Shown here one piece after another: positions 1 to 47,513 of a DNA stretch of 47,513 bases. Each line of letters starts with the position of its first letter. The first letter of the stretch is position 1. Position numbers and translations under genes: made by a program. The DNA lies in contig CAKZVB010000087.1 of assembly GCA_937922015.1 (NCBI GenBank), forward strand, positions 1 through 47,513, in the 5' to 3' direction. This DNA is from an uncultured Granulosicoccaceae bacterium (lineage in GTDB: Bacteria > Pseudomonadota > Gammaproteobacteria > Granulosicoccales > Granulosicoccaceae). The notes below the pieces were generated by a model. The model saw only the letters and a program-made list of their open reading frames with translations. It made no database searches and had not been told where the DNA came from.

Positions 1-698
1 CTGGTACATTCTGCTCTTGTGATATAGGGTTTGTCAGTGCCCGTATACTGAGAAATATCTGACCAGTCTATACCTGCAGGAAACGGGGATTGGTCACCAC
101 CCACTGTACCATCGGGAGCGGGGATTGAAGCCGCATTTCCATCTGCTTGCGGGTCATCCGACATCGAAGTACCCAGCGTGCAGCTGTTCAAGTCATCTAA
201 AACCGGTGTGGCTAACAGGGTCCAGACGAATGTCGGCAATTCGGTAGTATCATCGTCGCTGTCCAGATCGTTTTTATCTGCCTCGATAAACGTTATTGTC
301 AGTGAATCTCCGTTGCGCACAGCAGTCACAGCAACATCAAAGATTGAATAATCTGCACCACCCTCCGGCGTTACCGTTATCGGTTCACCAACGACATAAC
401 AATTTTCACCCGATGCGGTTGGTGCTCCATCCTGCTGATAGTCATAGCGGGTTAACACGCCATTGGCGGCCAGATTCCAATAGACAACATCACTCGCACC
501 ATCGACCTCCGTTGTTCCATCCCATAGTCCGGCAATGGCCGTGGTATCACCACCCGGTTCACCAGTATTCTGCGCGCCAGGCAAATTCGGGTTGAACATA
601 CTGGTGCCAGCTGGCTGGCCGTCGTCGTTGCCACTGCAACCTGCCAGGCTCAGCAGAAACATGAAAGCCAGGCCACTCAGGATGTGGTTTCGATGCAT
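1..698 (-). CDS. Predicted outer-membrane or periplasmic lipoprotein, truncated by the window edge
   Basis: An open frame runs from an ATG at 698 to the left edge, about 232 codons, with no stop, so the C terminus is missing. The N terminus is a lipoprotein signal: a short basic start (M-H-R-N-H), a hydrophobic stretch, and the lipobox S-L-A-G-C with the lipidated Cys at residue 21. A Gly/Asn/Asp-rich linker follows, then a sequence with a G-L-W-D-G-T motif and a Y-D-Y-Q-Q-D-G motif, reminiscent of small beta-rich secreted domains. A strong ribosome binding site (AGGAGAAGG) lies 4 bases before the ATG and fixes the start. I do not recognise the family. The upstream gene on the same strand ends about 200 bases away, so it probably has its own promoter. 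Confidence 0.75.
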   Translation of the reverse strand, partial: MHRNHILSGLAFMFLLSLAGCSGNDDGQPAGTSMFNPNLPGAQNTGEPGGDTTAIAGLWDGTTEVDGASDVVYWNLAANGVLTRYDYQQDGAPTASGENCYVVGEPITVTPEGGADYSIFDVAVTAVRNGDSLTITFIEADKNDLDSDDDTTELPTFVWTLLATPVLDDLNSCTLGTSMSDDPQADGNAASIPAPDGTVGGDQSPFPAGIDWSDISQYTGTDKPYITRAECT

Positions 699-708
699 GT
701 CCTTCTCC

Positions 709-732
709 TATTTGGGAATATTTCCCCAAATA
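709..732. promoter_or_regulatory. Inverted repeat before the lipoprotein gene
   Basis: The arms TATTTGGG and CCCAAATA are separated by 8 bases, directly upstream of the ribosome binding site of the lipoprotein gene. It could be an operator or a 5'-leader hairpin. No regulator can be assigned. Confidence 0.35.
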
Positions 733-901
733 ATACACAAAATATGCCGCTTGTAAAGATTTGAATAGCGGGCACACCCGGCAAGCCCTCTCCATGAAGG
801 GAATCGATTAGCGACAATAGCCCAGCAGGCTAAATTCATATTGCGGTAACTAGCGCGACAGAGACACCCCAAATTGACTGCATAGTTCTCTGCCGGGCTT
901 G

Positions 902-1351
902 TTAAGGGGAGTTCGAACTCCAATAGTATTCCACATCGGGTACCGATTCCGGAGGTGGACTTAAGCCGTAACGCACCGGGACGAATCCACGATTTTCGTA
1001 GAATTCACATGCATGTTTGTTTTGTTGGTGTGTACGTAGTTTTACTCCATCCGGACACTGAATCTTTGCGTGAGCTAATAATGATGAACCGATTCCTTTT
1101 GTTTGATGTTCCGGATCAACATACAAGCGGTCAATTAAATTGTCTTGCATTGCAAGAAACCCGACAACTGAATCGTTTATCTCAAACACCCAGATCCTGC
1201 AGTGTTGCTGAATTACCCGGTGAAATAATTCAATAGCCTTTGCTTCGTTCAGTTTTTGGAATTCCGGTAGATAGGTGTACTCGATACGACCAGAACCTAG
1301 CCAAACTTTTGCCGCACTAACCAGATCTTCCTTTTTATATTTCCGGATCAT
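902..1351 (-). CDS. GNAT-family N-acetyltransferase
   Basis: This is a 149-residue single-domain protein of the GNAT superfamily, which transfers an acetyl group from acetyl-CoA to an amine. The acetyl-CoA pyrophosphate-binding motif A is clear: a beta strand L-Y-V-D-P-E-H followed by Q-T-K-G-I-G and a helix, matching Q/R-x-x-G-x-G/A. The C-terminal half has the usual N-x-x-A-x-x-F-Y-E-x-x-G-F motif. I placed the start at the ATG at 1351 (M-I-R-K-Y) rather than the upstream one, because it matches the family's N terminus and has a purine-rich AAGGGG about 10 bases before it. The acceptor substrate is unknown. It lies 78 bases downstream of the membrane-protein pair on the same strand and could be co-transcribed with it. 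Confidence 0.85.
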   Translation of the reverse strand: MIRKYKKEDLVSAAKVWLGSGRIEYTYLPEFQKLNEAKAIELFHRVIQQHCRIWVFEINDSVVGFLAMQDNLIDRLYVDPEHQTKGIGSSLLAHAKIQCPDGVKLRTHQQNKHACEFYENRGFVPVRYGLSPPPESVPDVEYYWSSNSP

Positions 1352-1429
1352 ATGAGGCCGGCCCCTTCTCCCGATCTGCCACAATGCATGTGCGGGGCGT
1401 TTGCGTGATGTAATAGATGAATGCGAGCA

Positions 1430-2263
1430 CTATTGCCGCATTGCGAATAATAAACTGGCAGCCAACCAGATCAGTACTGCCGAACTATAGAACAGCGAAA
1501 AAAACAGGATACTTTTCCGTGCGGCTATCGTATCAGCTGCCCGATGCTGCAGTAATAAGCCATACAAAGGTAAGATCTGCATTAAGTGAGTGGCAAAAAA
1601 GTGTGGCATACGCAAGTCGCCGCCGCTTAGCACCCACCCTGCGATAGGCACTCGCCAGCTATCAACTGCAGGAGTGCCGGCAAAGTGAGTCTGTCCGCTG
1701 GACATTACACCAGCTGTAATGAGGGTTAATACTGAACCCAACATCAATCCATAAGCGGACGCCAGTTTAAAATTGTCACGTTTTTCTTTGAGGTAGTCCC
1801 GGTATAGCAGCCAGCCAAGATAGAAGCTGACGGCTACTAATGTTAACGCACCAAGGCCCATCAACCCGTACATAGCCGACTCGACGGGGGTGTCATGATT
1901 AAAGTGTGAGGCACGGCCACGGGCTGCCTGCAGAAGAATATAGAGGACTTCGAATATACCGGAGGCGATCGCAAGTCGAGTTGCCCATCGCCAGGCAGCT
2001 TGCATGCGCTGTGTAGCCGGGAGATAACCCGCCAGTAATGCTAAGGTAATAAAGTACAGGGCCAGTGACAATTCAAACTTCAGGGGTTTGGCCCACACCG
2101 AAACATTGTGCAGTTGACGGCTATCAACGACCCATAGCAGCAGGGTAATTACAAACAGGCCCGCCATCAGAAATGTCGCTTGCCACCACAGATTGAAACA
2201 CCTGGTGTCTCGATCAAAACAGGCTTCCGGACCGAGTGAGATTTGCCAGTATTTTGCGATCAT
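1430..2263 (-). CDS. Seven-helix integral membrane protein of unknown function
   Basis: A 277-residue protein with about seven hydrophobic segments (roughly residues 28-47, 62-81, 95-112, 129-153, 166-188, 223-241 and 250-275). The loops are short and there is no cleavable signal. I do not recognise a catalytic motif. Its start overlaps the stop of the ABA4-like gene by four bases (ATGA), so the two are translationally coupled and probably act together in the cytoplasmic membrane. Because the upstream promoter region holds two copies of a palindrome next to a TetR gene, the pair is likely repressed by that regulator. Confidence 0.7.
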   Translation of the reverse strand: MIAKYWQISLGPEACFDRDTRCFNLWWQATFLMAGLFVITLLLWVVDSRQLHNVSVWAKPLKFELSLALYFITLALLAGYLPATQRMQAAWRWATRLAIASGIFEVLYILLQAARGRASHFNHDTPVESAMYGLMGLGALTLVAVSFYLGWLLYRDYLKEKRDNFKLASAYGLMLGSVLTLITAGVMSSGQTHFAGTPAVDSWRVPIAGWVLSGGDLRMPHFFATHLMQILPLYGLLLQHRAADTIAARKSILFFSLFYSSAVLIWLAASLLFAMRQ

Positions 2264-2727
2264 GATGCGGCCTGCTGTGTTTTATTGGCTTTTAGCTGAT
2301 TCACTTTTACAAGGCCTGAAGTGTTTATACCTTGCAGCAGTTTAAACAGCAGGTAGCCAAGCGGACCAAACATAAAGGTTGCCAATAAGATCGGTGCTTG
2401 AATAAGACGTGAGATATGAAGCTTGTCTGCTTTGCGTGCGATCCAGCAGCCAATCAACAGGTCAAACGCCAGATAGTGCACCCAACCCGCCAGTGCTGCC
2501 ATCGGACTGGTAAACAGGCGCTGAACATTCTGTAAAGTATCAAAACCGCCTTCAGCCTGAAAAAAGTAAAGGCCGATGAGCAGGCTATAGCCCAGGGACA
2601 AGGCAAGTGGAATCCAAAGCGCTGGCAGTCCGTTCAACCATGACCATCGGCGTGGCAGTGCAATCAGGATTAACCAGCCGATCATGGCCATGGTGCTGAA
2701 AAGAGAAAAAAGTGCTTCCGGTTGCAT
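2260..2727 (-). CDS. ABA4-like (DUF4281) membrane protein
   Basis: A 155-residue protein with four hydrophobic helices. The family is recognised from its middle and C-terminal part: F-T-S-P-M-A-A-L-A-G-W-V-H-Y-L-A-F-D-L followed by a G-P-L-G-Y-L-L-F motif, typical of the ABA4-like/DUF4281 family. In plants ABA4 is needed for neoxanthin formation; the bacterial members have no assigned reaction. An upstream TTG at 2739 is possible, but the ATG at 2727 is preferred because the TTG abuts the operator. It is the first gene of the pair and divergent from the TetR gene. Confidence 0.7.
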   Translation of the reverse strand: MQPEALFSLFSTMAMIGWLILIALPRRWSWLNGLPALWIPLALSLGYSLLIGLYFFQAEGGFDTLQNVQRLFTSPMAALAGWVHYLAFDLLIGCWIARKADKLHISRLIQAPILLATFMFGPLGYLLFKLLQGINTSGLVKVNQLKANKTQQAAS

Positions 2728-2740
2728 GGTATCGTCCAAT

Positions 2741-2755
2741 CTTTACAGTGTAAAG
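2741..2755. promoter_or_regulatory. Palindromic operator 1 for the adjacent TetR regulator
   Basis: CTTTACAGTGTAAAG is a perfect palindrome with 7-base arms around one central base. It lies 14 bases before the ATG of the ABA4-like gene. A second near-identical copy lies 32 bases further on, and the divergent TetR gene follows. Confidence 0.7.
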
Positions 2756-2770
2756 TTAGTGTATGATACG

Positions 2771-2789
2771 AACTTTACACTGTCAAGTT
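2771..2789. promoter_or_regulatory. Palindromic operator 2 for the adjacent TetR regulator
   Basis: The core CTTTACACTGTCAAG repeats operator 1 with one mismatched arm position, flanked by AA and TT that extend the palindrome to 9-base arms. The centres of the two operators are 32 bases apart, about three helical turns, so two dimers would bind the same face. Confidence 0.65.
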
Positions 2790-2825
2790 ATCTGTTTCAA
2801 TTGCATCGGGACGTATGGAAGGACA

Positions 2826-3428
2826 ATGAGTGACTATCACCACGGCGATCTACGCAAAGCACTATTGGAGGCCGCACACGCGGTTCTCAATGAAAAAGGT
2901 ATTCATGGGCTGAGCTTGCGAGCGTGCGCCGCGAAGGCTGGCGTCTCTCACGCAGCACCCTCACATCATTTTAAATCGCTGAGTGGATTACTCACTGAAC
3001 TGGCGGTGATTGCTTTTGGTGATTTCACAGCGGTTTTGCGCCAGGCGTATGATGATGGCGATGCCGATTCATCCCTGCAACAGCGCTTGCAGGCAGCCGG
3101 TGATGCCTATCTGCAATTTGCTTTAGGTGAGCCTGAACTGTTTAAGCTAATGTTCTCTTCTCCGTTACCCGATCATCAAAATGAGCGGCTATGCGAAGTT
3201 TCCGGACAGGCTTATGCTGAGCTGACACGGGTAGTAAAACCATTGTGCGATAAGCGTGGGATTACTGACAAGGCATCAGTTGAACAGGCTGAAATACTGG
3301 TATGGAGTACGATTCATGGATATGCACATCTGTCATTGAAGCAAATGGATAGTCATGGTGTCTGCGAGGACCTGACAGCTGGGATGCCGCCAATAGAAAT
3401 TCTGGGAACATTGCTTGAGCCCGGATAA
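2826..3428 (+). CDS. TetR/AcrR-family transcriptional regulator
   Basis: A 200-residue one-component repressor. The N-terminal 60 residues are a TetR helix-turn-helix: Y-H-H-G-D-L-R-K-A-L-L-E-A-A, then S-L-R-A-C-A-A-K-A-G-V-S-H-A-A-P-S-H-H-F, the pattern of the subgroup starting Y-H-H-G-x-L-R. The C-terminal part is the ligand-binding and dimerisation helical domain (a WHG-type domain is likely from the L-F-K-L-M-F segment). The start at 2826 has GGAAGGAC 2 bases upstream and matches family N termini; a longer in-frame start at 2763 would place the second operator inside the gene. The two palindromes between it and the membrane-protein pair suggest it represses itself and them. The inducer is unknown. 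Confidence 0.9.
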   Translation: MSDYHHGDLRKALLEAAHAVLNEKGIHGLSLRACAAKAGVSHAAPSHHFKSLSGLLTELAVIAFGDFTAVLRQAYDDGDADSSLQQRLQAAGDAYLQFALGEPELFKLMFSSPLPDHQNERLCEVSGQAYAELTRVVKPLCDKRGITDKASVEQAEILVWSTIHGYAHLSLKQMDSHGVCEDLTAGMPPIEILGTLLEPG

Positions 3429-3677
3429 CAAACATTCTATTTTAATAGTTACAGAGTTTTCACCAAACCGGCAGGCGGAGTCCCGACGGCTCTCGTGACG
3501 CCTTGTCTATGCGATTCAATAAAAAATAACGCCTGTATCAGTGTAATTTGAGGCGGGCGCGGGCGGGATGTCCAACATTCCACACACAGGTCAAAATTTT
3601 CTGTTGCATGCTTCGTTATGTATGAACGTGCTAAACGAGGTATTTTTGCCAGTGCAGATAGCCTAACCGCAGAAAAA

Positions 3678-4370
3678 CTACTTCCCTCTACCCTTCTGCA
3701 CTAGAAAATCAATAACATTAAAAACCCCGGCCTTCGCCACTGCCTCATTGTTCAACACTACCCATCGACCATCGACCACAACAGTCGGCGTTGACGCAAC
3801 CTCTGCGTCTTTCATCATTTTCACAATCGTGTCGATTTTGGTTTCTGCCGCTGGTGATTTTAACTTTCTGTCCAGCTCGGCAGAGTCTATACCGTGCCCG
3901 GCAAACACCTCTGCGATTTGTTCTATCTGACTGGCTATGTTTCGCTCCTGACGAATCTCTATTATTCGCTCAAAGAGTTTTTCATGCAGTACCTCAGGGT
4001 TATCGGCTTCTTCGGCGGCATAATACACCGCTGCGTGGAGCCGGGTCAGCTCGTTCCATGCTACCGGCAGTTGCTGAAAATGTATGTCTGCAGGCGCTGC
4101 CTGCAACCACTTCTTTACCCGGGGTTCAAAGGCCTGGCAATGCGGACAGCCGTACCAGAAAAACTCCTGCACAGTGACTTTATCAGTGGCATTGTCGGCA
4201 GACTGAAAGACCACAGGTGCTTGAAGTGTTCGATAATGAACATCTTCCGCAAACTCTGCAGACAGATCAGATTGTGAATCTGTATTTTTTGACGACAGTA
4301 AGTAACCACCACCAACAACGCCGCAAAGCACCAGCACCGCTAGAACAACAGTTCTGATATTCAAAGTCAA
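3678..4370 (-). CDS. dsbA: DsbA-like thiol:disulfide interchange protein
   Basis: A 230-residue periplasmic thioredoxin-fold protein. Residues 5-25 form a signal or signal-anchor helix. The active site C75-P-H-C78 lies in F-F-W-Y-G-C-P-H-C, the signature of DsbA oxidants, which introduce disulfide bonds into secreted proteins. The helical insertion follows, and the cis-proline loop is seen near residue 193 (S-T-P-T-V-V-V). The length suits DsbA, though the signal sequence lacks an obvious Ala-x-Ala cleavage site, so it may remain membrane-anchored. It stands alone between the TetR gene (convergent) and the LysM-FecR gene. Whether it is the main DsbA or a specialised paralogue cannot be decided here. 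Confidence 0.85.
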   Translation of the reverse strand: MTLNIRTVVLAVLVLCGVVGGGYLLSSKNTDSQSDLSAEFAEDVHYRTLQAPVVFQSADNATDKVTVQEFFWYGCPHCQAFEPRVKKWLQAAPADIHFQQLPVAWNELTRLHAAVYYAAEEADNPEVLHEKLFERIIEIRQERNIASQIEQIAEVFAGHGIDSAELDRKLKSPAAETKIDTIVKMMKDAEVASTPTVVVDGRWVVLNNEAVAKAGVFNVIDFLVQKGRGK

Positions 4371-4488
4371 AGTTCGATCCCTAAAAGGTGTGCTATTGAA
4401 TTTTATTGACGTGCAGCAAAGAACTTATCACTGACCGCAGGCTGCAATCAGGCGCATCATTCGGGCGCGCAGGCGGGCACCCGGTTGG

Positions 4489-5793
4489 TTACGGTCTTCG
4501 CGCGCTTAACACGTAGTAATCGCTGTAGGCAGAGACCTTATGCGATCCTAGAATTTTACGAGTCTTAAAGACCCACTCCCGATTTTCAGGAAGCTCAAGC
4601 ATGAGCTTTTCAGAGGCATTTTCGACCGTTGTAATCGTAAAGGAGTCTTCGGATTCTCCTACGAACAATTGTGCAGCACCGCTATAGCCCGGCATAGAGA
4701 GCTCAACGGTGCCACCACGACGAACGATAGTCATTTCAGGTTGTTGCGTTTCGGATATTTCTGCATAGCTAATCTTTGCCTTAGCAGGTATGCCGAGAAA
4801 TTCATTGTCATCGATTGCCGCCACAGTCACGTGATAGTCGCCGGGCAAAAGCGACGGAGAAAGCAGCAGGTCTTCGGTTTGTTCGACCAATTGTGACTCG
4901 GACATCTTGCTGTCAGTAGCAAAATTAGCCTCATAGCTTATAGCGCCGTCTATAGCGACCCAGGAGAGATTGTCTTCTTCACTGAACAATATGACATCGG
5001 AATCCTGATCCAGCACAGGTGGCTCAAGCAAGTCTACTATTTCAGCGACTACCCCGGGCTTTGCGCTTAACCCCTTACCCTCTGGTAAATCGTTTTGCGC
5101 GCCGGAACTCTCCGTCGCGACGAGCCCCTTGGTGACTCCAATACGATTTTCGCTTTGATCAAGATCAACATAAAAAGCGGTGCCGCGCACTGCAGCAGTC
5201 AGGAAGGGTGTGTCTATTGTAAATTGCACCGGCGGCACACCGTCAGCGGCGGGTATGATATCGCTATGAACCTGCCCTTTGGTTGCCGAGAGAGCGATGA
5301 CACACTTTACCGATACTTTTATACACTGAATGTCATTAATAACAACGCGACTTTCCGGCTGCACATTTACCCGGGCACCCGAATTAAAAACCAGACTGAC
5401 AAACCCGTCGCTGCCGGTTTCTAAAACATCGCCATCAAAAATATGCGAACCTTTTCCGGGAGGATTCACCACCAGGTTGGTTTGTGAATGACGCACATCC
5501 CCCTTCACAAAGGCAATTCTGCCAAAGTCGAGCGAATCCAGATAGGGCCTGGGAATTGCCAGCGTTGTGCCAACGGCAAGCAAGGTGCTGGCATTTGGCA
5601 TACCATTATAGGCAGCTATCTGCTCCGCAAACCGGACCGACTGGAGTTCCTCACGCACTATCTGTTTGACAGTTTGCTCGGTTCGAATGACGACAGTGTG
5701 ATCACTGGGATCTGCGACACCAAGCGAGCTACAAATACCAGCGCTCGCAACCGCAACGATCAGTGACTTCTTTATACTATTTAGTATTTTCAT
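4489..5793 (-). CDS. Secreted LysM-FecR domain protein
   Basis: A 434-residue exported protein. The start at 5793 gives a proper Sec signal (M-K-I-L-N-S-I-K-K-S-L followed by a hydrophobic core ending S-L-G-V-A-D). A LysM-like segment near residues 35-82 (V-R-E-E-L, N-G-M-P-N-A-S-T-L-L-A-V-G-T-T-L-A-I-P) is expected to bind peptidoglycan. A FecR domain follows: G-D-V-L-E-T-G-S-D-G-F-V-S-L-V-F, then T-P-F-L-T-A-A-V-R-G-T-A-F. The C-terminal third has beta-rich repeats resembling fibronectin type III modules. Unlike classical FecR there is no sigma factor or TonB receptor beside it. It is divergent from a cyclic-di-GMP protein gene. Function unknown; an envelope scaffold is a reasonable guess. 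Confidence 0.8.
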   Translation of the reverse strand: MKILNSIKKSLIVAVASAGICSSLGVADPSDHTVVIRTEQTVKQIVREELQSVRFAEQIAAYNGMPNASTLLAVGTTLAIPRPYLDSLDFGRIAFVKGDVRHSQTNLVVNPPGKGSHIFDGDVLETGSDGFVSLVFNSGARVNVQPESRVVINDIQCIKVSVKCVIALSATKGQVHSDIIPAADGVPPVQFTIDTPFLTAAVRGTAFYVDLDQSENRIGVTKGLVATESSGAQNDLPEGKGLSAKPGVVAEIVDLLEPPVLDQDSDVILFSEEDNLSWVAIDGAISYEANFATDSKMSESQLVEQTEDLLLSPSLLPGDYHVTVAAIDDNEFLGIPAKAKISYAEISETQQPEMTIVRRGGTVELSMPGYSGAAQLFVGESEDSFTITTVENASEKLMLELPENREWVFKTRKILGSHKVSAYSDYYVLSARRP

Positions 5794-6138
5794 TTGCTTT
5801 CTTGGACTGCAGCTCTTCCTTCGTGGGCCAACCTGTGGCATCAACTATGCCCGACTAACGGCAATCACAGCACTAGTGTAAGTCCGGGCATCGTATTCCC
5901 ACAACAATTCACAGTGTGATACACAAAAAGCGGAAGCCTTCGCAATTTTGATTGACCTTTCAACCAGACATGCTTTTTACCAGATTGTTACTTCAAATGA
6001 TAGCGCAAATTCGACGTCTTTTCGCTCGCCGACTGGTGATTTATTTTATTTCGACACATATCCGTAACTCTACTTTACTTATTCCACAAACAAACTAAGT
6101 TTTAAGCAAGTAATGCCTTAACGTAATCTCCGGGATGA
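5794..6138. other. Divergent intergenic region (345 bases)
   Basis: This AT-rich stretch lies between the FecR-protein and GGDEF-EAL genes, which are divergent, so promoters for both should be here. A short palindrome TCACAGTGTGA is present near 5912. I see no convincing -35/-10 pair, RNA gene or longer repeat. Confidence 0.5.
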
Positions 6139-7995
6139 GTGAAAAAACGTCTATCGGGCATTTGTACTCACTGTGTCTACATTTTGTTCCGGCTCAATAT
6201 GATCGATTACGTGTTTAAGCACCCCGCAATATCCCTTCTCAGCAGCAGTCTTAACACTTTGCTGAGACGCAAATCTTTCAAGTCATCTTCAGACAAACTT
6301 ATCCATGCAAAAACGCTCGAACGCATTATTGGCGAATTGACCTCGCCCGGCATTATATTGCTGGATCGAAACTGCCATTGCACCTATTCAAACCCGGGCT
6401 GGCACCAGCTAAGCGGCATTAATTCCAATCAGCTAGCCCAAAAAGACTGGCTGCGGGCCATTCACCGGGATGAGATTCAGGAAGTTTACGAAGGCTGCAT
6501 GACAGCAATAAAAACCAGGCAGAAATTTCAGACTGAGTGTCGCCTGCACAAAGAGAATGATGGAAGCTGTCAGACCTGGCTTAACTTTGAAGCCGTGCCG
6601 ATATTTGAAGACAACGACAACTTCATCGGCTGTATGGCGACTTTCACTGATATTACCAATCAGCGGATCACCACAGAAAACCTGCTGCAGCTATCACATT
6701 ATGACCCGTTAACCAATCTACCAAACCGAAGCCTGCTAATGCAGCAACTGCAAAACGCACTTGAACCCAATGAGCCTGGCAGGCTCGCGCTGGTGTTTAT
6801 CGATCTGGACGGTTTCAAACTGGTCAATGACACGCTGGGACATTCGCTGGGGAACAAATTAATTCTGGAAGTCAGCCACCGCATTAACAGCTGCCTGAAA
6901 CCAACTGACTTGCTGGCACGGCTAGGCAGTGATGAATTTACTGCAATCGTTAACGAAGATGCCGATCCCGGACGTGCCGCACGGGTTACCAGAAACATCC
7001 TCAACGCGATAAAAAGACCGATAACGGTAGACCAGGAAACGGTCTATATATCTGCCAGCGCCGGTATTGCCGTGGCAAAGCCCGGCATCACCGCCAGCAA
7101 GCTTATCCAGCAGGCTGACGTTGCCATGTATAACGCCAAGAAAAGAAAAGGCAACACCGTTCAGTTCCACAACCATGAACTCACCGCTCAAAACCGTGCC
7201 AAGTTAATCGTTAGCGGCCACTTGCATACCGCGCTGGATCAAAACGAATTCAGTGTGTACTACCAACCGCAACTGGATATTCGCAGCAATAGTATTTGCG
7301 GATCTGAAGCACTACTTCGATGGAAAAATCCACAGTTAGGTACAATCTCACCCAATGTTTTTATACCCCTGCTGGAAGACAGAGGATTAATAAATAAAGT
7401 AGGCGAATGGGTGTTGTCTGAAGCCTGCCATAAGCAGGCACAATGGCACCAGGACTACAACGCCCGCCACACCACCGTATCAGTTAATGTATCGGGACTG
7501 CAGCTACACGACCGCCATTTTTTAAACAAGCTGAAAAATATACTGGCGTCGTCCGGGTTACCACCGGATTGCCTTGTGCTGGAAATCACTGAAACTGTTC
7601 TGCTGGATGAATACGTTAGTGAATGTAATCTGCTGCATGAGATCAGCGCACTGGGTGTAAAAATAGCAATCGATGACTTCGGCACAGGTTACGGATCATT
7701 TTCCTATTTGCAGAAACACCCTATCGACCACATCAAAATAGATCGTAGTTTTGTGGTCAACCTGTTCGAGAGTGAAGAAAACAAAGCCATCACCAATTCG
7801 ATTATTGATCTTTCACACCAACTGGGCAAAACCGTGATAGCCGAAGGGGTGGATAAGCAGGAGGAGCTTGATTTCTTAATGATGAAGGGTTGTGATATGT
7901 ACCAGGGCTTTCTTAGCTCGCGGGCAATACCTTCGGTTGATTTTGCCAACCGGTTTCTGAAAACGAATAAGTGCGTTAATGCATTGATTGCGTGA
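6139..7995 (+). CDS. PAS-GGDEF-EAL cyclic-di-GMP signalling protein
   Basis: A 618-residue protein with three domains: PAS (about 60-175), GGDEF (about 185-345) and EAL (about 355-605). The GGDEF motif reads R-L-G-S-D-E-F, with Ser in the second Gly position, while the substrate region D-L-D-G-F-K-x-V-N-D and L-G-H-x-x-G are intact. The EAL domain keeps S-E-A-L-L-R-W, the N-V-S, E-I-T-E, D-D-F-G-T-G and I-K-I-D metal and catalytic motifs, so it should hydrolyse c-di-GMP. No transmembrane helix is obvious, so it is probably cytosolic and senses a ligand through PAS. The start is uncertain: GTG at 6139, or ATG at 6199, which removes 20 residues; neither has a strong ribosome binding site. Confidence 0.9.
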   Translation: MKKRLSGICTHCVYILFRLNMIDYVFKHPAISLLSSSLNTLLRRKSFKSSSDKLIHAKTLERIIGELTSPGIILLDRNCHCTYSNPGWHQLSGINSNQLAQKDWLRAIHRDEIQEVYEGCMTAIKTRQKFQTECRLHKENDGSCQTWLNFEAVPIFEDNDNFIGCMATFTDITNQRITTENLLQLSHYDPLTNLPNRSLLMQQLQNALEPNEPGRLALVFIDLDGFKLVNDTLGHSLGNKLILEVSHRINSCLKPTDLLARLGSDEFTAIVNEDADPGRAARVTRNILNAIKRPITVDQETVYISASAGIAVAKPGITASKLIQQADVAMYNAKKRKGNTVQFHNHELTAQNRAKLIVSGHLHTALDQNEFSVYYQPQLDIRSNSICGSEALLRWKNPQLGTISPNVFIPLLEDRGLINKVGEWVLSEACHKQAQWHQDYNARHTTVSVNVSGLQLHDRHFLNKLKNILASSGLPPDCLVLEITETVLLDEYVSECNLLHEISALGVKIAIDDFGTGYGSFSYLQKHPIDHIKIDRSFVVNLFESEENKAITNSIIDLSHQLGKTVIAEGVDKQEELDFLMMKGCDMYQGFLSSRAIPSVDFANRFLKTNKCVNALIA

Positions 7996-8092
7996 AGGCT
8001 GCAATCTTTTTGACTGCGACGCACAACGACTAAGCCACTATATCTGCGTATTCTGCCGGCCTCAAAATTCTGGACCGACAGAATGTATTACA

Positions 8093-8159
8093 CGATGGTA
8101 CGATCATTTGAAGCGCATAGTTATTCTAACGCCACGCAAATGATCGATAATTACCATCG
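8093..8159. repeat. Nested inverted repeat between convergent genes
   Basis: The left arm CGATGGTA-CGATCATTTG (8093-8110) pairs with CAAATGATCG (8137-8146) and TACCATCG (8152-8159). All 18 bases of the left arm are matched; the right arm carries a 5-base bulge, and the loop is 26 bases. It lies between the convergent GGDEF-EAL and livK-like genes. No T tract follows, so it is not a textbook terminator. Confidence 0.7.
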
Positions 8160-8181
8160 CCCTGGGCGCACCGTCAGGGCG
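8158..8181. repeat. Short GC-rich hairpin
   Basis: Arms CGCCCTG and CAGGGCG enclose a 10-base loop. It follows the larger inverted repeat immediately, overlapping it by two bases, and lies about 50 bases beyond the stop of the livK-like gene. It may protect or terminate the transcript from the right, but there is no T tract. Confidence 0.5.
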
Positions 8182-8232
8182 CGTTCGCAGTAGCAGAGGT
8201 TCTGCCGCGCAGGCTCCCGGGCTATTCAGGTT

Positions 8233-9492
8233 TTACTGGTCAAGTTCCAGTACCGCCTTACCATCGGCGAGTGCTACTCGCTCCAGTTTATCTTCAGACG
8301 CCCACTTAAAGATTCCAAAGATGCCGGCAACCACACCGGTATCTGTATACTCCATCGTGCCGGTTACACCATCGTAGTTAATTTCTTTTCCAGCACGCAG
8401 CGCGGCGATACCATCGGCATAGGTATTGACCACCTCTCCATCACCGCTGGTCACATCGAACATCGCACCCGACCAGGAAGCAGCGTCAACCTTGCCGGTC
8501 TTTTCAATGGCCAGAGCAGTTGCGACCAGCAGATCAAAATACTGGATGGCATATGAATTTGAAACATCACCGATTGCAGCTGCGTATTTCGAGGCTTCCG
8601 CACGGGGTTTGTAGTCTTCCCAGGCAGCACCTTCTGCATTTGAAAAAGCCGCCAGCACTACTTCCTGATGTTTATCCACTGCAGTCATCGTAGCAGTAGA
8701 TATAAAACCAGGCTCCTGCCATTCACTGGTACCGATGATAAACCAGGACTTACCGGCCTCAGCCGCATTCTTTACAAACGCTCCACCGTCTGCAGGCGCG
8801 GAAAAAACAATAACAGCTTCGGGATTCATGCCACTGACTTTGGAGACCACACTGCGATAATTTGACTGGTTAGGCTGAATATCAACAGAGCCGAGAATTT
8901 CTATGCCTAGCTTTCCGGCCGCGATTTCAGCTGCATTTTTCTGCAGCTGTGAGCCCGCCGCTTCAGTTGCAACTAAAACGACGTTACCTTTGCCTGCATT
9001 TTTTGCATGTAGCAATGCAGCTGCCCCCTGCGCCGAATCCATTGGAGAACCCCGGAACAAGGGCTCTTTACCGGTTCCGCCATACTCTGCTTCAATGGCC
9101 CCGCCGTGCACGGATGGCATCAGTGGCAAGTTATCAGAGGCGATTTTTTCCAGTACATAATCCCGATAGGACATATAGCTGTGTGCCGCATTAAGCAGGA
9201 TATCAATGTTCTCCCCATCGATTAATTTACGCGCCGCCCGCGCCTCACCAATGGTCCCTATGTCCTGGTGAATCGGCATAAGCTTACGACCCAGCGGCGG
9301 ATCTTCGTTAATCACTTCAAGACTGAAGTCAGTCACCGCATCAAAAAACTCACCGAACCCACCATACTCTCCAGTGTGATAGGTCAGGTGTCCGACTTTA
9401 ATTTCATTCTCAGCAAATACGGGTGTCGACACTAGCGCAGATACAGCAAGTATCATCGCGATAGACTGTCGTTTCTTTTCATAATCTTTCAT
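8233..9492 (-). CDS. Branched-chain-amino-acid-type ABC transporter, periplasmic substrate-binding protein (first set)
   Basis: A 419-residue exported binding protein of the LivJ/LivK type (periplasmic binding protein type 1 fold). The signal peptide ends at V-F-A-E-N, followed by the mature start I-K-V-G-H-L-T-Y-H-T-G-E-Y-G. Later segments such as R-K-L-I-D-G-E-N-I-D-I-L and N-Q-S-N-Y-R-S-V-V-S-K-V suit the family. The ATG at 9492 is chosen because AGAGAGG precedes it and it gives a clean signal peptide; an upstream start would add 15 polar residues. It is the last gene of the H-M-G-F-K operon, 94 bases after the LivF gene. The ligand cannot be inferred; this family also takes aromatic acids, urea and amides. 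Confidence 0.88.
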   Translation of the reverse strand: MKDYEKKRQSIAMILAVSALVSTPVFAENEIKVGHLTYHTGEYGGFGEFFDAVTDFSLEVINEDPPLGRKLMPIHQDIGTIGEARAARKLIDGENIDILLNAAHSYMSYRDYVLEKIASDNLPLMPSVHGGAIEAEYGGTGKEPLFRGSPMDSAQGAAALLHAKNAGKGNVVLVATEAAGSQLQKNAAEIAAGKLGIEILGSVDIQPNQSNYRSVVSKVSGMNPEAVIVFSAPADGGAFVKNAAEAGKSWFIIGTSEWQEPGFISTATMTAVDKHQEVVLAAFSNAEGAAWEDYKPRAEASKYAAAIGDVSNSYAIQYFDLLVATALAIEKTGKVDAASWSGAMFDVTSGDGEVVNTYADGIAALRAGKEINYDGVTGTMEYTDTGVVAGIFGIFKWASEDKLERVALADGKAVLELDQ

Positions 9493-9586
9493 AGCGTCCT
9501 CTCTTCTGGATTTAATCACGGTTACCACTTCACACATTAATAGCCTCTAAATCAGTCAACCCCGCACTGTCTGTTTGCCAGGTTAA

Positions 9587-10282
9587 CTAGATATGGTAGG
9601 CCTCCATCAATCGGTTTTTATCAAAGTCACGGGCATCTTCGAGTAAATGTATTTTGCCAAGGCTCAGTACCAGTACTCTGTCGGCAATTTCCAGCGCTTT
9701 GACTGCATTTTGCTCGGCAAGCACAATGGTGACGTTCTGCTTTTCACGGATTTCCAGAATTTTCTGGAACAAGGTATCGACAAACTGCGGCGACAAACCG
9801 GCTGATGGCTCGTCAAACAATATAATTTCAGGGCGCTGCATCAGGGCACGACCCACCGCCAGCATCTGCCCTTCCCCGCCACTCAGGCTGCCGGCTAATT
9901 GTTCGCTTCTATCCACCAGCCGCGGAAACAGTTCATAGACCTCAGAGAGCCTTTCTTCGCGAGAAGGCAGGTCTAACAATCCGCCAATTGAAAGATTTTC
10001 AGCAACAGACAAATCCGGAAACACATTACCTTCCTGAGGTACATACGCCATACCCCGCGACGGCAGCTCGTACGGTGGCATGTCAGTGATAGTTTCACCC
10101 CGCCACTCAACCGTGCCACTTTTCACCGGCAGTAGTTTGGCCAGCGTTTTTAACAGCGTAGTCTTGCCTGCGCCATTAGCGCCAAGCACTGTAAATATCT
10201 CGCTTTCAACACAAAAGGTGATGTCTTCAAGTACCGTTACGTCCCCATAGCCGCTTGATAACCCGTTAACGTTCAGCATCAT
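9587..10282 (-). CDS. HAAT ABC transporter ATP-binding protein, LivF type (first set)
   Basis: A 231-residue cytoplasmic ATPase that powers the importer as a partner of the LivG-like gene. Walker A is G-A-N-G-A-G-K-T, the Q-loop reads P-Q-E-G-N-V-F, the signature is L-S-G-G-E-G-Q, and Walker B is I-I-L-F-D-E-P-S-A-G-L-S-P. The length is normal for LivF. The stop of the LivG-like gene and this ATG share one base (10282), so translation is coupled. All catalytic motifs are intact, which matters because the partner's signature is degenerate. Confidence 0.92.
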   Translation of the reverse strand: MMLNVNGLSSGYGDVTVLEDITFCVESEIFTVLGANGAGKTTLLKTLAKLLPVKSGTVEWRGETITDMPPYELPSRGMAYVPQEGNVFPDLSVAENLSIGGLLDLPSREERLSEVYELFPRLVDRSEQLAGSLSGGEGQMLAVGRALMQRPEIILFDEPSAGLSPQFVDTLFQKILEIREKQNVTIVLAEQNAVKALEIADRVLVLSLGKIHLLEDARDFDKNRLMEAYHI

Positions 10283-11031
10283 CAGAGCCCCAGGTATTTT
10301 TCTGCAACCACACGATTGGCTTTTACGTCTTCAGGCTTGCCCTCAAACAACATTTCGCCATCGACCAGAAAATGCACGTATTCACAGAACGACCAGATGA
10401 GTTCAAGATCGTGCTCCACGATCACAATCCGCATATCATTGGCTTTTGTCTGCCGGGTGATCTCCTGCATCACTTGCTGTGTTACATCCTCAGGCAGACC
10501 TGCCGTCGGTTCATCCATCAGCAACATTTTCGGTTTCAATATCAGGCAACGCAATATATCCAACAGTTTCTTCTCTCCGGCAGACCTTGCGTAACCATCG
10601 GGTTCATTAAAGGTAAATCTGGAGAGGTAGTCGTCAATTTCAGCTTCTACGGCTTCGGACAATTGTTCTTTGGAAAAGACACTTTTCAGGGTTTCCTGCG
10701 TTGGTGGCGTACAGGCAAGACGCAGCGAATCGCGAATGGTCAGACTTTCAAATCCCTGTATACGCTGATTGGTTTTAACCAATCCGATCTGCGCCACCTG
10801 ATGGGAACTCAATGGAATTAGATCGTGATGTTTATCCTCAACCTCAAAAATTATCGACCCTTCCGTAGGCGGGATGCGACGGGTGAGCAACCCCATCAAC
10901 GTGCTTTTACCTGCACCATTCGGCCCGATCAAACCTTCTATGCTGTGCTTGCCGAATGAAGCCTGCGTGAGATTGAGCACCGGATGCTGGTGATAGGATT
11001 TGGATAGGTTTCGAACGGCAAGATTCATCAT
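10282..11031 (-). CDS. HAAT ABC transporter ATP-binding protein, LivG type, with degenerate signature (first set)
   Basis: A 249-residue ATPase subunit. Walker A (G-P-N-G-A-G-K-S) and Walker B (M-L-L-M-D-E-P-T-A-G-L) are intact and the H-loop is present (I-V-E-H-D-L-E-L-I-W). The signature, usually L-S-x-G-Q in LivG, reads R-S-A-G-E-K, so one of the two composite ATP sites may be weakened. The C-terminal G-L motif of LivG proteins is present (K-Y-L-G-L). Two consecutive ATG codons start the gene; the first forms an ATGA overlap with the LivM-like stop. Confidence 0.9.
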   Translation of the reverse strand: MMNLAVRNLSKSYHQHPVLNLTQASFGKHSIEGLIGPNGAGKSTLMGLLTRRIPPTEGSIIFEVEDKHHDLIPLSSHQVAQIGLVKTNQRIQGFESLTIRDSLRLACTPPTQETLKSVFSKEQLSEAVEAEIDDYLSRFTFNEPDGYARSAGEKKLLDILRCLILKPKMLLMDEPTAGLPEDVTQQVMQEITRQTKANDMRIVIVEHDLELIWSFCEYVHFLVDGEMLFEGKPEDVKANRVVAEKYLGL

Positions 11032-11951
11032 GGGAGCTCTTGCCTGGCACCCGCTGCAGAGTGACCCAACACGCCCCGCGGGCGGTACATCAATACAGCT
11101 ACCAGCACAGCGCCGTAGAGGAACAATTTAAAGTTCGGCACCATCACCGCGTATTCAGGTGCTACGGGCAGATAACTTTCAATTAGCAGATCAAATAAGC
11201 CAAAGGTAATAAACACACCCAGCACCGCCCCCATTGAATGCTCTTTACCACCGAGAATAAGGGCTATCCACACGGCAAACGTAACACTGGGCACCAGCAT
11301 ATTGGGCGTGAGAAACTGATTCAGCGGTGCTGACAATGCACCCAACAACCCCATTAGCGCACAAGTCAGGGTGAATAACTCGAGCTTTATTTTAACGGTA
11401 TCCTTGCCGAGACTTGCGGCAAGTTCTTCGTTGTCCCTGATAGAGAAAATCAATGTGCCAAGCCGCGACACATGAAGCTTGTTTATAAATAGTTGAATGC
11501 CAACCACAATAAGCAGAAGAATTAGAAAGTACAAAGGCTCGGTCATTGCACCGGCATCAAATGGATATTTGATCGTGCCTAAACCGACAACACCTTCGGT
11601 CAACCACTTTTCAGTTATTACCAGCAACGCCACAATGGCACTAAACGCCAGCGTGGCACACAACATGGCCTGCCCTTCCAGCTTCAGAATCAACCTGCCC
11701 AGCCCATTGGCGACAAGCGCTACTAACAACAAAGTGAGGATCAATGCCGGTATAAAAGAGAAGTCCCATTGAACATTTAACACACCGACACTGTACATGC
11801 CCAGACCCCAGAAACCGACTATTCCAAAATTGGGTATTCCTAGCATGCCGAATTGTATGTGTAACAGTTGCGCAAGGCCTATATAGACCAGCATCAGGGT
11901 GATAGAGAATATCAGGTAGGCCATTATCGTAGTCGCCCGCCGCGATACCAA
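11028..11951 (-). CDS. HAAT ABC transporter permease, LivM type (first set)
   Basis: A 307-residue inner-membrane permease with about eight to nine hydrophobic helices. The family is shown by G-Q-x-M-x-C-A-T-L-A-F in the middle and by the conserved loop S-I-R-D-N-E-E-L-A-A-S-L-G, which is the coupling helix of LivM proteins. A short C-terminal tail with R-P-R-G-V-L-G ends it. The start overlaps the upstream LivH-like gene by 28 bases, and the stop overlaps the LivG-like start. Confidence 0.9.
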   Translation of the reverse strand: MVSRRATTIMAYLIFSITLMLVYIGLAQLLHIQFGMLGIPNFGIVGFWGLGMYSVGVLNVQWDFSFIPALILTLLLVALVANGLGRLILKLEGQAMLCATLAFSAIVALLVITEKWLTEGVVGLGTIKYPFDAGAMTEPLYFLILLLIVVGIQLFINKLHVSRLGTLIFSIRDNEELAASLGKDTVKIKLELFTLTCALMGLLGALSAPLNQFLTPNMLVPSVTFAVWIALILGGKEHSMGAVLGVFITFGLFDLLIESYLPVAPEYAVMVPNFKLFLYGAVLVAVLMYRPRGVLGHSAAGARQELP

Positions 11952-12778
11952 AGCACGCCGATAAACGAAGACAACAAGATCACCTCGGCATACAGCGGCT
12001 TGGATACAAGAGTAACCGCTGCGGTTAACATGCCTGCGATGATACTTACCACCAATGCCCCCTTAACACTGCCCACACCCGCGACAATGCTGACCATCAC
12101 CGTAATAAGAATAAGATTCCAACCCATCAATGGATTAGCCAGGGCAAACACGCCCGAAAACACTCCTGACAAACCCCCGGCAACGCCCCCTAGAAACCAC
12201 ACGCTAACAGACACCTTGTGCGGGTTAATACCACTGACCATGGCAAGCTCTTTGTTATTGGCCAGTCCTCTGACAACCTCTCCGAAACCGGTACGGTAAA
12301 CAACCCAATACAGATTAAAAACCACAACCAATACCAGCACCAGTGCCACGAGCTGTAAATTGGTCGCGCCCACCCCCAGAAAACTAAAGTAGGCAATTGG
12401 TGGTTCATCTACGTAGATGTTCTCAGCGCCGACAAACAGCACCAGCCCATAGCGCAACATAAAGGACACACCGATAGACAGAATAATAAGCTCCGTCGAG
12501 CGCACCCCTCTTTTTAAAGCCGGCTGAAAAAACAAAAAATAGGTGGCCACACTAAGTGCGCCTGCCAGCAGTGCGGCCGGCACAATGGACAGGTAGAATC
12601 CGAATCCGAACATCACATTAAACATTGCGGCAAAATAAGCACCGTAGGTAATGCTCTCGCCATAGGCAAAGTTAATGAAGCCGTTCAGATAAAAGATAAG
12701 GGTAAAACCCATCGCGGCCAGAATTAATGGCGATGCTTGCAGAATACCAATAAAAACAGAATCTCTAATTAACCACAT
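11924..12778 (-). CDS. HAAT ABC transporter permease, LivH type (first set)
   Basis: A 284-residue inner-membrane permease and the first gene of the operon. The N terminus shows the LivH pattern: an A-x-G-F-T-L-I-F-Y-L-N-G-F-I-N-F-A-Y-G-E segment, where the I-N-F-A-x-G-E motif is diagnostic. About eight helices are seen. The cytoplasmic coupling loop contains G-L-A-N-N-K-E-L-A-M-V-S-G-I-N. A GGGGA lies somewhat far upstream, so the ribosome binding site is weak. The promoter must lie in the 338-base divergent gap on the right. Confidence 0.9.
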   Translation of the reverse strand: MWLIRDSVFIGILQASPLILAAMGFTLIFYLNGFINFAYGESITYGAYFAAMFNVMFGFGFYLSIVPAALLAGALSVATYFLFFQPALKRGVRSTELIILSIGVSFMLRYGLVLFVGAENIYVDEPPIAYFSFLGVGATNLQLVALVLVLVVVFNLYWVVYRTGFGEVVRGLANNKELAMVSGINPHKVSVSVWFLGGVAGGLSGVFSGVFALANPLMGWNLILITVMVSIVAGVGSVKGALVVSIIAGMLTAAVTLVSKPLYAEVILLSSFIGVLWYRGGRLR

Positions 12779-13116
12779 GCGAATTTATATTTTTCCCCGC
12801 AGGTATTATTAGCGATTGCCCTGTCTAAAAATACGGCATATCAATGCAGGTATTTTAAACTGCAGTCACATAAGTAAGTCGGCAAACCGATTTTTTTGCA
12901 ATAAGATTGCTATCATCAAAATAACAACAATCAATGCCGACAGAAAATAAGTTTTCACCAGTAGAATTAAAAACCCGTACTGGACGCCTCTTATAATACT
13001 GCATATATTATTTGCGTCACATGATTTTCAGTGTGATTATTTAAGCCAAACCAGTAAATGTTGCATGGTTAACATGCCGCGATAATACGCAAAGCTTCAC
13101 GGGAAGACTTTAAGTT
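12779..13116. promoter_or_regulatory. AT-rich divergent promoter region
   Basis: 338 bases separate the livH-like gene from the rightward coiled-coil protein gene. The sequence is clearly richer in A and T than its flanks. TATAAT at 12992-12997 is a candidate -10 box for the rightward gene, but no good -35 box lies at the right distance. No RNA gene or long repeat is visible. Confidence 0.4.
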
Positions 13117-14085
13117 ATGCAATTTTCATTTAGCGAACACAGACTGCCAATCGGCGTTACCACGGCAGGCTTACTAGTGGCCACCGCTCTAGCCGCCGCA
13201 CCGGTTATCATGGCAGATTCAGCCAGTGAGATACTCACAGCGGAAAACTCAGCTGATATTAAAAAACTCTTTACGTTGATTGAAAAACAAACCACGGACT
13301 TTGATCAGCGTATGGATAGCCAGGTATCTTCGATAAATTCGCAACTGAAAAATCTGGACATACAAGTTATTACGCTTAATAAGGCCATGGTGAAACTGTC
13401 TGGAAAATCCCGCGATCAGGCATCGGCTACTGAAGTAGACAGCAGAGACAGAGTCAGTGACACCCGCATAACCAATCTTGAAAAAGCAGTTTCAAATCTG
13501 CACCGTAAGCAAAACAAGGTTGCTACAGAAGCTCCGCCCGCCATTGAGCAATCAACCCCAGACTCTGACATGCGTATCCGGAATCTCGAGAAAGCCGTTA
13601 CCAGGATGCACCGTCGACAACAGCAGAACAAAAAACAAAACAACGAACAGCCACCATCAAACGACAGGCTGGCAACAATGGAAGGCAATTACAGCGACAT
13701 CGTGGCGCGGATTACTAACCTTGAAATCGCTATTGAACAGCTTTACGGAGTCACCGGTAAGCTATCGAAAACACTGGTAGACACACGAATCGCGCAGCCT
13801 CCTGAAAATCCTGACAGATTCAATAACGGCAGCCAAAACGTAGCGTCGTCAATACAGCTTACGCCACCAGCTAATCGAAGCAGACGATCCGAATTATCAG
13901 GTAGTGCAATGAACGCTGATAATGCCACCGATCGTCGCATACGGAAACTGGAACGCACGATAGCCAGAATGGGGCAACGCCTGAACGATATTGACGGCCC
14001 GGTTAACGAACAGGACGCAATGGTGGATCAGCTCTATGAAATTCAGGATTATATTGATCAGGTACTAAACCAACTCAACCGATAG
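13117..14085 (+). CDS. Secreted coiled-coil protein with repeated R-I-x-x-L-E motif
   Basis: A 322-residue exported protein of unknown function. The signal sequence runs to about residue 33 (L-A-A-A-P-V-I-M-A-D). A helical region follows, then four copies of a coiled-coil module of about 18 residues with consensus D-x-R-I-x-N-L-E-K-A-V-x-x-L-H-R-x-Q, at roughly 115-132, 151-168, 195-211 and 272-289. They are linked by Pro/Gln/Asn-rich spacers of different length. The C terminus is another amphipathic helix. GGGAAG lies 13 bases before the ATG. It is divergent from the first transporter and convergent with the aldehyde dehydrogenase gene. A periplasmic trimeric or dimeric spacer is plausible, but nothing more can be claimed. 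Confidence 0.75.
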   Translation: MQFSFSEHRLPIGVTTAGLLVATALAAAPVIMADSASEILTAENSADIKKLFTLIEKQTTDFDQRMDSQVSSINSQLKNLDIQVITLNKAMVKLSGKSRDQASATEVDSRDRVSDTRITNLEKAVSNLHRKQNKVATEAPPAIEQSTPDSDMRIRNLEKAVTRMHRRQQQNKKQNNEQPPSNDRLATMEGNYSDIVARITNLEIAIEQLYGVTGKLSKTLVDTRIAQPPENPDRFNNGSQNVASSIQLTPPANRSRRSELSGSAMNADNATDRRIRKLERTIARMGQRLNDIDGPVNEQDAMVDQLYEIQDYIDQVLNQLNR

Positions 14086-14128
14086 GACTAATGCAGGCAT
14101 GGCCGCCAGAGTCTGTTTCAACATCAGC

Positions 14129-15634
14129 TCAGCTATCTATGCTATCCAGAAAAGCGTCTGGAACATTTTGAAAGCATACCGGTCGCAGAAATCTGCGCAG
14201 CGACAAACTACCCACTGACGTAGCACCAAAATTGGTTGATGCCGGATACGGACCGCCATGTACCATGGCATCACTTACTTCCACCCCTGTGGGGAATCCG
14301 TTAAATATCACCCTGCCCGCCTTGTGCTCGACAATAGCCAGCAACTGTTTTGCAATACCGCTGTCCTGCTCTTGGCAGTGTATGCTGCAAGTCAGCTGAC
14401 CCTGCAGTGATCTGGCCAGGGTCAATATATCCTCTGTTGTATCCGCCACGACAATTTGACCCAGCGGACCAAACACCTCTTCGGAAAAAAATTCATTCTG
14501 TTGCCACGCTTTCGCTGTGGTTCTGAAGATGGCAGGAGTCACACTTCGACGCCCGCAATGCGCGCGTTGAACCACAACCGCATCCGCACAGGAATCCAGC
14601 TGCTGGTAGCCTTGCCGGTAAGACTCTGCAATTGATTCGGTGAGCAATACCTGCTCCCCTGCCTGACTAATCTCGTCTCTGGCGCTACTGATAAAACTCT
14701 CCGTCGCATCAGACTGAGGTAACACCAGCAAACCGGGATTAGTACAAAGCTGCCCGGCACCGAACGTCAGAGAGGCCACCCACTCTTTGGCAAGCCCTGA
14801 TGCGTTGGCAGCCAGTGCCTGTTCCAGCATAAACACCGGATTAATTGATCCAAGCTCGCCATAGAAAGGAATCGGCTCAGGGCGTGCCGCGCACAAGTCG
14901 TACAAATAGCGCCCGCCTCCCAGTGAACCGGTAAAACCAACCGCCTTGATTTCGGGGTGTGTGACCAGCGCCTGACCAGCATCAAAACTACTGCTTTGAA
15001 TCTGTGAAAACACACCGGCGTGTAATGAAGTTTCAACGATGGCGGCTTCAATACACTGTGCGACGAGCTCAGCTGTACCCGGATGCGCAGAATGTCCTTT
15101 CACCACAACCGGACAACCTGCCGCAAGAGCTGCCGCCGTATCACCGCCGGCGGTTGAAAAAGCCAACGGAAAATTTGATGCACCAAACACGGCCACAGGG
15201 CCGACCGGACGCTGGATCATTCGCAGATCCGGTCTGGGTAAGGGTGTGCGATCAGGCAATGCTGTATCGTGACGATTATCATCATTGGCGTTGTCGGCGA
15301 TATAACTGGCGAAGTATCGAAGCTGATTGACAGTACGGGTAAATTCACCGGACACCCGGCTTTCAATCAGGCCGGTCTCCTCAATACAAATTTCGATAAT
15401 CCGTGCGCGATTGTGTTCAATCTTTGTCGCAATAGAATTCAGGAAATCAGATCGACGGCGGCGGCTTGTACGGGAAAACGAATCAAACGCAACCACAGCT
15501 TGTCTGACAGCCTGATCGACATCTGCAGCGGTGCCTTGCGCATACTCACGGCCAATGCCCCGATAAGGCTCGGAGCGAAAGGTTCGCTCACCAGCCAGCC
15601 ACTCCCCTGAGATTAAATGTTTACCTGTGATCAT
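14129..15634 (-). CDS. Aldehyde dehydrogenase, alpha-ketoglutaric semialdehyde dehydrogenase type
   Basis: A 501-residue cytoplasmic NAD(P)-dependent enzyme. It carries V-F-G-A-S-N-F-P-L-A-F (149-159) and V-V-K-G-H-S-A-H-P-G-T (177-187), typical of the alpha-ketoglutaric semialdehyde dehydrogenase branch, the catalytic base Glu260 in F-Y-G-E-L-G-S, and the nucleophile Cys297 in G-A-G-Q-L-C-T-N-P-G. These features suit oxidation of 2,5-dioxopentanoate to 2-oxoglutarate (EC 1.2.1.26), the last step of non-phosphorylative sugar-acid and hydroxyproline pathways; another semialdehyde is possible. It is the last gene of the long minus-strand cluster. No terminator is seen after it. Confidence 0.88.
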   Translation of the reverse strand: MITGKHLISGEWLAGERTFRSEPYRGIGREYAQGTAADVDQAVRQAVVAFDSFSRTSRRRRSDFLNSIATKIEHNRARIIEICIEETGLIESRVSGEFTRTVNQLRYFASYIADNANDDNRHDTALPDRTPLPRPDLRMIQRPVGPVAVFGASNFPLAFSTAGGDTAAALAAGCPVVVKGHSAHPGTAELVAQCIEAAIVETSLHAGVFSQIQSSSFDAGQALVTHPEIKAVGFTGSLGGGRYLYDLCAARPEPIPFYGELGSINPVFMLEQALAANASGLAKEWVASLTFGAGQLCTNPGLLVLPQSDATESFISSARDEISQAGEQVLLTESIAESYRQGYQQLDSCADAVVVQRAHCGRRSVTPAIFRTTAKAWQQNEFFSEEVFGPLGQIVVADTTEDILTLARSLQGQLTCSIHCQEQDSGIAKQLLAIVEHKAGRVIFNGFPTGVEVSDAMVHGGPYPASTNFGATSVGSLSLRRFLRPVCFQNVPDAFLDSIDS

Positions 15635-15668
15635 TTATCTTTCTTTGTATCCGGCAACATGGTGTGAT

Positions 15669-16172
15669 TTATAATGATCGATCCGCATCATAAGAATGCC
15701 GATCAGGTTTTTGTTCACGATTGATTTTAAGATCAAACCTTTCTCTGCAAAACAACAGCGCAACCACGGTGAAGGTTAGCGACGCCAGCAACATAGCAAT
15801 CTGCCAGGTGGCATTGTCCAGTGCCAGTGATGCAACAATCAGCAACAAGGCAGAACTCACCCCGGCTATTATCGGATCTATACTGGCATGCAATCCGTCA
15901 CTGAACATTCTAAAGGCCAGTTCAAAGCCGGCACTCAGCGCCAGTCCATAAGCCATGATGGCAAGTGTATTTGTACATCGAATTTTATTGCCCAGAGACA
16001 GACTATCCGCCACGCACTGGTAGTCGGTAAGCACAAACATATAGACCTTGGCGATCAATGCGATGGCAATTCCGACACCCAGTATCATCTGGCAGATCAC
16101 TTTCACCAGATAAGATGGTCGTGCGGCGAAGCGATAAAGTCTTGCCGCCGGGGACATATCCTGATTATTCAT
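15669..16172 (-). CDS. Four-helix membrane protein of unknown function
   Basis: A 167-residue protein with four hydrophobic helices (about residues 21-48, 70-90, 100-119 and 123-142) and a charged C-terminal tail. A C-V-A-D-S-L-S-L-G-N-K-I-R-C segment between helices 1 and 2 has two Cys residues that could form a periplasmic disulfide. I do not recognise the family. It sits between the aldehyde dehydrogenase and the metallo-hydrolase genes with gaps of 34 and 59 bases, so it belongs to the same transcription unit by position. Confidence 0.6.
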   Translation of the reverse strand: MNNQDMSPAARLYRFAARPSYLVKVICQMILGVGIAIALIAKVYMFVLTDYQCVADSLSLGNKIRCTNTLAIMAYGLALSAGFELAFRMFSDGLHASIDPIIAGVSSALLLIVASLALDNATWQIAMLLASLTFTVVALLFCRERFDLKINREQKPDRHSYDADRSL

Positions 16173-16231
16173 GGATCTTATTCATTGCGTTGGCAACCCG
16201 ATTTTTTGGCTGTGTTTAATGGCTTAACCAG

Positions 16232-17080
16232 CTATACCGCAAACCACTGCCGATCTGGAAGTGTCTCTGTCATCGGGCCCGGCACCACCATGCCCAGACG
16301 ACCTACTACCTGCTGGTTTTCAATTTTTGCAGGTCGATCATGTATCGGCAAAAGAAACGTATAGTTATTCAGCAGCTTTTTGATAGCCCCCTTCTCTTCA
16401 CGTTTTGAACCCGAATGGTTACCGGTTACTCTGGGCTCCATATGGTTGTTGGTGTGCACGTGATTCACAATCTGATCGTTGAAGTCATAGATAACATCCC
16501 CACAGATACACGCAACCCCTTCTGCAGTTTCCACCATGACATTCATTGACCCTTCGGTGTGTGCACCGGCTCTTTCACACCAGACCCCCGGCATAATTTC
16601 TTCAGCCATGGTGATTTCCAGATCCAGAAATCGAATGGCTTCCGGCTCATAGATCCGGTCAACCAGATGCTTGATATCGGGCTTGGGATACTGTGGATAC
16701 ATGATTCCCGACACGGAAAACTCCATCTCTCTGCGATTTAGTACAACGGTGGTATTCATCGGGAAGAGATCGTCTTTTCCGGCGTGATCAATATGCAGGT
16801 GGGTGTGCAATATATAACGGATATCACCGAGTTTCAGACCATGATTTGCCAGTTGATTTTCAATCATCGTGTCATGCGACTGCAGACCGCGCATGCCGAG
16901 GCTTTCCATTATTGCGTTGTCCCGGTAGCCGGTATCAACCAGCACCGGGTACTTGCCGCCGGTGATCAAAAAGCCATAGACCGGTACACGGCGAACTCTG
17001 CCACATTCATGACCGAGTACAAGAAAGCTGGTTTCGAGTTCAATATCGCCGAAATCGAGTACATGAATTTGAAGTGCCAT
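16232..17080 (-). CDS. Metallo-beta-lactamase-fold hydrolase, N-acyl-homoserine-lactonase-like
   Basis: A 282-residue cytoplasmic metal-dependent hydrolase. The dinuclear zinc motif H-T-H-L-H-I-D-H lies at about 92-99, with the downstream His in G-A-H-T-E-G-S and the Asp in C-G-D-V-I-Y-D. The order and spacing resemble the AttM/AiiA lactonase branch, so a lactone is a likely substrate, but this fold also cleaves esters and thioesters. The ATG at 17080 is preferred over the TTG at 17083 because CAGGAG lies 7 bases upstream of it. It follows the amidohydrolase gene by 41 bases; the cluster thus has several hydrolases of lactonase type. Confidence 0.85.
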   Translation of the reverse strand: MALQIHVLDFGDIELETSFLVLGHECGRVRRVPVYGFLITGGKYPVLVDTGYRDNAIMESLGMRGLQSHDTMIENQLANHGLKLGDIRYILHTHLHIDHAGKDDLFPMNTTVVLNRREMEFSVSGIMYPQYPKPDIKHLVDRIYEPEAIRFLDLEITMAEEIMPGVWCERAGAHTEGSMNVMVETAEGVACICGDVIYDFNDQIVNHVHTNNHMEPRVTGNHSGSKREEKGAIKKLLNNYTFLLPIHDRPAKIENQQVVGRLGMVVPGPMTETLPDRQWFAV

Positions 17081-17121
17081 CAATTGCTCCTGATAAATAG
17101 TATTGTTTTCACGGATGTTAA

Positions 17122-17997
17122 TCAGAGTCGGTACAGGCGTTGCGCTGTGTCGCTATAAATCGCCTGTACTTCATCGTCGTTGAAACCGGCAGTCACCGTT
17201 TTCATCGCAACGTATAATTCTTCGTAGGATGTCCAGAGTTTCTCGATAGGGAAATTCGATCCGAACATACACCGCTGTGCGCCGAAGCCCGCCACCGTCT
17301 CGGACACGATTTTATCGATCAATTCAAGATCAACACGATGATTAAAAGTACCCAGCCCCGATAATTTTACGTATAGATTTTCATGGTTAGCCAGCGCTGA
17401 CATCATTTGCCGCCACAGCGCCCAACCCTGCTCAGTGGTGTCTTCAATCATGCCGGCGTGCTGGAGAATAAATTTCACTTCCGGACAGGCTTTGGCCAGT
17501 GCTGCGGCATGACGCCACTGCCCTGGAAAAACCTGCAGATCAAAACACCAGCCGTAGTCAGCCAGCTTTCTGATGTTGTGTTGAAATGCCGGGTTCGATG
17601 CGATGTCATCTCGAGTTGCGAAACGATACTGCGGGTTCTCATGCCAATGCAATTGTTGGCGGATACCACAAACCAGCTTGCTTTCCGCCAGCTTTTCCAA
17701 CTGTGGCTTAACATCAGCCCCGGTAAAGTCGGCGTAGGCCACTATGCCATGTGGCCAGCCGGATTCTGCAGCCACTGACTGCACCCATTCCACTTCATCC
17801 ATCGCCCAGTTAGGCGACCAGTTTGCCTGTACATACACCGATTTTTCTATACCGGCACTGGCGATATCGCGAAGGTATTCGTCAATCAGGTAGTCGCGTT
17901 TAATCGCCCCGTAGCTGCCGAATATTCGCGGCTGCTCCGGACCCAGTAACCACGGTAGATCCTGCTGCCGCCAGATATGATGATGTGAATCAATCAT
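17122..17997 (-). CDS. Amidohydrolase/lactonase of the COG3618 (fuconolactonase-like) family
   Basis: A 291-residue TIM-barrel metal-dependent hydrolase. It begins with the family's M-I-D-S-H-H-H-I-W and shows V-Y-V-Q-A-N-W, C-G-I-R-Q-Q-L-H, F-I-L-Q-H-A-G and, near the end, R-C-M-F-G-S-N-F-P, which are the strand-end motifs of COG3618 proteins such as L-fuconolactonase and 2-pyrone-4,6-dicarboxylate lactonase. These enzymes open lactones. The start at 17997 gives an ATGA overlap with the CoxE-like gene and the conserved N terminus; a longer frame would add ten residues. The real substrate is not known. Confidence 0.87.
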   Translation of the reverse strand: MIDSHHHIWRQQDLPWLLGPEQPRIFGSYGAIKRDYLIDEYLRDIASAGIEKSVYVQANWSPNWAMDEVEWVQSVAAESGWPHGIVAYADFTGADVKPQLEKLAESKLVCGIRQQLHWHENPQYRFATRDDIASNPAFQHNIRKLADYGWCFDLQVFPGQWRHAAALAKACPEVKFILQHAGMIEDTTEQGWALWRQMMSALANHENLYVKLSGLGTFNHRVDLELIDKIVSETVAGFGAQRCMFGSNFPIEKLWTSYEELYVAMKTVTAGFNDDEVQAIYSDTAQRLYRL

Positions 17998-19088
17998 GCC
18001 GATGCCATCTCCAATACGTGGTTGCACATGGACGAAACAGAGTGACCGGCACCGAGAATGTGTATGTGCGGTAACACGCGCTTAAGTGCTTCGGTCTCCG
18101 GTTGAAAATCGACGTCTGCCGCCAGTGGTGTTAACCAGCTTAATTGCCAGGCAATTCGGGACAGACGAATAGTGGCATCAACCATAGAATCCGCATCACC
18201 GCGCTCCAGCCCGTCTGATAGAACAATTACCGCTGCACCTCTGGCGAAGCCTGCATACTTAGGCACTGCCAGGTAGGCCTGCAGTGCATTACCGATCCGG
18301 GTTCCGCCATCAAAATCCGCTACCAGCTGACTGACACGCAGCATGGCAATATCGCGATCTTTTACCTGCAGCGCAGATGTAACGCGGGTAAGTCTTGTAC
18401 CTAAGGTAAATACTTCAGCGCTGTCTGCTACGCGTAATAAACTATGGGCAAAGCGTAGTGATGATGACGTGAGCTCTTTCATCGAACCCGATACATCAAT
18501 GAGTAACAGTACGCGGCGCTGTCGTTTCTTGCGCCGCATTACCGCCAGATCAATAATTTCTCCATCACGTTTTGCCGCCGCTCTGAGTGTGCGCCTGAGA
18601 TCAAGCTTTTCACCACGCGGCACACTGGCCCAGCGGTACGACCGCCGATGTGGCAGACGGTTTCCGGCGCGGCGCTCAAAATCAATCAATACCTGATCTT
18701 CTGCAGGCTGTGAAACTTCACGCGATTGAAGTTGCTCCTGCTCTACTGCATCTGTACCTGCAGGTTCCTGCGACTCACCGGTCTCGACAACCTCTTCACC
18801 GCCAGTGGGCTCAAAGGCGTCAACTTCGTCATCGGATGCGTCTGCCTGTGCGGCAATTTGCAGCCCGAAGAACAGCTTTTTAAAGATTGCATCAAACTCT
18901 ATACGGCGTTCCGGCGGGATCGCAAACAATGCAATTGCTGCGTGATGTATATCGTTAATATCCCTCGGGCCCAGCACACCTACCGCCTCAATAAAACCAA
19001 TCGTCTGATCAGGGGCTATCGCAAAGCCGTGCTGCCGCAACTCTGTGGCCAGTGCCAGTAACGGTTCTGTTGCCTGCGGGAGAGTCAT
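17994..19088 (-). CDS. CoxE-like von Willebrand factor A domain protein
   Basis: A 364-residue cytoplasmic protein. Residues 1-80 form a helical N-terminal domain, 80-135 are acidic and disordered, and about 190-364 form a VWA domain with the metal-ion-dependent adhesion site D-V-S-G-S (198-202). The family (CoxE/VWA containing) acts with a MoxR-type AAA+ ATPase in inserting or maturing the metal centre of molybdenum hydroxylases; for CO dehydrogenase, CoxD and CoxE are needed for the active [CuSMoO2] site. The start overlaps the CoxD-like stop by four bases. Its presence beside Mo-hydroxylase genes supports a maturation role here. Confidence 0.87.
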   Translation of the reverse strand: MTLPQATEPLLALATELRQHGFAIAPDQTIGFIEAVGVLGPRDINDIHHAAIALFAIPPERRIEFDAIFKKLFFGLQIAAQADASDDEVDAFEPTGGEEVVETGESQEPAGTDAVEQEQLQSREVSQPAEDQVLIDFERRAGNRLPHRRSYRWASVPRGEKLDLRRTLRAAAKRDGEIIDLAVMRRKKRQRRVLLLIDVSGSMKELTSSSLRFAHSLLRVADSAEVFTLGTRLTRVTSALQVKDRDIAMLRVSQLVADFDGGTRIGNALQAYLAVPKYAGFARGAAVIVLSDGLERGDADSMVDATIRLSRIAWQLSWLTPLAADVDFQPETEALKRVLPHIHILGAGHSVSSMCNHVLEMASA

Positions 19089-19969
19089 GCCACCTCACCC
19101 GGTATTATGGAGTCCATTCTCCCTGCCGCCAGGTACACCAGATCGTCCTGATCTTTTAGTGCCACACCGATAGAACGTCTAAACGAATCAGGCCACGCTG
19201 CCCCCTGACTATGCAATAGTGAGGCGGCCTCTGCCCACTCTACACTTTCTGCCACACCTGGCGGTTTTGCCAATGGTTCACGGCGTAATTTACCCACCGC
19301 TTCGACGATAGCTCTGGCAGTTTTCTCTGCAACGGAGCTTGCCCGTGTCATCACAATGCGCGCTTCGAGTACAGCATCGGGGTAGTCGATCCAGTGATAG
19401 ACGCAACGGCGTCTCAATGCTTCATGCAGGTCGCGGGTACGGTTTGAGGTGAGCACTACAATCGGAGCTTCGGTGGCGCGCTGAGTGCCGGTTTCGGGAA
19501 TGGAAATAGTAAAGTCAGATAAGAACTCAAGCAAAAATGCCTCGAACTCGTGGTCTGATCGATCAATTTCGTCAATAAGCAACAGTGACTTTGAGGGATT
19601 TCTTAATACCTCAAGCATCGGTCGCTGCAACAGAAACTCATCAGTATATAAGTTAACGTAGCTGTCCTGTGCCTGACGAATAGCCAGCATTTGACGCGGG
19701 TAGTTCCATTCGTATATTGCAGAGGCTGCATCAATACCTTCATAACACTGCAACCGCACCACATTTCTGCCAAGTACAGATCCTATTGCCTTGGCCGCTT
19801 CGGTTTTACCCACACCCGGCGCACCTTCAAGCAACAGCGGCTTACCCAGTGCCAGTGCAAGGTAGGCAGTGGTGGCCAAATCGGTACCTGCAATGTACTG
19901 TGCATCGGTTAATGCAGCTTGCAGGTCAGCCGGACTGGCGATACCGGAAATTACAGGCTTAACGGGCAT
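19085..19969 (-). CDS. CoxD-like MoxR-family AAA+ ATPase
   Basis: A 294-residue cytoplasmic AAA+ chaperone. Walker A is G-A-P-G-V-G-K-T (49-56), Walker B is L-L-L-I-D-E-I-D (128-135), sensor 1 is V-L-T-S-N-R-T-R-D, and an R-R-R-C-V-Y-H-W-I-D-Y-P motif is characteristic of MoxR/CoxD. It works with the adjacent CoxE-like VWA protein. It starts 9 bases after the stop of the C-terminal Mo subunit. The reaction matured here is unlikely to be CO oxidation, as the large subunit lacks the CO dehydrogenase active-site motif. Confidence 0.9.
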   Translation of the reverse strand: MPVKPVISGIASPADLQAALTDAQYIAGTDLATTAYLALALGKPLLLEGAPGVGKTEAAKAIGSVLGRNVVRLQCYEGIDAASAIYEWNYPRQMLAIRQAQDSYVNLYTDEFLLQRPMLEVLRNPSKSLLLIDEIDRSDHEFEAFLLEFLSDFTISIPETGTQRATEAPIVVLTSNRTRDLHEALRRRCVYHWIDYPDAVLEARIVMTRASSVAEKTARAIVEAVGKLRREPLAKPPGVAESVEWAEAASLLHSQGAAWPDSFRRSIGVALKDQDDLVYLAAGRMDSIIPGEVA

Positions 19970-19978
19970 TAGATCATA

Positions 19979-21004
19979 CTACCCCGGAGTCCCTTTAGGC
20001 TGTGCACCGCCATTGGCACGTATGCCGCGCAATACTTTTTCAGGCGTTATAGGCAGCGAATCACAACGCACACCTACCGCGTTGTATACTGCATTGGCAA
20101 TGGCCGGCAACACCGGATTGGCGCACATTTCACCAGGCCCTTTGCCGCCGTAAGGTGCATCTTCAGCGGGTCTTTCGAGTATCGCAATATTGTGCGGTAC
20201 CACCTCTCCCGGCCCGGGCATTAAATAGCTATTAAAGTCCAGCGGTGCATGATCACGTGATGGATAGTAAGGCTCAGTGGTTTCATACAAGGCATGTGAT
20301 ACTCCCATCCATGCACCACCGATCAGTTGCTGTTCAACCAGTCTCGGGTTTAGTGCGCGGCCCACTTCATAAGCCGAATTTATTTCATTGACCTCAACTA
20401 CTCCGGTTTCATCATCGACTTCAAGGTCAACAATCAACGCCGCATGCGCAAAGGTGGTGACTGTCGACATTTCACCGGTCATATCATCAACGTCTGATTT
20501 CGGCACCAGAAATATGCCACGACCGGCCAGCGTTTTACCTTGCTTGAATTGCGCGGCAATTGCCGTTTCGCTAACCGTGATCGATCTTGACGGTGCGCCT
20601 TTAACAAAGATGTTGCCACGGCCGTCGGTATCAAGATCACTGGCATTGACCTCCAGTTCATCGGCCGCTGCGGCAAGCATCTGCTGACGCGCTTCATTGG
20701 CGGCGCGAATAACGGCGTTGCCAACTCTGTGTGTACCGCGCGATGCAAATGACCCCATACAATGCGGGCCGGTGTCACTGTCAGCGGTGTCTACATAGAC
20801 ATCTTCAACCGGCACACCCAGTGTCTCTGATGCAATCTGGCGCGTCACCGACTTCATGCCCTGCCCCAGATCAATAGAACTGAGAGTAACAGTGAACTTG
20901 CCATCAGGATTAGAGTGCACAAGTGCCTGTGAAGGATCACCACCCAGGTTCATGCCTATCGGGTAATTGATACAGGCAAAGCCTCTGCCTTTATGAACAG
21001 TCAT
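19979..21004 (-). CDS. Molybdenum hydroxylase, molybdopterin-binding subunit, C-terminal half
   Basis: A 341-residue protein that matches the second half of xanthine-dehydrogenase-family large subunits. It begins with K-G-R-G-F-A-C, continues with S-S-I-D-L-G-Q-G-M (43-50, the Mo-pterin contact), S-F-A-S-R-G-T-H-R-V-G-N-A (85-97), and ends with G-G-K-G-P-G-E-M (286-293), where Glu292 is the catalytic base of the family. The N-terminal half is encoded by the gene just upstream, in a different frame and separated by one base (TAA-A-ATG). Both halves would have to assemble to make the active site. Nicotinate dehydrogenase of Eubacterium barkeri is a known precedent for a large subunit split in two. 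Confidence 0.88.
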   Translation of the reverse strand: MTVHKGRGFACINYPIGMNLGGDPSQALVHSNPDGKFTVTLSSIDLGQGMKSVTRQIASETLGVPVEDVYVDTADSDTGPHCMGSFASRGTHRVGNAVIRAANEARQQMLAAAADELEVNASDLDTDGRGNIFVKGAPSRSITVSETAIAAQFKQGKTLAGRGIFLVPKSDVDDMTGEMSTVTTFAHAALIVDLEVDDETGVVEVNEINSAYEVGRALNPRLVEQQLIGGAWMGVSHALYETTEPYYPSRDHAPLDFNSYLMPGPGEVVPHNIAILERPAEDAPYGGKGPGEMCANPVLPAIANAVYNAVGVRCDSLPITPEKVLRGIRANGGAQPKGTPG

Positions 21005-21005
21005 T

Positions 21006-22886
21006 TTATCTTCGCCGCCTGTTGATTAGATGCCGCGCCGCGCCGGGTCGGTTCATGCCTTTGTTAAAACGTTCCTGCGGTTCATAAGGTTTGACTGCCG
21101 GTGCTTCAGGTGGTGACGCCGCTGGTTGGTCACGCGGTGGTTGCTGATAACTTCCGGTGCTGGATGCAGGCAGTGACTCTGGAGGTGAGACTGGTGACTG
21201 TTGAGAAACCGGTGTCGACACTTGTGTTGCAGGCGGCTGTGTTGTTTCACGATGCGCTGTTGCAGCAGGTGGCGGCGCGCCGGCTGCATTGGCAAGCGGT
21301 GCAGTTGCTTTAACGGTATGTCCCACTCGCGAAGGCTCAATTTGCATATCTGCATGTTGCAGTGGAAGAGGGCTAAGTAACTCGCTTGCCTGACCCGCCG
21401 GCACCCTTTCAGTGCCCTGCGCAGGACTGGCAGCGATCGATGACGACCTGCGTTCACCGATCTTACCCACCATGTCAACAGCGGTTTCCGGTATTGCTGC
21501 GCGCTCAGTGCTGCCGCCGTCACGCAAACTGGAAGCCGACGCATACTGCGGGCCCAGCTGCCAGTTACTTTTCTGTGCCGCGACCTGACAACACTCTATC
21601 AATGCAGTATTTTTCGCTACTCTGCGGTGTGCTTTCATATCGCCATCGCGATACGCATTGTGGATACGAAGTTCGATAGGATTCATGCCAACCGCTTCGG
21701 CGACTTTATCCATATGCGATTCGATCGCAAAGTCCACACCGGTAATACCAAACCCGCGCATGGCCGTCGCCGGTGTGCGGTTTGTGTACACACAATAAAC
21801 ATTCGCCGCCACATTGGGAATCGTATAGGGGCCGGGCAAATGCCCCACGCCTTTTTGAATCGCATAAGAAGACAACCGCGTGTAAGCGCCGCAATCGAAA
21901 TAGCCGGTAAATTCGCGTGCGATAATGCTTCCATCATTCATCACACCATCCCTGATTACCCAGCGCTCCGCGCCGCGCGGCGCGCCCACCTGCATTTCCT
22001 CTTCGCGATCCCAGTGAAACTTTACCGGCTTACCGGTTAACAGTGCGCCAAGTACTGCCATGGGCTCAGTGATGCTGTCGACTTTGCCGCCGAACCCGCC
22101 CCCTACCGTGCCACCGATAAAATGCAGCCGTGACGACGGGACATCAAGCAGTTTTGCCGTGGTGCCGAGGGAAAAGAACAACGCCTGTGTAGCCGTGTGA
22201 CAGACGATCCGTTCATTGGTCTCAGGGGCAGCAATAGCACCGCAGGTCTCCATCGGCGCCTGTTCTATCGGTGACATCTGATACTGCCCTTCGACTATTT
22301 TATCTGCCCGCTGCATCGCGCTGTGCACATCTCCGAAGCGAAGTTTCTGATGATCAAACCGTCCGTAGTCGAACAGGTTATTCGGATAGGTCTCATTGAC
22401 TACCGGCGCGTCGGGTTGAATCGCCTGTTCTACATCGAGTACGTGCGGCAACACTTCCCAGTCAACTTTTATCGCCGCCACCGCATCACGAGCCTGACGC
22501 TCGGTATCCGCAATTACCGCACACACCGGCTCACCTTTATAGGCAACCTTGGCGGACGATAACAACGGTTCGTCATCACGGCCAAAGCCGATCAGGCTGA
22601 GCAGGGTATTGAGATTGTTCGGAACATCAGACGGCATCACTATACGCCGAACCCCGGGCATGCTCTCTGCACCGCTAACATTTATGTTGCGAATACGCGC
22701 ATGATGGTGTGGCGATCTAACACAACGCATGTGCAACAAACCATCAAACAGATGGTCATCGTAAAAACGTGTAGTGCCACGCACGTGTCCGATAATATCC
22801 TGTCGAATAGTCGGCTTGCCTACTTCATTCAGGTCATCGCTGCGTTCGTCGGCAAAGAGGTCTTTGCGAAATTCAACGCGACTCAT
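21006..22886 (-). CDS. Molybdenum hydroxylase, molybdopterin-binding subunit, N-terminal half with a long disordered tail
   Basis: A 626-residue protein. Residues 1-445 correspond to the first half of xanthine-dehydrogenase-family large subunits: D-I-I-G-H-V-R-G-T-T-R-F, S-P-H-H-H-A-R-I, A-Y-K-G-E-P-V, G-G-G-F-G-G-K (262-268) and A-M-R-G-F-G (375-380). The CO dehydrogenase motif A-Y-R-C-S-F-R is absent, so the substrate is not CO. Residues about 447-626 form a low-complexity tail rich in Pro, Ala, Ser and Gln, ending in R-R-R-R, that replaces the usual short linker to the second half. An AGGAG lies 9 bases before the ATG, which overlaps the stop of the iron-sulfur subunit by one base. Confidence 0.87.
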   Translation of the reverse strand: MSRVEFRKDLFADERSDDLNEVGKPTIRQDIIGHVRGTTRFYDDHLFDGLLHMRCVRSPHHHARIRNINVSGAESMPGVRRIVMPSDVPNNLNTLLSLIGFGRDDEPLLSSAKVAYKGEPVCAVIADTERQARDAVAAIKVDWEVLPHVLDVEQAIQPDAPVVNETYPNNLFDYGRFDHQKLRFGDVHSAMQRADKIVEGQYQMSPIEQAPMETCGAIAAPETNERIVCHTATQALFFSLGTTAKLLDVPSSRLHFIGGTVGGGFGGKVDSITEPMAVLGALLTGKPVKFHWDREEEMQVGAPRGAERWVIRDGVMNDGSIIAREFTGYFDCGAYTRLSSYAIQKGVGHLPGPYTIPNVAANVYCVYTNRTPATAMRGFGITGVDFAIESHMDKVAEAVGMNPIELRIHNAYRDGDMKAHRRVAKNTALIECCQVAAQKSNWQLGPQYASASSLRDGGSTERAAIPETAVDMVGKIGERRSSSIAASPAQGTERVPAGQASELLSPLPLQHADMQIEPSRVGHTVKATAPLANAAGAPPPAATAHRETTQPPATQVSTPVSQQSPVSPPESLPASSTGSYQQPPRDQPAASPPEAPAVKPYEPQERFNKGMNRPGAARHLINRRRR

Positions 22887-23368
22887 CAGGTAGTTCTCCT
22901 TCGCATGTTTTCCGCAGCCACAACTATGGCATCTATAATGGGTTCATAGCCGGTGCAGCGACACAGGTTACCCGAGATCGCTTCGGCTATTTCGTCACGT
23001 GACGGGCTGGCATTTCTATCGAGCAGCGCTTTTGCGGCCATCAACATACCTGAACTGCAGAAGCCGCATTGCGCTGCAAATCCTTCGACAAACGCTTTTT
23101 GCAACGGATGCAAATCGGGACCTTCAGCCAAGCCGCCATTGGTATCGATACGCTGGCCTTCGACTCGCTCTGCAAGCACTAAACAGCTCAATTGCGGTTC
23201 ACCATTGATCAGCACTGTGCAAGCGCCGCATGTACCCTGACCACAGCCGAACTTTGGCGACAGATCACCGACCGTGCGACGCAGCTCATCAAGCAGATTG
23301 CCACCCTGTTCAACAAACACGGATGTATCCTGGCCGTTAAGAACAAAACTGATCGGTTTTTTCGCCAT
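22886..23368 (-). CDS. Molybdenum hydroxylase, [2Fe-2S] small subunit
   Basis: A 160-residue protein with two [2Fe-2S] clusters. The plant-type ferredoxin cluster has C-G-Q-G-T-C-G-A-C and a fourth Cys in L-S-C-L. The second, in the helical domain, has C-G-F-C and C-R-C-T-G-Y. Length and motifs are typical of CoxS/NdhS. It passes electrons from the Mo centre to the FAD subunit. It lies between the FAD subunit gene (6 bases upstream) and the N-terminal Mo subunit (1-base overlap). A GGAG lies 10 bases before the ATG. Confidence 0.95.
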   Translation of the reverse strand: MAKKPISFVLNGQDTSVFVEQGGNLLDELRRTVGDLSPKFGCGQGTCGACTVLINGEPQLSCLVLAERVEGQRIDTNGGLAEGPDLHPLQKAFVEGFAAQCGFCSSGMLMAAKALLDRNASPSRDEIAEAISGNLCRCTGYEPIIDAIVVAAENMRRRTT

Positions 23369-23374
23369 CGTCGA

Positions 23375-24172
23375 TTAACTCCTTTGCAACAGCAGTCGTT
23401 TTAAATAAACAGGTGCCACTTCATTGCGGTACCAACTGCTGGCGAGTGAATCATCTGCAGGAGCCATCCCTTCAGTGCAGGCAGCAAGGCATCTTTGAAT
23501 ACCCGATTCATCGAGTGACGCGCCTTGCAAAGCCTGCTCGGCGGCCATTGCCCTGCGCGGTTCAGGGGCCATGCCGCCGAATGCGATTCTTACATTACCG
23601 GTGCGTCCGTTTTCACGATTCAGCAGCACAGCGACGGTTAGCAATGAAACCCCTTTGGGTTTTACCCGGCTGACCTTCAGATACTGAAAAGCCCCCGTGG
23701 GTGGTTGCCTGACAGAGATTGAATGAACAATATCGCGGGCAGCGTCAGAGCGTTCCAGAAATTGCTCCAGCGATTGCTGTTGTCCGGAAGCCCAGTGAAG
23801 GTTCGCATCAAGCGCCAACAGTGCGGTGGCCATATCACCATAGGGACGAGGTGCAAACAGATTGCCGCCGATAGTCGCCATATTTCGTATTGCCGGACCA
23901 CCGACGGAGCGCGCCACTTCCCCTAGAAACTGCAACTGCGGGTGCTGCATAATTTCAGACATCGTGACGCCAGCACCAATCAGGATTTCATCGCCCTGAC
24001 TTTGTATTTGTTTCAGTGCCGGATCAGTGCTTTGCACCAATTGATTAAAACTCTGGTCGCCATAGTTCACCTTGCGCATTAACAAAGTACCGCCAGCAAT
24101 ATATTGTGCGGATCCCCCGAGCACCTCACTCGCCTGGCGCAACGTATCGAAAGATTTCACTTCAATACTCAT
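23375..24172 (-). CDS. Molybdenum hydroxylase, FAD-binding medium subunit
   Basis: A 265-residue protein of the CoxM/NdhF type. FAD-binding motifs are I-A-G-G-T-L-L (near 26-32) and T-I-G-G-N-L (near 99-104). The C-terminal CO-dehydrogenase flavoprotein domain includes R-I-A-F-G-G-M-A-P-E-P-R-R-A. It takes electrons from the iron-sulfur subunit and passes them to an unknown acceptor, perhaps through the SRPBCC proteins to the quinone pool, as proposed for CoxG. Its ATG overlaps the upstream SRPBCC stop by four bases. Confidence 0.93.
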   Translation of the reverse strand: MSIEVKSFDTLRQASEVLGGSAQYIAGGTLLMRKVNYGDQSFNQLVQSTDPALKQIQSQGDEILIGAGVTMSEIMQHPQLQFLGEVARSVGGPAIRNMATIGGNLFAPRPYGDMATALLALDANLHWASGQQQSLEQFLERSDAARDIVHSISVRQPPTGAFQYLKVSRVKPKGVSLLTVAVLLNRENGRTGNVRIAFGGMAPEPRRAMAAEQALQGASLDESGIQRCLAACTEGMAPADDSLASSWYRNEVAPVYLKRLLLQRS

Positions 24173-24615
24173 TGTGTGACACCTTCCAAATGCATTCGAA
24201 TTGCGTTAAATCCGGCATAATAAATATCGTTTGCAACCAGGTTATGCAGTTCTTCTTCCCTGTTATCGATGGTATTAAAAGACGCCTGCCACTCCCAGTA
24301 GGTAGAATCGGAATCGGTGACCGGGAATAGCCGAACGTGAGAGACGTAGTTCAATAAGGGAATCGGTGTATCGAGCAGACAGTAACTATAACTTTGCTCA
24401 GCATCAGACAGCGCCAGTAACTGCTCTCGCAATTCAGCGCCATCAGCGAGGCGAAATTTTCTGACGCAGCCGACCGTGTCAGAATCACGGGATCGCTCAA
24501 TCTGGCTACTGGCAACTGCAGGATGCCAGCGGTCATGGCCGTTAAAATCACGCAACACGTTCCACACGGCATCAATCGGCTGATCGATAATTGTGCTGCA
24601 TTTAACCCGGACCAT
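24169..24615 (-). CDS. SRPBCC-fold protein, second of a tandem pair
   Basis: A 148-residue START-like (SRPBCC) hydrophobic-pocket protein. The pattern D-A-V-W-N-V-L-R-D-F-N-G-H-D-R-W-H-P-A, then G-C-V-R-K-F and L-R-E-Q-L-L-A-L-S-D, shows the MxaD/polyketide-cyclase-like branch. It is a paralogue of the gene immediately upstream, sharing the D-F-N, W-H-P, G-C-V-R and L-R-E-Q-L-L positions. CoxG, a related-fold protein, anchors CO dehydrogenase to the membrane and binds a quinone; a similar role here is inferred from position. Confidence 0.85.
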   Translation of the reverse strand: MVRVKCSTIIDQPIDAVWNVLRDFNGHDRWHPAVASSQIERSRDSDTVGCVRKFRLADGAELREQLLALSDAEQSYSYCLLDTPIPLLNYVSHVRLFPVTDSDSTYWEWQASFNTIDNREEELHNLVANDIYYAGFNAIRMHLEGVTQ

Positions 24616-24617
24616 GC

Positions 24618-25055
24618 TTACTCCCCGAAGAAACGCTTTAGCGCGTCGAAGCCGCCCTGAAATACGTTGGACGCTATGCCATCCGTCAGGTCTGCTTCAA
24701 CATCGGCTGCGCATTGAAAGTCCGCCGACCATTCAATAAAACATCGATCACCATCGGTCACCGGTGTTAAACGCAAGGTCGCCACGTAGTCGCTTAGCGG
24801 CATCGGTGACTCAAGAATTGTATAGGTGTAGAACTTGTCGAAATCGCTTAGTCCCAACAGTTGCTCACGCAGGTTGTCGCCGTTTTGAAGATTGAAGTTA
24901 CGAACACATCCGATTTTGTCACCGGGTAGTGATTCCTCGATGCGACTGTCGCGAATTCTCGGGTGCCACACCGGCAGACTGTTAAAGTCTCTGACACGCT
25001 CCCAGACTTTATCGCTGGACGCATCGATCACCGAAGATACATAGACACTGGCCAT
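24618..25055 (-). CDS. SRPBCC-fold protein, first of a tandem pair
   Basis: A 145-residue SRPBCC protein with K-V-W-E-R-V-R-D-F-N-S-L-P-V-W-H-P and G-C-V-R-N-F, followed by L-R-E-Q-L-L-G-L-S-D. It is clearly related to the next gene, so the pair arose by duplication. The ATG shares one base with the stop of the giant SPFH gene and so is translationally coupled. Two copies suggest a heterodimer or two different ligands. The cargo is unknown. Confidence 0.85.
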   Translation of the reverse strand: MASVYVSSVIDASSDKVWERVRDFNSLPVWHPRIRDSRIEESLPGDKIGCVRNFNLQNGDNLREQLLGLSDFDKFYTYTILESPMPLSDYVATLRLTPVTDGDRCFIEWSADFQCAADVEADLTDGIASNVFQGGFDALKRFFGE

Positions 25056-28000
25056 CAGGACGACCCTTCTTTCTTTTCTTGCGACTTGTTGTCATTAGCC
25101 TTGCCATCACCTTTGGCTTTTGAGTCAGCTAACCGTTGCTGCTCCCACTGCATGCGGTTAAGCGATGCCGCGTCATTCAGCAGGCCGCCCGATCTGGATA
25201 TATTCGAACCATCAACACCGATATCACTTAACAGGCTGTCTACCATTGGCGCCTGCACACGATAGCGAAGGGCCGAATTTATAATTTCATCAGTAGGAGA
25301 ACCTCCTCCCCCTGCCGCGCCATCCGGGTTGTCACCATCCCACCCCAGGCCGTTGCTGCCGCTCCCGCCAAGCTGCATAATTTTGATGTCATTGATCTTT
25401 TCAAGCGGCTTGACAGAGGCTGACACAATACCTTCAACATGTTCGAGCATCTTACGCTTGAACAATGACGTACGGGCCTCATCAGTAAGTACGTTCTCTG
25501 CCTCGTTAATAAGCTTCTGTGCTTCTGCTTCAACTGCGCTGCGAATTTTCTCGGCCTCTGCCGCAATGCTCTTTTCCTGTGCCTGTTTTTCGGCAAGCAG
25601 TACATCGACAGATGAAATTCGCATCGCCTCTTGTGTAGCAGAGGTGGTTTTTACTTGTTCGGATGCCTCTATCGCTTTTGCTTTTGCGATATCCGCTTCG
25701 ACCGCAGCAGCACTCTCATCAAGCGACTTTTTATAAAGTGCGATGACTTTTTCCATCGATGCTTCTTCGACTACCTTATCGCGATCGATCTCAAGCTTGC
25801 GTCGCTTGGCCTGATGACTGATCCTGATGTCATCCAGACCATCGTCAGAGGTGATTCGAGCACGCTCTACTTCTTCCTGACTGGCAATTTGCGCCTCGTT
25901 CAGTGCTTGTACCCGCTCAATTTCAAGTTGTTCCAACGCACGCTTGCGCTGAACCCTGGTGGCTTCGAGTTCCTGTTCTGCCAGAATGCGCTGCGCATCG
26001 ACGGTTTTTTCCTTGGCTACTCTGGCTGCATCCACCGCTTCTTCAGCGGCGATCTGTGCAGTATCTATGGCTTTATTTCTTTCTATTTCTAAATCGCGAA
26101 CCGTTTTATCACGACCGATCTTTTCCCTACTGGTTTCAAGCTCTTTGGAGATACGCTCCTGATCCAGCAATCGGCGCGAACCGATTTCTGCAGTTTCGAT
26201 GGCTTCCTGTTTTTCAATTTCACGGGCACGCACTTCAGCATCGCGTGCGATCTCTGCAGAGCGCGTTGAAGACTCTTCAAGAATGCGCGCCATATTAATT
26301 TCTTTTTGTGCCTGCGCTGTTGCGACATCGACAGCACGGTTGCGCAATATTTCACGTTCACGCAAGTCCTGTTCAAACGCCACCCGATCTGCTGCATTTT
26401 TCTTTTCCTTGGCAATCCTTACCGCCTCGACTGCCTCTGCTTTTAACAGCTCAGCCTTCTCTATGGCCTCTGCTTTTTCCAGCTCCCTTTCCTGGGTGTT
26501 CTCATCTGACTCTATGCGCTGAACCAGCAATCTCGCTTCTTGTGCAATACGTTTGGCTTCGACTGCTTCACGCGCCGCTATGTCGGCTTCATCAATGTAC
26601 TGGTTGCGATTAATTTCAAGTTCACGCAGATCTTTTTCATAGGCAATTCGAATAGAACTGGTGGCTTTCTCCTGAGCTATCCTGCGTGCCTCTGTCGCTT
26701 CTCTGGCGGCACTTTCCGCTTCCTTTATCGCCGCCGCACGTTTTACATCACGTTCCTGCGTCGCTTCATTGGCCTCGAGTTTTTCAAGAGCAAGTTTCTT
26801 TTCATGCTCTATTCTTGCCTTCTCTGTTGCCTGGGTCGCTGCGATCTCCGCCGCATCAACAGCCTCATTGCGGGCGATTTCAAGATGCCGCACACGCTGT
26901 TCTTTTTGTATTTTCGAAGCGGTGGTTTCTTCCGATGCCTCGATCTGCGCCAGCTCAATGGAACGTTGTTGTTCTATCTGCAACGAACGCGTATCCAGTT
27001 CGGATGCAATTCGTTCTGCGGCAAGCTCTTGCTCTCTGGCAATTTTTGCAGCTTCTGTGGCTTTTTGACTGGCAATTTCCGCCTCATCAAGGGCGGTATT
27101 GCGTTCAATTTCAAGGCGGCGTGTTTCGCGGTCAGATGCAATGCGTTGAGCACTGACTACTTTTTCCTGTTCGATGCGCAACATCTCAGAGGCTTCACGC
27201 GATTCAATCTCCGCCGATTCAATTGCGAGGTTGCGTTGAATCTCACGTTCTTTGGTATTTCTTTGCTGCTCTATACGGGCTTCTGTTAAACGCTGTTCCT
27301 GATCGATCCTCGCTCTTTCAATCGTTTCACGTGCATCAATGTCTGCCGCATCAACTACACGCTGTCTTTCAATTTCCTTTGCCTGAGTGTCCTGCTCTTT
27401 GGCAATTCGAGCCTCGGCTATCGATTTCTCCTGTTCTATTTTGGCTTTTTCAACAATCTCTTTGGCGGCAATACTTGCTGCCTCAGTTTCTTTTTCAGAT
27501 CTTATTCGCGCCGCTGATAATTTCTGTTCCTGAGAAATACGCGCCGTTTCAATTTCTTCACGGGTTCGGATTTCAGCTTCGTCGATTGCTCTCTTGCGTT
27601 CAATCTCCTGCTGCGAGATCGAACGTTCCGATTCGATTCTGACTTCAGCAATTTGACGCTCGTTGGCAATCCGCGCGGTTTCTATTTCTTCGTTAGACTG
27701 TAGTGTTGCACGCTGTGCTTCTGCCGCTTGTTCTGATCTTTCACGCTCGAGCTCGGCCCTTTGCCGTGCGCGCCGAAATTCAATATCGCGTTCCTGTTCC
27801 AGTCTCGCCTCTTCACTGGCGCGCTCAATTTCAAGCGCCTGTTTTTCTGCCAGTAAGTTGCGCTCGCGAATTTTAAGGGCAGTTTCCTGCTCGATATCAT
27901 TGCGCAGTTTTCTGCGTCCTTCTATTGCCTCTATAACATTCGTTAAACCCTCTGCATCGAAGCGGTTGGAAGGATTAAAGAATTCGATTTCAGTTTGATC

Positions 28001-28555
28001 AATGTCGGTCACTGCAACGCTTTCAAGCTCAAGGCCGTTTTTATCAAGCCCATCTTGTGCAACTTCCAGCACCCGCGCCACATAGGTATTACGGCTTTCG
28101 TGCAACTGCTCCATGGTCATTTCAGAGGCAACCGTCCTCAGCGCAGAAATAAACTTACCTGACAGCAGGCGATGTATGCGTTCAGGCTCAAGCATACGTC
28201 GCCCCATAGTCGAGGCTGCCAGTGATACTGATTCGTTGGTTTGTCTGACGCGAACATAGAATTCGGCGTCGACGTCTACGCGCATTCTATCTTTGGTAAT
28301 GAGAGCGTCTTCCTTTTCACGCTTGATCGCCAAATCAAGCGTATTCATATTGACCGGAGTAATTTCATGAATTATCGGCCAGACAAATGCGCCTCCGTCA
28401 ATGACAACTTTTTCACCAAGAAACCCGGTACGAACAAAAGCTATTTCTTTGGTCGATCTTCTATACAGCCAGTTCATCACCCAATAGGCGATAAAAACGA
28501 CTATCACGGCAACGATCAACCAAAGTATTAGTTGACCTATTATTTGTCCACTCAT
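25055..28555 (-). CDS. Giant flotillin/YqiK-like SPFH protein with a hendecad-repeat coiled coil
   Basis: A 1166-residue membrane protein. Residues 6-30 are one transmembrane helix; 35-210 form an SPFH (band 7) domain with R-M-R-V-D-V-D-A-E-F-Y-V-R-V; about 225-980 are one continuous charged helix; then come a Gly-rich segment (about 1060-1085) and a polar tail. Flotillins of the YqiK type are around 550 residues, so the helix is more than twice the usual. From 316 to 931 it is a nearly gap-free series of 11-residue units grouped in 44-residue blocks (L-E-I-E-R-N-x-A-I-D starts a block). GAGGAG lies 10 bases before the ATG. It sits between the Tm-1-like pair and the SRPBCC pair. A membrane scaffold for the Mo hydroxylase or transporter is my inference. 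Confidence 0.9.
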   Translation of the reverse strand: MSGQIIGQLILWLIVAVIVVFIAYWVMNWLYRRSTKEIAFVRTGFLGEKVVIDGGAFVWPIIHEITPVNMNTLDLAIKREKEDALITKDRMRVDVDAEFYVRVRQTNESVSLAASTMGRRMLEPERIHRLLSGKFISALRTVASEMTMEQLHESRNTYVARVLEVAQDGLDKNGLELESVAVTDIDQTEIEFFNPSNRFDAEGLTNVIEAIEGRRKLRNDIEQETALKIRERNLLAEKQALEIERASEEARLEQERDIEFRRARQRAELERERSEQAAEAQRATLQSNEEIETARIANERQIAEVRIESERSISQQEIERKRAIDEAEIRTREEIETARISQEQKLSAARIRSEKETEAASIAAKEIVEKAKIEQEKSIAEARIAKEQDTQAKEIERQRVVDAADIDARETIERARIDQEQRLTEARIEQQRNTKEREIQRNLAIESAEIESREASEMLRIEQEKVVSAQRIASDRETRRLEIERNTALDEAEIASQKATEAAKIAREQELAAERIASELDTRSLQIEQQRSIELAQIEASEETTASKIQKEQRVRHLEIARNEAVDAAEIAATQATEKARIEHEKKLALEKLEANEATQERDVKRAAAIKEAESAAREATEARRIAQEKATSSIRIAYEKDLRELEINRNQYIDEADIAAREAVEAKRIAQEARLLVQRIESDENTQERELEKAEAIEKAELLKAEAVEAVRIAKEKKNAADRVAFEQDLREREILRNRAVDVATAQAQKEINMARILEESSTRSAEIARDAEVRAREIEKQEAIETAEIGSRRLLDQERISKELETSREKIGRDKTVRDLEIERNKAIDTAQIAAEEAVDAARVAKEKTVDAQRILAEQELEATRVQRKRALEQLEIERVQALNEAQIASQEEVERARITSDDGLDDIRISHQAKRRKLEIDRDKVVEEASMEKVIALYKKSLDESAAAVEADIAKAKAIEASEQVKTTSATQEAMRISSVDVLLAEKQAQEKSIAAEAEKIRSAVEAEAQKLINEAENVLTDEARTSLFKRKMLEHVEGIVSASVKPLEKINDIKIMQLGGSGSNGLGWDGDNPDGAAGGGGSPTDEIINSALRYRVQAPMVDSLLSDIGVDGSNISRSGGLLNDAASLNRMQWEQQRLADSKAKGDGKANDNKSQEKKEGSS
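25763..27610 (-). repeat. In-gene repeat: 56 hendecads in 44-residue (132-base) blocks
   Basis: Within the SPFH gene, residues 316-931 divide exactly into 56 units of 11 residues. Block starts fall at residues 316, 393, 437, 481, 525, 558, 602, 646, 690, 734, 778, 822, 877 and 921. Most are 44 apart; the exceptions (77, 33 and 55) are still multiples of 11. The repeat is kept at protein level; the DNA copies have diverged. Confidence 0.85.
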
Positions 28556-28568
28556 ACGGGGCAGCTCC

Positions 28569-29399
28569 TCAGGACTTTCGGCCGATGGCCTTAAACTCTT
28601 TTGTTGTTTCAGTTAACGCGATTTCTGTCGGCAGACGCTCCATTGAAGACGCCCCGTAAAACCCGTGACAGTATTCGGTATTGCTCAACACATATTGCGC
28701 ATCAGCGGGTGATGACACCGGTCCGCCATGCACCAGCACAACGATATCTTTGTTGACATCCAAAGCAGCCTTGGCCCAGGCATCAGTGATTGCAGGGGCA
28801 TCTTCGAGTTTGATACCGGTTTCTGCGCCAATACTGCCGCCGGTAGTCAGACCGTGGTGAACCACCACAATATCGGCTCCCACTTTGGCCATCGCGATTG
28901 CATCTTCCTCACTGAACACATAGGGTGTGGTTAACAGGTCTTTCTTATGTGCTGCGGCAATCATGTCAACCTCTAACTGATATGACATTCCGGTCTCTTC
29001 GAGGTTGGCTCTGAAGACACCGTCTATTAAACCCACCGTTGGAAAATTCTGTACACCGGCAAAACCTGCGTTTTTTACATCATCGAGAAATCGATCCATT
29101 AAACGAAACGGATCAGACGCGCAAACCCCTGCCAGTACCGGGGTATTTTTCACCACCGGCAAGACCTCACCCGCCATTTCCATCACAATTGCGTTGGCAT
29201 CCCCGTAGGGCATGAGCCCGGCAAGGCTGCCACGGCCCGCCATACGAAAGCGGCCTGAATTGTATATAACGATCAGGTCAATGCCACCGGCCTCCTCGCA
29301 CTTGGCACTCAATCCGGTACCGGCACCACCACCGATTATCGTTTCGCCTCTTTTAACCATGTCTCGATAGCGGGCTATCAATTGTTTACGATCATGCAT
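28569..29399 (-). CDS. TIM-barrel protein of the phosphoenolpyruvate hydrolase family (Tm-1 C-terminal-like)
   Basis: A 276-residue cytoplasmic protein. [11 protein letters not shown] near 23-33, [24 protein letters not shown] and [11 protein letters not shown] are the hallmarks of the PEP-hydrolase-like TIM-barrel family. The tomato resistance protein Tm-1 has a UPF0261 domain followed by this barrel on one chain; in bacteria the two are commonly adjacent genes, as here, 4 bases apart. No enzyme activity is well established for the pair. Its presence in a catabolic and transport operon points to metabolism of a specific compound. Confidence 0.87.
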
Positions 29400-29403
29400 A
29401 TCG

Positions 29404-31578
29404 CTAAGCTCTTTTTGGATTGACTACTACATGTGAATTTAGTGAACGGAATGTTTTTACCAATAGATCTGCAAAGGCCGGATCATTGATGTTTTGTGGC
29501 ACCCGTATCAGTTGACGCTGACTTGTCTGGGTCACGGTCTCTTCAATGGCTTCGAACAATGCGGCATCGGCTGCCGGATCCCAGAACGCCTGGCCAGGCG
29601 AATCCAACATCGAGACACCACCTTCGTTTAAGTAGAACCGTACCGGGTTACTCATTTGATTGAGTTTTTCACCGATAAATTTACCCATCTGCCGACACTC
29701 GTCGACGGTAGTGCGCATTAACGTTATTTGTGGATTATGTTCGTAAAACAAACGGCCTTTATATTTCTCCGGCACAGTCTCCGGCGCATTAAAGTTGACC
29801 ATGTCCAATGCACCACAAGCTCCGATATATGGCTTGCCACTGCTGGCAAATACATCAAAGCGGGTTTGATCTGCCGCGAACACACCACCAGCTATCATGT
29901 CTGCAATTTCTGTTGTGGTCAGATCGAGCACTGCCGCCAGTTGCCCACCTGCCATTAGCTTTTCCATTGATCTGCCACCGGTACCGGTCGCATGAAAAAC
30001 CAGACAGTCATACTGCGCCGCTAATTGTTCCGACACATTGCTCACCACCGGTGTGGTAACACCGAACATCGTCAGTCCAAGCGCCGGTTTGTCTTCGTAT
30101 TCTTCAAGTGGTCTGGCACGAGCCGCCGCCATTGCCGCAACCGCCTCTGCCGCATTCTTTAGCACCACACGGGTAATGGAATTAATACCCTGAACATCGG
30201 CAACCGAGTGCATCATCAACATGTCTGACGACCCTACATACTGTTCCGTGTTACCCGAGGCAACCGTCGACACTATCAGTTTGGGCACACCAACCGCCAG
30301 CGACCTGAAACCGGGAGCAACTAACGCCGTGCCACCGGATCCGCCGGCACCTAGTACGCCTGCAACATCACGGCGACTCTGCACCCATCGCTCGAAAGCG
30401 AGTGTCATACCCGCCACCGCCGTACCTCTGTCGCTGGTAAATACCGCACTCGCTCCACGTGGATGCATTTCCGCAACGGCGTTAGGTGGCACTGCCGCAC
30501 CGGATGGTTTGCCTGAAGTCGACAGATCGACTAACTGAGTTCTGACACCGGCGGCTTTGATGATGTCGCGCATGTAGCGCAGTTCATCGCCTTTGGTATC
30601 GAGTGTTCCGCAGACATAAACAATCCCGTTGCGGCCTTCGTCAATTTTTGACATCGTGCTGGCGGCGGCAGATTGATCAGTAATGGATTCGGTGACCGTC
30701 CTGGCGCTGCGGGCGATAGTCGCGGCGGCAACCATCGGAGTCCAGCGATCGGGTATCTGCGGGTTTGATAAATAGATTTTTTTTACTGTACTGCCTGCCC
30801 GTGCAGCGCGCTGATTATCTGAAGTGCTCTGGCTGACCTGTGGTGTTTCATCATGTGCATGGCGACCGACACCAAGCAATGACTGCTGTAGCTGCGTGTC
30901 TGCTGCCAGTACACCCGAATCCATAATGCGATTGACTTTGCCGTTGATCATAATGGCAACCCGGTCCGCAACAGTACACGCCACGCCAATATTCTGTTCG
31001 ATCATCAGCACATCAATATCACCATCGCTGCCCAGCTGACTGAGCATCTGGGCCACTTGAGAAACAATGACCGGAGCTAGTCCTTCGGTCGGTTCATCCA
31101 TCAATAGCAGTTTAGGGTTCAGTAACAAGGCACGGCCAATAGCGAGCATTTGCTGCTCCCCACCGGACAGTTGACCACCGCCATTTGATTTGCGCTCTGC
31201 CAGCCGTGGAAACACCGAGTAGACGCGCTCAACAGACCATGGTCCTTTTGGTTTTGCCACCAGTTTTAGATGTTCATCAACCGTCAGTGACTTCCAGAGA
31301 CGCCTTCCCTGCGGCACATAACCAATCCCTAAACGCGCAATCTCTGCAGGCGTCTTACCGACCAGGGAATGTCCGTATAGTGAGATACTGCCCGAGGCTA
31401 CCGGCTCAAGACCCATAATGGCCTTGCATAGCGTGGTTTTACCCATACCGTTTCGACCCACCAGCGACAACACACCTGACCCCAGCTCAAGATCGACGCC
31501 CTGCAAAGCGTGTGACTGACCGTAATAGACGTTCAGTCCTCTCACCTGAAGCGCTGAACTTGCACTACTCATCGGCAT
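29404..31578 (-). CDS. Fusion: LivF-type ABC ATPase with Tm-1-like (UPF0261) ATP-binding domain
   Basis: A 724-residue fusion. Residues 8-237 are a complete LivF ATPase: Walker A G-R-N-G-M-G-K-T (41-48), signature L-S-G-G-E-Q-Q (137-143), Walker [12 protein letters not shown] (157-167). A polar linker of about 75 residues follows. Residues 316-724 are a full Tm-1-like domain starting [13 protein letters not shown], with [15 protein letters not shown] and [12 protein letters not shown]. The frame is continuous. The start may be the ATG at 31572, which has the better-spaced GGGA. It overlaps the LivG-like gene, and supplies the only LivF for the second transporter. Confidence 0.9.
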
Positions 31579-32356
31579 TTCCCAGATAGAGTGCCTGCAC
31601 TTCTACATCGTTTTCTATTTCCTCTGGTGTGCCGTTTTTGAAGATACGACCGTTATGCATCATGGTGACCGACTCTGCCACGCGTAATGCCACATCCATA
31701 TCGTGTTCGATGATAATAAAACCCATATGCGATGGTAATTCGGTGAGGATTGTTACCAGATCTGCGCGCTCTGTCGGAGACAAGCCGGCTGCCGGCTCAT
31801 CAAACAAAATAAACCTTGGAGCACCGGCCAGGGCCATTGCAATTTCAAGTTGCCGCTGCTGTCCGTAAGATAACTCTGCAACCGGGGTGTTGCGTACATC
31901 GTGCAAATTAACAATCTGCACCAGCTCATCCGTGCTTGACATCAAAGCGTCTTTAGCACGCGGTCGTATAAAAGAAAAACGCCCTGTTGATACACCGCGA
32001 CAGGCAATATACACATTGTCAAAAACACTAAGTGCCGGGAACAACTGAGAAATTTGGTAGGTTCGTCTAAGTCCGCGACGGATGCGCTCGTGCGAGGGAA
32101 ATTCTGATATGTCTTCACCAAAAAACTTGATCGATCCGGTAGTGGCTGGAAAGTCACCGGTAATGCAATTAAAGAGTGTGGTCTTGCCGGCACCGTTAGA
32201 CCCCAGCACGGCGCGCCGCTCACCGGGTCTGACAGACATTGAAATGTCTTCTAGAGCTGCCAGTGCACCGAACAGCTTTGATATATTTTTCAGTTCAAGC
32301 GCGAACTCGGTGCCGGTGGACGATAGTGCGCGATTTTCTGTCAGGGCCGCGTTCAC
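31565..32356 (-). CDS. HAAT ABC transporter ATP-binding protein, LivG type (second set)
   Basis: A 263-residue ATPase with a GTG start inside a GTGA overlap with the LivM-like gene. The first 18 residues are a polar extension. Walker A is G-S-N-G-A-G-K-T, the signature L-S-Y-G-Q-Q-R is the LivG type, Walker B is F-I-L-F-D-E-P-A-A-G-L-S-P, and the H-loop I-I-E-H-D-M-D is present. All catalytic motifs are intact, unlike the LivG of the first set. It overlaps the LivF/Tm-1 fusion by 8-14 bases. Confidence 0.93.
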   Translation of the reverse strand: MNAALTENRALSSTGTEFALELKNISKLFGALAALEDISMSVRPGERRAVLGSNGAGKTTLFNCITGDFPATTGSIKFFGEDISEFPSHERIRRGLRRTYQISQLFPALSVFDNVYIACRGVSTGRFSFIRPRAKDALMSSTDELVQIVNLHDVRNTPVAELSYGQQRQLEIAMALAGAPRFILFDEPAAGLSPTERADLVTILTELPSHMGFIIIEHDMDVALRVAESVTMMHNGRIFKNGTPEEIENDVEVQALYLGNADE

Positions 32357-33420
32357 AAGTCACGTCCATCGCTTTGTTCAAACGGATTTCGCTGCTGCCA
32401 GACCTTAAATTTTTTCCACAAACCCAGTATCCCGTCCGGGGAAAAGAACACGATCACTAAAAAACTCAGGCCGATCAGTAAACGAAAACGCTCGCCGCTT
32501 AAACTTAGTGCAATCAACGCATCGGTAGAAAACGTTTTTAGTAACACATAGATAAGCGCTCCAATAAACGCCCCGATCGGATGACCCAGCCCGCCAATTA
32601 CCGCAACCACCAACACATCAATAGCAGGGCCAATGCCCACGGTACCCGGTGATATCTGTGCGGACTGCCAGGTCAGCAGTATTCCACCAATGCCCGCAGG
32701 TATGGCCGCCAGCGTATAGGCCGCCACGCGGTGGGCCACGACGTTGTAGCCAAGCGCCGACATACGGCGTGAGTTGTCCCTGACACCCTGCAGCGCCAGA
32801 CCAAAAGGCGCTCTGGAGATATAGAGTATGAATAGGTACGAGGCGACAGCCCAGAACAGCGTCAGATAATAAAACGCTTTCGGTCCGCGCCAGTCGACAC
32901 CGAACAAAGACGGTGGATGAATAGAATTAAAACCCGAAAAGCCATTAAAGACCTCATAATTCTGCCGTGCAAAATAGAAGAATGCCGCTGCGATCGCCAG
33001 TGTAATCATGATGGTATAAATGCCGTCAGTCCTGACCGCAAGCCATCCGATTGCGCTTGCAAAAAGCGCCGTGACAATAAGCGCTACTGGTATAGCCGCA
33101 TACCATGGCCAGCCCTGACTAATTTCAGTGATCGCGCTGTCACCCAGAATAGCAACCAGATATCCGGCAAGCCCGGCAATGGTCATTTGTGCAAGACTAA
33201 CCATGCCACCATACCCGGCAAGAAACATCAGGCTAAGTGCAATCATGCCAAGGATAAAAGTCCAGCCAAAGATCTGAAACAGCATAAAGTCACTGGCAAA
33301 CAACGGCATGATTAATAGCAGAATACCCACTACCCAATATTGAGCAGGTATTTTTTCAAGCCAGTTCTGACGAGTACCATCAAGCCTGACAATCTTTGAC
33401 TCTGTTTCAACGATAGCCAT
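32353..33420 (-). CDS. HAAT ABC transporter permease, LivM type (second set)
   Basis: A 355-residue inner-membrane permease. After a soluble N-terminal stretch of about 28 residues there are about nine helices. Family motifs are G-Y-G-G-M-V-S-L-A-Q-M (family norm S-L-G-Q/H), the coupling loop G-V-R-D-N-S-R-R-M-S-A-L-G-Y-N, and G-G-L-G-H-P-I-G-A-F-I-G-A near the end. It starts 3 bases after the LivH-like stop and overlaps the LivG-like start by four bases. Confidence 0.92.
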   Translation of the reverse strand: MAIVETESKIVRLDGTRQNWLEKIPAQYWVVGILLLIMPLFASDFMLFQIFGWTFILGMIALSLMFLAGYGGMVSLAQMTIAGLAGYLVAILGDSAITEISQGWPWYAAIPVALIVTALFASAIGWLAVRTDGIYTIMITLAIAAAFFYFARQNYEVFNGFSGFNSIHPPSLFGVDWRGPKAFYYLTLFWAVASYLFILYISRAPFGLALQGVRDNSRRMSALGYNVVAHRVAAYTLAAIPAGIGGILLTWQSAQISPGTVGIGPAIDVLVVAVIGGLGHPIGAFIGALIYVLLKTFSTDALIALSLSGERFRLLIGLSFLVIVFFSPDGILGLWKKFKVWQQRNPFEQSDGRDL

Positions 33421-33423
33421 AGA

Positions 33424-34455
33424 TCAGGAAGACCCCATCAATCCGTGGGGCCGGAACGCCAACACCAGAACCATAATTAAAAAGGTAAGCACCACTGCAT
33501 AGGTCGGAAAATAAACAGACCCGAACTGCTCAGCTAACCCAACAATGAGTGCACCGATTGCCGCCCCGGAGATTGAACCCATACCGCCAACAATCACCAC
33601 CACCAGTGACGCGAGTAGAAAACGGATGTCCTCGCCCGGTGCCACCGATTGAAAGGTGCCACCTACTACGCCTGCGATACCTGCGAGACCGGCGCCGAAA
33701 ATAAACACACCAAGGAAGACCAGTTGTATTCTTACACCAGTGGCTGCCAGCATATCGCGATCATCAACCCCTGCCCTGATCAACATTCCTACACGGGTAC
33801 GATTCAACAACAACCACATTAGTACACCGACCACGACTGAGGCGACAAAAATGGCCAGTCTAACGACGGGATACTTCATGAAGATCAATTCACCGGATGA
33901 GCGTTTTACTCCGGTGGCAAAAAATGTTTCTACCGGACCGGACAACCACGATGGCGGACTGATGTTAAAAAAATCACCTCCGAAGGACCACAGCATCAGA
34001 TCGGCAAACACGATTGACAATCCAATGGTAACCAACGTTTGCCGCAGGTCCTGACCTTCCATACGCCGAAATACAAAAATCTGCATTAACGCGCCAACAA
34101 ACCCCACCACGATAAAGGCAACAGGAAACGCCAGCAACCAATACCCTGTCCATTCAGAGACAAAGTAGCCCACGTAACCGCCAAGCAAATACAGTGACCC
34201 GTGCGCCAGGTTCACATTGCGCATTAAACCGAATATCAGGGTAAAGCCACTTGCGACCAGAAAGTACAGCCCCCCCAGAGTAATGCCGTTAAAAAGTGCA
34301 CTGAGAAATATTTTTTTCTTGCCGATGAGATCGATAAGCCAGGCCGGCCATAGTGCAAATACCATCCACAATAAAACGATGGCACCAAAGCCGATGATGG
34401 CAGCCCACCACGGATGCTTAGAGGCATACTCACGCACTATTGCAACCCCGGTCAT
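33424..34455 (-). CDS. HAAT ABC transporter permease, LivH type, with an extra N-terminal helix (second set)
   Basis: A 343-residue inner-membrane permease. The LivH core begins near residue 50 (L-F-N-G-I-T-L-G-G-L-Y-F-L-V-A-S-G-F-T-L-I-F-G), with V-N-L-A-H-G-S the diagnostic motif. The coupling loop is R-A-G-V-D-D-R-D-M-L-A-A-T-G-V. About 45 residues are added in front, including one more hydrophobic helix, making it longer than the usual 290-310. The ATG at 34455 is preferred to the TTG just before it. It lies 167 bases after the AraC gene, so a separate promoter is possible. Confidence 0.92.
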   Translation of the reverse strand: MTGVAIVREYASKHPWWAAIIGFGAIVLLWMVFALWPAWLIDLIGKKKIFLSALFNGITLGGLYFLVASGFTLIFGLMRNVNLAHGSLYLLGGYVGYFVSEWTGYWLLAFPVAFIVVGFVGALMQIFVFRRMEGQDLRQTLVTIGLSIVFADLMLWSFGGDFFNISPPSWLSGPVETFFATGVKRSSGELIFMKYPVVRLAIFVASVVVGVLMWLLLNRTRVGMLIRAGVDDRDMLAATGVRIQLVFLGVFIFGAGLAGIAGVVGGTFQSVAPGEDIRFLLASLVVVIVGGMGSISGAAIGALIVGLAEQFGSVYFPTYAVVLTFLIMVLVLAFRPHGLMGSS

Positions 34456-34622
34456 CAATCAACTGACAATGTTGAGGTATACACATCATTGGGTTAACGA
34501 TTCTCCCTCATACTTTTCGATCCACCGAACTGTGCTGCCGAGAATGCACTCAGCAAATAATCAGAGATGAAACGATAAACGTATTAGAAGAGCTTGCCTG
34601 TACCTGAAAGTATTTTAAATTC

Positions 34623-35468
34623 TCATTGAATCGGAATATGACCCGCCGGTCTGTCTGCAACCCTGCGGTATTCAGAGGGTGCGATTCCAACATTGGATGA
34701 GAAAAATCGGGTGAAACTTGCCTGAGAGGAGTAACCAAGATCGTAGGCGATACTGGTCACGGTTTTTTCTGTGTTGACCAGTTCATCTATCGCGCGCTCT
34801 GATCTGAGCGTGTTTAAATAGACATTGGGTGTTACGCCGAGTTGTAATTTAAATAGTTTAAAAAAGTGTGGCCGTGACAACCCGACAGTGCGCGCAACAG
34901 CTTCCATTTCTACTTCAGCGGAGACAAACTGTTGCATTATCCGCAGGGATCGACGAATACGATGGTCACTGAAATTCGAGCATTTGTTTTGCAACAAACC
35001 AGGCGTTCTTACGCTTTGCCAGGTCTGTTCGTAGCAAAGTTTAGACAATGAAAACAGCAGAGTATCAATGTTCTCAATGTTGTGAACGTTGAGTAACAGC
35101 GAGGTAAATCGGCGAACCAGATCATTTATACCCTGCGTTCGCACTACCTGGGAACTACCGAATCGCAGCGTGAATTCAGCGGATTGGCTGTTTTCGAGAA
35201 ACCATATTGGCTTGATGTACAACACCAGAACTACGCTTGTTTGCGACGGTTTCACATTGAAACTATGGGGTTCCAGTGGACTGACAGCAGTCGCGTTTTG
35301 ATAGTCAACGCTGTAAGTCTTGTCGTCTATTACAACATCACTGAAATTTCCCTCAATATGGAATATGAGGTGACCCTCACGATGAGCGTGCGTTATAAGT
35401 GATTTATCTAATCGATATAATGCGGCTCTGCCGAACGCGCCATGACAAACTGATATTGCCGTGCTCAT
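34623..35468 (-). CDS. AraC-family transcriptional regulator
   Basis: A 281-residue regulator. The N-terminal half has a cupin-like sensor (H-A-H-R-E-G-H-L-I-F-H, then P-H-S-F-N). The C-terminal hundred residues hold two helix-turn-helix motifs: M-E-A-V-A-R-T-V-G-L-S-R-P-H-F-F-K-L-F and T-S-I-A-Y-D-L-G-Y-S-S-Q-A-S-F-T-R-F-F, the second matching the AraC signature. The start at 35468 is fixed by GGAGGATGT just before the ATG. It lies in the head of the 24-kb cluster, between the binding-protein and permease genes, so it is the best candidate for the cluster's activator. Its inducer is probably the transported compound. Confidence 0.9.
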   Translation of the reverse strand: MSTAISVCHGAFGRAALYRLDKSLITHAHREGHLIFHIEGNFSDVVIDDKTYSVDYQNATAVSPLEPHSFNVKPSQTSVVLVLYIKPIWFLENSQSAEFTLRFGSSQVVRTQGINDLVRRFTSLLLNVHNIENIDTLLFSLSKLCYEQTWQSVRTPGLLQNKCSNFSDHRIRRSLRIMQQFVSAEVEMEAVARTVGLSRPHFFKLFKLQLGVTPNVYLNTLRSERAIDELVNTEKTVTSIAYDLGYSSQASFTRFFSSNVGIAPSEYRRVADRPAGHIPIQ

Positions 35469-35709
35469 ACATCCTCCATTGCCGAGCAACAATCGCTTGC
35501 TGCTATATACCCAACGATGCTTCGTCACCTCTGAGTTTTCTCCAGACCCGGATCAGGGAAAAAAACTCTTCATCTGCAAGAATGCCCGCTACAGGGTCGC
35601 AGAGGAATACAAAATTCGAAAAAAAAAGACTATAAGATACGCCCAATCAGGAAATTAGATTTTCAGTCGTATCACAAGGTCCCCATAAAATTATTCTAAC
35701 AGGCATCTT

Positions 35710-36828
35710 TCAGCCAAACTCCGACATGCCCGACATTGACCGGGAGCGCAAATCGACCGCTTCAAGCATGCCCACAAGGGATTCTACAGAGGGCACCAGA
35801 GAAGATCTATTGGAGGCAACCTCCCGGGCGGCAGCTCTGATATCACTTGATTTGACACCGAGTTCGGCAAAAGTACCCGGGAGCGGTAACTCCTGAAATA
35901 GCGATAACAACCAATTATTCAATTTTTCGCCCTTTGGCACACCAAGCGCTGAGCGAACCTCAGCCAGACGCGCCAGTGTCCAGGTGGATTCCATTATGCG
36001 TGCCTCAATCACAATCAGCAAACGCATAAGAGCGCCTTCGTCTATTGGATTCACTGCAGAGCGAAGCAGTATTTCACAAAGCTCATGGGCGACGCCTTTG
36101 TCCTTTTGCATAGCCAGCGTGGCATTCAGACTTGCAGCCATCAATTCACGCCGCATGCGCAGCGTATCTTCAGTGACTATTGCGGGCAGGTTTCGAACAA
36201 TTCGTTTGAAGCCATCAATAGCAATGCCATCAGCCGGCGGATTATATCCATTTGAGAAATGAGCGCTCAAACACCGCGCCATACTATTTGCGGCTGCAAC
36301 CGCCGTACGCTCAATAGATTCACCCAGAATTAAAGTAGGGTCGATCACTACAGTGTCCGGTTGGATACCCGCACCTAAACGGGATCCACGCACGGCGCTA
36401 TGCCGCGGCATTGATATAGTGGGTATGCCATCGACACCGGGCACGGCAATAAAGTCCGGTACTATTGATGATCCATCGATTTGCTGTTCCGATAGCGCAC
36501 TGAGATGTCTGCAACACGCATCGGCAACAGACAGGGCCAAAGAGCTTCCAAAGGCAATAACCACGTCTGCGTGAACTTCTCGCACAACTTGCTGAAGCTC
36601 GGTTACTGCTGCCTGCGCATCCTTGTTCTGCGCAATATCGTATGAGCTTGACTTACACCAGAAAGGCAGCCCGGAGTTTACGCGCTCTGCAAATTCGTTA
36701 GATACTGCATGCTTTTCCGACACAAGTAACGGTCGTCCGAATTTATTTAGTTCCAACTCCGAGGACAATGCGACTTCGAGCACGCCATCTGCGAAATGAA
36801 CTCTCGATAAATAGGTAATAAGGGTCAT
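35710..36828 (-). CDS. Degenerate iron-containing alcohol dehydrogenase / maleylacetate reductase family protein
   Basis: A 372-residue protein with the two-domain layout of the iron-ADH family: a Rossmann-like half (1-165) and an all-helical half (170-372). V-I-D-P-T-L-I-L-G (161-169) is the family's hinge motif. The catalytic details are eroded. The GGGS of the nucleotide site reads F-G-S-S (93-96). The usual metal ligands Asp and His of G-M-D-A-L-T-H align with Asn181 and Arg185, and the I-P-H-G histidine aligns with Asp263/Glu264; only His248 (G-V-A-H-E-L) remains. It may be a pseudoenzyme or use other residues. It starts about 90 bases after the binding-protein gene, past a hairpin. Confidence 0.75.
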   Translation of the reverse strand: MTLITYLSRVHFADGVLEVALSSELELNKFGRPLLVSEKHAVSNEFAERVNSGLPFWCKSSSYDIAQNKDAQAAVTELQQVVREVHADVVIAFGSSLALSVADACCRHLSALSEQQIDGSSIVPDFIAVPGVDGIPTISMPRHSAVRGSRLGAGIQPDTVVIDPTLILGESIERTAVAAANSMARCLSAHFSNGYNPPADGIAIDGFKRIVRNLPAIVTEDTLRMRRELMAASLNATLAMQKDKGVAHELCEILLRSAVNPIDEGALMRLLIVIEARIMESTWTLARLAEVRSALGVPKGEKLNNWLLSLFQELPLPGTFAELGVKSSDIRAAAREVASNRSSLVPSVESLVGMLEAVDLRSRSMSGMSEFG

Positions 36829-36861
36829 ACCGAGTGCTTGGCACCATCTTGGTCAAAATAA

Positions 36862-36889
36862 GCAGCCCGAATACACCTTGTATTCGGGC
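36862..36889 (-). terminator. Rho-independent terminator or attenuator after the binding-protein gene
   Basis: GCCCGAATACA and TGTATTCGGGC form a perfect 11-bp stem with a 3-base loop, followed on the minus strand by TGCTTATTTTG. It lies 33 bases after the livK-like stop and 37 bases before the next ATG. It would make the binding protein more abundant than the downstream genes. Confidence 0.8.
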
Positions 36890-36921
36890 CTCCTTTCGAA
36901 ATTTACTACTATAAAGTGCTA

Positions 36922-38178
36922 TTAATAGCTTGTTTTGCACTCCGGTGCGTCTCTACTGGGCAGACCGATTTTAGCGAAAGCCGCGGCATCAATCCCCAAA
37001 GTCTGATTAACACCTTCTTTCATCGAAACGAGCTTTGTTGCAAGTCCACCGCCTTCAACTTCTACAACTTCGGACACAAAGTTGGTGCCTATTGCCTGAC
37101 GATTTTCATCCAGTGTAATTTTGCCGTTAGGTGCGTCCAGCTCCAGTGATGAGAGACAGGATCGCAGCCCTGCATGACCATCAGACAAATCACCATCTAT
37201 CTTATCCATGCATTGTGCAACCGCGTGGCCGGCGTTGTAATAACCGGTCGCGAGCAGCGATGGACTGGGAAATCTATCTTCGGGGGCGAAGGTATCCTGG
37301 TACGACTTTACATAGGCCTGCCACTTCGGATCATCCCAGGTGTCAGCCTGTGGTCCGGCAGATGGTGTGCCGATCAATGCGTTCTTTGCATCACCTTTAG
37401 AATTCAATACGGTGCCGTCAACCATAATAGTACCGCCGATTAAGTTGGCGTCACCACCAGCCTGCTGGTACTGGTTCAGGAAGTTAACAGCGTCTCCACC
37501 ACCCAGCCCCAGGTAAATCGCATCGACATCATCAGGCAGAGCGGCGATTATAGATCCGAAATCCTTGGTACCCAGAGGCACCCACAGTCTCTCGGTCACT
37601 TCACCACCGGCCGCACAAAACTCGGTTACCAGTCCAAATACCTGTGTATAAACAAACGAGTAATCCTCACCTACTGTGGCAATTGAGCGATAACCTTTTT
37701 CGTTGTAGATGTAGTCACCCAGCCCTGCAGACCATTGAGCTCCATCCATGTTGAACCTGAAAAAATTCTCTGATGGTTCAACATAGGTAGTTTCCTGAGC
37801 CCCTGATATGCCGTTAATGAAGGTAACACCGGGTTGAGTTTTTGAGTAATCCCGAATCGCGATACCCTCGGAACCTGACAGCGGGCCGATCACAATATCA
37901 ACACCGTCCTGCTCAACTATTTTGCGAGCTGCGCGTACTGCGCTGTCCGGGCTGGCATCGGTGGGGCCGATGACAAGCTCTACATCCCGGCCTCCCATCT
38001 GATTTTTTATTTCGGCAAGGGCAGTTTTCAGGCCTCTTACACCATCCTCACCGAGCGCCGTATAAGTGCCCTCCAGCGTAGCCAGTACACCCACTTTAAG
38101 TGGATCTGCCGCCATCGACGTGGTGCTAAATCCCATACCAGCCGCAAGCATTGACGCGGCGATTAGACTTTTTTTCAT
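36922..38178 (-). CDS. Branched-chain-amino-acid-type ABC transporter, periplasmic substrate-binding protein (second set)
   Basis: A 418-residue exported binding protein. The signal peptide is M-K-K-S-L-I-A-A-S-M-L with cleavage after S-M-A-A; the mature start is D-P-L-K-V-G-V-L-A-T-L-E-G. Conserved segments include A-A-R-K-I-V-E-Q-D-G-V-D-I-V-I-G-P-L-S-G-S and a G-L-G-G-G-D motif. The ATG at 38178 has GGAGA 7 bases before it; the longer frame would hide the signal peptide. It is the first gene of the 24-kb cluster, followed by a terminator-like hairpin. Cys residues in C-M-D, S-C-L and E-C-K suggest disulfides. The ligand is unknown. Confidence 0.9.
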   Translation of the reverse strand: MKKSLIAASMLAAGMGFSTTSMAADPLKVGVLATLEGTYTALGEDGVRGLKTALAEIKNQMGGRDVELVIGPTDASPDSAVRAARKIVEQDGVDIVIGPLSGSEGIAIRDYSKTQPGVTFINGISGAQETTYVEPSENFFRFNMDGAQWSAGLGDYIYNEKGYRSIATVGEDYSFVYTQVFGLVTEFCAAGGEVTERLWVPLGTKDFGSIIAALPDDVDAIYLGLGGGDAVNFLNQYQQAGGDANLIGGTIMVDGTVLNSKGDAKNALIGTPSAGPQADTWDDPKWQAYVKSYQDTFAPEDRFPSPSLLATGYYNAGHAVAQCMDKIDGDLSDGHAGLRSCLSSLELDAPNGKITLDENRQAIGTNFVSEVVEVEGGGLATKLVSMKEGVNQTLGIDAAAFAKIGLPSRDAPECKTSY

Positions 38179-38530
38179 GTAGATTCTCCAGTTGCTCTCA
38201 TCGGGCGAACAATGCCCCACATCAGATTGCAAAATTGGATGCCCTACCACCATCCCCCGGAGTTACCAGCCATATCCGTAGGTCTTTTTAATCGCCTGTA
38301 GGCCGCACGGATCATCCACGAAGTGCGGATTTTGTCCGAATGCCAGCAAGCCCCCTGCAAGACCCTGAGTCATAGTGAGTGGCGGGAACAGTGGAAATGT
38401 TGTGTCTCACATTAGCTTACTTATCAGCTTTTTTTAAATTTGTACAAAAAAGAAAAGACTGTCAGTGAAGTTCGCCAACAAATAATTTAGATACTGTTCA
38501 TTCGCTAAAAGAAAAGACGGGGGTTTCCTT
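38179..38530. promoter_or_regulatory. Divergent control region at the head of the cluster
   Basis: 352 bases separate the livK-like gene from the rightward NTF2-like gene and must hold promoters for both. A hairpin CCGCAC/GTGCGG (38303-38328, 14-base loop) is present. The right half is AT-rich, and AAAAGAAAAGAC occurs near 38447 and again near 38506. I cannot name a binding site for the AraC protein. Confidence 0.45.
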
Positions 38531-39007
38531 GTGTATATAAGAAAGGCCATTTTAGTGTGTGCTGTGGCGCTCGCTACAAACATACCAACGATCTCAATTG
38601 CAGATGACCATTTGACGCTGCCAAAGCTGGTACCGCAACCCAGCCCTCAACAAGTTGTTGACGAACATCTGGATGCATTGAACAAGTGCGATTGGGACCG
38701 CCTGATGGCTCAATACCCGCCGGAAGTGCTTATTGTCGTTGCAGACGGTGCATCGTTCCGCGGGCGCGAAGCTGTTGGTGCTTTGTTTGAAGGTTTTTGC
38801 AAAACAAAAGAAGACGGCGGACTACGCGGGCTGACATTCACTACATTGGAGACGTTTACCGTTGAAGGCACGCTCAATGTTATTTGGGAAGCAGACGCCG
38901 ATTTCTTAGCAGAACCTTACAAAGGTGCTGACGCCTATGTAACAAAAGACGGGTTTATGTATGCGCAGGTTACTACCTTCGATGGTTCTAAACTTAAAAT
39001 GAAATAA
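38531..39007 (+). CDS. Secreted NTF2-like (SnoaL-type) protein
   Basis: A 158-residue exported protein starting at a GTG. The signal peptide ends near residue 25 (T-I-S-I-A-D-D). The remainder is an NTF2-like cone-shaped fold: V-V-D-E-H-L-D-A-L-N-K-C-D-W-D-R-L-M-A-Q-Y, then a G-R-E-A-V-G-A-L-F-E motif and beta strands to the end. Proteins of this kind bind or isomerise small hydrophobic ligands, but many have no known activity. It is the first gene rightward from the cluster's control region and is followed after 198 bases by the SMP-30 fusion gene. Confidence 0.75.
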   Translation: MYIRKAILVCAVALATNIPTISIADDHLTLPKLVPQPSPQQVVDEHLDALNKCDWDRLMAQYPPEVLIVVADGASFRGREAVGALFEGFCKTKEDGGLRGLTFTTLETFTVEGTLNVIWEADADFLAEPYKGADAYVTKDGFMYAQVTTFDGSKLKMK

Positions 39008-39205
39008 GAAACTCCAGACTCAGAAGTACCCATGCGGCGATATTGACTTGCACGTGAGCGTAACCTCTTTCATCGTCGGGTGGCGAGTATTATTTAAATA
39101 TAGATTGGGCTGTAGAATTTTTTCTAACAACATTGTGAATAGTCAATGGCTCACGGAAACTGAATTTATGCGATCAAACCTGCCGAAACCTATCAGGTAT
39201 CTGAC

Positions 39206-40810
39206 ATGAGCCATAAGGCCACAGACGCACGCTTCAATAACCTGATTGACGAGCACGCCCCGGTACGCCAGCTCGACAATGGTTTTATTTTCACCGAAGG
39301 GCCGCTTTGGCACCCGCAGGAAAAATATCTGCTGTTCTCCGATATGCCAGGAGATGTACGGCGTAAATGGCAGAGTGGTCGAACTACTGAAGTGTTGCGG
39401 CCATCGAACAAGTGCAACGGCATGACGTACGATGACCAGCTTAATCTTCTGGTCTGTGAACACAGCACCTCTGCAGTGGCACGCTTCCGGCCCGACGGTA
39501 CCCGCGAAGTGCTGTGCACTCACTTTGAAGGCAGAGAACTAAATTCACCAAACGACTTAATAGTCGGTAAAGACGGCAGTATCTATTTCACCGATCCCAC
39601 CTACGGTCGAATGGATGGCTTTGGTGTAAAACGGCCACTACAACAAGGCTTCCAGGGTGTGTACCGCCTGCGACCGGGACATCAGCCGGGCGAAGAACCA
39701 CAACTTGTCACGGATCGGTTTTTGTTCAGTCAGCCAAACGGACTTTGCTTCAGCCCATGCGAACGCTGGATGTGGGTGAACGATACCGATCAGGCCAATA
39801 TCCGTATGTTCGACGTCGCCGATGACGGGCAACTGGTTAACGCACGGGTTTTTGCATCGGGTATCACCGAATCCCTGCGCCCGGGCGTGCCGGACGGCAT
39901 GAAGGCAGACCGCGATGGCAATGTCTATGTCACAGCTCCCGGAGGAATCTGGGTATACAGCTTTGAAGGCGTCAAGCTTGGCGAAATCATCATCCCCGAG
40001 ATGGCTGCTAACCTGCACTGGGGCGGCGATGACTGGGAAACACTATTTATTTGTGCCACCTCTTGCGTGTATTCGGTTGAGACCCGTACTCAGGGGCGGA
40101 TCGAACCATTTATGATGGCAAAAACGCCAGTTGCGCAATCTGCATCAACAGTTGCAAAAACGGCTCAGCGGACAGCTGAAGTACCACCGGCCAACCAGTC
40201 TGCTACTGACATCGTAGCGGGCAAAACAGCGCTGATTTTGCAGGACCTGCAAAACGATGTAATGATCGAAGGCGGTGCGTTTGCCTCCACTGGATCGCCA
40301 CAACATGCGAAAGAACAAAACGTGGTGTCACATGCTGCAGCACTGGCCGAAGCGTGTCGTACAGCGGGTGTCACTGTTATTCACGTATGGATGGTTTGTG
40401 AGCCGGGCCATCCGTTCCTCACGCGTAATGCACCACTGTTTCAGGGCTTACAGGACGAAAACGCACTGGTACGCGGAACCTGGGGCGTGCAACCGGCAAC
40501 CGGGCTGGAAAACCGACCGGGTGATCTGGTGGTAGAGAAAATGTCGATGAGCGCATGGGAAACCTCGCGCCTTGAGAGCTACCTGCACCACGCCAAAATA
40601 GACACCATTATAAATTGCGGGGCGTGGACAAACATGAGTGTTGAGCACACCGCACGAACGGGCGCCGACAAAGGTTTTCGAATGATTGTTCCCGAAGATG
40701 CCTGCTCGACAATGAACGCTGAGTGGCATCGCGCTTCAATAGATTTTGCGATGAGCAATGTCGCCGAGATCACCAGCACTGACGCGGTAATCGCACGTTT
40801 GCGACGTTAG
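39206..40810 (+). CDS. Fusion: SMP-30/gluconolactonase with isochorismatase-like hydrolase
   Basis: A 534-residue cytoplasmic fusion. Residues 15-300 form an SMP-30/gluconolactonase beta-propeller with the metal ligands Glu31 (F-T-E-G-P-L-W), Asn178 (Q-P-N-G-L) and Asp230 (V-P-D-G-M). A linker of about 35 residues rich in Ala, Thr and Gln follows. Residues 338-534 form an isochorismatase-like alpha/beta domain with Asp347 (Q-D-L-Q-N-D) and Lys445 (V-E-K-M-S), but Ser478 (T-N-M-S-V-E) lies where the catalytic Cys of amide-cleaving members is found. Together a lactonase and an amide or ether hydrolase on one chain suggest two consecutive steps. CAGGT lies 8 bases before the ATG. Confidence 0.88.
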   Translation: MSHKATDARFNNLIDEHAPVRQLDNGFIFTEGPLWHPQEKYLLFSDMPGDVRRKWQSGRTTEVLRPSNKCNGMTYDDQLNLLVCEHSTSAVARFRPDGTREVLCTHFEGRELNSPNDLIVGKDGSIYFTDPTYGRMDGFGVKRPLQQGFQGVYRLRPGHQPGEEPQLVTDRFLFSQPNGLCFSPCERWMWVNDTDQANIRMFDVADDGQLVNARVFASGITESLRPGVPDGMKADRDGNVYVTAPGGIWVYSFEGVKLGEIIIPEMAANLHWGGDDWETLFICATSCVYSVETRTQGRIEPFMMAKTPVAQSASTVAKTAQRTAEVPPANQSATDIVAGKTALILQDLQNDVMIEGGAFASTGSPQHAKEQNVVSHAAALAEACRTAGVTVIHVWMVCEPGHPFLTRNAPLFQGLQDENALVRGTWGVQPATGLENRPGDLVVEKMSMSAWETSRLESYLHHAKIDTIINCGAWTNMSVEHTARTGADKGFRMIVPEDACSTMNAEWHRASIDFAMSNVAEITSTDAVIARLRR

Positions 40811-40821
40811 CTGGCAATAGA

Positions 40822-42222
40822 CTACCGGCCATTGTTCATATCAGCTACACAGGCGTGCAAAGCATCTTCATCAAGTTGTTTACGCATTATCTTTAAATAG
40901 GCGACCTGCTCACCTGCGGTTAGCGAGACATCGATCACTCCCGGTACCCTGCGCAGACACTGTTCAAGGTCGGCTACACCGGCTGCTGATTTATCGTTCA
41001 CACCTACACCGGCAAGTGACAGCTGGTAGCTGGACGTTTTAGCTGGCTCCGTCATTCCCCTGACCGCAAACAACCACACCAGGCAAAGCAGCGCCAACAC
41101 GATATGCGCCGCTTGCAATCCGATGCTACCCACCATCCACCCACCCAGTACACCACCTAAAAATGCCCCAAGGAATTGACTGGTGGAATAGACCCCCATA
41201 GCACTGCCGCGCGACGCCACCGGGGCAATGCGCGACACCAGTGAAGGCAACATGGATTCCAACACATTAAGGAAGCCGAAGAACAACATAATGCTGATGA
41301 CTACCGACCACCAGTGATTACCGACCAAGGAGATAAATAACTCTGCCACCGCCAATCCGATGATTGCCACTATCATCACTTTCCGGGCGCCCCAGCCACT
41401 TTCACTGAGACCGACCAGCGGGACCATGATCAACAACGAGGCCAGACACGCTGTCAGGTAGACCAGCCAATGCTCCGTCACCGGAATTTCACGGGCAATC
41501 AGCCCGAGCGGTACACAGACAAAGGTCGCCGTAATCACCAGATGCAACAGCAATATACCGACATCCAGGCGCCGCAACTGCGGGTGCCGGACGATGGCAC
41601 CCAACTCACTGAAGCTCACAGAGAAATCCCGATTAGGCTGCTGGATTGCAGTCGCCGCTTCCGGTTCCGGCACAATGAATCGAACCAGCAGCGCTGAAAC
41701 CACACCGGACAAGGCAATAACCACAAAAATACCCGGCAGCCCCATGTAATTCATTAATAACGGCCCCGCCATGATAGAGACAATGAAAGAAAGTCCGATC
41801 GAAGCGCCGATAATCGCCATCATTTTGGTGCGTTGGTTGTCCCGCGACAGATCTGCTGCCAGCGCCATAACCGCCGCAGATATAGCACCGGCCCCCTGCA
41901 ACGCGCGCCCTGCAATAACTCCCCAGATCGAATCAGATGCGGCCGCAATCAGGCTTCCTGCGACAAGCAAAAGCAATCCAAAATAGATCACCGGTTTACG
42001 CCCGTAGCGATCGGACATCAGGCCAAACGGTATTTGCAAAATAGCCTGGCACAAGCCGTAGATACCCAGCGCCAGACCAATTAACAGTGGAGTCGCGCCA
42101 GCGAGATCCTGACCCAGTATGCTCATCACAGGCAACAACAGAAACAAGCCCATCATGCGGGTCGCATAGACCAGACTCAGTGATGCAGCAGCGCGACGTT
42201 CAAGATGTGTAAATGCGGCCAA
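40822..42222 (-). CDS. YajR-like MFS transporter with a C-terminal ferredoxin-like domain
   Basis: A 466-residue inner-membrane transporter with twelve helices. The motif-A loop reads G-L-M-S-D-R-Y-G-R-K-P (between helices 2 and 3). Residues about 400-466 form a soluble beta-alpha-beta domain (V-P-G-V-I-D-V-S-L, Y-L-K-I-M-R) like the YAM domain of E. coli YajR. It starts with TTG; no other start is possible before the preceding in-frame stop, and GGA lies 8 bases before it. It is convergent with the SMP-30 fusion (11 bases apart) and divergent from uvrA, a neighbourhood often seen in Gammaproteobacteria. Substrate unknown, drug-like compounds likely. Confidence 0.88.
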   Translation of the reverse strand: MAAFTHLERRAAASLSLVYATRMMGLFLLLPVMSILGQDLAGATPLLIGLALGIYGLCQAILQIPFGLMSDRYGRKPVIYFGLLLLVAGSLIAAASDSIWGVIAGRALQGAGAISAAVMALAADLSRDNQRTKMMAIIGASIGLSFIVSIMAGPLLMNYMGLPGIFVVIALSGVVSALLVRFIVPEPEAATAIQQPNRDFSVSFSELGAIVRHPQLRRLDVGILLLHLVITATFVCVPLGLIAREIPVTEHWLVYLTACLASLLIMVPLVGLSESGWGARKVMIVAIIGLAVAELFISLVGNHWWSVVISIMLFFGFLNVLESMLPSLVSRIAPVASRGSAMGVYSTSQFLGAFLGGVLGGWMVGSIGLQAAHIVLALLCLVWLFAVRGMTEPAKTSSYQLSLAGVGVNDKSAAGVADLEQCLRRVPGVIDVSLTAGEQVAYLKIMRKQLDEDALHACVADMNNGR

Positions 42223-42540
42223 GCAAAATTTCCAAAATCATCGAGCCGGAGGCCGGCGTCAGTGCCGGCCAGCGGTTCATCAAAATTCTATTCAGCCCGA
42301 ACACTTAGGTAACCGGATCAACGTCAAACCACCCCCCAGCGGCCATACAGCCTATGCCTGCCACGCTACAGCGGGATATTGTGCAGTTGTTTGTGTTTCG
42401 TTGTTACAGTTTAAGGGTGGACCGGTGTGGTTGTGTTGTGTACAGACAGATCGCGGTATAGTAGCTGATCGCTTAGAGAAACGCAGTACCACGATTGCAG
42501 TCGCGGTATTCCAAATCCTTCCACCGACAGAACAACCTGC
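42223..42540. promoter_or_regulatory. Divergent region between the MFS gene and uvrA
   Basis: 318 bases with promoters expected on both sides. TATAGT at 42457-42462 is a possible -10 box for uvrA. I searched for the gammaproteobacterial LexA box CTGT-N8-ACAG and found no good match, so SOS control of this uvrA is not supported. Confidence 0.4.
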
Positions 42541-45423
42541 ATGGACACTATCAGGATACGCGGTGCGCGTACTCACAACCTGAAAAATATCGACATTGAC
42601 TTGCCGCGCGATAAACTGATCGTTATCACCGGCTTGTCCGGCTCCGGCAAGTCATCTCTCGCCTTCGACACCATTTTTGCCGAAGGCCAGCGGCGCTACG
42701 TCGAGTCCTTATCGACCTACGCCAGGCAATTTTTATCGGTCATGGACAAACCCGACGTCGATACTATCGAGGGTTTATCACCGGCCATTGCCATCGAACA
42801 AAAGTCAACCAGCCACAATCCCCGCTCAACGGTCGGCACGACCACAGAAATTCACGACTATCTGCGCCTGATGTACGCGCGAATCGGGACGCCGCGGTGT
42901 CCCGAGCACAAAATAGATCTGACCGCCCAGACCATTTCCGAAATGGTCGATCAGGTACTGACACTGCCAAAAGGCACCCGGCTAATGTTATTGGCACCAG
43001 TGGTGCAGGAGCGCAAAGGCGAGCACAGCCAGCTGCTGGCTGAACTGCGCTCACAGGGATATCTGCGGGTGCGCATCGACGGTGAAGTGCATCCGCTGGA
43101 TGAAAGCATCACACTTGATGCGCGACGCAAACACACGCTTGAAGCAGTGATAGATCGCTTCAGCATTAAAGATGATCTGGCCTTACGTCTGGCAGAGTCA
43201 CTGGAAACCGCCCTTGGTCTGGCCGACGGGCTGGCCATTGTCGCACCGCTTGATGCAGACAAAGACAACATTGAGGAACTGTTGTTTTCAAACAAGTACT
43301 CCTGCCCGATCTGCAATCACGCCGTCACCGAGTTATCGCCAAGACTATTTTCATTCAATGGCCCGCAAGGCGCGTGCACCAGCTGCGATGGACTTGGCGG
43401 TGATCATTTTATCGATCCCGACAAACTCATTACCGATCCCTCGATCAGCCTTGCTGACGGTGCTATCCGGGGTTGGGATAAACGCAACAAGTTCTATTTT
43501 CAAATGATGCTGGCATTGTCCGCACACTACAAATTTGATGTAGAGACGCCCTTTAATAAACTCAAAAAAGAACACCGCGATGTGATTCTCAACGGCAGCG
43601 GCGGCAAGGCCATAGAATTTAAATACGTGTCAGCCAAGGGGCGCAAACGCACGCGCAAACATAAGTTCGAAGGAATACTCAACACGCTGATGCGCCGCTA
43701 CAAGGAAACAGAATCCACCTCGATCCGCACAGAGATAGCAAAGTATTTATCCACCCGCCCGTGCGGCAGTTGCGAAGGCTCACGACTAAACATCACCGCC
43801 CGCAATGTATTTATCAACGACTACCCGATACATAAGATTTCAGCGCTATCCATTGCCGATGCCAGGCAACTGATTGACAACCTCAAGCTGGATGGCAACA
43901 AGCGTGAGATTGGTTCAAAAATTCTAATCGAAATAAATCAGCGTCTGGAATTTTTAATTAACGTCGGGCTCAACTATCTGTCTCTCGATCGGCGTGCCAA
44001 TACCCTGTCCGGGGGCGAGTCACAACGTATCAGACTAGCCAGCCAGATAGGTGCCGGACTAATGGGCGTTCTGTATGTACTGGACGAACCCTCCATAGGT
44101 TTGCACCAGCGTGACAATGACAAGCTGCTGCAAACACTGACTTACCTGCGCGACCTGGGCAATACCGTACTGGTAGTAGAGCACGATGAAGATGCCATTC
44201 GCAGTGCCGACTTCGTTGTAGATATCGGCCCGGGGGCCGGTAAATCGGGTGGCGAAATTGTAGCGCTTGGCAGCCCCGATGACATACTCAAAAGCAAGAA
44301 ATCGCTCACCGCTGACTACCTGTCGGGACGGCGCGGCATCGACATACCCAAACGCACACCTGCCAATAAAAAAGCGCAATTAAGTATCGTTGGCGCAAGC
44401 GGCAATAATCTAAAAGACGTAAGCGTTGATCTGCCGATAGGTCTGTTTACCTGCATCACCGGCGTCTCCGGTTCAGGTAAATCAACTCTGATCAACGATA
44501 CTTTGTATCGATATGCCGCACAACAGCTAAACCGTGCCAGTACTCAACCGGCACCGGTAAAATCAATTGAAGGTCTACAACAGATTGATCGTATAGTAGA
44601 GATTGATCAAAGCCCTATCGGCCGCACACCACGTTCGAATCCTGCTACTTACGTGGGTATATTCTCACTGGTCAGAGACCTGTTCTCAAACACACACGAA
44701 GCGCGTTCAAGAGGTTACAAACCGGGGCGCTTCAGCTTCAACGTTAAGGGCGGACGTTGCGAAGCCTGCCAGGGTGACGGCTTAATAAAAGTAGAAATGC
44801 ACTTTCTGCCAGATGTCTATGTGATCTGCGATGTCTGTCAGGGCAAACGCTACGGACGCGAAACCCTGGACATAAAATACAAGGGCAAAGACATCTCTGA
44901 AGTATTGAACATGACCGTAGAAGAGGCCTGTGAATTTTTCAGCCCGATCCCCGCTATCGCTAAAAAGCTAACCACGCTGCAGGAAGTCGGGCTTTCGTAT
45001 ATCACTCTGGGTCAGTCGGCCACCACTTTGTCAGGTGGTGAGGCGCAGCGTATTAAATTATCAAGAGAGCTGTCTAAAAGAGACACCGGACAGACAATGT
45101 ATATTCTCGATGAACCCACCACTGGTTTGCACTTCTACGACATAGAACAACTGTTGGCAGTACTGCACAGCCTGCGCGATCGTGGCAATACAATAATTGT
45201 CATCGAACATAATTTAGATGTTATTAAAGCCTGTGACTGGATAATAGATTTAGGTCCGGACGGCGGAGACGGCGGCGGTCGGATTATTGCCACTGGTACA
45301 CCTGAAGCAATCGCCTCCAACAAGGCTTCTGTCACGGGAGCTTATTTAAAACGTTTTTTCAAGCCGGGCAAAGCAACCAAAAAAACAGCAGGCAAAAAGA
45401 AAGTGACCAAGAAGGCCGGATGA
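42541..45423 (+). CDS. uvrA: UvrABC excinuclease subunit A
   Basis: A 960-residue DNA damage sensor of nucleotide excision repair; the UvrA dimer binds distorted DNA and loads UvrB. Two ABC modules are complete: Walker A G-L-S-G-S-G-K-S and G-V-S-G-S-G-K-S, signatures L-S-G-G-E-S-Q and L-S-G-G-E-A-Q, and Walker B L-D-E-P-S-I-G-L and L-D-E-P-T-T-G-L. Zinc fingers are seen as C-P-I-C with C-T-S-C, C-G-S-C, and C-E-A-C with C-D-V-C. The last twenty or so residues are Lys-rich, an extension over the usual 940-residue form. There is no strong ribosome binding site; the ATG at 42541 gives the standard N terminus [10 protein letters not shown]. Confidence 0.98.
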
Positions 45424-45633
45424 TCGTTTAATTCACCCGCGCACTGTTCACCAGGTAAGAATCCAGAAAAAAACATCCAATTTGGCTGGATATTTACATT
45501 CTTAATTCTCGCAAATTCGGCTGTCGAGCTATCCTGATATTGAGAACTCCACATCCATTCGACAATATTACTCAAGATGGTTATGATGCATACGGTTGCA
45601 TTGATTTGTAGAAGCCGATCAGGAATATTTGCG

Positions 45634-46104
45634 ATGAAAACTGTTGGCTTGCTGGCAACGGCTAAAAAGTTAATAAACAGCACAAACGAAGATCTGCCGT
45701 CTGAATATGATTGCCGAAGGTCAATTAGCACGGCCTACTATGCGCTGTTCCACTTCTTCGCCGAGCACGTTGTGGACGCAATAGCGGGAAATGCTACAGA
45801 TATCATAAGACACAGAGTCCATCGAAGTCTGGACCACGCTACTACTAGATTGTGCTGCGAAAAAATCGTCGCAGACCCGCTGGCAGATCCCGGAATAAAA
45901 GCGTTTGCAATTACGTTTGTTACCCAATCTGAAAACAGACGCAATGCCGACTACGACTTTTATAGAGATAACAATCAATTCACCAAAGCAGCCGCTGTGC
46001 TGGCCATTGCCGACGTTGAAAGCGCCTTCGGCAAGTTCGACAATGCATGTAAGGAATCAAAAACAGCCTTCATTGCCACTGCTATAACCAAAGAACGAAG
46101 GTAG
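45634..46104 (+). CDS. HEPN-domain-like protein
   Basis: A 156-residue, mostly helical protein. R-R-S-I-S-T-A-Y-Y-A-L-F-H-F-F-A matches the core helix of HEPN domains (family norm S-R-x-Y-Y-A-x-F-H), and E-N-R-R-N-A-D-Y-D-F-Y lies where the R-x-x-A-D-Y motif of the UPF0332 type is expected. The R-x4-6-H ribonuclease motif typical of HEPN toxins is not evident. The ATG at 45634 is chosen because AGGAA lies 9 bases upstream; an earlier ATG at 45577 adds a non-family extension. No nucleotidyltransferase or other antitoxin gene is adjacent; it stands alone between uvrA and the rplQ terminator. Confidence 0.7.
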   Translation: MKTVGLLATAKKLINSTNEDLPSEYDCRRSISTAYYALFHFFAEHVVDAIAGNATDIIRHRVHRSLDHATTRLCCEKIVADPLADPGIKAFAITFVTQSENRRNADYDFYRDNNQFTKAAAVLAIADVESAFGKFDNACKESKTAFIATAITKERR

Positions 46105-46284
46105 AGCAGGCGACTGGCTTCGATTTTGTACTGTAATCCTCGTTCCGAAGACAACCACGCTAATCACAACAATCTTTCTTAGTCGAAAATGGAATAGGTC
46201 CGAGCGCAAGTGCGCTGCGTCTTACTCTAGGTTTGATCGTTTTGTGCCAGATTAGAACGTAGTCTGAGCCACTTTCTCAGATAC

Positions 46285-46306
46285 AAAAAAGGCCCCGCAG
46301 GGCCTT
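46285..46306 (-). terminator. Rho-independent terminator of the rpoA-rplQ operon
   Basis: AAGGCCC and GGGCCTT form a 7-bp stem with a 4-base loop, followed on the minus strand by six T residues. It lies about 30 bases beyond the rplQ stop, as expected for the end of the ribosomal alpha operon. Confidence 0.9.
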
Positions 46307-46334
46307 CTTTAACACAAGTACAACAACCAGCAGC

Positions 46335-46715
46335 TTAATCAGCGCTGGCCGGCACTTCTGATTTCTCTACAAGTTCAATAATGGCCATAGGTGCTTTGTC
46401 ACCCTGCCTAAACCCGCACTTCAAAATCCGCGTATATCCACCGGGACGTTCTTTGAATCTTGGACCAAGCTCGGTAAACAATTTACCTACCGCTTCTTTG
46501 TCACGTAGCCGGCTAAACGCCAGTCGACGGTTAGCAACACTGTCTTCACCAGCCATGGTGATCAAAGGCTCAACTACTCGACGCAGTTCTTTTGCCTTCG
46601 GCAATGTTGTTTTAATCGCTTCGTGATTCAGAAAAGAAGTTGCCATGTTTTTATACATAGCTTTTCTATGGCTGCTGTTACGATTTAATTTTCGACCACT
46701 CTTAGCGTGTCGCAT
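46335..46715 (-). CDS. rplQ: 50S ribosomal protein L17
   Basis: A 126-residue protein of the large ribosomal subunit. It begins with the canonical [17 protein letters not shown] and contains [15 protein letters not shown] and the G-G-Y-T-R-I-L-K motif near the C terminus. The length is normal for Gammaproteobacteria. It follows rpoA after 56 bases, in the standard order, and is the last gene of the operon. Confidence 0.98.
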
Positions 46716-46771
46716 CTCTCACATACCTTTTAACTAGTTCTATAACTGGCTTTAAAACAAACCAAATCAAT

Positions 46772-47513
46772 TTATACTTTGCGTGGTCGCGCCAACTCTG
46801 GTGGTGGCCAGTTTTCCAGCCGCATACCCAGAGACAACGCCTGTTGCGCAAGCACGTCTTTTATTTCTGTCAGAGATTTCTTACCAAGGTTTGGCGTCTT
46901 TAGAAGCTCGACCTCAGTGCGCTGAATCAAATCACCAATGTAGTAGATGTTCTCTGCCTTTAAGCAATTTGCAGATCGAACAGTCAGCTCCAGGTCATCA
47001 ACCGGTCGCAACAGAATTGGATCAATATCAGAGGTCTGCTCATCAACTTTCTCTTCGCCTGTCTCTGCTTCAAGCTCGACAAATACAGACAATTGCTCTT
47101 GCAGAATGGTTGCAGCTTTACGAATCGCCTCTTCTGGGTCAATCGTACCGTTGGTTTCCAGGTCGATAATCAGCTTGTCAAGGTCAGTACGCTGCTCTAC
47201 TCGAGCACTCTCAACGTTGTAGGCCACTTTCGAGACCGGGCTGAAAGAAGCGTCAAGCTGCAAAGCACCAATAGGTCGATTCTCACCTTCCTCAACCGTA
47301 CGGTGCGTAGCTGGCTCATAACCGCGGCCGGAACGCGCTCGCATTGTGATCGAGATTTCGCCGTTCTTTGTTAGATTACAAATAACCTTTTCGGGGTTTT
47401 TGATCTCCACATCGTGATCTACGCTTATATCTGCAGCTGTCACCACGCCAGGCCCTTTCTTTTTCAGGGTCAGGTTAGCTTCATCTTTGGAGTGCAGGAT
47501 AATCGCTACTTCT
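46772..47513 (-). CDS. rpoA: DNA-directed RNA polymerase subunit alpha, 5' end beyond the window
   Basis: The visible 247 codons encode the C-terminal three quarters of RpoA. The reading frame continues through the right edge (the last visible residues read [14 protein letters not shown]), so the true start lies outside; an internal ATG at 47446 is not the start. The N-terminal dimerisation domain is partly present ([15 protein letters not shown]). An acidic linker leads to the alpha C-terminal domain with [18 protein letters not shown] and [15 protein letters not shown], which bind the UP element and activators. Confidence 0.98.

What the first reader, a model, noticed from the sequence alone, without database searches (positions are those of the whole stretch)
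25055..28555. Giant SPFH protein whose rod is 56 uninterrupted 11-residue repeats
Seen: residues 316-931 divide into 11-residue units; block starts with L/R-E-I-x-R-x-x-A-I-D recur 44 residues apart, and each departure (33, 55, 77) is again a multiple of 11. Known: YqiK-type flotillins are about half this length, and hendecads form nearly straight or right-handed coiled coils. SPFH proteins (HflK/C, flotillin, the vault protein) build ring or dome cages whose size is set by the helix. Inference: a very tall membrane-anchored cage or palisade, around 90 nm of helix if continuous, grown by unit-wise duplication.
Basis: partly seen in the sequence, partly recalled or inferred. Interest (0 to 1): 0.82.

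Follow-up and report, generated by a model that had tools for sequence, protein, structure and literature searches.

The report
Flotillin with giant eleven-residue-repeat rod
This gene encodes a membrane scaffold protein (a flotillin) whose helical rod is several times longer than in any SPFH protein of known structure and is built from 59 back-to-back 11-residue repeats; across more than 100 relatives the rod changes length almost only in steps of 11 residues, a natural ladder for testing how rod length sets the size of the cages such proteins build.

Summary
ORF 25055-28555(-) encodes 1166 residues: TM helix, SPFH domain, long rod, flotillin C-terminal domain. It belongs to a clade of long flotillins, mostly alphaproteobacterial. 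In 135 flotillins, rods take 43 lengths; 41 fall in two classes mod 11, while the adjoining C-terminal tail fills all 11 classes. A tree needs at least 56 length changes but only about 6 register changes. Recent 44- to 132-residue duplications are visible in relatives' DNA, so unit-wise growth is supported. Nearly all long rods sit in one conserved operon: ABC importer, ATPase-UPF0261 fusion, PEP-hydrolase-like protein, two SRPBCC proteins and a xanthine-dehydrogenase-type molybdenum hydroxylase. Operon members without the hydroxylase mostly have short rods (7-21 hendecads; two exceptions); those with it have 26-68. Best explanation: an unusually tall or wide SPFH palisade scaffolding this enzyme system at the membrane. 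The assembly itself is inferred, not shown. New variant of a known kind.

The parts
25055..28555 (-). Long flotillin (1166 aa)
   Evidence: Band_7 8e-16 and Flot PF15975 4e-33; PDB sequence match flotillin-1 E 3e-11; fold match of residues 1-400 to flotillin, prohibitin, stomatin, HflK/C, vault
28469..28537 (-). N-terminal transmembrane helix (residues ~7-29), followed by YRRSTK, so rod probably cytoplasmic by the positive-inside rule
   Evidence: Sequence; helix 2-34 in the model; topology inferred
27989..28435 (-). SPFH / Band_7 domain (residues 41-189)
27710..27946 (-). Start of long helix before the strict repeats (residues 204-282), shared with ordinary flotillins
25763..27709 (-). Rod: 59 uninterrupted hendecads (residues 283-931), consensus A-R/E-I-A-R-E-E/K-A-V/T/L/I-E-A, loose 44-residue super-repeat
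25508..25762 (-). Post-rod helix (residues 932-1016), alignable without gaps in long relatives
25214..25594 (-). Flotillin C-terminal domain PF15975 (residues 988-1114)
24618..25055 (-). SRPBCC protein 1 (Polyketide_cyc2)
24169..24615 (-). SRPBCC protein 2 (Polyketide_cyc2)
23375..24172 (-). FAD subunit of molybdenum hydroxylase (CoxM-like)
22886..23368 (-). [2Fe-2S] subunit (CoxS-like)
21006..22886 (-). Molybdopterin subunit, N-terminal part (626 aa, ends in Pro/Ala/Gln-rich tail)
19979..21004 (-). Molybdopterin subunit, C-terminal part (341 aa), split also in relatives
19085..19969 (-). MoxR-type AAA ATPase
17994..19088 (-). CoxE-like VWA protein
17122..18027 (-). Amidohydrolase
28569..29399 (-). 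PEP-hydrolase-like protein (PF09370)
29404..31578 (-). Fusion of ABC ATPase and UPF0261
31565..32356 (-). ABC transporter ATPase
32353..33420 (-). ABC permease, branched-chain type
33424..34458 (-). ABC permease, branched-chain type
34623..35528 (-). AraC-type regulator
36922..38253 (-). Periplasmic substrate-binding protein

Best explanation
It is a flotillin in which an 11-residue unit of the wall helix, present about 5-9 times in ordinary relatives, has been multiplied to 59 copies by repeat-unit duplication, with selection against changes that break the 11-residue register (supported by comparison). The N-terminal helix anchors it, the SPFH domains form a ring on the cytoplasmic side, and the rods stand side by side as a wall closed by the C-terminal Flot region, as in human flotillin (inferred). 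If the published relation between CC1 length and subunit number holds, a wall of about 730-815 residues would give a cage of roughly 140-155 subunits, about 100 nm across and about 100 nm high (extrapolation). This structure scaffolds or fences off the operon's importer, the SRPBCC proteins and the molybdenum hydroxylase at the membrane (inferred from the conserved operon and from long rods going with the hydroxylase genes).
For: Domain order TM-SPFH-rod-Flot; best fold and sequence matches are the flotillin cage chains 9l3g/9bq2; one unbroken helix from residue 204 to the end of the 400-residue model, mean pLDDT 80. Strict register. Lengths quantised by 11: 135 flotillins, 43 values, 41 in two classes, against all 11 classes for the adjoining tail; every rod indel in the listed pairs of near relatives is a multiple of 11; at least 56 length changes but about 6 register changes on a tree. 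Helix pattern: Ile/Val/Leu at 196 deg (98% aliphatic), V/I/T/L at 65 deg, Ala around 311 deg, charges at 98-164 deg, so the single-core pattern of a simple dimer is absent and contacts with more than one neighbour are expected. The rod is as conserved as the post-rod helix (0.71-0.73 against SPFH 0.82). The operon surrounds nearly all long rods where contigs allow a check; ordinary flotillins lie elsewhere. Rod tiers: ordinary 5-9 hendecads, operon without hydroxylase mostly 7-21, with hydroxylase 26-68. Published: CC1 length against subunit number y = 0.1782x + 10.22 (PMC12624060); flotillin wall a right-handed barrel of 44 helices, 186 residues, cage 22 nm high (PMC11260169).
Against: No oligomer was modelled or observed. 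The human flotillin-1 wall shows no hendecad period, so the wall analogy rests on homology and position, not on repeat type. The subunit extrapolation goes about four times beyond the fitted range. Length varies between near relatives (44 residues between two 97%-identical proteins), which argues against a strict ruler. The hydroxylase link rests on few independent events on the tree, and two long or longish rods lack hydroxylase genes nearby: L067 (about 41 hendecads) and L227 (about 32, on a short contig). The full-length model is poor (pLDDT 60).
Confidence: 0.5

Rival explanations
1. Neutral expansion: the repeats recombine and expand or shrink by whole units, and any length above a minimum works; the flotillin does the same job as a short one. 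The 11-step quantisation then reflects unequal recombination between 33-bp-phased repeats plus selection for an unbroken helix, with no meaning in length.
For: Recent duplications with up to 93% DNA identity at lags of 44-132 residues; 40 different lengths among 121 tips and at least 56 changes; two 97%-identical proteins differ by 44 residues.
Against: 16 of 17 measured members of one genus (g133), where 93 of 118 species carry the gene, keep exactly the same rod length; the window and ten relatives share the same length; rods of operons without the hydroxylase have the same length in eight genomes; rods are never as short as ordinary ones when the hydroxylase is present.
Confidence: 0.25
2. 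Long tether rather than a cage: rods form dimers, trimers or thin bundles that reach about 100 nm into the cytoplasm and hold partner enzymes or another membrane, without a closed wall.
For: Length alone fits a tether; the rod is highly charged and helical without Pro; no oligomer evidence exists.
Against: The helix has Ile and Val/Thr stripes 131 deg apart and an Ala stripe opposite, with weak power at 3.667, unlike a single-core dimer; the SPFH and Flot domains, the ring-forming parts of known family members, are kept.
Confidence: 0.2
3. Vault-like closed shell or filament built from the long rods, not standing on the membrane.
For: Vault chains appear among the fold matches.
Against: A confident N-terminal hydrophobic helix; no vault-repeat domains in the Pfam scan.
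Confidence: 0.05

Closest known systems
Human flotillin-1/2 cage (PDB 9bq2, 9l3g; PMC11260169)
   Same: SPFH domains, long wall helix, C-terminal cap region; best solved-structure match by sequence and fold
   Different: Wall 186 residues against about 730-815 here; no heptad repeats and no hendecad period there; no transmembrane domain there (PMC12624060)
Ordinary proteobacterial flotillins (YqiK-type, 513-605 aa)
   Same: TM helix, SPFH, short hendecad stretch, Flot region; about 37-57% identical in the first 216 residues
   Different: 5-9 hendecads instead of 59; not in the UPF0261/hydroxylase operon
HflK/C, prohibitin, stomatin cages
   Same: SPFH fold and wall-helix principle
   Different: Known SPFH wall helices are 44 to 189 residues (PMC11260169)
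CO dehydrogenase (cox) gene clusters with CoxG
   Same: Three-subunit molybdenum hydroxylase with MoxR and VWA proteins and SRPBCC proteins; CoxG is proposed to pass electrons to quinone (PMC13240472)
   Different: Large subunit lacks the CO dehydrogenase motif AYxCSFR and is split in two genes; flotillin, UPF0261 and PEP-hydrolase-like genes added; that survey does not mention flotillin

Membership tests
Flotillin (bacterial SPFH2) | SPFH/Band_7 domain | tested here: met
   Pfam 8e-16, fold search
Flotillin (bacterial SPFH2) | Flotillin C-terminal domain PF15975 | tested here: met
   E 4e-33
Flotillin (bacterial SPFH2) | N-terminal membrane anchor | tested here: met
   Hydrophobic helix 2-34 in the model
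Flotillin (bacterial SPFH2) | Operon partner of the NfeD type (YuaF/YqiJ; PMC2636767) | tested here: not met
   Neighbours are PEP-hydrolase-like and SRPBCC genes. That paper also lists 17 genomes with an SPFH2 gene without the partner, so the feature is usual rather than defining
Flotillin (bacterial SPFH2) | Forms a membrane-attached ring or cage | not testable with these tools
   Only single chains could be modelled
Hendecad coiled coil | 11-residue period over many units, no 7-residue period | tested here: met
Hendecad coiled coil | Single hydrophobic core at a/d/e/h | tested here: not met
   Aliphatics at two positions 131 deg apart, Ala at the positions that would be a, d and h; weak power at 3.667
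Aerobic CO dehydrogenase (neighbouring enzyme) | AYxCSFR active-site motif in the large subunit | tested here: not met
   Absent; the loop reads AMRGFG, which resembles xanthine dehydrogenases (own knowledge)

The most novel reading that the evidence does not exclude
The long flotillins build protein-walled chambers far larger than known SPFH membrane cages (about 140-155 subunits, about 100 nm wide and high), in which a molybdenum hydroxylase and its carriers work against a fenced patch of membrane, with chamber size tuned in 1.6-nm steps by adding or removing 11-residue units.
Probability: 0.27. Interest if true: 0.88.

Novelty: new variant of a known kind. Interest (0 to 1): 0.66.

Why it matters
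Cage size in SPFH proteins is reported to follow the length of the wall helix (PMC12624060), but known walls span only 44-189 residues and come from distant family members. Here nature offers one protein clade with the wall at more than 40 lengths, from about 240 to about 915 residues, in register-preserving steps of 11. That makes the question of what sets cage size directly testable with close relatives. It also points to a physical scaffold for a widespread, uncharacterised molybdenum-hydroxylase operon common in Rhizobiales and Rhodobacterales.

Tried and rejected
Heptad or no period: excluded. Recent tandem repeat array in the window's own DNA: none by TRF, best self-match 64%; recent events are seen only in relatives. 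Length steps of 44 only: rejected, steps of 11, 22, 33 and others occur. Binning error as source of the operon: unlikely, UvrA on the same contig is 80-89% identical to all 13 congeners and 56-67% to other genomes. CO dehydrogenase: rejected. Full-length AlphaFold model: too weak to use. RNA families and tRNAs in the window: none. Literature: no paper in the held library combines flotillin or SPFH with hendecads, or flotillin with UPF0261, and none found describes this operon.
Full report
Observation. The ORF at 25055-28555(-) encodes 1166 residues. Pfam finds Band_7 at 41-189 and the flotillin C-terminal domain at 988-1114. Between them lies the rod. A profile of the 11 columns puts all 59 rows of residues 283-931 in one register, one of them weakly. 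I/L/V/M periodicity shows the harmonics of 11 (2.75, 5.5, 2.2) with powers of 36-69 and nothing at 7 or 3.5; shuffles stay near 7 or below. Identity is highest at lag 44 (0.32 against 0.10), so four hendecads form a loose higher repeat.

What the helix looks like. Pooled over the class A rods, position 2 is Ile/Val/Leu in 98%, position 8 is Val/Ile/Leu/Thr, positions 1, 5 and 9 are mostly charged, and 0, 3 and 7 are Ala-rich. On an 11/3 wheel the Ile and Val rows are 131 degrees apart with charges between them and Ala on the far side. The usual single core (a, d, e, h) would hold mostly Ala and leave the most conserved residue, Ile, at the edge. This is why the power at 3.667 is weak. Inference: each helix touches more than one neighbour, as in a wall or bundle. 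A model of residues 1-400 on 42 sequences gives a hydrophobic N-terminal helix, the SPFH region and one helix from 204 to 399, mean pLDDT 80; the best fold matches are flotillin, prohibitin, stomatin and HflK/C. The full-length model is weak and was not used.

Relatives and lengths. A scan of named genomes gave 80 loci with at least 71% identity in the first 216 residues, mostly Alphaproteobacteria. Rod length was measured between two conserved motifs, FNPxNxFDA and NEAEN. In 86 proteins there were 35 lengths in only two classes mod 11. With more genomes, 135 proteins that have both motifs (ordinary flotillins included, some genomes present in two collections) gave 43 lengths, 41 of them in two classes. 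The two outliers are L227, where a 124-residue block that includes the register-shift element appears duplicated, and L010, an ordinary flotillin. Four more distant ordinary flotillins, measured with a looser motif, also do not all follow the rule, so the quantisation is a property of this clade. The same proteins' tails show 34 lengths in all 11 classes.

Register. In class A rods the register is unbroken at every length checked. Class B rods carry one +3 shift about 100-112 residues before the rod's end, with extra shifts only in L058 and L068. Rod indels between the nearest pairs are 11, 22, 33, 44, 66, 77, 88, 99, 110, 165 and so on. L148 and L161, 97% identical, differ by 132 bp whose best match elsewhere in L161 is the adjoining 44-residue copy. 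Other relatives carry DNA repeats at up to 93% identity at lags of 44, 77, 88, 110 and 132 residues. On a tree of 121 tips at least 56 length changes but only about 6 class changes are needed. Recombination between repeats gives multiples of 33 bp by itself; the absence of ordinary small indels in the rod, when the tail is full of them, adds selection for register.

Operon. In the window and in nearly every long-rod locus the order is: permease, permease, ATPase, ATPase-UPF0261 fusion, PEP-hydrolase-like protein, flotillin, SRPBCC, SRPBCC, CoxM, CoxS, CoxL in two genes, MoxR, VWA. Missing genes are mostly at contig ends. Ordinary flotillins lie in other surroundings. Some loci have the transporter, UPF0261 and SRPBCC genes but no hydroxylase: Variovorax (7 hendecads), G071 (18), a group of eight at 21, and L227 (about 32, short contig). 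With the hydroxylase the rods have 26 to 68. On a protein tree the hydroxylase-bearing long rods form one nested group, which also contains one long rod (L067, about 41) without hydroxylase genes nearby. This is a correlation with few independent events.

Origin in this genome. UvrA on the same contig is 80-89% identical to 13 congeners, but none of them has the long flotillin or the fusion gene. The nearest relatives are marine Alphaproteobacteria and a Granulosicoccaceae bin (L088, 83% over 808 residues without a gap). Acquisition by horizontal transfer is the simplest reading.

Mechanism. Shown: domain order, register, quantised lengths, operon. Inferred: cytoplasmic rod (positive residues after the TM helix), side-by-side wall, cage, scaffold for the hydroxylase system. 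Known SPFH wall helices are 44-189 residues (PMC11260169) and subunit number follows CC1 length as y = 0.1782x + 10.22 (PMC12624060); for about 730-815 residues this extrapolates to about 140-155 subunits and, scaled from 32 nm for 44 subunits, about 100-115 nm width. This is far outside the fitted range and should be read as a prediction to test.

Novelty. It is a flotillin by its domains. No paper found in the held library describes hendecads in SPFH proteins, such rods, or this operon; that library lacks most subscription journals. I rate it a new variant of a known kind.

Noticed in passing
21006-22886 and 19979-21004: The molybdopterin subunit is split into two genes; the first part ends in a Pro/Ala/Gln-rich tail of roughly 120-150 residues. 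The split is conserved in relatives (Yoonia and others).
   Followed up: partly
29404-31578: ABC ATPase fused to UPF0261; the fusion is conserved in the operon.
   Followed up: partly
L055, L057-L068, L128-L166 (class B rods): A conserved +3 register shift (around AEExRVIELAAKKSERADADAKVRxAEI) about 100-112 residues before the rod end; the register class changed about six times on the tree.
   Followed up: partly
L133: The same operon at 75% identity in a record titled Oceanobacillus (Bacillota); contamination or mislabelling is likely.
   Followed up: no
L020 (G014:C46:50681-53788): A genome of the same family has a 36-residue flotillin N-terminus match in a 55-residue frame next to a UPF0261 gene (G014:C46:53188-54414): a possible decayed copy of the operon.
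   Followed up: no
PV764938.1 355715-356248: A 469-kb Sinorhizobium phage carries an SPFH protein 46% identical to the N-terminal domain.
   Followed up: no
39206-40810: Gene fusing an SMP-30/gluconolactonase domain to an isochorismatase domain, near the operon.
   Followed up: no

Follow-up and report, generated by a model that had tools for sequence, protein, structure and literature searches.

A LivF-type importer ATPase fused to a UPF0261/Tm-1-like domain within a conserved gene cluster

The second transporter of the window (the whole stretch of 47,513 nucleotides analyzed here) possesses a LivF-type ABC ATPase that is joined in one frame to a complete UPF0261/Tm-1-like domain, and this fusion architecture is real and conserved. 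The fusion, its conservation, the intact ATPase motifs, the intact UPF0261 residues, and the conserved neighbors were all observed directly. The explanation we favor, tentatively and with slightly less than even confidence, is that a tethered UPF0261 kinase, together with a TIM-barrel partner, phosphorylates and traps a hydroxylated substrate of the importer, and that an xRWx motif in the tether docks on an assembly partner; trapping on entry, docking through the motif, and the class of the substrate are what we infer. As far as our searches show, this is a new combination of known parts and the architecture is undescribed: no description of a LivF-UPF0261 fusion was found in the open-licence PMC literature, and the text of PMC5028733, which reported co-evolution of the UPF0261 and TIM-barrel families, contains no "ABC".

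The fusion is encoded by a single open reading frame (29404..31578, minus strand) of 724 amino acids, which has an ATG start and no internal stop. From the N- to the C-terminus, it consists of the LivF-type ATPase domain (residues 1-235; 30874..31578, minus strand), an 81-residue linker (residues 236-316; 30631..30873, minus strand), and the UPF0261/Tm-1-like domain, which is made up of an N-terminal part (PF06792, residues 320-487; 30118..30621, minus strand; 191.5 bits, cut-off 27) and a C-terminal part with the Tm-1 fold (UPF0261_C, PF23189, residues 497-712; 29443..30090, minus strand; 286 bits, cut-off 27). The Pfam ABC_tran match (residues 26-164, 93.9 bits) scores far above its cut-off. 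According to NCBIfam, the N-terminal part is closest to UrtE/LivF models, and the C-terminal part lies above the cut-off of two PRK02399 models. The Walker A, Q-loop, signature, Walker B, and H-loop patterns are all present in the window's LivF domain, and each of them was found in 80-82 of 82 distinct fused proteins; the misses are two sequences cut at contig ends and L182, which lacks the signature pattern only. The first 14 bases of the fusion are shared with the upstream LivG gene. Among the scanned ORFs of the window, ABC_tran was above cut-off in LivG and LivF of the first transporter (8.2-12.8 kb), which thus has its own LivF, in LivG of the second transporter, in the fusion, and in a UvrA-like protein; therefore, the second transporter has no LivF besides the fusion. 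The sequence-only reading had described a continuous frame with a complete LivF ATPase and a complete Tm-1-like domain, in a transporter without any other LivF gene, and these claims are borne out.

When the same two-domain architecture was sought in other genomes, it was present in 82 distinct proteins with conserved neighbors, which rules out a sequencing error or a chance frame. Homologues do not consistently form two separate proteins at this junction: one separate-gene case was found versus 82 distinct fusions. An internal start yielding free UPF0261 was also rejected: 72 of the 82 fused genes have an ATG or GTG within 30 codons before the domain, and a Shine-Dalgarno-like 5-mer before such a start is absent in all 82, so there is no sign of separate UPF0261 translation.

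Scanning genome contigs yielded 62 loci. Across all loci gathered, a UPF0261 domain occurs in 178 ORFs, of which 97 are fused; after the removal of identical domains, 145 distinct UPF0261 ORFs remained, including 82 fused and 63 unfused ones. PF06792 matches were found in 44 of 397 sampled Pseudomonadota genomes (43 above cut-off); besides the window's genome, 14 of these contain a frame of at least 730 aa, and all 14 frames are fusions on reading. In a sample of 387 genomes, whose class (that of G278) was taken as Alphaproteobacteria judging by the named loci that accompany it, 55 have a UPF0261 match, 21 of them with the fusion. A UPF0261 match is present in 38 of 95 relatives of the window's genome, and four, the window's own included, carry the fusion. 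Named carriers include Roseibium, Roseobacter, Ruegeria, Aurantimonas, and Nitratireductor. The fusion is also located on Yoonia and Variovorax plasmids, where both records label the product "ABC transporter permease", so it is easily overlooked.

Kinase chemistry in the UPF0261 family is taken from published work and partly by inference. Acetovanillone, a lignin-derived phenol, is bound in the UPF0261 structure 9MPY, which was released in September 2025 and which, according to its title, represents Saro_1862 of Novosphingobium aromaticivorans. The accessible part of PMC13101465 describes MarK as the single-component kinase that starts acetovanillone catabolism in N. aromaticivorans; Saro_1862 is probably MarK, judging from the organism, the ligand, and the shared author group. 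A total of 44 residues are conserved in fused and unfused UPF0261 members, and at least 43 of them are present in each of 79 fused rows. Tomato Tm-1 keeps 41 and 9MPY keeps 35, and 33 are common to the two proteins. Because these conserved residues are kept by the fused domain and mostly by 9MPY, the fused domain is taken as a competent kinase, and the best reading is that it would act on a hydroxylated compound delivered by the importer. The identity between 9MPY and the fused domain is only 33% over the phmmer alignment, and the substrate residues need not match; the fusion is not classed here as a MarK orthologue. The isolated UPF0261 domain was modeled with a pLDDT of 90; remote fold relatives of its N-terminal domain (cutinase, DJ-1, and epimerase-like proteins) reached Z of about 9-10 over part of the model and were rejected as too weak. 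A second, distant UPF0261 gene is present in the window's own genome (L149:8124-9356, from contig 41) without an adjacent TIM-barrel gene; it scores closer to 9MPY than to Tm-1 and represents the common form in the window's genus.

The fusion is embedded in a long gene cluster on the minus strand. Upstream of it are the genes encoding a LivG-type ATPase (31565..32356, Pfam), a LivM-type permease (32353..33420; BPD_transp_2, UrtC-like), a LivH-type permease (33424..34458; BPD_transp_2, UrtB-like), an AraC-family regulator (34623..35528; HTH_18), an iron-type alcohol dehydrogenase family protein (35710..36828), and a periplasmic substrate-binding protein (36922..38253; Peripla_BP_6). Downstream, the TIM-barrel partner of the PEP_hydrolase family (PF09370; 28569..29399; 427 bits, PDB relative 2P10) follows four bases after the fusion stop on the same strand, just as the sequence-only reading stated, and it is the only match of its family in its own genome. 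It is followed by a flotillin-like SPFH protein of 1166 aa (25055..28555; Band_7 59 bits, cut-off 23.6; Flot 114.5 bits, cut-off 27) and two SRPBCC proteins with Polyketide_cyc2 matches (SRPBCC 1, 24618..25055; SRPBCC 2, 24169..24615). The variable periphery consists of molybdenum hydroxylase genes (19979..24172; FAD, 2Fe-2S, and a two-gene Mo subunit) and genes for a MoxR-type ATPase, a CoxE-like VWA protein, an amidohydrolase_2, and a lactonase-like MBL protein (16232..19969), which have the same order in Yoonia. The Mo-binding subunit (19979-22886, minus strand) is encoded by two adjacent genes of 626 and 341 aa in different frames, and this division is genuine rather than a frameshift, because Yoonia shows the same split. 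The window's flotillin possesses a very long charged helical repeat region; flotillin ORFs elsewhere (match above 200 bits) range from 191 to 1476 aa, some of them cut or over-extended. At 39206-40810 (plus strand), a 534-aa frame joins an SMP-30/gluconolactonase domain to an isochorismatase domain, and the Yoonia cluster ends with an isochorismatase gene of similar size.

Neighbors were counted in 69 distinct intact fused loci that are flanked by at least 4.5 kb on both sides, leaving out the degenerate loci L082, L083, and L091. The substrate-binding protein, LivH, LivM, LivG, flotillin-like, and SRPBCC genes lie on the same strand in 69/69, the TIM-barrel gene is present in 67/69, and AraC and CoxM-like genes each occur in 52/69; the alcohol dehydrogenase is a neighbor in 40 of 54 loci, a count that takes in L083. 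Where at least 900 bp of downstream sequence are available (63 intact fused loci, the same three degenerate loci left out), the TIM-barrel gene follows directly in 61. Another 16 distinct fused loci have less than 900 bp downstream and were kept out of this count; 14 of these do contain a visible TIM-barrel gene; L060 has 175 bp only, and L163 has the gene upstream. In two fused carriers (L133, L136), the TIM-barrel gene is located elsewhere in the genome. By comparison, 20 unfused loci contain the TIM-barrel gene in 15, an SRPBCC gene in five, a transporter in three, and flotillin in none. Flotillin in 69/69 fused versus 0/20 unfused loci (Fisher p 2.5e-20, relatedness ignored) indicates that the fusion and flotillin go together.

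Two cluster types were recognized: the first carries molybdenum hydroxylase and AraC (the window, Roseobacters, and Bradyrhizobium-like genomes), and the second is without both, with SRPBCC 2 joined to a quinone-oxidoreductase-like half (labeled by reading its sequence). Naming the substrate from the molybdenum hydroxylase, lactonase-like, and isochorismatase-like neighbors was rejected, as they are suggestive only and absent in the second cluster type; a homarine-type substrate was dropped after a literature search gave no link. No aromatic-ring cleavage gene was recognized beside the window's operon. In Halomonas and Franzmannia (L078, L079), an unfused UPF0261 gene is flanked by a pair of TIM-barrel genes, one SRPBCC gene, and two Liv-type transporters that are both complete, which is an unfused counterpart of the UPF0261/TIM-barrel/Liv/SRPBCC association. 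Upstream of two fused clusters (L069:2059-3813 and L126:1-2352), a partner-like TIM-barrel domain is followed by a Fis-type helix-turn-helix (recognized by eye in the translation), a probable reuse of the enzyme fold as a ligand sensor.

The linker had been read as polar. A linker is indeed present in all fusions (65 to 214 residues, median 83, n = 82), but it is more than polar, since an xRWx motif is conserved in 82/82 distinct fused linkers (two copies in one of them). The motif is mostly TRWS, stands in an [SA]NPxxPxRW setting in 64/82, and is represented in the window by DRWT (residues 277-280; 30739..30750, minus strand). By composition (680 R and 97 W among 7150 linker residues, shared ancestry ignored), about 0.1 RW would be expected per linker. 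In the whole-fusion model, most of the linker has a pLDDT below 50 (residues 238-280, 286-288, and 291-309); the pTM is 0.53, and the model leaves the relative position of the domains undefined and supports no contact between them. Because the conserved spot sits in a disordered tether, it suggests a docking site in trans.

A FastTree tree of UPF0261 domains was built from 141 of the 145 rows, leaving out rows shorter than 300 residues. The fused and unfused labels change five times on this tree, compared with a shuffled mean of 46.4, and at least three changes are forced by starred branches. One of the five is spurious: at L080, first considered a split gene, the assembly has a stretch of N at the break, yet the locus was counted as unfused in the tree and among the 63 unfused ORFs. 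With 79 fused rows and at most five label changes, the tree argues for a fusion of near-single origin that has long been retained. The window's domain groups among alphaproteobacterial sequences, so the fusion likely entered the window's lineage by lateral transfer. L162 and L185 represent one genome and one genuine case of adjacent separate genes, in which LivF (255 aa) and UPF0261 (406 aa) overlap at ATGA in the order LivH-LivM-SBP-LivG-LivF-UPF-TIM-SRPBCC and the unfused pair (L162) is without a linker of the fused type; this pair plausibly represents the pre-fusion state. Conversely, the UPF0261 genes of L011, L073, and L147 lack any ATPase and begin with a piece of the fused linker, which we read as a later release; in L073, the domain and the TIM-barrel gene persist with part of the old linker. 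The fusion might also do no more than secure co-expression and equal dosage of one pathway's proteins, without channelling or trapping; its formation from adjacent genes of one pathway, as the overlapping pair suggests, and at least one later release from the ATPase (L073/L011) speak for this. We consider it quite improbable, given the near-single origin and long retention, the conservation of a motif within a linker that is otherwise free to vary, and the strict coupling to flotillin.

One lineage retains the fusion with a degenerate domain. In two close Nioella genomes and an alphaproteobacterial bin that is 52-53% identical to them (L082:521-2605, L083:8740-10809, and L091:7644-9701), the fused domain keeps only 14-17 of the 44 conserved residues and has lost 23 of the 33 common to Tm-1 and 9MPY. 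No TIM-barrel family match was found in the whole genomes of the three carriers (assemblies of unstated completeness) and no CoxM/S genes were seen at the loci, which retain the ATPase, the RW motif, flotillin, and SRPBCC 1. Between the Nioella pair, dN/dS is 0.33 for the degenerate domain and 0.02 for the ATPase, a sign of relaxed but constrained evolution, and the domain is a candidate pseudoenzyme on the importer. The joint loss of the TIM-barrel gene and the residues fits a kinase/TIM-barrel unit. As this lineage keeps the fused domain without most of the conserved residues, a non-catalytic, structural role also exists, which shows that catalysis is not the sole reason for keeping the fusion.

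Such a role could be the main one, with the fused domain acting as an adaptor that clusters importers on flotillin via the tether motif and with enzyme activity secondary. The flotillin association (69/69 versus 0/20), the invariant xRWx motif, and the degenerate lineage, which lost the TIM-barrel gene and kept fusion, flotillin, and SRPBCC under the unequal dN/dS values above, are all consistent with this. We nevertheless regard it as unlikely, because the family residues are near-completely conserved elsewhere and because the domain and TIM-barrel gene in L073 indicate that the enzyme pair is useful without the ATPase. C-terminal domains are known to regulate importer ATPases such as ModC and MetN, and the UPF0261 domain, C-terminal as well, might be a sensor through which the imported compound or its product throttles transport (trans-inhibition). 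The ligand in 9MPY, the degenerate lineage, and the TIM-barrel domains fused to Fis-type regulators (L069, L126), from which the module appears able to sense, point in this direction. Against it, at least 43 of the 44 family residues are kept outside the degenerate lineage, 33 of the 44 being common to Tm-1 and 9MPY, and nearly every fused gene has the TIM-barrel gene beside it, a partner that a pure sensor would not need; a sensory function is therefore also judged to have a low probability.

In the favored explanation of a tethered kinase, LivF of a HAAT/Liv-type importer would carry a UPF0261 small-molecule kinase that is catalytically complete and attached through a flexible tether of 81 residues. 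The importer would take up a hydroxylated compound, probably a phenolic or similar aromatic; the kinase and the TIM-barrel partner encoded by the adjacent gene would phosphorylate it with ATP at the cytoplasmic mouth, so that it could not diffuse back and would be committed to the pathway encoded alongside. The TIM-barrel partner might, as a guess, be a lyase or perform a phosphate-eliminating step after the kinase, and the xRWx motif would dock on an assembly partner, for which the flotillin scaffold and the TIM-barrel protein are the likeliest candidates. The sequence-only reading proposed that the enzyme is physically tied to the importer, which holds through its covalent linkage to the LivF ATPase, and that it may act on the entering substrate; the latter is strengthened by acetovanillone in 9MPY and by the MarK kinase, as far as its accessible description goes.

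A further proposal extends this to a caged import-and-phosphorylate compartment, amounting to group translocation by an ABC importer, and we give it little credence. In this scheme, the flotillin-like protein would form a membrane dome around Liv-type importers, and the xRWx tether would hold the importer ATPase and kinase inside. The SRPBCC proteins would carry the phosphorylated, otherwise hydrophobic product to the oxidising enzymes, and the substrate would thus be pumped, phosphorylated, and processed within one bacterial membrane microcompartment. Animal flotillins form truncated-cone cages, according to the accessible text of PMC11260169. Through the constant flotillin neighbor, a bacterial SPFH protein gains a defined cargo. 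Both UPF0261 and its TIM-barrel partner occur across bacteria, fungi, and plants and are the source of a plant virus-resistance gene. With UPF0261 covalently tied to an importer whose single binding protein can reveal the ligand, the native job of the family becomes directly testable.

The N-terminal domain of tomato Tm-1 (PDB 3WRV-3WRY) belongs to the same fold and family as the fused domain (Z 46-47; at most 3.4 A over at least 384 residues, 45-46% identity). Tm-1 joins UPF0261 to the TIM barrel, whereas here UPF0261 is joined to the importer ATPase and a gene of its own encodes the TIM barrel; the virus-resistance analogy has no bearing on the bacterial role. 9MPY is more distant (Z 33) and, unlike the fusion, is a free single-component protein with neither ATPase nor linker. 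The second transporter, assigned as a putative Liv-type importer from its gene content, shares with HAAT/Liv- and Urt-type importers the binding protein, two BPD_transp_2 permeases, LivG, and LivF with intact motifs, but its LivF has a C-terminal extension of 490 residues. The two-component dikinases HpeHI, AcvAB, and PpsAB start aromatic catabolism by ATP-dependent phosphorylation, as stated in the accessible part of PMC12167813. They are comparable only in how they work, as theirs is an ATP-grasp and swivel-histidine machinery; no ATP-grasp or swivel (PEP-utilising) Pfam family was found in the fusion or its adjacent partner at E up to 0.001, and an HpeHI-type identity was dropped since the domains differ. 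For the unrelated HpeHI kinase, Dexter 2022 (PMC9618137, in its accessible part) proposed phosphorylation as a means of retaining a diffusible aromatic inside the cell; with a kinase tied to the importer, such retention would occur at the entry point. The UPF0261 domain is covalently bound to the ATPase of its transporter. In peptidase-containing ABC exporters (C39-ABC), a transporter-tied enzyme acts on the passenger, and in PTS group translocation phosphorylation takes place on entry; both are working analogies only, with domains unrelated to the fusion. If the fused kinase does act on its passenger, phosphorylation on entry would be achieved by an ABC importer, in parallel to PTS group translocation.
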